DNA from: Ruminococcus sp.
Lineage (GTDB): Bacteria; Bacillota; Clostridia; Oscillospirales; Ruminococcaceae
DNA length: 40,714 nt
Direction of reading: 5' to 3'
Assembly (NCBI GenBank): GCA_017534595.1
Contig: JAFXVY010000012.1
Location: 1-40,714, forward strand
The notes beneath the pieces were generated by a model. The model ran no database searches. It saw only the letters and a program-made list of their open reading frames with translations, and was not told the DNA's origin. Made by a program: the position numbers and the translations under genes. Positions 1 through 40,714 of the stretch are shown here, piece after piece (within the stretch, counting starts at the first letter, position 1; every line of letters starts with the position of its first letter).

Positions 1-315
1 GGCCTTGTGCGGGCGACGAACAAGGGGAGGCCCTCTCTTGCAGGGCCTCCCCTCTTTAAAAACAGTCCACCGGACTGTTTTTAAATTCACCCCTCTCGGA
101 GCGCCCTACGGTAAGGGGAGTTTCGCCGTCTGCGGACGGCAACAAGGGGCGCCGCCCCTTGACCCCGCGAGCCTCTGGCGCGAGGCTCGACCGCGCGCTT
201 TATTTCGCTTCGCGGTTGGATCTTGCACTATGTTCAGCCCGCCGTCAAACCATGGTGCTTTCCTGCTCTCCATAATCCAAAGGCGGAACCGCGCCGTCCG
301 CGCCGAGGACCCGCG
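1..315. repeat. Hairpin-rich intergenic repeat block downstream of the 316-660 gene
   Basis: No convincing gene is seen here. On the minus strand, downstream of the small membrane protein gene, the block carries a divergent copy of the 3'-end hairpin element (about 145-224). It begins near the motif CGCGAAGCGAAAT and continues with stem-loops at 166-189, 145-161 and 126-141. Two terminator-like palindromes follow: 57-83 (12-bp stem, 3-base loop, A/T-rich outer ends) and 23-53 (12-bp stem, 7-base loop). Bases 291-313 are a 23-base exact match to 11403-11425. Short open frames crossing this block follow the repeats and have no protein-like features. Confidence 0.7.
57..83. terminator. Rho-independent, probably bidirectional terminator
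   Basis: A perfect 12-bp inverted repeat (arms TAAAAACAGTCC and GGACTGTTTTTA, loop ACC) has A tracts on one side and T tracts on the other. It could stop transcription from the minus-strand gene ending at 316 and from any plus-strand gene left of the window. Most of this call rests on stem and U-tract geometry. Confidence 0.6.
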
Positions 316-660
316 TTAGGACTGTTTCGTCATCTTGTGCTCTACCTCCGAACCCTCCTTGAGAGTCAGAGTGGACCAGAATTTCTTGTAGGTGTAATCC
401 TTGTCGATCAATGCGTCATCCTTGAAATCGATCGTTATTTTGTCATCCTCGATCGTGTATCTGAATTCGTAACTGTCTAAAGGCAGTATCATCGCGCCCT
501 CGCCGCCTTCGTCAAAACGGTAGGTCGTCACTCCGTCGATCGTCCACGTCCCTACTATGGAGCCGCCCGACAGCGCAAAAAACAGTATCACAAATATCAG
601 TCCCGCCGCAAGTACCGCGCATCCGGCACCCGCAAGCCTCATTTTAGTCTTCTTCTTCAT
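316..660 (-). CDS. Small membrane-anchored protein with a lipocalin-like domain
   Basis: The protein has 114 residues. A basic start (MKKKTKMR) is followed by one hydrophobic segment at about residues 9-32, which should anchor it in the membrane with the rest outside. Residues 34-110 begin SIVGTWTIDG and contain alternating beta-strand-like stretches. This pattern is typical of small lipocalin-like (DUF5640-type) domains in clostridial secreted proteins. No catalytic motif is visible. A GGAG sequence lies six bases before the ATG. The gene follows the large cohesin protein gene on the same strand, but a terminator lies between them, so it may have its own promoter. Function is unknown; the domain assignment rests on the GTW motif and is tentative. 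Confidence 0.7.
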   Translation of the reverse strand: MKKKTKMRLAGAGCAVLAAGLIFVILFFALSGGSIVGTWTIDGVTTYRFDEGGEGAMILPLDSYEFRYTIEDDKITIDFKDDALIDKDYTYKKFWSTLTLKEGSEVEHKMTKQS

Positions 661-670
661 ATCTGCTCCG

Positions 671-707
671 AAAAAAAGGCGGCTGCGGATTAGCCGCTGC
701 CGCCCTT
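671..707 (-). terminator. Terminator of the cohesin surface-protein gene
   Basis: On the minus strand an 11-bp stem with one mismatch (GGCGGCAGCGG / CCGCAGCCGCC, loop CTAAT) is followed by seven T residues. It lies 17 bases past the stop codon at 724, which suits a factor-independent terminator. Confidence 0.75.
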
Positions 708-723
708 TCTTAATGTGTCTTGA

Positions 724-3585
724 TTACTTCTTCTTCTTGACAACAACTGCGGTTGCTGCTGCGATCACCAGCGCGATAGCACCGGCTGCTGCGCCCGCTC
801 CGGTCTTCGGAGTGTTGTCGGTAGGCTTCTCTTCGGACTTCTCCTCGGGCTTCTGCTCATCTGCCTTGGCGACATTGAGCTTGGCCTCTGCGGTGCCCTT
901 CTCGAGAGTGAACTTAACGGTGTGCTCGCCCTCGCTCAGAGTTGCAAGATATGCAGCGGAGAAGGTCAGCTTCAGGCTGCCTGCCTCTGCGGTGTAGTTA
1001 GCAGCGTCAACGTCAGTGCCGTCAACTGCTACGCTCTTGAACTCGCTGAAGGTGAGGTCGTCGTCCTTGCTCCTGTTTACTACGAACTGTGCACCGTCGG
1101 TGGAACCCTGCTTCCAGGTAACATCGGATACGGTGTAGGTAACAGTGCCGAGTGCGGGAACAGTGTCAGTGATGGTCTGATTCTCGAGAGCAACGCCGAG
1201 AACGGTGATACCGTTAAACTCAGCAGTGTAGGTCTTGAAGCCATCTTCTGTATCGGTAGGATCCTTGCTGTCGGCCAGAACGCCTTCCTTGGCGTACATA
1301 TCGCCGTGGCCGGGATCGTTTCTGCAGATGATCACAGCGGTGCAGATCGTGCGGTCATCATTCCACTCATAGCGGTCACAGTAATAATCATGGTTGAGAG
1401 GATCAACGAGCTCTTCGAGTGTCTGAGTCTTGAAATCCTCGCTCTTGGTGAAGGTGTAGGTAGTGATCTTCTTGCCGCCTTCTTCGCAGGTAGGTGCGGG
1501 ATCGTAGGTAACGACGCCGGCAACATTCTCTTCCTCATAGCCGTCTTGGCACTTGGTGCAGTGATGAGCAGCTGTCAGAGAACCGTCCTCCTGGAGGAAG
1601 TACTCAGTCTCGCCCCAAACATGGCCTTCTGCCTTCTGATCCGTAACAACTATAGGACCATAGGAGAATTCCTTGTTGTTGAATGTGTAGGTGTAGGTAG
1701 TAGTGCCGTCAGTTCCGCAGGTTACGGGAACAGTCTTGATCTCAGGTACAGCAGTCTCAGACTCCTTGTGATCGGAATTTCTCGAGCATACGCGCTCAGC
1801 ATAAACGGAATGATCTTCGTTTTCCACATAAGTGGGTGCGCCGAACTGATGACCGAGAGCCCCTATAGGAACGACCTTGGGTTCAGCCTTGAAAGCTGTG
1901 TTGGTGAATGTAACGGTGTAGGTCTTTGAGCCGGCAGTTTCGCAGGTAGCGGGATCAGTTACCACACTGGACATTGCCTTCTCATACTGGCTGTGGTCGT
2001 TATTCTTATCGTTCTTGCAGGTGCGGGTAGCCTCGCAGTAAGAATAATCGTCAGCCCATGTATAAACGGGGTCATTCCAATCGTGCTCAAGAGCAGGATC
2101 ACCATCAACGGTCTTGGGATCCGCCTTGAAAGCAGTGTTGGTGAATTTTGCAGTGTAGACCTTCTGACCGGCCTTCTCACAGGTAGGAGCGATAATGGCC
2201 TCAGTGATCGTGCCGTCTGCAAGAGTTACTGTTTCTTCTTCAAAATGATCATGATTCCTCGAACAATAGCGAACAGCATAGCAAGAGCTGCCATCGTCAG
2301 CCCAAGTATAGGAAGGAGCTTCCCAGTCGTGTCCTGCGGCTGTTCCTGTTTCTTTATACTCTGTGTCGGGAAACCGGGCGTCATCAAAATCTACTTTATA
2401 AATTGTCTCGCCGGCAGTCTCGCAGTCGGGAGCAGTAGATTCCTTTACAGATGCCTTCGTTTCGGAAATGGTGTGAGTAGGATCGTTCTTGCAGATGAGG
2501 GTGGCTTTGCAAGACGAATGATCGGTGGTCCACTCATAAACAAGGTAGCCGTCCTCAACAGTGCCGGAGTAGTCGTGGCCCTTTGCAGGCTTGCCGTTTA
2601 CCTTATAGGTCTGCTTGGTGAATGTGCTGTCGCTGAAGGTTGCGGTGTACTCAGTGTAGCCTGCAGTTTCACAAGTCTCGGCAACGTCCTTCTTGGTAAC
2701 AGTACCTTCTTCGGTCTTGGGATGCTTGTTGTCCTTGTCATTAGCGCACTTGCAGGTAGCGGTGCACTTGTAACCGTCGCCGTCAGCTTCCCACTTATAC
2801 TCAGGCGTGCCCCAGCTGTGGTTGAGCTTCGGGATAATAACGGAGTTGTGATCAGTGATCTCATTGGCGCCGGTCTCGTCCTGGCTCCAGAAATCACAGC
2901 CTTCGCCGGTACACTTATAATAATCAGTGTTACCGTCTTCTTCGCAGGTAGCGGCCTTTGCAGGAACCAGAGTCATGGTATGGGTATGAGGCTCTTCGCC
3001 CTCTATGGTGATGACGCCTGCTACGAAATTGACATCGACAGGCTTCATGTCCTTGTCAATGGTATCCTCAGCCTCTTTGTCGCCATCTGTCGCTACTGTG
3101 ATGTTGTATGTGCCGTTGGGTGCGTTATCTCTTACAGCAAATCTAAGAGTTACAAGCTTACCGGTACCTTCATAGTTCGCAGGTATAGTGGTAGGCTCGC
3201 CGTCCTCATCCAGCTCAACATTGGTCGGGCTTCCGGCCATAAGAGTGAAAGGCGACGAATTATAATAGCCGTCGAGATCGGTGGGGGCTGTTGAGCCCTC
3301 ATAAAGCGGTGCGGGGGCCGTTTCAAACGGAACAACGGAGCCCTTGGTCAGCACCTTGATAAGCACCAGATTTTCGGTGTCCCAGGTGAAATCAAACTTG
3401 ACCACCATTACGCCCGAATTCTTTGTCAGGTCGACCGTAACGTCAACAGTCTCACCCCGTTTTCCTGTAGCACTTCCGAATGTGACAACAGTCTCATCGT
3501 CCCAGTCATAGGCAAAAGCCGTTGCAGGAACGAGAGTGAAGATCAGCATCAGAACCGTCAGGCACGAGATCAATCGTTTCTTCAT
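724..3585 (-). CDS. Secreted, probably wall-anchored cohesin protein with seven tandem Cys-rich repeats
   Basis: The protein has 953 residues from the ATG at 3585; the GTG four codons earlier sits on top of the ribosome site. A signal peptide (KKRLISCLTVLMLIF...ATAFA) comes first. Residues about 33-195 resemble a type I cohesin: VTFGSATGKRGETVDVTVDL, then VVKFDFTWD, GKLVTLRFAV and VAGVITIEG. A half unit and seven full units of about 70-80 residues follow. Each has Y-x-W, C-x-A-x3-C, an ATCE-x-AG-like turn, a YT-x-x-F strand and a closing GHDW-like motif. An Ig-like X2-type module (FKSVAVDG ... NYTAEAGS ... LSEGEHTVKF) precedes a Lys/Glu/Pro stretch. The C-terminus has TPKTG, a hydrophobic helix and KKKK, a non-canonical sortase signal. 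It probably displays dockerin proteins at the cell surface; its partners are unknown. Confidence 0.85.
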   Translation of the reverse strand: MKKRLISCLTVLMLIFTLVPATAFAYDWDDETVVTFGSATGKRGETVDVTVDLTKNSGVMVVKFDFTWDTENLVLIKVLTKGSVVPFETAPAPLYEGSTAPTDLDGYYNSSPFTLMAGSPTNVELDEDGEPTTIPANYEGTGKLVTLRFAVRDNAPNGTYNITVATDGDKEAEDTIDKDMKPVDVNFVAGVITIEGEEPHTHTMTLVPAKAATCEEDGNTDYYKCTGEGCDFWSQDETGANEITDHNSVIIPKLNHSWGTPEYKWEADGDGYKCTATCKCANDKDNKHPKTEEGTVTKKDVAETCETAGYTEYTATFSDSTFTKQTYKVNGKPAKGHDYSGTVEDGYLVYEWTTDHSSCKATLICKNDPTHTISETKASVKESTAPDCETAGETIYKVDFDDARFPDTEYKETGTAAGHDWEAPSYTWADDGSSCYAVRYCSRNHDHFEEETVTLADGTITEAIIAPTCEKAGQKVYTAKFTNTAFKADPKTVDGDPALEHDWNDPVYTWADDYSYCEATRTCKNDKNNDHSQYEKAMSSVVTDPATCETAGSKTYTVTFTNTAFKAEPKVVPIGALGHQFGAPTYVENEDHSVYAERVCSRNSDHKESETAVPEIKTVPVTCGTDGTTTYTYTFNNKEFSYGPIVVTDQKAEGHVWGETEYFLQEDGSLTAAHHCTKCQDGYEEENVAGVVTYDPAPTCEEGGKKITTYTFTKSEDFKTQTLEELVDPLNHDYYCDRYEWNDDRTICTAVIICRNDPGHGDMYAKEGVLADSKDPTDTEDGFKTYTAEFNGITVLGVALENQTITDTVPALGTVTYTVSDVTWKQGSTDGAQFVVNRSKDDDLTFSEFKSVAVDGTDVDAANYTAEAGSLKLTFSAAYLATLSEGEHTVKFTLEKGTAEAKLNVAKADEQKPEEKSEEKPTDNTPKTGAGAAAGAIALVIAAATAVVVKKKK

Positions 3586-3849
3586 GTTTCTATCCACTCC
3601 TTTGCGCAGTTATGCGCGTTTTTTTGCCGGATACCCTCCTCCCGGCTTTCTACGGAAGACTATTCTTTGATATAGGATAGTCGTTCATGATATATTATAC
3701 TATACTTTTTCAGGTTTGGCTACCCCTAAACGCGATTATAAATATAAACTTTTTGTGAACAGTTCAAAAAAGTGTACACATTTTTGTGCAAAATACTATA
3801 TTATTTCTTCATTTTTGGGATATCCTGCGAAATCGGTTTCACGGCGGTG
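3586..3849 (-). promoter_or_regulatory. Leader and promoter region of the cohesin protein gene
   Basis: Reading the minus strand, a TATAAT box sits at 3699-3694, but the sequence 17 bases upstream is a poor -35, so the promoter is only a candidate. The leader contains a small inverted repeat (GACTAT ... ATAGTC, about 3657-3684). The ribosome site AAAGGAG lies 11 bases before the ATG. Further upstream is the A/T-rich stretch with GAACTGTTC near 3750. No gene is seen in these 264 bases. Confidence 0.4.
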
Positions 3850-4293
3850 TTACCGAATGATACAGTACACCGCCCCGACCGTCACTCCGGCAAGGGAGCC
3901 GTAGAGTATCACCGGCCCCGCGATCGAGAAGAGCTTTACTCCCAGCCCGGTGACGAGCCCCTCCGTGCGGAACTCTATGGCGGGCGCCGCGACTGCGTTT
4001 GCGAATCCCGTTATCGGCACGAGAGTACCCGCGCCGCCGTGTTTAGCTATCCTCCCGTAGACCCCGAGGGCGGTCAGTATCACCGACAGAGCGATAAGCG
4101 TCAGCGACACCGCCGCGGAGACGGTCTTCTCCCCGAGCCCGAGGGCGGAATACCCCTCCGAGAGCGCCTGCCCGAGGGTACAGATCCCCCCGCCGATCAT
4201 AAACGCCTTGACGCAGTTGTGTACCGTCTCCGAATTGCGCGAAGCCCGCCTGTACATTCTCTCATACTCCGAAACAGTCATATCCAGCTTCAT
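3850..4293 (-). CDS. spoVAC: Stage V sporulation protein AC
   Basis: SpoVAC is one of the inner-membrane proteins that move dipicolinic acid into the forespore and release it at germination. The 147-residue product matches the family in length. It shows the signature GGGICTLGQ near residue 35, HGGAGTLVPITGFANAVAAP near 85-104, and AIEFRTEG, with several membrane helices. The ATG at 4293 is chosen because GGGAGG lies five bases before it; upstream in-frame starts run into repeat DNA. The usual partners spoVAD and spoVAE are absent on both sides, so this is a solitary copy. SpoVAE-type proteins share the TGF motif, but the AIEFRTEG segment fits SpoVAC better. Confidence 0.9.
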   Translation of the reverse strand: MKLDMTVSEYERMYRRASRNSETVHNCVKAFMIGGGICTLGQALSEGYSALGLGEKTVSAAVSLTLIALSVILTALGVYGRIAKHGGAGTLVPITGFANAVAAPAIEFRTEGLVTGLGVKLFSIAGPVILYGSLAGVTVGAVYCIIR

Positions 4294-4308
4294 AAAAACC
4301 TCCCGTAT

Positions 4309-4352
4309 CAAAGATCCGTCCGCGCAGCGGAAACCTTCATTATTCATTGTTC
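4309..4352. repeat. Dispersed repeat, short copy (Rum-tail copy 1)
   Basis: Bases 4313-4331 match, base for base, the reverse complement of 15372-15390 (motif GATCCGTCCGCGCAGCGGA). The copy ends in an ATTATTCATTGTT tail like those at 5540-5560 and 15420-15440. It lies in the 5' region of spoVAC and probably forms part of its leader. Confidence 0.55.
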
Positions 4353-4451
4353 ACCGAGCGCCGCCGCCCCGATCTGTATTCATTATAGCACGCCAGAGTT
4401 CGGGCTAATCACAAAACCGGCAAGAAAATCAGCAGCGGCGCGTTTCCCCTC

Positions 4452-4480
4452 TTGAAATTTACCGAGGAATATGTTATTAT
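4452..4480 (+). promoter_or_regulatory. SigA-type promoter of the exonuclease gene
   Basis: TTGAAA at 4452-4457 and TATTAT at 4475-4480 are separated by 17 bases. The start codon lies 55 bases downstream. A TATAAT-like box overlaps a few bases later (4480-4485) and could serve instead. Confidence 0.55.
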
Positions 4481-4535
4481 ATAATGTGGTATGTAATATC
4501 GGCTCGGATAAGGCCGGAAGAAGGGAGGCGGAAGC

Positions 4536-5495
4536 TTGAACAGCATAGGGTCTGATAATATCTGCTTCGCGGATTTTGAGTTCACCTGCGGTTTCTATGA
4601 CGATAAGGCAAGGAGCGAGCTGCTCAGCGTCGGGCTCGTGTTCTGTTCGGCGGATCACACCGTCCTCGAGACCTTCTACCGCACCGTGCGCCCCTGTATC
4701 CGCCGCAAGCTCACAAAGCAGTGCCGTAAGCTAACCAAGCTCACGCAGGAGGAAATAGACGCCTCGGTGGACTCCGATATCGTCATGGCGGAGGTCATGA
4801 GGCTCGTAAAGAAGCACGGTATCTCCGAGATAGGCGTGTGGGGCAACTTCGACCGCCCCGGGCTGCTCTCAGATATCAGGCAGCACGCCCGCGCAGGGCT
4901 CAGCGCCCCCAATGTCAGCAAGGTGCTCAGGCTCGTAAGGGATATCCAGAACGAAACGATCAGAGCCATGAACCTCCCGCAGGCAATAAATATCAAGGAT
5001 CTCGCCTCGGCCTTCGGCTATGTCCCCGAGTCGGGGACCTTCCATAACGCCCTCAACGACGCTATGGCGCTCTATACAGTATCAAAGGCCGTCCATACGA
5101 CGGATATTTTCAGCTGTGAGGGCTTTCTCGCGCTCCGGCAGCAGCGCCTCGACAAGATCGAAGCGGACAAGCGTGCCGCCGAGGAGCGCCGCCGCCAGCT
5201 GACGCTGCTCATCCCCTTCACGCCGCGTGAGCAGACCTTCTTCGGCAAGCTGACCTCCGAGGCAGACAGGGAGGATTATCTGCGGCTGCGCTTCCGGATA
5301 ATGAATATGTTCCAGCGCTTCCCGTCGGAGGAGAGCTTCAAGTTCATCATCCGCCACGCCCCCCGCAGAACAGGCATCGCCGCCGCATCCAAGTTCGATC
5401 CCAACCGCTACCCCGGCGCCGACGTCATAGATTTCGACCGCACCGACTTCGACCGCATCCTGCTCTCCGAGAGCCGCCGCCGCCAGCCGGTGTAA
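4536..5495 (+). CDS. DEDDh-type 3'-5' exonuclease
   Basis: The 319-residue protein starts with TTG, supported by GGGAGG eight bases upstream. Residues 8-185 form an RNase T/DnaQ-like fold. ADFEFTCGFYD near residue 12 supplies the first acidic pair, LTQEEIDAS the usual middle segment, GVWGNFDRPGL the second aspartate motif, and HNALNDAMALY the histidine and last aspartate. This family removes nucleotides from 3' ends of RNA or DNA; which substrate is used here cannot be told. Residues about 200-319 are an Arg-rich extension with no recognised domain, unlike the compact KapD/Eri-1-like proteins. The gene has its own promoter and is divergent from spoVAC. A role in small-RNA or repair metabolism is open. 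Confidence 0.85.
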   Translation: MNSIGSDNICFADFEFTCGFYDDKARSELLSVGLVFCSADHTVLETFYRTVRPCIRRKLTKQCRKLTKLTQEEIDASVDSDIVMAEVMRLVKKHGISEIGVWGNFDRPGLLSDIRQHARAGLSAPNVSKVLRLVRDIQNETIRAMNLPQAINIKDLASAFGYVPESGTFHNALNDAMALYTVSKAVHTTDIFSCEGFLALRQQRLDKIEADKRAAEERRRQLTLLIPFTPREQTFFGKLTSEADREDYLRLRFRIMNMFQRFPSEESFKFIIRHAPRRTGIAAASKFDPNRYPGADVIDFDRTDFDRILLSESRRRQPV

Positions 5496-5499
5496 CAAT

Positions 5500-5565
5500 G
5501 CACAGCGTCTGAACGGACATCCCGTGCGCCTCCGGCGCACACCTCAATTATTCATCAGTATTTAT
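5500..5565. repeat. Dispersed repeat, copy 2 (hairpin plus ATTATTCAT tail)
   Basis: The segment AATGCACAGCGTC, the hairpin GTGCGCC-TCC-GGCGCAC (5524-5540) and the tail ACCTCAATTATTCATCAG resemble the arrangement at 15340-15441 and 37650-37750. It fills the gap between the exonuclease gene and the next operon. The hairpin could also act as a weak terminator, but no T tract follows. Confidence 0.5.
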
Positions 5566-5590
5566 TTTTCACTATTATAGGAGGGATAAT

Positions 5591-6652
5591 ATGCCAATAC
5601 CTTTTCTGATCGGCGGACTCGCGTCGATAATGGGGAAAAACAAAAACAATTCCGTCAAGGAGGCAGTCAAGAGGCATAACGGCAACCTCGAGAAGCTCCG
5701 GATCAAGGAGGCCGACTGCACTCAGGCCATGCAGCTGCTCAGAGACGAGAAGACCAACTCGCTCAAGGCGCTCGGCAGCGTTGCACAGCGGACTTCCGAG
5801 TATCAGAACAAGCCCGATTTCGGCTATATCAGCTTCTCGAACGTAAGGCTGCTGCCCTATGACGAGGAGCAGCTGACCAAGGCCGCCTCGGATACCGATT
5901 GGTTTCTGAGCAGCCTCCGGGACGACGCCGGCAGCTATCTGATCGAGAATGCCGCCTCCATAACCATCTCCGAGGATGCCGACAAGGCCTGGAACGAGAT
6001 GGCAGAGGCCGAGAAGAAAATCTATAAGAGCTTCGAGTATTACGATAAGGTGCAGATCCTTGCCGAGCAGCTCACCGTCTCGATGGCGGCGGTAAGAGAC
6101 CTCCTCGAGAAGCATATCGGCGTCCTTGACGCTTTCAAGCAGAAAAACGGCAAGACCGACTGGAACTCCTTCAACGATACCGAGCGCTTTGCCGTTCAGA
6201 ATACCGTTCAGCTCGCCTCTATGCTCTATGAGATGTGTACCGTCTCCGTTATCAAGGAGAAGGAGGGCGAGGACGACCTCGAATGGATCAACCGCAGCGA
6301 GGTCCGCGCCGTTATGGATAAGGCCGAAGCCCTGTGCGACAACAAGGGCTTTGAGTATAACGACGACACCTACGACGTTATCCTCCGCGGCGACGCAAAG
6401 AGCTATTTCTCCTACCGTTACCGCCTCGAGGACAGGCTCGTCCAGATGCTCCCCATAGCTCCCGGCGAGGCCGCACCGATCCTCGAGAAGCTCCGCATGA
6501 ACGCCAACGTCTCAATAGCGCAGGACGTTACCCACCTCCATGCAAGAGCCGTCCTCGACAGGCTGCGCGATATCGACATCAAGTCCCAACGCGTGCCCTC
6601 TCCCGACGAGAAAAGCATATTCTATATCGAACTTGTAAGAAAGGAAGTATAA
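5591..6652 (+). CDS. Protein of unknown function, first gene of a four-gene run
   Basis: I do not recognise this 353-residue protein. GGAGGG precedes the ATG by six bases. The N-terminus (MPIPFLIGGLASIMG) is hydrophobic but short, followed by a charged helical stretch (residues 18-60) that could form a coiled coil. The middle is rich in Glu, Asp and Lys. The C-terminal region (about 285-345) has amphipathic helices and a short strand pattern ending in SIFYIELVRKE. No signal peptide or catalytic motif is evident, so a cytosolic or membrane-peripheral protein is likely. Only three bases separate it from the TerB-like gene, so the two are almost surely co-translated and may act together. Confidence 0.6.
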   Translation: MPIPFLIGGLASIMGKNKNNSVKEAVKRHNGNLEKLRIKEADCTQAMQLLRDEKTNSLKALGSVAQRTSEYQNKPDFGYISFSNVRLLPYDEEQLTKAASDTDWFLSSLRDDAGSYLIENAASITISEDADKAWNEMAEAEKKIYKSFEYYDKVQILAEQLTVSMAAVRDLLEKHIGVLDAFKQKNGKTDWNSFNDTERFAVQNTVQLASMLYEMCTVSVIKEKEGEDDLEWINRSEVRAVMDKAEALCDNKGFEYNDDTYDVILRGDAKSYFSYRYRLEDRLVQMLPIAPGEAAPILEKLRMNANVSIAQDVTHLHARAVLDRLRDIDIKSQRVPSPDEKSIFYIELVRKEV

Positions 6653-6655
6653 ACC

Positions 6656-7057
6656 ATGTTTCTGAACAGACTTTCATCCGAGCAGAAGGAGCTCTTCCTT
6701 GATATCTGCATCCATGCCTCCAAGTCCAACGACAATTTCTCCGACGAGGAAAAGCTCGTTATCGAGCAGTACTGCGACGAGATGCACATAGACGTCCGCT
6801 TCGACGAGAACAACCCCGCCGACGAGGCCGCCGCCAAGCTCGCAGAGCTCAGCACCCCCACCGACCAGCGTATAATCCTGCTCGAGACCGCTTCCCTGCT
6901 GCTCTCGGACAACACATACGACGAGGACGAGAGAGCTTTCTACGAGAGCCTCGCCGCCAAGCTCGGCGTTTCCCGCGAGCAGGCAGATTCCGTGATCCCC
7001 ATGATCGGTGAGCTCACCGACCTCTACGGCAGGATCAACGAGTTCGTTTTCGGATGA
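6656..7057 (+). CDS. TerB-like acidic helical protein
   Basis: The 133-residue protein is all helical and very acidic. It looks like the TerB/DjlA-N fold: a first helix pair LFLDICIHASKSNDNFSDEE, then a second copy-like segment LLLSDNTYDEDERAFYESLA, each with the acidic turn expected for a divalent-metal site. TerB domains occur in stress and membrane-surveillance systems and often accompany unknown partners. The gene follows the 353-residue protein by three bases and precedes a lipoprotein gene by ten bases. The ribosome site is GAAAGGAAG. The assignment rests on the repeated D/E-rich helix-turn pattern and size; its biochemical role is unknown. Confidence 0.7.
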   Translation: MFLNRLSSEQKELFLDICIHASKSNDNFSDEEKLVIEQYCDEMHIDVRFDENNPADEAAAKLAELSTPTDQRIILLETASLLLSDNTYDEDERAFYESLAAKLGVSREQADSVIPMIGELTDLYGRINEFVFG

Positions 7058-7067
7058 CGGCTGAGCT

Positions 7068-8555
7068 ATGAGACCTTCAAAACGGCTGCTCGCCCTCTCC
7101 GCGGCGCTCTGCCTGATACTCGGCGGCTGCGCTCCCGGAAGCGGCGAGAGCTCATCCGAGGCTGAAAAAGCCGCCGATACCTCCCCGCAGACCTCCGTTC
7201 AGACGGAGGCTCCCGCCGAGACAGTCACCTCCGGCAGCGAGACCGTTACCTCCGCCCCGGAGACCGACTCGGCTGACACGACCGCAGAGCTGATCGTGAC
7301 CGAGCCCACCTATGAGGAGCTGCGGATGCGAAAGGTCAACGCCGCTGCGGATCTGCTCCCCGAAAAGGAGCTTTCAAACGGCAGCCTCAGGCTGCTCGAG
7401 GTCTCGCAGACCTCCCCCGCCGCGAATGCACCGCAGCCAGTCGCGGAGGAGCTTTTCACCGCAAAGTACGGCGTCCCGGTCGAGCATATTTACACCGACT
7501 GTAACGGGCGCTTCGATATGCTCGCTTCGCTGTCGCTCTCGGGCAAGTCCCCCGACCTGTTCCCCATAAACGGCACCGACGCCTTCCCCATAGGCGCGGT
7601 CAAGGATATGTTCCGGCCGGTGGGAGACCTTGTCGGAGAATACGGCCTGCCACCCGCGGAGGACAGCCTCGCCTGCAATTTCGTCTTTGACGGCATACTC
7701 TACGGCATAGCTGTCGAAGCGGAGCCCAAATATCTGTGTTATTACGGAACCGAGTCGGTCAGCTCGGCAGGTCTCGACGACCCCGCCAGGCTGTTTCTCG
7801 GCGGCCGCTGGGACTATAACGCCTTCGAGCGCCTCTGCTCGGAGTACTGTCAGCAAAGCGGCAGGATAGGCCTCGGCGGTTACGATTACCCACAGGCTCT
7901 CACCGAAGCGGGCGGCAAAGCCCTGCTCTCGGTGCGCGACGGCCTTGTGGTCTCGGAGCTTGAAAGCTCCCGCATCGCCGACGCTCAGGATCTGATACTC
8001 TCCCTCAAGCAGAAGGGGCTCAGCTATAACGGCCTCGACGAGACCTTCGTCAGCGGCGGTCAGCTGCTTTTCTGCCCCGCAGGGTATTCAGCCGTTACAG
8101 GCTCCCTCGCCGCAGATATCGCCGACAGTAAGATAGGCGCGGTACCCGTGCCGTCGCCTGAAAGCGCCGGAGGGCAGTATATGCCCGCCGAGGTGCGGGG
8201 TTATTACCTCTGCGCCGCCTCGCAGAATGAGGACGCCGCCCTGATCTATGCCCTGTGCGACAAGCTCACCGCGGATATCCGCTTTGAGGATCTGCTCCAT
8301 GACCTCGGCGCTCCCGATAAGAACGCCGACCTCGCCGACTGCCTGACCGAGTGCCGGCGCCTTGCGAACGAGGCTCCCGTCTTCGGCTGCACCGGAGGTA
8401 TGCCCGCCGAGGAAATAAATATGATGACCGGGCAGCTGCTCTCCATGACAGCCTCGGGTAATGCCGCCAACTGGGCGGAAGCCGTTGCGGCAGCCCGTAC
8501 CCAGCTCGAGTACGCTGTTGCCCTCGTCAACGATACCGAACCTGCCGGGCCGTGA
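7068..8555 (+). CDS. Lipoprotein related to extracellular solute-binding proteins
   Basis: The 495-residue product has a lipoprotein signal peptide ending in the lipobox LILGGC (Cys near residue 21). A Ser/Thr/Glu/Pro linker follows (about 22-85), then a region like family 1 solute-binding proteins: a lobe-opening segment FTAKYGVPVEHIYTD, the LASLSLSGKSPDLFP stretch, and a late EVRGYYLCAAS segment. Sugar-type ABC importers use such proteins outside the membrane, but no permease or ATPase gene lies nearby, so it may be an orphan receptor. It begins ten bases after the TerB-like gene and has a weak ribosome site, consistent with coupling. Ligand unknown. Confidence 0.7.
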   Translation: MRPSKRLLALSAALCLILGGCAPGSGESSSEAEKAADTSPQTSVQTEAPAETVTSGSETVTSAPETDSADTTAELIVTEPTYEELRMRKVNAAADLLPEKELSNGSLRLLEVSQTSPAANAPQPVAEELFTAKYGVPVEHIYTDCNGRFDMLASLSLSGKSPDLFPINGTDAFPIGAVKDMFRPVGDLVGEYGLPPAEDSLACNFVFDGILYGIAVEAEPKYLCYYGTESVSSAGLDDPARLFLGGRWDYNAFERLCSEYCQQSGRIGLGGYDYPQALTEAGGKALLSVRDGLVVSELESSRIADAQDLILSLKQKGLSYNGLDETFVSGGQLLFCPAGYSAVTGSLAADIADSKIGAVPVPSPESAGGQYMPAEVRGYYLCAASQNEDAALIYALCDKLTADIRFEDLLHDLGAPDKNADLADCLTECRRLANEAPVFGCTGGMPAEEINMMTGQLLSMTASGNAANWAEAVAAARTQLEYAVALVNDTEPAGP

Positions 8556-8581
8556 CCCGGCTATGAAACGGAGATATGACT

Positions 8582-9517
8582 ATGCAATATGTGATGCTGA
8601 TAGTGGGCTTTATAATGCTCATCAAGGGCGCCGACCTGTTTGTTGACGGCAGCTCGGGACTTGCAAAGCGCCTTCATGTGCCCACAATGGCTATCGGCCT
8701 GACCGTCGTGGCTATGGGGACGAGCCTTCCCGAGGCCGCCGTGAGCGTCAGCGCCGCCGTTCAGGGACGAAACGATATGGCTCTGAGCAACGCTCTTGGC
8801 TCCAATATGTTCAACATTCTGGCGGTAGTGGGCGTCTGTGCGATGATCGCACCGATCTCGATAAAGAAGTCCACGCTCCTGCATGAGTTCCCGATGTCGG
8901 TGATCGTGGTCGGAGTGCTTCTCGCCATGGGCCTTATCGGAAACAGCGTTGACAGGATCGACGGCATCATCCTGATCGGCCTGTTTCTGGTGTTCATGTT
9001 CTATACCGTGACCGCCGCCAAGCGCAGCCGCATCAGCGAGTCTGCCGAGCCGGTCACCCGCAGGATAATGCCCGGAGGGCAGTGCGCGTTCCTGATAATC
9101 TTCGGCGCAGCCGCGATAGGCTTCGGCGGATACTTCACCGTTGACTCCGCCGCAAGGATCGCCCGCAGCTTCGGGATCTCCGAGAACGTCATCGGCCTCA
9201 CGATAGTCGCCGTCGGCACAAGCCTGCCCGAGCTGTTCACCTCGATAGTCGCCGCCAAGAAGCGCGAGACCGATCTTGCGCTCGGAAACGTCATCGGCTC
9301 AAATATCTTCAATATACTCTTTGTTCTCGGCTCCGCATCGGTCATCTCTCCGATCAGCTTCCTGAGAAACAATATGATCGACTCGATCGCCCTGATCGCC
9401 ATGAGTATACTGACTGTCTGCTTCTGCGCCGAAAAACGCCGCCTCAGACGGTGGGAGGGCGCAGCCATGGCAGCTGTCTACATCGGCTATATCATCTATA
9501 TAACCGTCAGAGCCTAA
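8582..9517 (+). CDS. Na+/Ca2+-exchanger-family (CaCA) membrane antiporter
   Basis: The protein belongs to the YrbG/CaCA family, which swaps calcium or sodium against protons or sodium across the membrane. Both alpha repeats are plain: GTSLPEAAVSVSAAVQGRND with ALGSNMFNILAVVG in the first half, and GTSLPELFTSIVAAKKRETD with VIGSNIFNILFVLG in the second. The acidic residues in the two GTSLPE motifs are the ion ligands. About ten membrane helices fit 311 residues, a normal length. The ATG at 8582 sits eight bases after GGAG; the ATG two codons earlier is too close. The gene closes the run that starts at 5591. The transported ion is not certain. Confidence 0.9.
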   Translation: MQYVMLIVGFIMLIKGADLFVDGSSGLAKRLHVPTMAIGLTVVAMGTSLPEAAVSVSAAVQGRNDMALSNALGSNMFNILAVVGVCAMIAPISIKKSTLLHEFPMSVIVVGVLLAMGLIGNSVDRIDGIILIGLFLVFMFYTVTAAKRSRISESAEPVTRRIMPGGQCAFLIIFGAAAIGFGGYFTVDSAARIARSFGISENVIGLTIVAVGTSLPELFTSIVAAKKRETDLALGNVIGSNIFNILFVLGSASVISPISFLRNNMIDSIALIAMSILTVCFCAEKRRLRRWEGAAMAAVYIGYIIYITVRA

Positions 9518-9541
9518 AGCGCTTGCATTTTTCAAAGCGCT
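9518..9541. promoter_or_regulatory. Small inverted repeat across the serS -35 region
   Basis: AGCGCTT (9518-9524) and AAGCGCT (9535-9541) form a 7-bp inverted repeat right after the antiporter stop codon and over the serS -35 box. It may be a weak terminator or an operator. The link to either function is a guess. Confidence 0.3.
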
Positions 9542-9551
9542 GTGCTATAAT
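9523..9551 (+). promoter_or_regulatory. SigA-type promoter of serS
   Basis: TTGCAT (9523-9528) and TATAAT (9546-9551) stand 17 bases apart, with a TG one base before the -10 (extended -10). The leader to the ATG is under 40 bases, which leaves no room for a T-box. Confidence 0.8.
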
Positions 9552-9589
9552 GTATTGGTAATCTTAAACTCTTAAAGGAGAGATATAAA

Positions 9590-10876
9590 ATGCTGGATAT
9601 CAAGCTTTTCAGAACGGATCCCGAGCTGATAAAGGAGAATATCAGAAAGAAATTTCAGGACGACAAGCTCCCCCTCGTTGACGAGGTAGTCGCCATGGAC
9701 GCGGAGTACCGCGCCACCAAGACCAAGTGCGACGAGTACAGAGCCAGAAGGAACAAGCTCTCGAAGGAGATCGGCGGCCTTATGGCAAAGGGTCAGAAGG
9801 AGGAGGCCGAGAAGGTCAAGGACGAGGTCAAGACCCTCGGCGAGGAGCTCCCCAGGCTCGAAGCCCGCGAGGCAGAGCTCGAGGAGGAGATCAAAAAGAG
9901 AATGATGGTCATCCCGAACATCATCGACCCCTCGGTGCCGATCGGCAAGGACGATTCGGAGAACGTCGAGATCGAGAAGTTCGGCGACCCCTTTGTACCC
10001 GATTTCGAGGTACCCTACCATGTTGACATCATGGAGCGTCTCAACGGCATCGACCTCGATTCCGCAAGAAAGACCAGCGGCAACGGCTTCTACTACCTCA
10101 AGGGCGATATCGCAAGGCTGCATTCGTCGATCCTGTCCTATGCGAGAGACTTCATGATCGACCGCGGGTTCACCTATTTCATCCCGCCGTTCATGATCCG
10201 CTCGGCTGTTGTCAACGGTGTTATGAGCTTCTCCGAGATGGAGAACATGATGTACAAGATCGAGGGCGAGGATCTCTACCTTATCGGTACCTCGGAGCAC
10301 TCGATGATAGGCAAGTTCATCGACACCATAACACCCGAGAGCGACCTCCCGCAGACCCTCACGAGCTACAGCCCCTGCTTCCGCAAGGAAGTCGGCGCCC
10401 ACGGCATCGAGGAGCGCGGAGTATACCGCATCCACCAGTTTGAGAAGCAGGAAATGATAGTAGTCTGCAAGCCGGAGGACAGCAAGGCATGGTATGACAA
10501 GCTGTGGCAGAACAGTGTAGATTTCTTCCGCACGCTGGACATCCCGGTAAGAACTCTTGAGTGCTGCTCGGGAGACCTTGCGGATCTGAAAGTCAAGAGC
10601 TGTGATGTAGAGGCATGGAGCCCGAGGCAGAAGAAGTACTTTGAAGTCGGCTCCTGCTCGAACCTTGGAGATGCGCAGGCGAGGAGGCTTGGCATCAGGA
10701 TCAAGGGAGAGAAGGGCAACTACTACGCGCACACCTTAAACAACACAGTTGTAGCGCCTCCGAGGATGCTGATAGCGTTCCTTGAGAACAACCTTAACGA
10801 AGACGGGAGCATCAGGATCCCGGAGCCTTTAAGGATGTACATGGGTGGAAAGAGCAAGATAGAGGTACCGGAATAA
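9590..10876 (+). CDS. serS: Serine-tRNA ligase
   Basis: Charges tRNA-Ser with serine in two steps through seryl-adenylate, in the cytosol. The 428-residue length is normal. Residues 1-110 form the long tRNA-binding coiled coil (rich in KEE/EAE). The class II core follows, with motif 2 at FRKEVGAHGIEERGVYRIHQ and a motif 3 of the form NNTVVAPPRMLIAFLEN, where the family's usual G-x-G-x-x-x-x-x-R becomes PPR. AAAGGAG precedes the ATG. The last 120 codons use CTT, TTA, AGG, GGA and GTA far more than the front of the gene does. The gene has its own promoter and ends just before a 3'-end hairpin element. Confidence 0.95.
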   Translation: MLDIKLFRTDPELIKENIRKKFQDDKLPLVDEVVAMDAEYRATKTKCDEYRARRNKLSKEIGGLMAKGQKEEAEKVKDEVKTLGEELPRLEAREAELEEEIKKRMMVIPNIIDPSVPIGKDDSENVEIEKFGDPFVPDFEVPYHVDIMERLNGIDLDSARKTSGNGFYYLKGDIARLHSSILSYARDFMIDRGFTYFIPPFMIRSAVVNGVMSFSEMENMMYKIEGEDLYLIGTSEHSMIGKFIDTITPESDLPQTLTSYSPCFRKEVGAHGIEERGVYRIHQFEKQEMIVVCKPEDSKAWYDKLWQNSVDFFRTLDIPVRTLECCSGDLADLKVKSCDVEAWSPRQKKYFEVGSCSNLGDAQARRLGIRIKGEKGNYYAHTLNNTVVAPPRMLIAFLENNLNEDGSIRIPEPLRMYMGGKSKIEVPE

Positions 10877-10889
10877 CCGCAGAAAGCAT

Positions 10890-11045
10890 AGACCAAAACG
10901 CGAAGCGAAATGGGGTCAAGGGGGCTTTGCTCCCTTGCGGGTCGAGGGCAGAGCCCCGCAGGGTCAAGGGACAGAGTCCCTTGCAGAGTGTGAGACAGAG
11001 TCTCACTCGGAGCGTCAGCTCCGACCACGGCTCCGCAGGCACTGA
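10890..11045 (+). repeat. 3'-end hairpin element, copy A2 (downstream of serS)
   Basis: The element starts with GACCAAAACGCGAAGCGAAA and continues as about five tandem hairpin units. Examples are AAGGGACAGAGTCCCTT and GTGAGACAGAGTCTCAC, where the stem changes on both sides and the CAGAG loop stays. Each unit is flanked by GGTC-RAG and CTYGC-RG sequences. It ends in CGGCTCCGCAGGCA, matching the end of copy A3 in the opposite orientation. It begins 13 bases after the serS stop codon and is followed by terminator T1. Short open frames here are repeat-driven. Confidence 0.8.
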
Positions 11046-11060
11046 TAACTCAATACAAAC

Positions 11061-11100
11061 AAGGCGCTGCGCCCAAAAATCAAAGGGCACAGCGCTTTTT
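11061..11100 (+). terminator. Terminator T1, serS transcript
   Basis: Stem AAGGCGCTGCGCCC / GGGCACAGCGCTT, loop AAAAATCAAA, then T residues. The same hairpin recurs at 11531-11578 and 12297-12333. Confidence 0.8.
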
Positions 11101-11530
11101 GTATCTGTATGCAGTTATAGGGACTATCATTCGCAGCGCCGACAAGGCAGTTCGTCGCCCGCACTCCCAGAAACAGAGAGCGAGCACCGCGAGCGAACGT
11201 TTTTCGTCCGGCTCCGCACCCGAAGGGGTTCGGGGGCGACCGGAAAGCCCCCGAGACAGGGCGGGCGTCTTTGCTTTCGGCCTATACGAAGTCGAGAGCG
11301 TGAATTGCAGAACAGCTTACGGTCTTATTTAACGCCGCGGCGCGCCCACACAGCACGTCACCCGCAGACAGTTAAGCGACCGGAGGGAGCGTGACGCGAA
11401 TTGCGCCGTCCGCGCCGAGGACCCGGACGGAATTACCTCGGATGCGTTCGCATCCTCACTATTCCTGTGCCTGCGGGCAACATAGGGAGTTACGGCGCTG
11501 CGATTATTAGTCCCCACAGCATAGCAAAAA
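11101..11530. repeat. Non-coding spacer with repeat B and a 23-base shared repeat
   Basis: About 430 bases with no gene that I can support. It holds repeat B (11210-11296), which recurs at 26342-26426, and 11403-11425, an exact 23-base match to 291-313. The remaining sequence is rich in GC palindromes such as GATGCGTTCGCATC. Possible remains of an insertion, but no transposase remnant is readable. Confidence 0.55.
11210..11296 (+). repeat. Repeat B, copy 1
   Basis: About 85 bases beginning GGCTCCGCACCCGAAG and including GACCGGAAAGCCCCCG, GACAGGGCGGG and TGCTTTCGGCC. It is closely similar to 26342-26426 in the same orientation. It includes a small inverted repeat (CCCGAA ... TTCGGG). Confidence 0.75.
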
Positions 11531-11578
11531 ACAAGGCGCTTGTGCCCTTTGATTTATGGGCGCAGCGCCTTGTTTGTT
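11531..11578 (-). terminator. Terminator T2, dCMP deaminase transcript
   Basis: In minus orientation the stem is AAGGCGCTGCGCCC / GGGCACAAGCGCCTT followed by GTTTTTTG. It is the same hairpin as T1, placed after copy A3 of the 3'-end element. Confidence 0.8.
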
Positions 11579-11584
11579 TTGATT

Positions 11585-11705
11585 TATGATTGCCTGCGGA
11601 GCCGTCGGGGCTCTGCCCCGTACCCCGCGAGGAGGGCTCCGCCCCCTCGACCCCCGCAAGGGGGAAGCGTCCCCCTTGACCCCATTTTGCTTCGCGTTTG
11701 GAGTC
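11585..11705 (-). repeat. 3'-end hairpin element, copy A3 (downstream of dCMP deaminase)
   Basis: Read on the minus strand it starts immediately after the stop codon: GACTCCAAACGCGAAGCAAA. Three hairpin units follow (stems AAGGGGG...CCCCCTT, GAGGGGGC...GCCCTCCTC and CGGGGCAGAGCCCCG). The end is CGGCTCCGCAGGCAATCAT, then T2. It is the mirror-oriented sister of copy A2, so both convergent genes carry the element in their own 3' orientation. Confidence 0.8.
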
Positions 11706-12185
11706 TTATACCTCTATTGTTATGGAGCGGCCTGTCGGCTCGTACCTTCTCAGAGTCACCCCGGACATGGAAAACATCAGCTTCGACGCCTTTACGCCGT
11801 CAGTGTCCGCGTACTTGTCATCACCGTATACAACTTCCTTGATCCCCGCCTGTATTATCGCCTTCGCACATTCGTTGCAGGGAAACAAAGAAACGTAGAT
11901 CCGCGCGTTTTTCAGGCTCCCTGCCGAACGGTTCAGTATGGCGTTGAGCTCTGCGTGACATACAAAGGGGTACTTCGTTTCAAGAAACGCTCCCTCGCGC
12001 TCCCACGGCATCTCATCATCGCTGCAGCCGGTCGGCATACCGTTGTAGCCTACCGACAGGATCTTGTTTTCATCGGATACGATGCACGCTCCGACCTGCG
12101 TGTTGTTGTCCTTGCTCCTGCCCGCCGAAAGCAGCGCGATACCCATAAAATACTCGTCCCAGCTGAGATAGTCCTGACGCTTCAT
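11706..12185 (-). CDS. comEB: dCMP deaminase
   Basis: Converts dCMP to dUMP, supplying substrate for thymidylate synthesis. The 159-residue protein has the cytidine/deoxycytidylate deaminase zinc site: H77-A-E79 (CHAELNAI) and PCNEC (C103, C106). Glu79 is the proton shuttle. NTQVGACIV and GYNGMPTGC are typical of this branch. The ATG at 12185 is chosen because AAGGAGG lies eight bases before it; in-frame codons further up lack a ribosome site. The gene stands alone and converges with serS, ending in a copy of the hairpin element. In Bacillus subtilis this gene is comEB; a competence role here is not implied. Confidence 0.95.
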   Translation of the reverse strand: MKRQDYLSWDEYFMGIALLSAGRSKDNNTQVGACIVSDENKILSVGYNGMPTGCSDDEMPWEREGAFLETKYPFVCHAELNAILNRSAGSLKNARIYVSLFPCNECAKAIIQAGIKEVVYGDDKYADTDGVKASKLMFSMSGVTLRRYEPTGRSITIEV

Positions 12186-12353
12186 TGATAATTCCTCCTT
12201 GCAGTTGGTTTTCGCTCTCATTATAGCATATTCCGCCGGGGAAATCAAGTGGGCGCTCAATGTTCGCCGGTGTACCCCCGGCTCTGCGATTACGAAAAGG
12301 CGCTGTGCCCTTCTGACCCGGGCGCAGCGCCTTGATTTTATCTGATGTTCTGC
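12186..12353. terminator. Terminator T3 and spacer downstream of the L,D-transpeptidase gene
   Basis: On the minus strand the hairpin at 12333-12297 (AAGGCGCTGCGCCC ... GGGCACAGCGCCTT, then TTCG) follows the transpeptidase stop codon by 20 bases. It has the same stem as T1 and T2 but no hairpin array ahead of it. The rest of the gap holds a possible -10 for the deaminase gene (TATAAT at 12226-12221 on the minus strand). Confidence 0.7.
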
Positions 12354-13847
12354 TTACTCAGCATCTGCCGACTTGTAATACATTACTACCGGCGTTCCGA
12401 GAGGAACGTTATCGTAAACGTACTTCGCGGTGTTGTAGGGCATATTGATGCAGCCGTGGGAGCCGTTGTAAAGGTAGATGTTGCCGCCGAAAGCGTATCT
12501 CCATGTGGTGTCATGCATTCCGATGCCGCAGATGGAAACGTTGTTCCAGTAGTTGCAGGTGGAATCCCAGCTCTCGCCGTTGGCGTTGGTGCCCTTCATG
12601 CGGTAATTCGTAGCCTTGCTCCAGACCTTATACACGCCGGGGAGGGTCATTCTTACCTTGGAGGTACCCGTACCCGATACGATATTGGAATCGTACTTGA
12701 GCTCGCCCTTTACATAGTACCAGAAGTGCTGGGCGGTGAGGTCGATCTCGCAGTAGGTGTCGCCGATATCGTCGTCCTTCGTTCTTGCCTCGGGCACGCC
12801 GGTATACTCAAAGCCGTAGAGGTTATAGTAGATCGGCTCGATGACGCCGGCATCCTCGCACTTCTCGAGGATCTCAACGAGCTGGTCGCAGGTCTTTTCC
12901 TTATCTATCCACCAGCCGTAGACCGCGTCGTCGCTGGTCTCAACGATGATGTCGCCCTGAAGCGTTGCGTGGAACTTTCTCGGCTTGCCGTAGGTATCGT
13001 ACTTCTCGGCGAGCTCGTCGATGTATTTCATTACCTTGTCACGGTCGGCGGTGATCTCGAAGGTATCCTCGTCGAAGTGGACCATATCGAGCAGCTTCTC
13101 GCCGCGCAGTATCTCTGTGGTGTAGTTGAAGTCATACATCACCGCGAGGCCGGAGAGCATATTGAGCCTCTCGCACTTCTGATCGAGCTCGGCGCCGACG
13201 ACCTTCGGAGCGATATAGCAGCCGGAATCCGCGGCCTTGACATAGTAGACGCCGGAGGCGAACTTTGCAAGGAGGTACTCCTTGAGCTTCCCCTTATCCA
13301 TATCGTCGCCCTGGACGGCTTCCTTGACCTCATACATACCGTCGTCGTTCATGACGATCTGAGCGTCCTGAGTCGGGGTATTGCCCCAGTCGGCAGCGTC
13401 TATGGCTGCGGCGAGCCTTTCGGGCTCATAGCTTGACTTATCGGTAAAGCTGTAATCGGCCTTGCCGGCATAGCCCATGAACCAGGCAGCCGAGTCCTGA
13501 CGGGAGAAGATCTCTTCGATCTTTTCTCTCGTATCGTACTTATAGCCGATATCGGCGAGGTCGATCTTGACCTCGGTCCCGTCCTGCTTCATCACGGTGA
13601 AGCCGCTGAGCTCCTCGGGATGCGCGAACTTCTGGACGGTCTCGTCAAGGGTCATACCGCTGACGTTGATGCCGTTGATATATGTGTTGGGCAGAAATCT
13701 CCCGGAATATCTGGCTCTGCCTATGAAATAGACCACGAGCAGGCCGATTATCAGCGCCGAGACAACTCCGAGAGTTATCATCAGCGGGAGATTTACCTTC
13801 TTTTTCTTTTTACGTTTCTTTGTCCCTGATACCGCCATTGTTTTCAT
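12354..13847 (-). CDS. Membrane-anchored L,D-transpeptidase (YkuD)
   Basis: Makes 3-3 crosslinks or attaches proteins in peptidoglycan. Length is 497 residues from the ATG at 13847; the ATG at 13838 is also possible, as AGGAG lies only two bases before the first and eleven before the second. A Lys-rich cytosolic stretch is followed by one membrane helix (about 22-43), then VanW-linked/PG_binding_4-type repeats (INGINVSGMTLDETV is typical) to about residue 330. The YkuD domain ends the protein, with HDTTW, then GSHGCINM holding the catalytic Cys near 466. It has a strong upstream promoter and its own terminator, and is probably monocistronic. Confidence 0.93.
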   Translation of the reverse strand: MKTMAVSGTKKRKKKKKVNLPLMITLGVVSALIIGLLVVYFIGRARYSGRFLPNTYINGINVSGMTLDETVQKFAHPEELSGFTVMKQDGTEVKIDLADIGYKYDTREKIEEIFSRQDSAAWFMGYAGKADYSFTDKSSYEPERLAAAIDAADWGNTPTQDAQIVMNDDGMYEVKEAVQGDDMDKGKLKEYLLAKFASGVYYVKAADSGCYIAPKVVGAELDQKCERLNMLSGLAVMYDFNYTTEILRGEKLLDMVHFDEDTFEITADRDKVMKYIDELAEKYDTYGKPRKFHATLQGDIIVETSDDAVYGWWIDKEKTCDQLVEILEKCEDAGVIEPIYYNLYGFEYTGVPEARTKDDDIGDTYCEIDLTAQHFWYYVKGELKYDSNIVSGTGTSKVRMTLPGVYKVWSKATNYRMKGTNANGESWDSTCNYWNNVSICGIGMHDTTWRYAFGGNIYLYNGSHGCINMPYNTAKYVYDNVPLGTPVVMYYKSADAE

Positions 13848-14030
13848 ATCTCCTCTTAGCAGTCCGGCATTCTTTTTCGGATGGGTGTGCGAAAGCTGTA
13901 AATAAGTACAAAAAATGTCACTTTTCGCACAGCTGTACTTTTATAGCACATTATATTATAGCACAGTTATGCGCCGATTGCAATAGGCCAAACTGTGAAA
14001 AAGCGAACGGCATTATTCTCCGAAAATTGT
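13848..14030 (-). promoter_or_regulatory. Promoter region of the L,D-transpeptidase gene
   Basis: On the minus strand TTGCAA (13983-13978) and TATAAT (13960-13955) are 17 bases apart with TGTGC just before the -10. A nearly repeated TGTGCTATAA lies 14 bases further on and may be a second start. The leader to the ATG is about 105 bases and includes an inverted repeat (TGTGCGAAA ... TTTCGCACA, 13884-13931) that may be regulatory. No gene is seen. Confidence 0.75.
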
Positions 14031-15326
14031 CTATATTCGCTCTTTTGCGCCCTCCGAGAGCCCTTTTACGGCGTTCTGGCGGGCTTTGACATAGGATACG
14101 AGGTAGAGTGAGCCGGCTATGAGGGTGACGGCTCCGGGACGGGCGGATATGACCGAGGATATGATCCGGGTGATCTCCCCCTGCGACAAGACTGCGTGTC
14201 CGCCCGCTTTGCGGATGATCTCCGCGAGGTCTGAGGCGGGGATATCCCTGTCCGAGAAGCCGCTGACGGGGTAAAACTCTGTCACATGGGGCAGGAGGTT
14301 GGCTATCGCCTCGGCGGCGTTCTTGTCGGTGTGCATACCGATAACGCAGCAGACTTCCCTGCCGGCGTTCTGAGCCAGCAGAGCCGCGAGGGCGGCGGTG
14401 CCGTCGGGGTTATGGGAGCCGTCGAGGATGACGTCCGGGTCCCGGGAGATGAGCTCGGTGCGGCCGCAAAGCCTTGCCCGGGCGATACCGGTGCGGATAT
14501 CATCATCGGAGACCGGGAGCTCCGCTTTTATAAGGCGCAGCGCTTCAATGACGGTCACGGCGTTGGTGACCTGATGTGCTCCCGCCATGGAGGTGCGGTA
14601 CTCTTTGCCCCTGTAAACGAAGCGGCTGCCGGTGAGGTCGGAGTAAAGCACCCGGCAGAGGGTCATATCGGGGATCACGAGCCTTGAGCCCTCCCGGGCG
14701 GCCTTGCGGCGGAATACGGCCCCGGCATCCTCCGGGGCTCCCGCCGAGAGCACGCAGGGGCGTCCCGGCTTGATTATGCCGGCCTTCTGAAAGGCTATCT
14801 CTGCGACGGTGCTGCCGAGTATGGCGGTATGGTCGAGGCCTATGGAGCCGATGACCGAGCAGAGCGGCGCTTCGATGATATTGGTGCTGTCAAGGAGGCC
14901 TCCGAGCCCGGCCTCGAGGACGACGACGTCGCAGCCCTGTCTTGCGAACCACACAAAGGCTGCCGCCTGTGTGACCTCGAACTGGGTGATGCTGTCACGG
15001 TCGGGGCTCTGCTCAAGCAGCGGCGAGAGCTCGTCCATAAGGGCGTCAAGCGCCCCTGCGGGGATATTCACGCCGTTTATGCGGATGCGGTCATAAAATG
15101 TGAGGATATAGGGCGAGGTGAACAGGCCGGTCTTATACCCGGCGGCGCAGAGGGTCTCCGAGAGCATTTCGGCTATCGAGCCCTTGCCGTTGGTGCCGGC
15201 GATATGGATAAAGCGCAGCTTATCCTGCGGCCTGCCCAGCAGCTCAAGCAGCCGGCCTATACGCGAAAGGTCGGTCACGGGCTTGCCGAAGCGCGAAAAC
15301 GTTGAAATATAGGTCACGGCGTCCAT
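14031..15326 (-). CDS. folC: Folylpolyglutamate synthase / dihydrofolate synthase
   Basis: Adds glutamate to dihydropteroate or folates with ATP, retaining folates in the cell. The 431-residue product has the Mur-ligase-like P-loop HIAGTNGKGS (41-50), the omega-type loop TSPYILTFYDRIRINGVNI, GLGGLLDSTNI, GLDHTAILG and DGSHNPDG near 290, with a C-terminal domain. The start is the ATG at 15326, seven bases after AGGAG; an upstream Met lies in repeat DNA. The 148-base gap to the next gene is repeat copy 3 plus a terminator, so it is probably not co-transcribed with the ThrH-like gene. Confidence in the family is high. Confidence 0.94.
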   Translation of the reverse strand: MDAVTYISTFSRFGKPVTDLSRIGRLLELLGRPQDKLRFIHIAGTNGKGSIAEMLSETLCAAGYKTGLFTSPYILTFYDRIRINGVNIPAGALDALMDELSPLLEQSPDRDSITQFEVTQAAAFVWFARQGCDVVVLEAGLGGLLDSTNIIEAPLCSVIGSIGLDHTAILGSTVAEIAFQKAGIIKPGRPCVLSAGAPEDAGAVFRRKAAREGSRLVIPDMTLCRVLYSDLTGSRFVYRGKEYRTSMAGAHQVTNAVTVIEALRLIKAELPVSDDDIRTGIARARLCGRTELISRDPDVILDGSHNPDGTAALAALLAQNAGREVCCVIGMHTDKNAAEAIANLLPHVTEFYPVSGFSDRDIPASDLAEIIRKAGGHAVLSQGEITRIISSVISARPGAVTLIAGSLYLVSYVKARQNAVKGLSEGAKERI

Positions 15327-15339
15327 TTCACACTCTCCT

Positions 15340-15441
15340 TGTGAATAATTGACAGTTGACAAATAAAGGCATCCGCTGCGCGGACGGATCAAAAATCATC
15401 GCCGCAGGCGGTACCTCAATTATTCATTTTTCATTGTTGAA
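15340..15441. repeat. Dispersed repeat, copy 3
   Basis: AATTGACAGTTGACAA, the inverted-repeat core TCCGCTGCGCGGACGGATC (15372-15390, found reversed at 4313-4331) and GCCGCAGGCGG are followed by CAATTATTCATTTTTCATTG. The same order of simple tail, hairpin, tail is seen at 5500-5565 and 37650-37750. It lies in the 5' region of folC. Confidence 0.65.
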
Positions 15442-15472
15442 AAAAAGGCGCCGCAAAAGCGGCGCCTTTTTT
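15442..15472 (-). terminator. Terminator of the ThrH-type gene
   Basis: AAAAAGGCGCCGC / GCGGCGCCTTTTTT, loop AAAA. It is palindromic, and lies two bases after the stop codon of the minus-strand gene. Confidence 0.85.
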
Positions 15473-15474
15473 GA

Positions 15475-16083
15475 TCAGCATATTGCGCCCTTGATGGCTG
15501 CAAGCAGCTCGTCGTAGGTCTCAAAGGCGGAGAGATCGGGGTTCTCGGCCTTGATGGAATCGGTGCTCTTGAACAGGAACCCGGCCTTGCTGGCACGGAT
15601 CATGCCGAGGTCGTTGTGGCTGTCGCCGGCGGCTACGGTCTCGTAGCCGATAGACTGCAGCGCCTTGACGGTGGTGAGCTTGGACTTATCGACTCTCATC
15701 TTATAGCCGGTGATCTCGCCGTTTTCGCCTACTTCAAGGGTGTTGCAGAAGATAGTCGGCATACCGAGCTTCTTCATGAGAGGACCGGCGAACTGGGTAA
15801 AGGTGTCCGACAGGATGATGACCTGGCAGCAGCTTCTGAGCTCGTCAAGGAACTCCTTGGCACCGGGCATCGGATCGATCTTGGCGATGGTCTCCTGGAT
15901 CTCCCTGAGGCCGAGGCCGTGCTCCTTGAGGATAGCGATACGGTACTTCATGAGCTTATCGTAATCGGGCTCGTCACGGGTGGTCCTTCTGAGCTCGGGG
16001 ATGCCGCTCGCCTCGGCGAACGCGATCCAGATCTCGGGAACAAGGACTCCCTCGAGGTCGAGACAGGTGATATACATTGACAT
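15475..16083 (-). CDS. thrH: ThrH-type phosphoserine phosphatase / homoserine phosphotransferase (HAD family)
   Basis: Close in pattern to ThrH, which dephosphorylates phosphoserine and can pass the phosphate to homoserine. The 203-residue protein has HAD motif I CLDLEGVLVPEIWIAFAE (Asp9 nucleophile, Glu in place of the second Asp), motif II ILSDTF, a Lys near 145, and motif III-like AAGDSHNDLGM. DLEG instead of DxDG at motif I is a ThrH trait. The ATG at 16083 has GGAGG seven bases ahead. It is transcribed divergently from rimO, from a strong promoter (16135-16163), and is followed by its own terminator. No serine or threonine genes lie near. Confidence 0.9.
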   Translation of the reverse strand: MSMYITCLDLEGVLVPEIWIAFAEASGIPELRRTTRDEPDYDKLMKYRIAILKEHGLGLREIQETIAKIDPMPGAKEFLDELRSCCQVIILSDTFTQFAGPLMKKLGMPTIFCNTLEVGENGEITGYKMRVDKSKLTTVKALQSIGYETVAAGDSHNDLGMIRASKAGFLFKSTDSIKAENPDLSAFETYDELLAAIKGAIC

Positions 16084-16134
16084 AGTGATTCCTCCGTTTT
16101 TTGATTTTACCGCCCGCAATAACGGGTCAAACAC

Positions 16135-16163
16135 AGTATAGCACAAATATCCCGAATAATCAA
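16135..16163 (-). promoter_or_regulatory. SigA-type promoter of the ThrH-type gene
   Basis: Minus strand: TTGATT (16163-16158), 17-base spacer ending TGTGC, TATACT (16140-16135). The ATG lies 51 bases downstream. Confidence 0.75.
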
Positions 16164-16176
16164 GCCCCGGAGACCA

Positions 16177-16214
16177 CTTTTTTGCAGGAGGTATGCGGGC
16201 ATCCTGCAAAAAAG
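16177..16214. promoter_or_regulatory. Long palindrome between divergent promoters
   Basis: CTTTTTTGCAGGA (16177-16189) and TCCTGCAAAAAAG (16202-16214) form a 13-bp perfect inverted repeat around a 12-base loop. It lies between the thrH and rimO promoters. It may be a protein-binding site or a fossil terminator; there is no gene ending here. Confidence 0.4.
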
Positions 16215-16255
16215 CGACACCGGCGCCGTTTCAACATTTATTTACAACAATGCTC

Positions 16256-16284
16256 TTGACATTCTTATTAAAAAGTGAGATAAT
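16256..16284 (+). promoter_or_regulatory. SigA-type promoter of the rimO operon
   Basis: TTGACA (16256-16261) and GATAAT (16279-16284), 17-base spacer. It should drive rimO, pgsA and possibly the genes up to comF. Confidence 0.75.
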
Positions 16285-16335
16285 ATAACAAAGTATGTTC
16301 TGACGCGGGCTTCTGCCCTTCGGAGGTGACGGATA

Positions 16336-17664
16336 ATGGCAACAAGAGTCGGGATGGTCTCGCTCGGGTGCGCAAAAAATCAGATAGATGCCGAAAGGAT
16401 GCTCTTCACGCTGCGGCAGGAGGGCTTTGAGCTGGTGGCGGACGCTGCTCTGGCGGATGTTGTCATCATCAACACCTGCGGGTTCATCGAGTCGGCGAAG
16501 CAGGAGGCTATCGACACTATCCTCGAGTTCTGCACTTTAAAGCAGGAGGGCAGGATAAAAGCCGTTATCTGCACCGGCTGCCTCGCGGAGAGATACCGCG
16601 ACGAGGTGATGAAGGAGATCCCCGAGCTTGACGCAGTGGTCGGCATAGGCCGCAACAGCGAGATAGCTGAGATAATAAGAGACATATATGCGGGCAGTGA
16701 GGCGCTCTGCGCGTTCGGCGACAAGGAGTCGCTCGACCTCGAGGGCGGAAGGATCGTTTCGACCCAGCCCTTCACCGCCTATTTAAAGATAGCCGAGGGC
16801 TGCGACAACTGCTGCACCTTCTGCGCGATACCTCTCATCAGGGGACGGTTCCGCAGCAGGCGGCAGGAGGATATCCTTGCCGAGGCAAGGTGGCTGGCAG
16901 CGAGCGGAGTGACCGAGATAGTCGTCATAGCGCAGGACACCACGCGCTACGGCGAGGACATCTACGGCGAGCCGAGGCTGGCGGAGCTGCTGCGTGAGCT
17001 TTGCAGGATAGACGGCATCCGCTGGATACGCACCCTTTACGCATACCCCGAGCGTATAACCGACGGGCTGCTCGATGTGATAGCCTCGGAGGATAAGCTC
17101 GTTAAGTACCTTGACATACCGATACAGCACTGCAGCGCGGAGATCCTTCGCCGGATGAACCGCAGCGGCAGCAGGGACGGGCTCGAGGCTCTGATAAAAA
17201 AGATCAGAGAGAGGATCCCGGGGATAGTGCTGCGAACCACCGTTATGACCGGCTTCCCGGGGGAGACGGAGGAGCAGTTCACCGAGCTGTGTCAGTTCGT
17301 GAAGGATATGAAGTTTGAAAGGCTCGGCTGCTTCGCCTATTCCGCCGAGGAGGGTACTCCCGCTGCGGATTTCGAAGATCAGGTGCCGATAAAGATCAAG
17401 GAGAAGCGCAGCGAGATCATCATGGAGGAGCAGATGTTCATCTCCGACCGGTTCAACGAGTCGATGATCGGCAGGGAGCTCGAGGTAGTCACCGAGGGCT
17501 TTGACCGCTACGCCGAGTGCTGGTTCGGGCGGAGCGCCATGGATGCTCCCGAGATAGACGGCAAGGTCTTCTTCGAGAGCGACAGAAAGCTCGCCGAGGG
17601 AGAGTATGTCACCGTCAGGATCGACGATGTGATGGACTACGACCTCATCGGAACGAGACTTTGA
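16336..17664 (+). CDS. rimO: Ribosomal protein uS12 methylthiotransferase
   Basis: Radical-SAM enzyme that methylthiolates an aspartate of ribosomal protein S12. The 442-residue product has the N-terminal MTTase domain with cluster cysteines C12 (SLGCAKNQID), C48 (NTCGF) and C82 (CTGC). The radical SAM site is C156-x3-C160-x2-C163 within CDNCCTFCAIP. RGRFRSR and TTVMTGFPGE follow, and a C-terminal TRAM domain ends the protein. GGAGG lies nine bases before the ATG. MiaB-like relatives share the layout, but the SLGCAKNQID start and RGRFRSR are RimO traits. pgsA follows 38 bases on, a pairing common in Firmicutes. Confidence 0.95.
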   Translation: MATRVGMVSLGCAKNQIDAERMLFTLRQEGFELVADAALADVVIINTCGFIESAKQEAIDTILEFCTLKQEGRIKAVICTGCLAERYRDEVMKEIPELDAVVGIGRNSEIAEIIRDIYAGSEALCAFGDKESLDLEGGRIVSTQPFTAYLKIAEGCDNCCTFCAIPLIRGRFRSRRQEDILAEARWLAASGVTEIVVIAQDTTRYGEDIYGEPRLAELLRELCRIDGIRWIRTLYAYPERITDGLLDVIASEDKLVKYLDIPIQHCSAEILRRMNRSGSRDGLEALIKKIRERIPGIVLRTTVMTGFPGETEEQFTELCQFVKDMKFERLGCFAYSAEEGTPAADFEDQVPIKIKEKRSEIIMEEQMFISDRFNESMIGRELEVVTEGFDRYAECWFGRSAMDAPEIDGKVFFESDRKLAEGEYVTVRIDDVMDYDLIGTRL

Positions 17665-17702
17665 TAAAACAGTTGAATCTGTGACCGAAAGGACCGGATA
17701 TT

Positions 17703-18281
17703 ATGAATCTGCCTAACAAGCTGACGGTGCTGAGAGTTCTGCTCATACCGTTCTTCCTGGTGTTTATACTGCTCTACGAGATACCGCACCACATGGTCTG
17801 GGCGCTTGCGGTATACTGTCTGGCGAGCGTTACCGATTTCCTTGACGGCAAGCTGGCAAGGATGAACAATCAGGTGACGACCTTCGGAAAGTTCCTCGAT
17901 CCGCTGGCGGATAAGCTGCTGGTAATGACGGCGCTGATCTGCTTCACGTTTGAGAGACTGATAGACCCCGTGGCGGTGATAATCATACTCTCGAGAGAGT
18001 TTATGGTAACAGGTCTGAGGCTCGTCTGCGCAGGTGAGGGCGTGGTCGTTGCAGCAGGCATCTGGGGCAAGCTCAAAACGGCGTTCACCATGCTGGCTCA
18101 GATCGCCATTATGGTGATGCAGATAATCGAGCCCGCTCAGAAGGGCAGCCCCGATCTCAACTGGGGCTCGACGATCTTCCTTGTGAACGAGGCGCTGATC
18201 TGGATCGCCGTGATCCTGACCGTGATCTCGGGCGGGATATATCTCAAGGCATACTGGAAGTATATTGATTCCAGCAAATAA
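17703..18281 (+). CDS. pgsA: CDP-diacylglycerol--glycerol-3-phosphate 3-phosphatidyltransferase
   Basis: Makes phosphatidylglycerol phosphate at the membrane, the committed step to phosphatidylglycerol and cardiolipin. The 192-residue protein has several helices and the CDP-alcohol phosphotransferase motif in full: D45-x2-D48-G-x2-A-R53-x8-G62-x3-D66-x3-D70. The N-terminus NLPNKLTVLRVLLIP is typical. It sits in the rimO run. cls, further along the window, would use its product, and the LTA-synthase-like gene at 22158 may use phosphatidylglycerol as donor; that link is an inference. Confidence 0.95.
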   Translation: MNLPNKLTVLRVLLIPFFLVFILLYEIPHHMVWALAVYCLASVTDFLDGKLARMNNQVTTFGKFLDPLADKLLVMTALICFTFERLIDPVAVIIILSREFMVTGLRLVCAGEGVVVAAGIWGKLKTAFTMLAQIAIMVMQIIEPAQKGSPDLNWGSTIFLVNEALIWIAVILTVISGGIYLKAYWKYIDSSK

Positions 18282-18325
18282 AACAAAAGAAAAATGACCC
18301 ATAGCATACAAAAGGGGGAAGTTGT

Positions 18326-18913
18326 ATGGGACTGAGTCTGCAGCTGCGCGAGAGTATCCAGGAGCTGCTTTTCACCGACAAGTACGAGACCGATGATTCG
18401 GAGCTGCTGATAGAGCGGAGGTTCGCAAAGAAAAATCCGCTTGCGCTCAATCCGAGGATGCCCAATCCGCTGTTCAAGAGGATAACTCATCTTATGGGTG
18501 AGCATCTTGATTTTGCGGAACTGAGGGATCTCTACTTTTCGGCAGAGCTCGGGGAGGGAGTCGTCATGGTGTTCCCGTTCAAGGACACCGAGTATTTCAT
18601 GGCGCTCGACCTTCACCGCGACAGGCTCGAGAAAAGCGACGCCGTTACTTTGGCGATATACTGCGATGCAAGAAAATACGTGCTTCTGCACGAGCTGTTC
18701 GAGCTCTTGCAGAAAAACTCCGAGCAGGATTTCAAGCCGCCGCTCAACGACGCGCCGCTGGTAAAGGCAGTGCTGGAGTCGGACGGGAAATATGTCTTCT
18801 ATAAGGGGGACAGGATACCCGTGGCGAGCAAGGCTCTGCTCGATAGGATCCGCAAGCAGCCCGGCAATGCCAGGGCCGACGCTTCGGAGGACATAAACGG
18901 AGATTATAATTAG
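18326..18913 (+). CDS. Cytosolic protein of unknown function
   Basis: I do not recognise this 195-residue protein. It has no signal peptide or membrane helix. The N-terminal half is basic (ERRFAKKNPLALNPRMPNP) and the centre is strand-like (GVVMVFPFKDTEYFMALDLH). The C-terminal part holds helices (VLLHELFELLQKNS) and ends in a polar tail. No catalytic motif is visible. GGGGGAAG precedes the ATG. It lies in a plus-strand run between pgsA (44 bases upstream) and cysS (60 bases downstream, past a hairpin). Codon use matches the neighbours, so it is a real gene. Confidence 0.65.
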   Translation: MGLSLQLRESIQELLFTDKYETDDSELLIERRFAKKNPLALNPRMPNPLFKRITHLMGEHLDFAELRDLYFSAELGEGVVMVFPFKDTEYFMALDLHRDRLEKSDAVTLAIYCDARKYVLLHELFELLQKNSEQDFKPPLNDAPLVKAVLESDGKYVFYKGDRIPVASKALLDRIRKQPGNARADASEDINGDYN

Positions 18914-18919
18914 TGCTGC

Positions 18920-18947
18920 GCTTTCCGACGCGGATGCGTCGGAAAGC
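18920..18947. promoter_or_regulatory. Strong hairpin in the cysS leader
   Basis: GCTTTCCGACGC / GCGTCGGAAAGC, loop GGAT: a perfect 12-bp stem ending 26 bases before the cysS ATG. TGCTTGTTT follows, so it may be a partial terminator or an mRNA stabiliser. No T-box features are seen. Confidence 0.45.
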
Positions 18948-18973
18948 TGCTTGTTTGAAAGGAGAAAGCTCTG

Positions 18974-20386
18974 ATGAAGCTTTATAATTCGCTGAGCCAC
19001 AAGGAAGAGGAGTTCGTGCCCAACGAGCCCGGAAAGGTGTCGATGTACACCTGCGGGCCGACAGTTTACCATTTTGCGCATATCGGCAACCTCCGCAGCT
19101 ACATCATGGAGGATGTGCTCGAGAAGTATCTGAGATATGTGGGGTACGACGTTAAGAGGGTAATGAACATCACCGACGTGGGGCACCTGACCTCCGACGG
19201 AGATACCGGCGACGACAAGATGCTCAAGGGCGCAAAGCGCGAGCACAAGACTGTTATGGAGATCGCCGAGTTCTACACCAACGCCTTCTTTGAGGACTGC
19301 CGCAAGCTCAACATCAAAACTCCGGACGTGGTCGAGCCCGCGACCCACTGCATCGACGAGTTCATCAGGGTGATAAGCTCGCTGATCGGGAAGGGCTACG
19401 CCTACGAGGCCGGCGGCAACATCTACTTCGACACCTCCAAGCTGAGCAAGTACTATGTGTTCGGCGAGCTTTCGGAGGAGGATCTTGAGGTCGGCGTGCG
19501 CGAGGGCGTGGAGGCCGACGGAAACAAGAAGAACAAGGCCGATTTCGTGCTCTGGTTCACAAAGTCCAAGTTCGACGATCAGGAGCTCAAGTGGGAGAGC
19601 CCGTGGGGGCTCGGCTACCCCGGCTGGCATATAGAGTGCAGCTGCATCTCGATGAAGCATCTCGGCGAGAAGCTCGATCTTCACTGCGGCGGCATAGACA
19701 ATCAGTTCCCGCACCACACCAACGAGATCGCGCAGTCCGAGGCTTTTCTCGGGCACAAGTGGTGCAATTACTGGTTCCATGTTCATCATCTGAATACCCT
19801 TTCGGGGAAGATGTCCAAGTCAAAGGGCGAGTTCCTGACTGTATCGCTGCTTGAGGAAAAGGGCTTTGCACCGGTGGTATACAGGTTCTTCTGCCTGCAG
19901 TCCCATTACCGAAAGAGCCTTGTGTTCTCCTGGGAGAACCTTGAGAACGCAAAACAGGCCTACGACAAGCTCGTTGCCCGCATCGCGGCACTGATACCCG
20001 AGGCGAAGGGCGAGGCGGACAAGGAAGCCTTTGAGCGTATCCGCGCCGACTTCACCGCCGCCATGGACGACGATATCAACACATCCAACGCCGTGACCGC
20101 GGTATACAATGTGTTCAAGGCGGATACCGACGCTGCGACGAAGCTCGCTCTGCTCGACGATTACGACAGAGTGCTCTCCCTCGATCTTACCGAGAGCGCA
20201 AAGAAGCTGATCGCTCAGCAGCAGAATACAGACATCCCCGCCGAGGTCGCCGAGCTGGTGGCACAGCGCAAGGAAGCCCGCGCCGCCAAGGATTTCGCCC
20301 TTGCGGACGAGCTCAGAGACAGGATCGCGGAGCTGGGATATGTGATCCGCGAGACGAGGCAGGGCACAGAGATAACCAAGAAATAA
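18974..20386 (+). CDS. cysS: Cysteine-tRNA ligase
   Basis: Charges tRNA-Cys with cysteine; class I, cytosolic. The 470-residue length is normal. The zinc ligand C27 in MYTCGPTVY is followed by HIGN (36-39, in place of HIGH). GWHIECS and the GGIDNQFPHHTNEIAQSEA stretch carry the other zinc residues, and KMSKSKG lies near residue 280. GAAAGGAG precedes the ATG. The C-terminal anticodon-binding part ends in DFALADELRDRIAELGYVI, as is usual. Twelve bases separate it from the cyclophilin gene. Confidence 0.96.
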   Translation: MKLYNSLSHKEEEFVPNEPGKVSMYTCGPTVYHFAHIGNLRSYIMEDVLEKYLRYVGYDVKRVMNITDVGHLTSDGDTGDDKMLKGAKREHKTVMEIAEFYTNAFFEDCRKLNIKTPDVVEPATHCIDEFIRVISSLIGKGYAYEAGGNIYFDTSKLSKYYVFGELSEEDLEVGVREGVEADGNKKNKADFVLWFTKSKFDDQELKWESPWGLGYPGWHIECSCISMKHLGEKLDLHCGGIDNQFPHHTNEIAQSEAFLGHKWCNYWFHVHHLNTLSGKMSKSKGEFLTVSLLEEKGFAPVVYRFFCLQSHYRKSLVFSWENLENAKQAYDKLVARIAALIPEAKGEADKEAFERIRADFTAAMDDDINTSNAVTAVYNVFKADTDAATKLALLDDYDRVLSLDLTESAKKLIAQQQNTDIPAEVAELVAQRKEARAAKDFALADELRDRIAELGYVIRETRQGTEITKK

Positions 20387-20398
20387 CAGGAGACAGCT

Positions 20399-21286
20399 AT
20401 GAATTACAACCGTATGGGGGGCGACCCCTTCAGACAGAACAAGATGCGCTTCTACTTCAAGTTCTCGATGATAGCCTTTGTCATCGTGATCGGAGTGGTG
20501 ATCTTCATGCTCATCTTCCGTGCAAACAACTCCACAAAGATCGACTACTCGCAATCGACCTTCGTGCAGTACGAGACGCCTGCGGACAGTGCGCCGGTGG
20601 TGGTCTTCGAGACCACGGAGGGCACCTTCAAGGCGGTGCTTTTCGAGGAGGAGGCTCCCGAGTACGTCAAGTATTTCAAGGATCTGGTGGCTAAGGGGTA
20701 CTTCGACAACACCTATGTCTGCACAATCCTGCGCAGCGGGAGCGTTACCGGAGGCTTCATCGGCGGCAGCAAGACCAAGGACGGCCTCCAGAACGACGAT
20801 ACCGATATGGAGATGACAAACATCGAGGTCTCGCCGAACCTCCTGCCGACGACGGGAGCGATAGGCTCTCTCGTGAAGCAGGGCGGCTCCTTCTCAAGCT
20901 CGAAGGCAGGCAGCGTGTTCACCGTGTTTGACGATGTGGTGAACATCGAGGAGCTCAGGGCGCAGAACGCCGAGGACAAGAACGGCTATGCCCGCGTCTG
21001 CGGCATCTTCGAGAAATACGGCGGGATACCCAACTACCTGCAGCTTTACACTATCTTCGCGCAGGTCTACGACGGGTGGGATACGGTAAAGAAGATCGAC
21101 TCTTACAGGATCGTCGGCGAGGATCTTCCCGACGACGACGAGAACAAGAGCTATCAGCCCGAGAAGGAGATACTCATCACCCGTGCTTATCTCTCGACCT
21201 ACGGCGAGCAGAAGCAGAACGGCTACAACATACCCCTGAAGGATCAGTCGGCAGTCTCCTCCGAGGCGGAGAGCAAGGCCTCCTGA
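20399..21286 (+). CDS. Membrane-anchored cyclophilin-like protein, probably inactive
   Basis: A cyclophilin fold tethered to the membrane. One helix (about 21-42) is followed by an extracytoplasmic cyclophilin-like region of about 220 residues: VVVFETTEGTFKAVLFEEEA, then FTVFDD and YDGWDTVKKID near the end. The usual FHRVIPGFMIQGGD loop is replaced by a sequence with YVCTILRSGSVTGGFIGG, so the catalytic Arg and Gln appear lost. It therefore probably binds rather than isomerises. It may help envelope protein folding; the partner is unknown. It is co-transcribed with cysS (12 bases apart) and shares its codon style. Confidence 0.75.
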   Translation: MNYNRMGGDPFRQNKMRFYFKFSMIAFVIVIGVVIFMLIFRANNSTKIDYSQSTFVQYETPADSAPVVVFETTEGTFKAVLFEEEAPEYVKYFKDLVAKGYFDNTYVCTILRSGSVTGGFIGGSKTKDGLQNDDTDMEMTNIEVSPNLLPTTGAIGSLVKQGGSFSSSKAGSVFTVFDDVVNIEELRAQNAEDKNGYARVCGIFEKYGGIPNYLQLYTIFAQVYDGWDTVKKIDSYRIVGEDLPDDDENKSYQPEKEILITRAYLSTYGEQKQNGYNIPLKDQSAVSSEAESKAS

Positions 21287-21294
21287 CCCGTGCA

Positions 21295-21326
21295 AGCGCC
21301 TTCCCCCGGGACAGGCGCTGTTTGTT
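21295..21326 (+). terminator. Weak terminator between the cyclophilin gene and comF
   Basis: AGCGCCT (21295-21301) and AGGCGCT (21313-21319) form a 7-bp stem followed by GTTTGTTTTG. It could partially end the transcript before comF. Confidence 0.45.
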
Positions 21327-21344
21327 TTGAAAGGAGCCGATACC

Positions 21345-22019
21345 ATGGGCAGGGCTGCCGACTTCATCGCGGATATCTTTTTGCCCAACCGCTGCCCCTG
21401 CTGCGGAGGGTTCATAAAATGGGATGCTCTGCTCTGCGGGAGCTGTCAGGACAGGCTCGTGTACTTCGACAATTCCGACAGCCGCCCGCCGAAGGGCTGC
21501 TCGGCTTCGGTATCGGTGTTTGAGTTCAGGGAGCCCGCAAATCAGGGCATATACGCCCTCAAGGACGGCTGGGGCAGGAATTTCGTAAAGTTCGGCGCGG
21601 GTAAGCTTGCGGAGATACTCTCCGGCAGCGGAGCCGACCTTGTGACCTGCGTGCCAATGGCGAAGAGAAAGCGTGCGGAGAGGGGCTTCGATCAGGCGGA
21701 GCTGATAGGCCGCGAGCTCGCAGAAAGGCTCGGCCTCCCCTTTGATGCGCATATACTCGCCCGGAGGCCTGCGAGCCTCGAACAGCACGCGCTGTCGGGA
21801 GCCGACAGGGAGGAATTTGCCAAAGCGCTGTATTTCATCCCCGAGAAGCACGGCGACGTCTCCGGCAAGAAGCTGCTGCTCGTTGACGATGTGCGCACCA
21901 CCGGCTCGACGCTGTCGGTCTGCGCTTCCCTGCTGCTCGAAACGGGAGCCGCGGAGGTCATCGCCGCGGCGCTCTGCGGGACCGTCCTCGGGGCAGTTGA
22001 CGAAAGCCAAGCGAAATGA
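21345..22019 (+). CDS. comF: ComF-family phosphoribosyltransferase-like protein
   Basis: ComF proteins take part in natural DNA uptake in competent bacteria, and are also kept by non-competent ones. The 224-residue product has an N-terminal zinc ribbon CPCCGG ... CGSCQ, then the PRTase-like fold with CVPMAKRKRAERGFDQAE and the phosphoribosyl loop LLLVDDVRTTGSTL near 180-193. The ATG at 21345 has AAAGGAG eight bases ahead; the TTG at 21327 lacks a site. No other com genes are nearby. The stop codon lies seven bases before a MITE-like element. Confidence 0.9.
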   Translation: MGRAADFIADIFLPNRCPCCGGFIKWDALLCGSCQDRLVYFDNSDSRPPKGCSASVSVFEFREPANQGIYALKDGWGRNFVKFGAGKLAEILSGSGADLVTCVPMAKRKRAERGFDQAELIGRELAERLGLPFDAHILARRPASLEQHALSGADREEFAKALYFIPEKHGDVSGKKLLLVDDVRTTGSTLSVCASLLLETGAAEVIAAALCGTVLGAVDESQAK

Positions 22020-22026
22020 TATCATA

Positions 22027-22122
22027 TAGGCAACACCGCACAACCCACGGCTAAAGCCTCTGCACGTCATCTACTTGCATATTTTTCGTATCTGACGCAC
22101 AGGGGTTGTGCGGTATTGCCTA
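22027..22122. mobile_element. MITE-like element, copy 1
   Basis: About 94 bases bounded by inverted repeats GGCAACACCGCACAACC (left) and GGTTGTGCGGTATTGCC (right), differing at one position, with TA on each side as expected for a TA target duplication. The centre holds AAAGCCTCTGCACGTCATC and TTGCATATTTTTCG. No coding capacity. It lies directly between comF and the sulfatase-fold gene. The same ends recur at 40577 in inverse orientation. Confidence 0.8.
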
Positions 22123-22157
22123 TACTGTGGATAAAAAACATGAAAGCAGAGGAAGTA

Positions 22158-23966
22158 ATGGACAGTAACGTTACAACCGAGGCCGGGGCTCCCCGCTCCG
22201 GCCAGTTCAGACATTTCAGCAGACAGCGGGTGCTGTTCGCGGCTGCGGTGAGCATAGCGGCGGCGCTTATGCTGCTGTTTTTCTCGCCCATGGAGATCGC
22301 GCTGAAAAACCCGCAGGAATTCACCGTCAAGGCGGGGGATATGGCGCTGCCGCTGCTGCTGTGTGCGGCGGCTGTGGCAGCAGTTTCAACTCTTGGGCTG
22401 CTCATAACGCTGATGATCTGCGAAAAGCTGTTTTTCGTGCTCTCGCACCTGATGCTCGGGCTTATGCTGGCATTCTATGCGCAGACGCTGTTTTTAAACG
22501 GCTCGATGCTCGAGCTCACCGGCGACGGGATACACAACGCCTCGACGGGCGGGGTGATAATAAACGCTGTGATCTTCACGGTCATCACGGCGGCTCCGCT
22601 AATAATAGCCGCTGTACGCAGGAAAAAGGCGGGGGGCAGGGCTCCGAAGGGCTTTGAGGCTTACCTGCCGGCTTACATCTGCGGTGCGGTGACGGTCATG
22701 CTCGGGATAGGCTTTACAGGCTCAATGGGCTCGGCGGAGGATATAACCGCCGACAGGCCGTATAACTCGGTCTTTACCTATGACCCGATGACCTCCTTCT
22801 CGAAGGAGAATAATGTGGTTATCTTTATCTTCGACAGGCTCGACAGCCGGTGGTGCGACAATGCGCTGGCGGAGTACCCCGACCTTAACGAGAAGCTGGC
22901 GGGCTTTACCTTCTATCAGAACAATATGCCCCACTACTCAAACACATTCCCCTCGGTGCCGTCGATGCTGACGGGGTACTATTATGACGATTACGACAAC
23001 GCCTCGAAGGTCGCATACCTTACAGCGGCGTGGGACAGGAATACCCTGCTCGACGAGCTGCACAACAACGGCGTTAAGGTCAACCTGGCACTCGACGCTG
23101 CGGCGAGCTATGTCTCCGCAGATCAGCTCGAGGGGCGCTGCGACAATCTTATGGACGACGAGCACTTCCAGTCGGGCTTCAACTATTTCGGAGAGCACGG
23201 CATCCTGCTGACGATGTCAAAGCTCTCGATGGCAAGGCTGGCTCCCTACTGTCTGAAATCAGTATTTGCGGGAGACCTCGCCTCCGACCTGTCGTCGCGG
23301 TTCATTTTCTACGACAGCGACGCCGTCAGGGGGATAGTTCCCGCGGGTGTGGGCGTGGGCTCGGACAAGGAGTTCTATAACTTCATCTCCGGCAGCAGCT
23401 TCGATGCCGACAGCTCAAGCCCTGTCTTTGACATCATCCACTTGAACGGCGCTCACTCCAAGGATGAGGAGATCACCGCCTACTACTGCGGCGACAAGGA
23501 AGTCGAGACTACACTCTATACCACGATACGCGGGGAGTTCGAGATCATATTCAGATACCTTGACGAGATGAAGCGCCTCGGCGTCTACGATAATTCGACG
23601 GTCATCATCATGGCGGATCACGGAAAGGTACACACCGAGCTCGACCTCGACCGCAAGGACAGGATCGAGCACGAGAACGTGGCGGCGCTTCTCATAAAGC
23701 CCGCCAACGCCGGGGACGCCCCCCTGAAAACAGACAGCGTCAGCGAGCTCTCAAATGACTACACCGCGGCAAGCGTACTCGGGTATTTCGGGCTGGATCA
23801 CTCCGGCTTCGGGTACTCCTTTGAGGATATAGTAAACGGGCAGCTGCACGTTACAAGATACTTCAACCCCTTCCGCTGGAGCAAGGGCGACGCCTACGCC
23901 AAGCTCAGCAAATACAGGGTAACGGGCGACGCCCGGGACTTCTCCAACTGGGAAGAATACGAATGA
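22158..23966 (+). CDS. Membrane sulfatase-fold protein, LTA-synthase-like
   Basis: A polytopic membrane protein with an extracytoplasmic alkaline-phosphatase/sulfatase domain, as in lipoteichoic acid synthases. Of 603 residues, about the first 195 hold five or so membrane helices. Then NVVIFIFDRLDS gives the first metal aspartate and MPHYSNTFPSVPSM the Thr/Ser nucleophile site. IIHLNGAH is a likely histidine ligand, and VIIMADHGK the Asp-His pair. LTA synthases transfer phosphoglycerol from phosphatidylglycerol onto a growing chain; this substrate is inferred. The ATG at 22158 follows AGAGGA; an earlier Met lies close to the MITE. Only 22 bases separate it from the next gene. Confidence 0.8.
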   Translation: MDSNVTTEAGAPRSGQFRHFSRQRVLFAAAVSIAAALMLLFFSPMEIALKNPQEFTVKAGDMALPLLLCAAAVAAVSTLGLLITLMICEKLFFVLSHLMLGLMLAFYAQTLFLNGSMLELTGDGIHNASTGGVIINAVIFTVITAAPLIIAAVRRKKAGGRAPKGFEAYLPAYICGAVTVMLGIGFTGSMGSAEDITADRPYNSVFTYDPMTSFSKENNVVIFIFDRLDSRWCDNALAEYPDLNEKLAGFTFYQNNMPHYSNTFPSVPSMLTGYYYDDYDNASKVAYLTAAWDRNTLLDELHNNGVKVNLALDAAASYVSADQLEGRCDNLMDDEHFQSGFNYFGEHGILLTMSKLSMARLAPYCLKSVFAGDLASDLSSRFIFYDSDAVRGIVPAGVGVGSDKEFYNFISGSSFDADSSSPVFDIIHLNGAHSKDEEITAYYCGDKEVETTLYTTIRGEFEIIFRYLDEMKRLGVYDNSTVIIMADHGKVHTELDLDRKDRIEHENVAALLIKPANAGDAPLKTDSVSELSNDYTAASVLGYFGLDHSGFGYSFEDIVNGQLHVTRYFNPFRWSKGDAYAKLSKYRVTGDARDFSNWEEYE

Positions 23967-23988
23967 CAAGCAAACGGAGGAACGTTTT

Positions 23989-24276
23989 ATGAAAGGGATC
24001 ATAACCGCCGTATACGCGGTCTGCATCGCACTGATACTTTCGGTCAGGGCTGAGGCCTATATCGACCCCGCCACCACCAGCTACATCATACAGATAGTTG
24101 CAGGCGTGGTCATCGCGGTGGGCACGGTATTCGGCATCTACTGGAAGAAGATCAGGGGCAAGGTCAAGAAAAAGCAGGAGCCCGACGATCTCCCGCCTGC
24201 GGAACAGGGCGGCGTCAACGACGGCGAGAAGGATGTCATCACCGCAGAGGATCTGCTCGACGACGAGGATAAGTGA
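23989..24276 (+). CDS. Small membrane protein between the envelope genes
   Basis: The 95-residue protein has an N-terminal signal-like segment (KGIITAVYAVCIALILSV ... AEA) and a second helix IIQIVAGVVIAVGTVFGIYW followed by KKIRGKVKKK and an acidic tail. YIDPATTSYIIQ before the helix is a motif I recall from small proteins adjoining sulfatase-fold genes in clostridial clusters, but I cannot name the family. GGAGG precedes the ATG. It is 22 bases after the sulfatase-fold gene and 18 bases before the fusion gene, so all three are one unit. A role in holding the polymerase and transferase together is a guess. Confidence 0.7.
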   Translation: MKGIITAVYAVCIALILSVRAEAYIDPATTSYIIQIVAGVVIAVGTVFGIYWKKIRGKVKKKQEPDDLPPAEQGGVNDGEKDVITAEDLLDDEDK

Positions 24277-24294
24277 CCCCGGGAGGATAAGGAA

Positions 24295-26340
24295 TTGTCT
24301 TATGTCATCAGCGCCATAGGCCGCCCCCTCGGCGGGCTTATGAGCTTAATTTTCGATCTTATCGGGAACTACGGGCTGAGCATCATAGTCTTTACGCTGC
24401 TCACCAAGGTCATACTCTTCCCGATAAGCATGGTAACGCAGAAGAACTCGATAAACATGGTCAGGCTCATGCCCGAGGAGAACGCCATCAAGATCAAGTA
24501 TATCGACGACAAGGAGAAGCTGGCCGACGAGCAGCTCAAGCTCTACAAGCGCTATCACTATCACCCGCTGCTGAGCGCGGTGCCTCTGCTTCTGCAGATC
24601 CCGCTGATACTCGGGCTGGTGTTCGTGATCTATCACCCGCTGAGCTATATACTGCAATTCGACGCGGATGTGATCTCCGGGCTCAAGGAGTGGCTCGGGA
24701 CGGTCGCCTCCGGCGGAGCGCTTGAAGAAAACAGCTATCAGCTCGAGATCATCAGCCGCATAAAGGACGGCATCGCCCCCGACGGAGCATTTTTAAGCTC
24801 GGCTGTCGCGGGGATAAGGGAGCTCGATACCTCCTTCCTCGGCTTTGAGCTGAGCCTTACGCCTTCATTCAAGGAGAATTACATACTGCTGCTGATACCC
24901 CTGTTCTCGGGGCTCTCGGCATGGCTGCTCTGCTTCGTGCAGAACCGCATAAACATCCTCCAGATCACTCAGGGCAGGATCACAAAGACCGTCTCGACAG
25001 TGTTTCTGGTCGCCTTCTCGACCTACTTCGCGTTCCTCGTGCCCGCAGGCGTGGGGCTCTACTGGATATTCGGAAATCTCTTCGCCATACCCTCGATGTA
25101 CCTGCTCAATATCGTGATAGACCCGAAAAAGCATATCGACTACAACTACCTCAAGCGCATGAACGAGCAGCGCATCGAAAAGGAGCGGGAGCACAGGAAA
25201 TACGTCTCGCGGGAGAGAGCCGACTACAAGCGGTTCTTCACCGTGCAGGACATGAAGCTGATGTTCTATTCCGAGTCAAACGGGTTCTACAAGTATTTCA
25301 AGGGCATGATAGACTACATCTGCGAGAACTCCGACCTTGTCATACACTACGTCACGAGCGACCCGAACGATAAGATCTTCGAGGATCCGAGAGAGCAGAT
25401 AGTGCCCTATTACGTGGCCTCGAACAAGTTTTTGATACCGCTTTTCATGAAGCTCGACTGCCGGATGTGCGTGATGACGCTGCCTGACCTTGAGAAGTAT
25501 CACATCAAGCGCTCGAGGGTCAGCAAGGACGTTGAGTACGTCTACGCCTGTCACGGTATGGGCTCGCTCTCGACCTTCCGCAAGGGAGCGTTCGACTGGT
25601 ACGACACGATCCTCTGCCCGGGGATAGATCAGTTCAACGAGATCCGCGCGACGGAGGAGGTCTACGGGACAAAGAAGAAGCGTCTCGTAGAGGCGGGGTA
25701 CCCGCTGATAGACGAGATGCTTGAAAAATACGAGAGCGAGGAGCATCCTGAGAACGCCCGCCCGCGGATACTGATAGCGCCCTCCTGGCAGGCGGACAAC
25801 ATCATTGATCTGTGTGCGGAGGAGCTGCTCGACTCTTTAAAAACTCTGGACTGCGAGATCATACTGAGACCGCACCCGCAGCAGGTAAGGCACGAGCCGG
25901 AGAAGTTCGAGGAAATGAAAACCCGGTTTGCGGATGTGCCGAACATAGAGATACAGACGGATTTCTCGTCGAACAACCCGATAATGGAGTCGGACATCCT
26001 CATTACCGACTGGTCGGACATAGGGTGGGAGTTTGCGTTTGTGACGAAGCGGCCCGTCCTTTATATCGACACGCCGATGAAGGTAATGAACCCGGAGTAC
26101 GAGAAGATCGGGATAGAGCCGATAAACCGGTCTTTGAGGACGGTTCTGGGGGAGGTCATTGCTCCGGATGAGCTTGAAAAAGTGCCGGAGACGATAGGAT
26201 ATATGCTTGGGCACAGGGAAGAATACCGGGAACGCATTGCCGCGGCATTTGAGGAGCACGTATACAACATCGGGAAGAGTGCGAAGCTGTGCGGGAGGTA
26301 TGTTATAAAGAGATTGACGCCGGCAGCCAAGCAAAGCTGA
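24295..26340 (+). CDS. YidC/Oxa1-like insertase domain fused to a CDP-glycerol glycerophosphotransferase domain
   Basis: The 681-residue protein starts with TTG, with GGAGG eight bases before it. Residues 1-275 match YidC: LSIIVFTLLTKVILFPISM, QKNSINMVRLMPE, LYKRYHYHPLLSAVPLLLQI and VPAGVGLYWIFGNL, with about five helices. A charged linker (KRMNEQRIEKEREHRKYV) leads into residues 310-670, a TagB/TagF-like transferase. The signatures are YACHGMGSLSTFRKG, ILIAPSWQ, ILRPHPQQVRH and DILITDWSDIGWEFAFVTK. Normally these are separate proteins. The transferase part would sit on the cytosolic face and use CDP-glycerol. Codon use shifts over the last 180 codons. The gene ends directly before repeat B. 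I cannot tell whether the insertase part is active. Confidence 0.85.
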   Translation: MSYVISAIGRPLGGLMSLIFDLIGNYGLSIIVFTLLTKVILFPISMVTQKNSINMVRLMPEENAIKIKYIDDKEKLADEQLKLYKRYHYHPLLSAVPLLLQIPLILGLVFVIYHPLSYILQFDADVISGLKEWLGTVASGGALEENSYQLEIISRIKDGIAPDGAFLSSAVAGIRELDTSFLGFELSLTPSFKENYILLLIPLFSGLSAWLLCFVQNRINILQITQGRITKTVSTVFLVAFSTYFAFLVPAGVGLYWIFGNLFAIPSMYLLNIVIDPKKHIDYNYLKRMNEQRIEKEREHRKYVSRERADYKRFFTVQDMKLMFYSESNGFYKYFKGMIDYICENSDLVIHYVTSDPNDKIFEDPREQIVPYYVASNKFLIPLFMKLDCRMCVMTLPDLEKYHIKRSRVSKDVEYVYACHGMGSLSTFRKGAFDWYDTILCPGIDQFNEIRATEEVYGTKKKRLVEAGYPLIDEMLEKYESEEHPENARPRILIAPSWQADNIIDLCAEELLDSLKTLDCEIILRPHPQQVRHEPEKFEEMKTRFADVPNIEIQTDFSSNNPIMESDILITDWSDIGWEFAFVTKRPVLYIDTPMKVMNPEYEKIGIEPINRSLRTVLGEVIAPDELEKVPETIGYMLGHREEYRERIAAAFEEHVYNIGKSAKLCGRYVIKRLTPAAKQS

Positions 26341-26341
26341 G

Positions 26342-26426
26342 AGCTCCGCACCCGAAGTAGTTCGGGGACGACCGGAAAGCCCCCGGGACAGGGCGGGAGG
26401 CTATGCTTTCGACCAATACAAAGTTG
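26342..26426 (+). repeat. Repeat B, copy 2, directly after the fusion gene
   Basis: AGCTCCGCACCCGAAG, GACCGGAAAGCCCCCG, GACAGGGCGGG and TGCTTTCGACC match 11210-11296 in order and orientation with a few substitutions. It starts one base after the stop codon of the fusion gene. Confidence 0.8.
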
Positions 26427-26583
26427 ATCCGGTTTGAAAAGAAATCAAGTCCGTGTTCGCTTCGCTCACAGGCGGCCTCCTGCGGGCGCCGAATCCCCTG
26501 TTATTATTCAGAGATACAAAAACGCTGCATCCCTTTGAAAAGGGGTGCAGCGTTATTCTTTACTTTGTGCGGAGCCGCAAGTC
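26427..26583. terminator. Convergent-gene spacer with a bidirectional terminator
   Basis: AACGCTGCATCCC (26521-26533) and GGGGTGCAGCGTT (26542-26554) form a 13-bp stem with one G-T pair, loop of eight. It is followed by TATTCTTT on the plus strand and TTTTGTAT on the minus strand. It should end both the fusion operon and the Nudix gene. Before it lies GC-rich sequence with an inverted repeat TTCGCTTCGCTC; no gene. Confidence 0.8.
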
Positions 26584-27123
26584 TCAACATTTGTTCAGTA
26601 TCTTCGCAGCCTTCAATATCGCCAGCTGCGTCTTCGCATCAGGATATCTCCCCGCGTAGACGTTCTCTAACGCTTCCTCAAACGGCAGCTTTATCACATC
26701 TATGAATTCGTCTTCGTCAAGATCTCTGTCTCCGAAATGAAGATCTCTCGCAAGATACATATGGATGACCTCCGTGTCATACGCCACCGTCGGGTACAGA
26801 CACCCCAGATATTCAAAGGAGCCCGCCTCCGCACCGATCTCCTCACGGAGCTCACGCAGACCGCATTCGCGGTGATCCTCGCCGTATTCGAGCTTGCCTG
26901 CGGGGATCTCTTCAAGCACCCTCCCGAAAGGATACCGGAACTGCCTTACCATATAGATCTCGCCCTTGTCGTTCACAGGCACTATACATACCCCGCCCGG
27001 GTGCTTTATCAGCTCGCGGACGGCTTCCCTGCCGTCTTCAAGCTCGACCTTGTCCACAAACAGCTTGACTACTATGCCGTCAAACTTCTGCTCGCTCGAA
27101 AGCGTCTTTTCATCAAGATGCAC
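26584..27123 (-). CDS. Nudix hydrolase, ADP-ribose pyrophosphatase type
   Basis: Cleaves ADP-ribose or a similar nucleoside diphosphate derivative. The 179-residue protein has the full Nudix box Gx5Ex7REUxEExGU (GKLEYGEDHRECGLRELREE) near residues 82-101, preceded by EIPAG, as in NudF-type enzymes. It starts with GTG at 27123, within the end of the preceding gene; AAAGGAGG lies about nine bases upstream, inside that gene. The 11-base overlap implies translational coupling with yfhO-like. A link between the two functions is not known. Confidence 0.9.
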   Translation of the reverse strand: MHLDEKTLSSEQKFDGIVVKLFVDKVELEDGREAVRELIKHPGGVCIVPVNDKGEIYMVRQFRYPFGRVLEEIPAGKLEYGEDHRECGLRELREEIGAEAGSFEYLGCLYPTVAYDTEVIHMYLARDLHFGDRDLDEDEFIDVIKLPFEEALENVYAGRYPDAKTQLAILKAAKILNKC

Positions 27124-29539
27124 TTGCTTCGGCCTCCTTTTTCTCTTTCTTCTTCCTCATCGCATAGTCCGCTGCGATATATCCGCCGAAGAGCACTATG
27201 CCCGCGACGGTGAGCAGCCTGCCCGACGTGAGGCCGGTAGGCTTGAAGTTGAAGCGTATCTCATGGTCGCCCGCAGGTACGCAGACCGCCATGAAGCCGT
27301 AATCTACCTTTTCGATGTCAACGGGATTGCCGTCCACCTCCGCGCTCCAGCCGTCCTCGTAAGGTACGGAGAAGAACACCAGCTTGGGTGCGTCGAGGTC
27401 TATCCTGGCGGTAAAGCCGTCGGAGCTGTAATCGAAGCTGTAGCAGCACTGCTCCTGCTTCTTCTCGCAGTCGGCAAGGTAGAGCTTCTTGGTAACTGCG
27501 GTCTCACTGCGGTCAAATGCGTTGAGCATCGAGCCGTATTTCTTTACCTGCTCTTCGTCAAGCAGTATGGAGTGCATGAGCAGCGTTGCCTTGTCAGCGT
27601 CCGCCTGGAGCTCCATATCGAGCTCGGTGCAGTAGGTGTCGTAGGCTATGCCCATGGGTACGAAGGCCTTGTTCTCGTAGATATAGAACTTGTTCTGTGT
27701 CCCGACATACTCGAAGTCCACGAGCCCTGCGATCTCTTCCGGCGGCGAAGGCGGCTCCTCACCGGAGATCTGCTTGTCGGTGAATTCCTTGAAGTAATAC
27801 TTGACCGAAAGCAGTCCTCTGAGGGCATAGAGCTTGGTATCTATACGCGAGGCAACATCTCGGGTCTGACCGAGCTTGGTATAGAAGTCCATGATAGAGG
27901 TGGGCACGACGCTGTGGAAGGTCCTCATGGAGCTCAGGCCCCAGTACATACACCAGTTATCGACGCTCTCGGAGGTATCTATACGGTAGAAGGTATTTTC
28001 GACGCCCGAGGTATCGCCGTCATAGACCGAGAGATCGACCTTCTCGCGGCCGTTTACGGCTCTTTCGATATAATCTGCGTTATCGTCGCCCTGCACAACG
28101 CCGTAGATGACGGAGCTCATCATGCAGACCGCGCAGGCAACAGAGGTCATTATGCACAGCGAGACATATCTTCTGCGCTTGTCCTTGGCGACCTTATAGA
28201 CCGCAAAGAACAGCATTACCGTCATGACGCAGGTGACTATCGCCTGGATATAATAGAGCTCGGGATACTTCGGCACCTTGCCCCAGACGAGCTCGTCGTT
28301 GACCTGCTTGGGCAGTATGCCTATGCCGATGAATATCGCGGCTACGGCGGCGCAGGGGATGAAGCCCTTTTCGAGGGCATCCTTGTCCTTGTCTATGACC
28401 TGAGCCGTCATCAGGCACATTATCAGTATCGGCATATAGTACCAGCGGGCATAGTAGCTGCTGTTGAAGAGTATGAACGAAGCGTTGAGCACGGGTACGC
28501 AGGCCATGATGATGCTGATTATTATCATCTTGTTCTGCCACTGCTTCTTTCTCGTTCTCATGAAGGCTATGACGCCGCACATCGAGAACATCGGCAGGTA
28601 GCCCGCCATAGACGCCCATCTTGCCCTGTCGGAGTTGAGGATGTTGACTCTTGCGGGCATATCCGAGAGCATGAAGAAGGCCTGGAAGATACGCGGTATG
28701 CGGACATTCTCGCTGTATATCGCCATATCTATGCCCCAGAGGTATCTTGCGACTCTCGGGTTGGCGAAGACTTCCATTATCGCCGGCAGGAGTATCGCCA
28801 TTGAGATCATGAAGCCGACTATCGCCTCGAACAGCAGGCAGAGGAAGGTCCTCCGGGTGACGCCGAAGTCCTTGTCTGTACACCGGACGAAGAAATAGAT
28901 GATGAGGAAGACTACCTCCTCGACGAAGAAGAAATAGCTTATCGTGGCACTGAGCGCCACGGCGAGTGCAAAGGGGCCTTTTTTCTTATCCTTGATGACC
29001 ATTTCCATACCGAGGAGCATCAGCGGGAAGAAGGCCGTAGCGTCGTGGAAATGGTTGAAGAAGACGTTATAGGTCTGGAAGCCGGAGAAGGCATAGAGCA
29101 TCGAGCCTATGAAGCAGGCACTTTGGCTCTTAACGAAGCGCCTGATGTAGGCGTAGGCGCAGACAGCCGCAACAGCCGTCTTGAGAGCGAGCATCCAGGG
29201 CATCAGGTAGGCTACGGCGCCGAGGGGGAACAGCCTTGTCAGCCAGAAGAAGGGGCTGCCCAGCAGATAGAAGGAATATGAGCCGATGAAGTTCGCGCCG
29301 AGGTCGGTGCCCCAGTCCCAGCCGGAGAGGCCGCCCTCGCTGACCACCTCGTTGGCGTGGTAGTAGAACATCATCTGCTGCGAATTGAAATCGCCGTAAT
29401 AAAGGAATATGCCCCTGTTGAACACCATTGACGGTATGAAGCTGAGCATCATCGCGGCAAAGGCGGTGATGAACAGCGTCAGATAGAGCTCCTTTTTCTT
29501 CTGACCGGAGCTTTTCAAAAATCCTGTTTTTCCGAACAT
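27113..29539 (-). CDS. YfhO-family polytopic membrane protein
   Basis: A GT-C-like membrane protein; in Bacillus, YfhO is implicated in glycosylation of lipoteichoic acid. The 808-residue protein has at least 12 helices. FLYYGDFNSQQMMFYYH lies in the first loop, with the catalytic-loop Asp candidate in it. DWGTDLGANFIGSYSFYLLG follows, and MLYAFSGFQTYN and NHFHDATAFFPLML come further on. The last 200 residues are an outer beta domain (VPAGDHEIRFNFKPTG) and one final helix. The ATG at 29539 is picked since GAGAGGA lies eight bases upstream. It fits the envelope theme of the window, and the LTA-synthase-like operon ends just across the terminator. Confidence 0.85.
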   Translation of the reverse strand: MFGKTGFLKSSGQKKKELYLTLFITAFAAMMLSFIPSMVFNRGIFLYYGDFNSQQMMFYYHANEVVSEGGLSGWDWGTDLGANFIGSYSFYLLGSPFFWLTRLFPLGAVAYLMPWMLALKTAVAAVCAYAYIRRFVKSQSACFIGSMLYAFSGFQTYNVFFNHFHDATAFFPLMLLGMEMVIKDKKKGPFALAVALSATISYFFFVEEVVFLIIYFFVRCTDKDFGVTRRTFLCLLFEAIVGFMISMAILLPAIMEVFANPRVARYLWGIDMAIYSENVRIPRIFQAFFMLSDMPARVNILNSDRARWASMAGYLPMFSMCGVIAFMRTRKKQWQNKMIIISIIMACVPVLNASFILFNSSYYARWYYMPILIMCLMTAQVIDKDKDALEKGFIPCAAVAAIFIGIGILPKQVNDELVWGKVPKYPELYYIQAIVTCVMTVMLFFAVYKVAKDKRRRYVSLCIMTSVACAVCMMSSVIYGVVQGDDNADYIERAVNGREKVDLSVYDGDTSGVENTFYRIDTSESVDNWCMYWGLSSMRTFHSVVPTSIMDFYTKLGQTRDVASRIDTKLYALRGLLSVKYYFKEFTDKQISGEEPPSPPEEIAGLVDFEYVGTQNKFYIYENKAFVPMGIAYDTYCTELDMELQADADKATLLMHSILLDEEQVKKYGSMLNAFDRSETAVTKKLYLADCEKKQEQCCYSFDYSSDGFTARIDLDAPKLVFFSVPYEDGWSAEVDGNPVDIEKVDYGFMAVCVPAGDHEIRFNFKPTGLTSGRLLTVAGIVLFGGYIAADYAMRKKKEKKEAEASAS

Positions 29540-29603
29540 CTCAGATTTCCTCTCCCTAAGAGTTGACGTCACCCGCAGGCGCGGGCGGCAAATACCAAAG
29601 ACT

Positions 29604-29632
29604 ATTATAACACATATTATTATAAATGTAAA
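29604..29632 (-). promoter_or_regulatory. SigA-type promoter of the yfhO-like gene
   Basis: Minus strand: TTTACA (29632-29627), 17-base spacer, TATAAT (29609-29604) preceded by TGTGT. It faces away from the acpP promoter at 29732. Confidence 0.75.
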
Positions 29633-29731
29633 GCGGTAAAATCAACGAATAATAAAGTCTGACTATCGTCATTTGACGGATGACAGGCAAGGCGTACCCG
29701 CGCCGGCGGAAAAATATTTTTTCAAAAGGGC

Positions 29732-29760
29732 TTGACAAAACGGTAAAGTGACGTTAAAAT
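29732..29760 (+). promoter_or_regulatory. SigA-type promoter of acpP
   Basis: TTGACA (29732-29737) and TAAAAT (29755-29760), exactly 17 bases apart. The leader of about 50 bases ends in CGGAGGG seven bases before the ATG. Confidence 0.8.
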
Positions 29761-29816
29761 AACAGATAGCAGCGTGGGGACTCGCCGCGTGCCAAAAAAC
29801 GATCGGAGGGAATAGT

Positions 29817-30053
29817 ATGATTTTTGAAAGGATCTGTCAGATCATAGCCGAGCAGCTCGACATCGAAGCCGCTGACATCAGGATGGACTCCTCCATCCAG
29901 GACGATCTCAACGCCGATTCACTCGATGTTATGGAGGTCGCTATGGCAGTCGGAGATGAATACGATATTGATATCTCCGAAGAAGCTCTTGAGGATATCA
30001 AAACTGTCGGAGACGTAGTAAGATACGTCGAAGCCGCTACGAACGAGGATTAA
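29817..30053 (+). CDS. acpP: Acyl carrier protein
   Basis: Carries acyl chains on 4'-phosphopantetheine attached to a serine. The 78-residue protein has the acidic four-helix sequence and the attachment motif NADSLDVMEV, with the modified Ser at residue 35. No fatty-acid genes flank it; it is a single gene with its own promoter and terminator. It may serve fatty-acid synthesis or another acyl pathway such as cell-wall or lipid modification; the sequence does not decide. Confidence 0.9.
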   Translation: MIFERICQIIAEQLDIEAADIRMDSSIQDDLNADSLDVMEVAMAVGDEYDIDISEEALEDIKTVGDVVRYVEAATNED

Positions 30054-30068
30054 GAGCAGTTTTTATTT

Positions 30069-30095
30069 GAGCCTCTGCAAGTCAGAGGCTCTTTT
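30069..30095 (+). terminator. Terminator of acpP
   Basis: GAGCCTCTG / CAGAGGCTC, loop CAAGT, then TTTT: a clear factor-independent terminator 15 bases after the stop codon. Confidence 0.85.
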
Positions 30096-30138
30096 CGCGT
30101 GCGCCAGATATCATGCGCACAAAAGGAAAGGAGACAGT

Positions 30139-31305
30139 ATGAAAAAGAGAATAATGACCGCCCTGACAGCAGGTATGCTCATGCTGACGGGACTGGCAGG
30201 CTGTTCCGACGGGGACAGCTCATCCGGAGGCGAGCAGAGCTCTGCGGCCTCCGTTACGGGTACCGAGACAGAAACGGGTACGACGACCTCCGCACCGGAG
30301 GAAGTCACCACGCTGCCGATAACGCTGCAGCCCTCCTCCGAGCCGGACAGCTCGCAGGATGACTCCCAGGCCGCAGCCGAGCCCGCGGACATATCCCCCG
30401 CGATGTGGGAGTTCACCACCGATGACGGCGTAAAGGTGACGATGCTTGCCGCCATGCACTCGCTCAAGGAAGAATGCTTCCCGCTGCCGGACTACATCAT
30501 GGACGCTTTCAACAGCGCGGATGTACTGGTCAACGAGTGCGACATGACTACGGCGACGTCGAATTTCGCGGTACAGCTCGAGGAGCTCAAGAATATGTAC
30601 TACGCCGACGGCGATTCGCTTGAAAATCACATTTCCGCGGACACCTATCAGAAGCTGCTGGAATTCGGCACCAAGTTCAACGCGGATCTTTCCTACTACA
30701 CGACCTGCAAGTCGTGGGTGATAATGGCGCTGCTGGAGCAGATGGTGCTTTCGCAGATCGATCTGAACCCCAATCTTTCGGCGGACATGACGCTTACGCA
30801 GCTTGCGCACGACAACAACAAGGAGATATACGAGCTTGAATCGGCGATGTTCCAGGTACAGCTGTATCTCGGGCTTTCGGACGAGATCTGCGAGAACCTT
30901 ATAAGGGGCTATGTTGATGTGGATCTTGATGAGTGTCTCAAGGGCTATGTTGAGAGCTACGAGGCGTGGAAGACGGGCGATCTTCAATTCTTTGAGGATA
31001 TGTACGACATAGAGAAAATCAAGGCCGAGGCAGAGAAAGCGGGGACTCCGCTGAGTGATAAGCAGGCCGAGCTCACCTCACTTTACAACTCGCAGATGGT
31101 ATTTGACCGCAACCTCGGGATGCGTGACAAGCTGAAGGAGCTGATCTCGAGCGGGAAGAAGAACATTTTTGTAGCAATCGGCGAGGCACATTTTGTAGGC
31201 GAGAAGGGGCTTATAGCTTTACTGAAGGCTGAAGGATACGATGTGAAGAGGGTCGATCCGGCAGGGACGGAGAGCAAGGCAGAGGACACACGGGAAGCTG
31301 CATAG
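30139..31305 (+). CDS. TraB/GumN-family lipoprotein
   Basis: The 388-residue protein carries a lipobox LTGLAGC (Cys near 22), a Ser/Glu/Thr/Pro spacer to about residue 85, then the TraB/GumN (erythromycin-esterase-like) fold. It shows MLAAMHSLKEE (usual GTxH), ADVLVNECDM, NKEIYELESAMFQ and VAIGEAHFVGEKGLIALL, the conserved G-x-x-H near the end. Some relatives are metal-dependent peptidases; the function here is unknown. AAAGGAG lies six bases before the ATG. The last 70 codons shift to GGG, GTA, CTT and TTA use. It is followed by the shortest copy of the hairpin element. Confidence 0.85.
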   Translation: MKKRIMTALTAGMLMLTGLAGCSDGDSSSGGEQSSAASVTGTETETGTTTSAPEEVTTLPITLQPSSEPDSSQDDSQAAAEPADISPAMWEFTTDDGVKVTMLAAMHSLKEECFPLPDYIMDAFNSADVLVNECDMTTATSNFAVQLEELKNMYYADGDSLENHISADTYQKLLEFGTKFNADLSYYTTCKSWVIMALLEQMVLSQIDLNPNLSADMTLTQLAHDNNKEIYELESAMFQVQLYLGLSDEICENLIRGYVDVDLDECLKGYVESYEAWKTGDLQFFEDMYDIEKIKAEAEKAGTPLSDKQAELTSLYNSQMVFDRNLGMRDKLKELISSGKKNIFVAIGEAHFVGEKGLIALLKAEGYDVKRVDPAGTESKAEDTREAA

Positions 31306-31322
31306 ACCCGAACAAAGCAATA

Positions 31323-31401
31323 AAGACCAAAACGCGAAGCGTAACGGGGTCAAGGGGGGCTCCCCCCCTTGACCCCTCTTTTGCTGCCGCGTTTTGGTCT
31401 T
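31323..31401 (+). terminator. 3'-end hairpin element, copy A4, as a compact terminator
   Basis: A nested palindrome: outer 14-bp arms AAGACCAAAACGCG / CGCGTTTTGGTCTT and an inner 14-bp pair GGGGTCAAGGGGGG / CCCCCCTTGACCCC. It opens like copies A2 and A3 (GACCAAAACGCGAAGCG ... GGGGTCAAGGGG) but has only one unit. Located between convergent genes ending at 31305 and 31415, it can serve both; CTTTT follows on the plus side. Confidence 0.8.
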
Positions 31402-31414
31402 CTCTTTTCTGCTG

Positions 31415-32632
31415 TTACTCCGGAATATTGAATCCGTTCTCTCCGATCGTCGCTCTGACTGCCTCATAAGCCCCGCTTATCACGTTCCCCGCTTCGACCT
31501 CGCCCTTGAACCGGATCACCGCCGTGTCTCCCTCTTTCAGCCTGCTGCCGTATTCAAGGTATCTCCTGATCTTTATGTCCGTCGTCAGGATCTTGAAGGT
31601 CTCCCCCTTCGACGGGTCGTCAAACATGACCGAGTCGTCGATAAGAAGGCAGCCCTCCACGACTTCCGTGATCGTGCCCGCTACATACTGCTCTGTGTTC
31701 CTTTGAGCGGCCTTCGCATCCTCCTTCGCAAGCGCTGCGATCTGCTTCGCCGCGTCCTCGCCGATATAAAAGCGGTATGCGTACCGGCAGATGTTCGTCC
31801 AGAGATACCCCTCTTCGTCGATGTAAAATGCAAGGTTGTTTATCCCCAGCACCGGGCTGTCTGCCGTGAATCCCACTGTGCTGCCGAATTTTAAGTCGTA
31901 GTCTTCGCCGGACATAAACGGAGCATTTCCGCATTTTTCAAGTATCTCCCAGATCTTCCCGCCGTTCTCCGTCGAGAAGTACTCCCCCTCCTTACCGTGA
32001 TCGTAAACGGTATAGTTCTTGAGGGGCAGCAGCTCCGAAAGCCGGTACTGCTCGATGAACTGCCCGAGATCTGCGGGCGGGTCGTACTCGTCGCGGGTGT
32101 AGATGCGGCAGCAGTCGGATGCCTTGACCGCTATTATCCTGCTCGCGTCGGCGGAGCCCACCGTATAGGCCTCGAGGCTTATGGTGTGCATCTTGTCGTC
32201 GTTGTAGTCGTCATAGCCGGCACAGGTCACGAAGCCGAGGCTCTTTGACCCCTCGGGCAGCTCGGAGACCTCACTGCCGCCGCCGGTATATTTCGCGCCA
32301 TTGTACACCGCCTCGGTGTATCTCTCGGCGTCGGTGCGGTACTCCCACGGCCATACATAAGCTATCTCGCTCACCGCGGGGGACTTATCGTAATTGCGCG
32401 AAAACGTCCCGGGCTTGAGCGGTGAGGCGGCTTCGGGGACCTTTTCATCCTTATTCAGAGCCTTCGGTATCAGCACCGCGCAGAACACCGCTGCGGCGGC
32501 AAAGACGGCTGCCGCTGCCCATTTCCACCCCGATGAGCGTACCCTTGCCGCGCCGGTGAACTCTGCGGCCTCGGTTATATACCTGTCGTCGATATTATCC
32601 ATGGCTTTTGTTATATCATCATAGTTTTTCAT
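31415..32632 (-). CDS. Membrane anti-sigma-factor-like protein
   Basis: Likely regulator of the ECF sigma factor encoded just upstream. The N-terminal cytosolic part (residues 1-33) has DITKAMDNIDDRYITEAAEF, the pattern seen in clostridial anti-sigma proteins. One helix (about 38-58) is followed by an outer domain of about 340 residues, whose end (TITEVVEGCLLIDD ... LKEGDTAVIRFKGEV) looks like an OB-type DUF3221 unit. It has no zinc motif HxxxCxxC, unlike ZAS anti-sigma factors. Its start codon overlaps the sigma stop in ATGA (32632-32629), so translation is coupled. The external signal it senses is unknown. Confidence 0.75.
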   Translation of the reverse strand: MKNYDDITKAMDNIDDRYITEAAEFTGAARVRSSGWKWAAAAVFAAAAVFCAVLIPKALNKDEKVPEAASPLKPGTFSRNYDKSPAVSEIAYVWPWEYRTDAERYTEAVYNGAKYTGGGSEVSELPEGSKSLGFVTCAGYDDYNDDKMHTISLEAYTVGSADASRIIAVKASDCCRIYTRDEYDPPADLGQFIEQYRLSELLPLKNYTVYDHGKEGEYFSTENGGKIWEILEKCGNAPFMSGEDYDLKFGSTVGFTADSPVLGINNLAFYIDEEGYLWTNICRYAYRFYIGEDAAKQIAALAKEDAKAAQRNTEQYVAGTITEVVEGCLLIDDSVMFDDPSKGETFKILTTDIKIRRYLEYGSRLKEGDTAVIRFKGEVEAGNVISGAYEAVRATIGENGFNIPE

Positions 32633-33186
32633 AAGCTCACGCCCTCTCTTTCAAGCTGTTTTTTCAGCCTCTTTCTGATCCTGTGAAGACGGACGGAGAT
32701 GCTGTGGCTGCCGGTATCGAACAGCTCTGCGAGGTCGGAGACGCTGTCCCCGAACCAATAGCGCCGGACGAAAAGTATGCGTTCCCCGCGCTCGAGCGTA
32801 CCGAGGAATTGATTTATAGTCTCACCGAGCAGCCTTGCGTCGGCGGTGCCCTCGACCGTTTCGGGTGAGGGTATGAGCTCCGAGAGCTCGTCAAGTGCGG
32901 CGTCATAGCCGCTTCTGCGCTTTTTGGCGCTGTTGTCTCTCAGCTTTTTGAGCGAGAGGTTCCTCACGATCCTGAGCATATAAGCAACGAGCGGATCCGG
33001 CTCCTGCGGCGGGATGGTATTCCAGAGCGCGAGGTTCGCGTCGCTGACGCATTCCTCGGCGTCGCTCTGATCCCCGACGATATTGTAAGCTGTCCGTATA
33101 CACAGTGTGCCGTATTTATTCATAAGCTCTGCTATCGCCTGTTCCGAGCGCTCAAAGAACAGTGCGATTATCCCTTTATCATCCAT
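32629..33186 (-). CDS. ECF-type RNA polymerase sigma factor
   Basis: Directs RNA polymerase to a dedicated promoter set. The 185-residue protein has region 2 (TLCIRTAYNIVGDQSDAEEC, then DANLALW) and region 4 with the helix-turn-helix (SVSDLAELFDTGSHSISVRL), but no region 3. GGAGG precedes the ATG by eight bases. The upstream sequence (33187-33270) has TATATA on the minus strand but no clear typical -35, so the gene could be autoregulated. It pairs with the anti-sigma gene, and the cls terminator separates it from cls. Confidence 0.92.
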   Translation of the reverse strand: MDDKGIIALFFERSEQAIAELMNKYGTLCIRTAYNIVGDQSDAEECVSDANLALWNTIPPQEPDPLVAYMLRIVRNLSLKKLRDNSAKKRRSGYDAALDELSELIPSPETVEGTADARLLGETINQFLGTLERGERILFVRRYWFGDSVSDLAELFDTGSHSISVRLHRIRKRLKKQLEREGVSL

Positions 33187-33270
33187 ACCGCCGGCCTCCT
33201 TTCGTCTTCACTTATATACTACCGCTTTGCGGCCGGATATCTCAGCCAAGAACAAAAAAATCAACTTACA

Positions 33271-33302
33271 CAAAAGACTGTGCCAAAAGGCACAGTCTTT
33301 TG
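33271..33302 (-). terminator. Terminator of the murC-lexA-cls run
   Basis: CAAAAGACTGTGCC / GGCACAGTCTTTTG, loop of four: a perfect 14-bp palindrome two bases past the cls stop codon. It may also insulate the ECF gene. Confidence 0.85.
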
Positions 33303-33304
33303 TC

Positions 33305-34852
33305 TTACAGCAGCGGTGCGAACATTCGCAGGACTGCCGAAACGGCGCAGCTGAAAAGCGAGCGCTTGTCGCAGTCGAGAAGGGTGATCTCCCGGGACTG
33401 TTTGAGGGTCTCCTCAAAGTCCTCCCGAACCGTCTTCTCGCAGCCGGTGCCGTGCATATAGGTCGCGCACTCGAAGTGCAGATAGAGGCTCCTGTAATCG
33501 AGGTTTATCGTCCCGACCACGGCGGTGTCGTCATCCGCGACGAAATTCTTGGCGTGTATGAAGCCGTTGAACTCGTAGATCTTCACGCCCAGCTCGAGCA
33601 GGTCGCGGTAGTATGACCAGGCTATCGCCCGGCAGTACCATTTGTCCGGGATGCCCGGGGTGATTATCCTGACGTCCGCGCCCTTCTTGGCGGCGTATTC
33701 GAGCGCCGTGACAAGCTCGTTGTTGGGGATGAGATAGGGCGTGGTGATATACATATAATCGTTGGCGTTGTTGATGACGTCAAGATACACCATCTCGCCG
33801 ACGTTCTCGGTGTCGAGTGGGGAGTCTCCGAAGGGGCAGACTATGCCCGCCGCGCCGTGCCCGAGCTTGGTGCCGGAGGGGCGGTAGAGCTCGTAGTCGT
33901 TGGGTGTGCCGTCAACGACCTCCCACATCTGTAAGAACATCATGGTGAAGTTCCACACCGCGTCCCCCGTGACCTTGACCGCCGAGTCCTTCCAGTAGCC
34001 GAAGCGCATCCTGCGGTTGATATATTCATCCGCAAGGTTGATGCCGCCGGTGAAGGCTATGTCTCCGTCCACGACGCAGATCTTTCTGTGGTCTCGGTTG
34101 TTCTGTATCGAGGAGAGCAGCGGGCGGAAGGGGTTGAACACATGGCATTTTATCCCCAGTTTCCGGAGCCTGCGGTCGTAGTGCATGGGCAGGTTCTGCT
34201 GCGAGCCCATGCCGTCGTACATCAGCCTTACGTCAACGCCCTCGTTGACCTTCTCTATAAGTATCTGCTCGATACCGTTCCACATCTCGCCGGGATCGAC
34301 GATGAAATACTCCATGAAGATGAATTTCTTTGCCCGCCTCAGCTCCCTGACCAGCGCCTTGAACTTCTCCATGCCGTCGCAGAAATACTCGACGCTGGAG
34401 TTGTCATAGGTCGGGTAGCCGCCGTATTCGTCAAGATACTTGGCAAGGCTGTAAACATTGTCGTCGTTGACCCTTATGCTCTCGAGCACACGCTTGCTCT
34501 GCCTGAGATACGGCTTGGTCGAGCGGCATTTCTCCATGTGAGCCCGCCGCGCCCGCCTTGTACCGTACTGGTTGGTGAGCAGGAAGTAGGCCACCGTCGC
34601 AAACAGCGGTATCGCCAGCAGCGGGATGACCCACGCCAGCTTGTAGGCAGGGTTCTCGTCCTGATTGACGATATACACCGCCAGCACCAGACCCAGCGCC
34701 GTCAGCAGGTAATAAGCCCACGGCGAATACTTCATCAGGCCGAGTATCATCGAGATGATGAAGAATATCTGGAACAGCAGCAGCGCGATTATCGTTGTAC
34801 GCTGTGAAAAAAAGATCTTTGCGAGCTTTTTCCAGAACGTGCTCTTGTTCAT
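33305..34852 (-). CDS. cls: Cardiolipin synthase, phospholipase D type
   Basis: Joins two phosphatidylglycerols into cardiolipin at the membrane. The 515-residue product has two N-terminal helices (about 20-65). Two HKD motifs follow: HRKICVVDGDIAFTGGIN near 258, and HAKNFVADDDTAVVGTINLD near 440. YRSLYLHFE follows the second, as usual. The length is typical of Gram-positive enzymes. GAAAGG lies eight bases before the ATG. It is the last gene of a run murC-lexA-zinc ribbon-cls (31 bases after the zinc ribbon gene), so it may share DNA-damage control with lexA. Confidence 0.94.
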   Translation of the reverse strand: MNKSTFWKKLAKIFFSQRTTIIALLLFQIFFIISMILGLMKYSPWAYYLLTALGLVLAVYIVNQDENPAYKLAWVIPLLAIPLFATVAYFLLTNQYGTRRARRAHMEKCRSTKPYLRQSKRVLESIRVNDDNVYSLAKYLDEYGGYPTYDNSSVEYFCDGMEKFKALVRELRRAKKFIFMEYFIVDPGEMWNGIEQILIEKVNEGVDVRLMYDGMGSQQNLPMHYDRRLRKLGIKCHVFNPFRPLLSSIQNNRDHRKICVVDGDIAFTGGINLADEYINRRMRFGYWKDSAVKVTGDAVWNFTMMFLQMWEVVDGTPNDYELYRPSGTKLGHGAAGIVCPFGDSPLDTENVGEMVYLDVINNANDYMYITTPYLIPNNELVTALEYAAKKGADVRIITPGIPDKWYCRAIAWSYYRDLLELGVKIYEFNGFIHAKNFVADDDTAVVGTINLDYRSLYLHFECATYMHGTGCEKTVREDFEETLKQSREITLLDCDKRSLFSCAVSAVLRMFAPLL

Positions 34853-34883
34853 GCGTTATCCTTTCCCCGTATCCGCGGAGGCG

Positions 34884-35504
34884 CTAAATGAACAGCCCCA
34901 TAAGGCTTATGTCTATCTGCTCCTTCGCGGTCTTTTCTTCTTCCCCAGTAATTATGCGTTTTACCTTTAACTCAAAGCCCGCCGAGAACTCGACGGTCAT
35001 TTCCTTCCCGCGGTGTATGCCCTTATATTTCACGGTAAAGGTGAACGGATCGTAAGACCAGCTGCCGTCCTCCACCGAGCTGTCGAAGGCTTCTCCGAAG
35101 GTGGAATGTGTCAGCTTCATCGGCGTGTCGAACTCATAGGACGAATGCCTTACCCTGAGCACCTGCAGCCCAAACACCGCAAAATACACCGCCGTCAGTA
35201 TCACGGCTATGATAACGAGCCGCTTTATAAGCCTGTGGCTGCGGGGCTTTGCGAGCTCCTCTGTTTGCTCATCCGGCTCGGGGACGGCTTCTCTCAGTCT
35301 TTCCCGGCGCCGGGGAGCCTCCCCCTGCGCACGCGCCGGCCTTCTTTCTCCCTGCCCCGGACGTTCGGTCTGCCGCACCCGTTCCCGGGGCTGCTCGCCG
35401 TTTTTGCCGAGGGTGCCGAGGAGCCTTCCGCAGCGCGGGCAGACGTTTACGTCCGCCGGCAGCCTGATCCCGCAGTTGACGCAGTATCTTACCTCACTGC
35501 TCAT
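34884..35504 (-). CDS. Zinc-ribbon membrane protein of unknown function
   Basis: The 206-residue protein begins with a CxxC ... CxxC ribbon (CVNCG near 8-12, CPRCG near 22-26). An Arg/Gln/Glu-rich disordered stretch (about 35-85), one helix (about 95-115) and an outer beta-rich region of 90 residues follow. Such layouts are common in clostridia, but no specific role is known. It starts four bases after the lexA stop, lacks a strong ribosome site and is probably translated by coupling. Confidence 0.7.
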   Translation of the reverse strand: MSSEVRYCVNCGIRLPADVNVCPRCGRLLGTLGKNGEQPRERVRQTERPGQGERRPARAQGEAPRRRERLREAVPEPDEQTEELAKPRSHRLIKRLVIIAVILTAVYFAVFGLQVLRVRHSSYEFDTPMKLTHSTFGEAFDSSVEDGSWSYDPFTFTVKYKGIHRGKEMTVEFSAGFELKVKRIITGEEEKTAKEQIDISLMGLFI

Positions 35505-35508
35505 AGGC

Positions 35509-36093
35509 TCAGATATACCTCAGCACGGCGATGACCTTTCCGAGTATCGCCACGTTCTCGGAGTAAATGGGATCCATGCTGTCGTTCTCGGGCTGGAGGC
35601 GGTAGCCGCCGTTTTCCTTGTAGAAGCGCTTTACCGTGGCACTCTCGCCGTCCACGAGGCAGACGGCTATCTCGCCGTTTGCCACCACCGGCACCTGCTC
35701 GGCGATCACTACGTCACCGTCAAGTATGGCGGCGTTTATCATCGAGTCGCCGCGAACCTTGAGGGCAAAGAGCGGGTAGCTGTACCCCTTGTTGGGCACG
35801 AAGCTTATATACCCGGTGATATCCTCCACTGCGGTTATCGGCTGGCCTGCGGTAACTGTGCCCACCAGCGGCACGAGAGAGGATCTCGCCCCGACGAGCT
35901 TGATCGCACGGTTCTGGTTCTCGCCCTTTTCGAGCAGACCCTTATCGCGCAGGGAGTTTATGTATCTGTGGGCTGTTGAGGTCGAGCGGAAGCCGAACTC
36001 GGTGCAGATCTCTCTGACCGAGGGGGCATAGCCCTCCTCAATGCGTGTCTTGATGTACTCGTAGACCTTCTTTTCATTTTCCGAAAGCTTCAT
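35509..36093 (-). CDS. lexA: LexA repressor
   Basis: SOS repressor; self-cleaves when RecA filaments form. The 194-residue protein has an N-terminal winged helix (YAPSVREICTEFGFRSTSTA) and the cleavage site Ala82-Gly83 in VTAGQP. Ser117 (GDSM) and Lys155 (VKRF) form the catalytic dyad. AAAGGAG precedes the ATG. Here lexA is co-transcribed behind murC (15-base gap) instead of having its own promoter, so it must depend on the murC promoter unless one lies inside murC. A LexA-box-like site lies in that promoter (37584-37595). Confidence 0.95.
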   Translation of the reverse strand: MKLSENEKKVYEYIKTRIEEGYAPSVREICTEFGFRSTSTAHRYINSLRDKGLLEKGENQNRAIKLVGARSSLVPLVGTVTAGQPITAVEDITGYISFVPNKGYSYPLFALKVRGDSMINAAILDGDVVIAEQVPVVANGEIAVCLVDGESATVKRFYKENGGYRLQPENDSMDPIYSENVAILGKVIAVLRYI

Positions 36094-36108
36094 AGACAGC
36101 TCCTTTCC

Positions 36109-37527
36109 TTACTTCCCGCCCAGCCTTCCGGCGAGCATCTTAGCGGCCTTGTATGCGTCTCCGCAGCCGAGGGTGATGACAAGATCCCCCGGCTCGCAGT
36201 GCTCTGCGATATAGTCAACGCACTGCTTGAAATTAAAGTTCTTCTGTTCGGCGGTCTGCCTGTCGGCGAGGGCGTGGTCGGTCTCGAACCAGACGGCTCC
36301 CTCTATCTTCGAGGCAAGATCCTCGGTATAGATGCCGACGGTGTTCTTCTCACGGCTGCCCATTATATCCGTTATGACGGCGATATCCGCGATAGAAAGC
36401 GCCTTGACGAAATCGTCGAGCAGCAGGCTCGTTCTTGTATAGGTGAACGGCTGGAACACCGCCCATACCCGCTTGAAGTCGAGGCTCTTGGCGGCGGTGA
36501 GGGTAGCGGCGAGCTCAGCGGGGTGGTGGGCGTAGTCATCGACTATGGTGACTCCCCCGACCTCCGCGATCTTCTGGAACCTTCTCAGAGCGCCGGTAAA
36601 GCTTTCGAGCCCTTTTCTGATCCCCTCCTCCGGGACGCCGGAGTGTTCGCTTGCCGCAATAGCGGCGAGGGCATTGAGGACGTTATGGTCTCCGGGGACG
36701 TTTATGGTGAAGGTGCCGGAGGGCTCGCCCTTGCGGTAAAGCTCGAAATCGGTGCGCAGACCCTTCTTTGAAGTTATGACGGCGGAATAGTCGTTATCCC
36801 TGCCGAAGCCGAAGGTTATGACCGGCTTATCCAGCCCCTCGACGGCTTTGAGGGTATTGGCGTCGCCGCCGTTGATGATGAGAGTATCGGTGGTCATCTC
36901 GGCGAAGCGGCGGAAGCTCTTTATTACGTTCTCAATGGTGCCGAAGTAATCGAGGTGGTCGGCATCGACGTTCAGGATGACCGCAACGTCGGGATAGAGC
37001 TTGAGGAAGTGATCCTCGAACTCGCAGGCCTCGCAGACCATGGTATCCGAGCTGCCCGCACGCCCCGAGCCGCCTATCAGCGGGAGCTTTCCGCCGATGA
37101 AGCAGGAGATATCCTTTCCGCTCTCGAGCATGATCTGGGTTATCATCGAGGTAGCGGTGGTCTTGCCGTGGGTGCCGCAGACGCAGACGGCGTTTGAATA
37201 GTGCGAAGTCAGCAGGCCGAGCATCTCGGCTCTTTCGGCGCAGACGGCGCTGCTTGCCTTGGCTGCGATAAGCTCTGGGTTATCCGGCATTATGGCTGCG
37301 GTATAGACTATCAGGTCGGCGTCGCCGATATTCTCGGCTCTCTGCCCGAGACAGACCTCTATGCCCATTTTTCTTACGGCGTCGAGGGTCTCGGTCTCGT
37401 TATTGTCCGAGCCGGTGATATAGTACCCTTCCGAATGGAGTATCTGCACCAGCGGATACATCCCCGAACCGCCAATGCCGATAAAATGTATGTGCTTTGC
37501 GCTTTTGAGTATCTCGTCCGAGATCAT
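36109..37527 (-). CDS. murC: UDP-N-acetylmuramate--L-alanine ligase
   Basis: Adds L-Ala to UDP-MurNAc with ATP, the first peptide step of peptidoglycan. The 472-residue product has the N-terminal HFIGIGGSGMYPLVQIL (UDP-binding), the ATP loop CGTHGKTTATSM near 116, NVDADHLDYFG, and DDYAHHPAELAATLTAA near 340. GAGG precedes the ATG. It leads a run with lexA, the zinc ribbon gene and cls. Confidence 0.95.
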   Translation of the reverse strand: MISDEILKSAKHIHFIGIGGSGMYPLVQILHSEGYYITGSDNNETETLDAVRKMGIEVCLGQRAENIGDADLIVYTAAIMPDNPELIAAKASSAVCAERAEMLGLLTSHYSNAVCVCGTHGKTTATSMITQIMLESGKDISCFIGGKLPLIGGSGRAGSSDTMVCEACEFEDHFLKLYPDVAVILNVDADHLDYFGTIENVIKSFRRFAEMTTDTLIINGGDANTLKAVEGLDKPVITFGFGRDNDYSAVITSKKGLRTDFELYRKGEPSGTFTINVPGDHNVLNALAAIAASEHSGVPEEGIRKGLESFTGALRRFQKIAEVGGVTIVDDYAHHPAELAATLTAAKSLDFKRVWAVFQPFTYTRTSLLLDDFVKALSIADIAVITDIMGSREKNTVGIYTEDLASKIEGAVWFETDHALADRQTAEQKNFNFKQCVDYIAEHCEPGDLVITLGCGDAYKAAKMLAGRLGGK

Positions 37528-37572
37528 TGTCAGGCCTCATTTCGTTATTTTGTGTGGATATACAAACACCCG

Positions 37573-37595
37573 ATTATATTATAGTACATTTGTTC
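37573..37595 (-). promoter_or_regulatory. murC promoter with a LexA-box-like site
   Basis: Minus strand: TATAAT at 37583-37578 (a second follows at 37578-37573). GAACAAATGTAC at 37595-37584 differs by one base from the Gram-positive LexA pattern GAAC-N4-GTTC. It lies in the spacer, directly upstream of the -10. A -35 is not clear. Confidence 0.45.
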
Positions 37596-37626
37596 AAAAA
37601 AATAAACCCCTTTTTTGCATAAATTT

Positions 37627-37654
37627 TTGCATTTGAGGAAAAACTTTTTATAAT
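37627..37654 (+). promoter_or_regulatory. Candidate promoter of spoVG
   Basis: TTGCAT (37627-37632) and TATAAT (37649-37654), 16 bases apart. The leader to the ATG is about 115 bases and consists largely of dispersed repeat copy 4. Confidence 0.6.
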
Positions 37655-37750
37655 GCACAATGCAGAATGAAGGTATTGCCTGCGGCGATGATATAATTCG
37701 TGCGCCGCAGGCACACACCTTGATTGTCAATTATCAACTGTCAACCTTCA
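37655..37750. repeat. Dispersed repeat, copy 4, in the spoVG leader
   Basis: AATGCACAATGCAGAATG, the hairpin GCCTGCGGCG / CGCCGCAGGC (37678-37712, loop 15), CACACCTTGATTGTCAATT and ATCAACTGTCAACC. It is kin to 5500-5565 and 15340-15441. If the promoter at 37627 is right, the repeat is transcribed in the spoVG leader. Confidence 0.6.
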
Positions 37751-37776
37751 ACTAACCAAGAAAGGATCAACACGCT

Positions 37777-38061
37777 ATGGAAATAACCGACATCCGTGTC
37801 AGAAAGCTGATAAACGAGGGAAGGCTCAGAGGGATAGTCAGCATAACCGTGGACGGTGTGCTTGCCGTTCACGATATAAAGATCGTTCAGGGGGAGGAGA
37901 GGCTGTTCGTTGCCATGCCCTCCCGCCGGGACGATTCGGGGATGTACCGCGATATCGTCCACCCCATATCCGGCGATTCGCGCACCGAGCTCGAGCAGAG
38001 GATACTCTCCGCCTACCGCACCGAGCGCGACCGCGCCGAGGCCGAGGGCACTTTACACTGA
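37777..38061 (+). CDS. spoVG: Septation protein SpoVG
   Basis: A small RNA/DNA-binding regulator, originally tied to spore cortex formation and septation. The 94-residue protein starts MEITDIRVRKL and contains GIVSITVDGVLAVHDIKIVQG, with FVAMPSRR and YRDIVHPI near 45-65. These are all family features. GAAAGGA lies nine bases before the ATG. Single gene; it is divergent from murC, with no partner. Confidence 0.95.
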   Translation: MEITDIRVRKLINEGRLRGIVSITVDGVLAVHDIKIVQGEERLFVAMPSRRDDSGMYRDIVHPISGDSRTELEQRILSAYRTERDRAEAEGTLH

Positions 38062-38129
38062 AACTGCGTCAAAGCGCACAAATCCGGGGCTTCGTTTCGG
38101 TGTATTATGTCTAATTTGTTTCATTTTCA

Positions 38130-38158
38130 TTGACTTTTAGTGTCACCTCTGATATAAT
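38130..38158 (+). promoter_or_regulatory. SigA-type promoter of the dockerin gene
   Basis: TTGACT (38130-38135) and TATAAT (38153-38158), 17 bases apart. The 110-base leader holds small hairpins (GGGATCA-GAA-TGATCCC near 38172, GGGGA-TATT-TCCCC near 38229) and TTGGAGG before the ATG. Confidence 0.85.
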
Positions 38159-38272
38159 AGTATTGCTCCGGGGATCAGAATGATCCCATACGCAGGAATG
38201 ATGAAAAATACAAGGGAGCGACAGTGTGGGGATATTTCCCCGGCTTCAATACAGATATTGGAGGGATCGAAT

Positions 38273-40576
38273 ATGAAAAAACCGTTATCACTGCTGACAG
38301 CAGCCGTCCTTGCGGCAACGGCACTCGCTATGCCTGCCTACGCAAAGGAATCCTACGAGACCCCCCTCGTACCGGTGGGAGGGTCTGAGAAATACGAGCT
38401 CTATGTCAACGGCTCGCAGTTCAACTCGGATAAGCTGACGATAGAATGCGGCGACGGTACTGCCGTCTTTGACGGTAAGCATACCCTGACGCTGACAAAT
38501 GCGTACCTCAACACCCTAAGTGATTATCCCGAGGACAGCAATGCCCTCTACGGCGTTATCAACAGCGGCATCGAGGATCTGACCATCGTGCTCGAGGGTG
38601 AGAATATCATCGAAGGCAGCAATAACGCCAACGACGGCATAGATACCGCCGGCGGCTGCAGCGTGACGATCACCGGCGACGGCTCGCTTGAGATCAACAA
38701 TGCCTATTACGGCACCTACATCGGCTACTGGGAAGTACCGGGCGGCGACCTTACCGTCACGGACGGCGCGAAGCTGACTGTGACCAATCCAAGCTGCGCC
38801 GGCATCTGGGTAAATCACGACATCAACTTTACCGACTGCACGGCGGAGGTCACAAAGAACGACGAAGGAACCTACAACGGTATCGTTTCCAACATCGGGG
38901 GCACCGTTACCTTCACGAACAGCGATGTATATGTAAGCACCTGGTGCGCGGCTCTTACCTTCGGCAACGGCGACGAATCCAAGCACGCAATGGTCGTTAA
39001 TTCGGGCAAAGTAACTCTTGAGAGCAGATCGCCCCAGAATGACGCGGACTCCCGCAAGGGCGTGGCGATCACCTGCGAGCCCGAGGATGAGAGTCAGGAG
39101 ATAAACTGCACGCTGACCGTCAACGGCGGAACTCTCGACGTAACAGCGGATGTACAGTGTACGAATATCCCCGAGGAGAACATCGTTCTCGGCAGCGGCG
39201 TTTCCTATGTTCAGGGCAGCAGCCTGAGCGACGGCGGGAAAGTTGTTATAAGCGGCGGTCTGACCGCAGATCAGCTGCCCTTTGAGTTCGATAAGCCGAC
39301 CTTCGTTTCGCTTTCGTACGTCGGCGAGGTCGAAGGAAACACTCTGAGTGTGGCTTACGGTCAGAATCAGAACATGAGCGCCTACTTCCAGCGCCTGGGA
39401 GAATATGATACCCGTGACGAGACCCTGGCCGAGCTTGCGGAAATTGGCATCGAGGATATCTGGATAGAATCTCAGCTCGACTGGTCTATCGACAACACGA
39501 CCGACTGGCATTACAACAAGTACTGGGACACCCAAGGCTACGATGCAGACTACACTCAGCACCTCGGCGAATGGGCTTATACGGATCTCGGATATTCCCT
39601 CGATTCGGCAAACAGCGCATGGATAATGCGTTATATGGGCAACACCTCTGATCCCGACGACGAACGCTGGTACGGCACCGAAAATAGCCCGGGCTGGAAG
39701 GATGCTCTCGGCGAGGGCAACTACGAGATCGTCAAGGAAGATGATGACTACTCCTATGCCGTTATCAATTACGATAAGCACACGGTATATTTCAGGATGA
39801 GATATGCTGCCGCTTATTGGGCCAAGGATGATCCGGAAAACATAGTGCACAGAATATTCACCGACTGGACCGACCCCGCGTGCTACGGCAAGGATGCTCC
39901 GCCCTGGGTAGAGTACACCGCTGAAGATATCCCCGCACCGGAGATCAGCGATTTCGTTCTCACGAACGAAGTTGAACATCACAACCCGGTCGGAGCGATA
40001 ACGCTGACTGTCCCCAAATCCCTTGAGAAGATAAACGCGGCGATCACTGCCTGCGGCGGTTCCGTTAGGATCGTAGCCGATGCCCGCATCTACGGCACCG
40101 AAGAATGGGTGACCGATATCCCGATATACCCGTGGTGGGTGATCGGAGGCCAGTACAAGTTCTCGCTCTATCCGCTTGCCGAGGCAGGCAAGCCCCTGCC
40201 CGAGAACACGCCTCTTGAATTCCGCTGCCGGTATTATGTAGATCAGTATGATCAGGCGCATGAATGGGTAAGCGAATTCTATTCCGAGTATTCGGATATC
40301 CTCAGCTTCGGCGTCGAGTACGAGCACTGGTACAAGGGCGATGTGAACAAGGACGGAAAGGTCGATACTCTTGATCTTACGCTGCTCGCACGCTATCTCG
40401 CCAAATGGCCGGGCTATGATAAGCTGGTCGATCCTTTCCTCGGCGAGCTTGACGGAGTCGAGGGAGTAACGGTCGCCGATTACGTTATCCTCGCACGCTG
40501 CCTTGCAAAATGGCCCAATTACTGGGAGAATTACATAGTTGAGGTCGAGCTCCCCAAGGGTTCCCTGAAAACCTAA
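38273..40576 (+). CDS. Secreted dockerin protein with carbohydrate-binding-like repeats
   Basis: The 767-residue protein has a signal peptide (KKPLSLLTAAVLAATALAMP ... AYA). Residues about 30-350 are a beta-helix-like region of NxG turns (GENIIEGSNNANDGIDTAGG, then GDGSLEINNAYYGTYIG), as in DUF4353 carbohydrate-binding proteins. A middle part of 330 residues is rich in Trp, Asp and Tyr and is unrecognised. The dockerin spans about 688-750. It has one good calcium loop (GDVNKDGKVDTLDLTLLAR), and a second (GELDGVEGVTVADYVILARC) that lacks the usual D-x-N-x-D. LAKWP follows both. No enzyme domain is recognised. The ATG is set by TTGGAGG and the signal peptide. It may dock to the cohesin protein at 724; this pairing is only suggested. 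Confidence 0.85.
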   Translation: MKKPLSLLTAAVLAATALAMPAYAKESYETPLVPVGGSEKYELYVNGSQFNSDKLTIECGDGTAVFDGKHTLTLTNAYLNTLSDYPEDSNALYGVINSGIEDLTIVLEGENIIEGSNNANDGIDTAGGCSVTITGDGSLEINNAYYGTYIGYWEVPGGDLTVTDGAKLTVTNPSCAGIWVNHDINFTDCTAEVTKNDEGTYNGIVSNIGGTVTFTNSDVYVSTWCAALTFGNGDESKHAMVVNSGKVTLESRSPQNDADSRKGVAITCEPEDESQEINCTLTVNGGTLDVTADVQCTNIPEENIVLGSGVSYVQGSSLSDGGKVVISGGLTADQLPFEFDKPTFVSLSYVGEVEGNTLSVAYGQNQNMSAYFQRLGEYDTRDETLAELAEIGIEDIWIESQLDWSIDNTTDWHYNKYWDTQGYDADYTQHLGEWAYTDLGYSLDSANSAWIMRYMGNTSDPDDERWYGTENSPGWKDALGEGNYEIVKEDDDYSYAVINYDKHTVYFRMRYAAAYWAKDDPENIVHRIFTDWTDPACYGKDAPPWVEYTAEDIPAPEISDFVLTNEVEHHNPVGAITLTVPKSLEKINAAITACGGSVRIVADARIYGTEEWVTDIPIYPWWVIGGQYKFSLYPLAEAGKPLPENTPLEFRCRYYVDQYDQAHEWVSEFYSEYSDILSFGVEYEHWYKGDVNKDGKVDTLDLTLLARYLAKWPGYDKLVDPFLGELDGVEGVTVADYVILARCLAKWPNYWENYIVEVELPKGSLKT

Positions 40577-40714
40577 GGCAACACCGCACAACCATTGTGC
40601 GTCAGACGCGCAGTCAGATTTTTCGTCAGATTGCCTAAATTCGACGCCGCCTTGCTGGCGCAAGGCAAGGAGAATTTGGGTAATATGACGGAAAATATGC
40701 AAGCGGATGATGTA
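40577..40714. mobile_element. MITE-like element, copy 2, with a nested insertion, cut by the window end
   Basis: GGCAACACCGCACAACC at 40577-40593 begins right after the dockerin stop codon. TGTGCGTCAGA follows, then 75 or so foreign bases with their own inverted repeat (GATTGCCTAAATTC ... GAATTTGGGTAATATG) and the hairpin GCCTTG ... CAAGGC. Then GAAAATATGCAAGCGGATGA resumes the core seen, reversed, at 22060-22090. The right end is beyond the window. Confidence 0.75.

Follow-up and report, generated by a model that had tools for sequence, protein, structure and literature searches.

YidC inserts small membrane proteins, enzymes of the TagB/TagF type act in the cytosol on lipid-linked glycans, and transferases of the AlkP superfamily, such as LtaS, take head groups from lipids. 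Oxa1-family proteins scramble lipids in vitro. For purified YidC, such scrambling is described in PMC10491306. For phosphocholine, a 2023 survey (PMC10434233) describes PptA with phosphatidylcholine as the donor and holds that novel phosphocholine pathways may remain. As of 2019, it was described as not known by which steps aminoethylphosphonate (AEP) gives rise to surface phosphonates (PMC6697681). Here I describe a locus in which these protein families meet. The window, that is, the whole stretch of DNA analysed (40,714 nucleotides of a Ruminococcus sp. draft assembly), contains the following features.

22116..23966, plus strand: membrane-anchored AlkP/sulfatase-superfamily protein, 616 aa, with five hydrophobic segments and a long domain predicted to lie outside
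22944..22946, plus strand: predicted nucleophile Thr277 of the AlkP protein, from the alignment of 83 rows
23989..24276, plus strand: small YIDP protein, 95 aa, with a signal-peptide-like segment ending in A-E-A, the YIDP motif, a hydrophobic helix and a basic stretch
24281..24286, plus strand: ribosome-binding site GGGAGG, read from the sequence, 8 bases 5′ of the TTG start
24295..26340, plus strand: YidC~Glyphos fusion gene, 681 aa, TTG start, no internal stop
24370..25110, plus strand: YidC/Oxa1 core, residues 26-272 (Pfam 60KD_IMP, 3.9e-31)
24406..24408, plus strand: Lys38, at the position of the YidC groove arginine in the alignment
25201..26337, plus strand: Glyphos_transf domain, residues 303-681, predicted to be cytoplasmic

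The initial annotation had claimed a single-frame fusion of YidC with a glycerophosphotransferase-family protein, and this is borne out by the 681-aa ORF, in which 60KD_IMP and Glyphos_transf both exceed their gathering scores. The insertase model yidC_oxa1_cterm of NCBIfam (TIGR03592) gives 100.5 bits against a cut-off of 84.3. The Pfam Glyphos_transf match spans residues 451-590 (1.2e-11), and the family (PF04464) scores 44.6 bits against the curated 22.1 with only profile positions 147-291 covered; the relative at locus L101 covers positions 14-349. Judged by its sequence, the window protein is thus a member of both families. A rough hydropathy plot gives five hydrophobic segments within residues 1-275 and then a long hydrophilic tail; together with the 60KD_IMP and TIGR03592 matches, these segments indicate that the homologous five-TM insertase core is present. 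The positive-inside pattern places the C-terminal end of the core in the cytoplasm. Since the hydrophilic tail follows the five segments, the Glyphos domain should be cytoplasmic. The loop between TM2 and TM3 (residues 113-196) is about 84 aa long and is mostly absent from many Lachnospiraceae-type fusions.

Is this architecture found elsewhere? Among 100 relatives searched (the window's own genome included), four other genomes have the fusion: G014, G007, G061 and G041, with 84%, 61%, 45% and 44% identity, respectively. The G041 fusion has no TM2-TM3 loop. One contig, G009:C61 (L035, L042), carries a remnant of the module: close behind a YIDP frame, no more of the Glyphos part is left than its C-terminal ~105 residues, as a deletion or a collapse in the assembly would leave it. 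A scan of genome contigs, with a profile built from five fusions and limited to their C-terminal part, found 419 stretches encoding relatives of that part, and the best-scoring 80 were analysed; the weaker relatives may be unfused. In all of the best-scoring 80 loci, YidC and Glyphos are encoded in one frame, the YidC part being cut by the contig end in L065 and L095. These loci come from 77 assemblies, as counted by accession prefix. Most of the carriers are MAGs from the gut and rumen and belong to the Clostridia and Erysipelotrichia (Ruminococcus, Lachnospiraceae, Oscillospiraceae, Solobacterium and Erysipelotrichaceae), and according to the record names they include the cultured isolates Ruminococcus YRD2003, FC2018 and MC2020 and Lachnospiraceae G41. 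The source of the window is a draft assembly of 144 contigs, which might raise the suspicion of a misassembly or a chance read-through joining two genes; however, the same architecture across the best-scoring 80 loci, cultured isolates among them, makes such an artefact barely conceivable and excludes an assembly error or a gene split in the relatives, as the initial annotation had considered. The fusion is real and conserved.

In an even sample of the order, 15 of 245 genomes have the C-terminal family, all 15 with the YidC part in one of two arrangements (the YidC gene of G172 is cut by the contig end). In an even sample of the phylum, it was found in 6 of 398 genomes, where G672 has no adjoining YidC and G611 is a contig-end fragment. 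A mobile element was considered and rejected, as none of the 20 matching plasmid records covers 80% of the fusion. Three short, unannotated faecal records named 'Bacteriophage sp.' (MT836947, MT838376 and MT836777) encode the Glyphos part with 44-50% identity; these are perhaps bacterial fragments in viromes.

The fusion is not simply the housekeeping insertase with an extra tail, a possibility that the initial annotation had left to a check for a second, plain YidC. The window's genome has a separate plain YidC, a 458-aa frame at G000:C132. In a tree of 70 rows, the fusion YidCs group together (support 100/96) and 26 housekeeping YidCs fall outside this group, with the ORF at L040 3459-5624 counted as a fusion and not among the 26. 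The plain YidC in the same genome and the separation on the tree rule out the housekeeping role. The genome also has three further Glyphos_transf matches, on two contigs.

It was found that the fusion gene belongs to a module. The initial annotation had recognised the fusion gene and missed its two partners, the AlkP-family protein (22116-23966) and the YIDP protein (23989-24276). Within the stretches compared, a YIDP protein lies near 72 of the 80 fusions and an AlkP protein near 52. The parts of the module, namely the YidC fold, the Glyphos domain, the LtaS-like AlkP-family membrane protein and the single-helix YIDP segment, are joined differently in other lineages. In 10 of the 80 loci YIDP and AlkP are one protein, and in L043, L153-L155, L157-L159, L189 and L190 a YidC~AlkP protein adjoins a YIDP~Glyphos protein. 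A single case, L101, has AlkP~YidC~Glyphos in one chain of 1204 aa, in which four of the five YidC segments reach the hydropathy threshold. Re-fusion in other combinations across lineages is a usual sign that the parts work together. The predicted topologies are compatible, with the AlkP domain outside, the Glyphos domain inside and the N-terminus of YIDP outside. A signal-peptide-like A-x-A often precedes the YIDP motif, and a signal peptidase I-like gene, so named by sequence resemblance without a family search, is near 15 of the 80 loci. Downstream of the fusion, on the opposite strand, the window has a NUDIX hydrolase (26584-27123, minus strand) and a YfhO-family membrane protein (27113-29572, minus strand); YfhO has been linked to teichoic acid glycosylation in other bacteria.

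What might the two catalytic parts do? In the Glyphos domain, H420, R525-P526-H527-P528 and D572-W573-S574 are found in 82 of 82 alignment rows. This alignment omits L038 and L049 (both the G014 relative with 84% identity) and L063, which is from the contig of the retained L039; the closest relative, G014, is therefore absent from it and is present in alignments A1 and A2. L065 was omitted from the columns up to residue 90, the contig-cut L095 was kept as a gapped row, and alignment A3 is a subset of 71 of the 82 rows. Against canonical TagF relatives, the domain gives a modest match (hhalign 80%, 153 columns), and its 5-row profile matched no PDB chain up to an E of 10. For the AlkP protein, 83 proteins longer than 450 aa were aligned, a set in which one locus may contribute several paralogues and a few contigs are duplicated. 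The nucleophile position is Thr in 78 and Ser in 5 of them, and D240, H447, D501 and H502 are found in all 83; the roles of these residues (Thr nucleophile and D-H metal site) are presumably those of LtaS. Among PDB entries, the AlkP profile matches the lipoteichoic acid synthase 2w5r best (1e-11). Sulfatases and a phosphonate monoester hydrolase come next and match nearly as well as the other LtaS entries; MCR-1 gives 0.003. Because the sulfatases and the hydrolase also match, the transferase role of the AlkP protein, as opposed to a hydrolase role, is putative.

Clustering of the neighbouring genes gave a clue to the substrate. Nucleotidyltransferases (LicC/PntC-like), choline kinase, a BCCT transporter, PEP mutase-CTP_transf fusions, phosphonopyruvate decarboxylase (Ppd), PhnW, and a CobD-like PLP enzyme fused to a LicC-like domain recur near the modules. 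Such head-group genes adjoin 36 of the 80 loci and 1 of 47 control loci. The count of 36 is descriptive, as the families were picked for their recurrence at these very loci. The control loci add up to less DNA (368 kb, as opposed to 896 kb): 20 are arbitrary contig stretches (225 kb), 24 are loci of a housekeeping YidC, each 3-4 kb long, and 3 are of other kinds. The sole match among them is a weak PhnW-like one in an arbitrary stretch. The classes overlap among the 36 loci: PEP mutase in 10, AEP-type in 13, choline-type in 8, CobD-like in 12 and LicC-like in 31. Ten of the 13 AEP-type loci have PEP mutase, and L086, L120 and L121 have a PhnW-like aminotransferase only. The CobD-like label lies below the NCBIfam cut-off (184-188 bits against 290.55). 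Within the stretches compared, 44 of the 80 loci have no head-group gene, and none adjoins the module of the window. Among further loci (L153-L167 without L163, which is on the same contig as L096), head-group genes adjoin 10 of 14.

At L115, the module adjoins PhnW, PEP mutase-CTP, LicC-like and Ppd genes, with PhnW, PEP mutase and Ppd above the NCBIfam cut-offs. In G546, the clearest example, two modules on one contig have different sets: L189 and its LicC/PntC-like, PhnW, PEP mutase-CTP and Ppd genes form one run on the same strand, whereas L190 adjoins BCCT, LicC-like and LicA genes. Two MAGs also have two modules each with different supply (CobD-like at L108 and AEP at L123; choline at L114 and CobD-like at L118), provided that the binning is correct. 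A methyltransferase family adjoins the LicC-like genes at L079, L080, L082, L087, L108 and L125, the CobD-like fusion being visible in 5 of the 6; it perhaps N-methylates a phosphoethanolamine-like group. At L188, in G672, a Glyphos gene, a PEP mutase~NTP transferase, Ppd, LicC/PntC-like and PhnW genes lie in one run (2676-11721), followed by a membrane protein of Pfam Sulfatase and a second similar-looking one, and no YidC was found within 13 kb.

In the order sample, PEP mutase or choline kinase is found in 9 of 15 carriers and 21 of 230 other genomes (Fisher p 5.7e-6, with kinship uncorrected and the two families picked for their recurrence at module loci). Neither was found in the other 6 carriers at the thresholds used. 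In the window's own genome, contig C36, separate from the contig of the module, brings together LicC-like, PhnW, PEP mutase-CTP and Ppd genes; PhnW and PEP mutase exceed the NCBIfam cut-offs, and the LicC-like and Ppd genes were identified by phmmer only. LicD gave no match in this draft genome (93% complete), which is one of 7 among the 15 carrier genomes where LicD was not found.

The initial annotation had the system hand glycerophosphate chains across the membrane, that is, a teichoic-type polymer made from CDP-glycerol. The Pfam family label Glyphos_transf speaks for this, as do the resemblance of the AlkP neighbour to lipoteichoic acid synthase and a TagD in the window's genome. However, a TagD-type glycerol-3-phosphate cytidylyltransferase exceeds the curated cut-off in no more than 4 of 24 carriers, of which the window's own genome is one, and 8 of the 24, some of them incomplete drafts, have no match at an E of 0.001. 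Moreover, the window genome's TagD adjoins an ordinary Glyphos_transf protein on a different contig from the module, and the genes that adjoin 36 of the 80 modules would supply CMP-aminoethylphosphonate, CDP-choline or perhaps an ethanolamine-type donor. Glycerophosphate is thus probably the wrong substrate, and I regard the CDP-glycerol reading as unlikely, although a CDP-glycerol donor keeps some probability for the window itself, its genome having a TagD. One further point in its favour comes from the Glyphos tree. I attempted to predict the head group from this tree, which failed for the AEP and CobD-like labels, as they scatter like shuffled ones (14 changes against 13.3 for AEP; 10 against 10.7 for CobD-like). 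The choline label alone clusters (6 against 10.6), and all labels together give 15 against 19.3. The scatter indicates that Glyphos sequence and head group do not vary together, as they might if this domain chose the donor. Frequent change of head group among close Glyphos relatives means one of three things: the transferase is lax, another part makes the choice, or the donor is constant, the last of which would suit CDP-glycerol.

The reading that I favour, with close to an even chance of being right, is that the module forms a four-part transmembrane relay that decorates the cell surface with small zwitterionic head groups of the phospho or phosphono type. Cytosolic enzymes, whose families are found at the loci, would make CMP-aminoethylphosphonate, CDP-choline or a CDP-ethanolamine-like donor by the chemistry established for the Lic and Pnt pathways. 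The Glyphos domain, held at the cytoplasmic face by the YidC fold, would load the head group on a membrane acceptor, most likely a lipid. The YidC fold and the YIDP helix might then let the lipid-borne group reach the outer leaflet, and the AlkP protein, with its LtaS-like Thr/Ser site outside, may move the group from the lipid to a surface glycan, as its family suggests. A cytosolic transferase fed by CDP or CMP donors and tied to an AlkP-type enzyme points to a carrier in the membrane that is produced on the inner side and consumed on the outer one; with YidC at the crossing and the scrambling activity of YidC in mind, a relay with YidC as path or scaffold is favoured. Against the relay count the frequent change of head group on the Glyphos tree, the loci without head-group genes (the window's among them) and the run at L188 without YidC. 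For the window organism, AEP is predicted as the head group.

The role of the YidC fold within this relay is a separate matter. A scaffold or lipid channel for a surface step, as the initial annotation had proposed, still appears to be the best reading of the insertase fold, without the glycerophosphate chains as cargo. As for the proposed check of the conserved groove arginine, the positive charge is kept, as Lys in 79 of the 80 rows with a residue there and as Arg in one. In the 82-row alignment, Lys38, N51 and Q101 are almost invariant, and S52 is near-invariant along with N51 in the YidC part of the fusions. In the YidC~AlkP type (L043, L044, L153-L159), whose YidCs form a distinct, long-branched group, the groove charge position is Asn in 9 of 9.

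These residues bear on three roles. As a dedicated insertase, the YidC part would insert the YIDP or AlkP protein, the fusion merely coupling the timing. That YidC is known to insert small membrane proteins counts for this, as does the charge retained as Lys; in PMC8920935, only Lys among the residues tested functionally replaced R366 of E. coli YidC, in a Y517A background. But a housekeeping YidC is already present, and YIDP fused to AlkP or Glyphos, and YidC to AlkP elsewhere, look like subunits and not clients. The nine YidC~AlkP proteins without the charge also count against it, though not decisively, as the loss can be tolerated (PMC8920935). This role seems improbable. Alternatively, the fold may be only an anchor and docking platform: a lipid-linked glycan would be decorated inside and exported by another flippase, with AlkP acting separately. 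The cytosolic action of TagB/TagF-type enzymes counts for such a scaffold, and the Asn in 9 of 9 YidC~AlkP proteins suggests that the standard groove may be dispensable. The run at L188, with AEP genes, Glyphos and a Sulfatase-family protein together without YidC, points the same way and indicates that YidC is not always part of the system. On the other hand, Lys38, N51 and Q101 are kept more strictly than an anchor would seem to require, and one helix suffices as an anchor in the YIDP~Glyphos type. I consider the scaffold-only role somewhat unlikely. The role that I tentatively prefer, at less than an even chance, is that of a dedicated lipid conduit: the lipid would be loaded inside, passed through the groove and discharged outside via the LtaS-like enzyme.

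In the open-licence literature, no title or abstract opening was found on a YidC fusion concerned with glycerophosphotransferase, CDP-glycerol, teichoic acid, phosphonate or phosphocholine, in keeping with the earlier suggestion of an undescribed system. I know of no described system that the module fits, given its insertase fold, its AlkP-family protein and the lack of a LicD match in the window's genome. The system may be new as a kind, its function being deduced from sequence; on a stricter view, it may be one more way of tailoring surface head groups. For the transfer steps, the module provides candidates in common gut and rumen bacteria, some of whose genomes have no LicD. If the conduit proposal is true, the module would be a surface-coating machine of a plug-in kind, in which exchange of the supply operon next to it changes the head group. 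It would place an insertase-family protein in a biosynthetic pathway, and a biological use of YidC lipid scrambling would become testable.

In summary, the module resembles four known systems in part. Like the YidC/Oxa1/Alb3 proteins (SpoIIIJ of B. subtilis and YidC of E. coli), the fusion has 60KD_IMP, the five-segment core and a groove charge, as Lys; unlike them, it has a transferase as its C-terminal tail, its own clade, a near-invariant N51/S52 and a second, plain YidC in the same cell. Like TagB/TagF (PF04464), it exceeds the Pfam cut-off and has the His, HP and TDxS motifs, which are also found in the other members of the window's genome; unlike them, the domain is borne on a YidC fold and often adjoins AEP or choline supply genes, with TagD in 4 of 24 carriers. 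The AlkP neighbour shares with LtaS, MCR-1 and PptA the N-terminal hydrophobic segments, the AlkP domain, the Thr/Ser nucleophile position and the D/H residues, but its similarity to LtaS (1e-11) and MCR-1 (0.003) is weak, and it comes linked to a YidC fold and a YIDP helix, in some cases within a single chain. The choline kinase, PEP mutase, Ppd, PhnW and LicC/PntC-like genes are those of the Lic-1/Pnt pathways (PMC6697681); activation genes adjoin 36 of the 80 modules, and the window's genome has its own set on C36. In contrast to these pathways, LicD was not found in 7 of 15 carriers, the window's genome among them, and a Glyphos domain stands in the place of LicD, with AlkP and YidC parts added.
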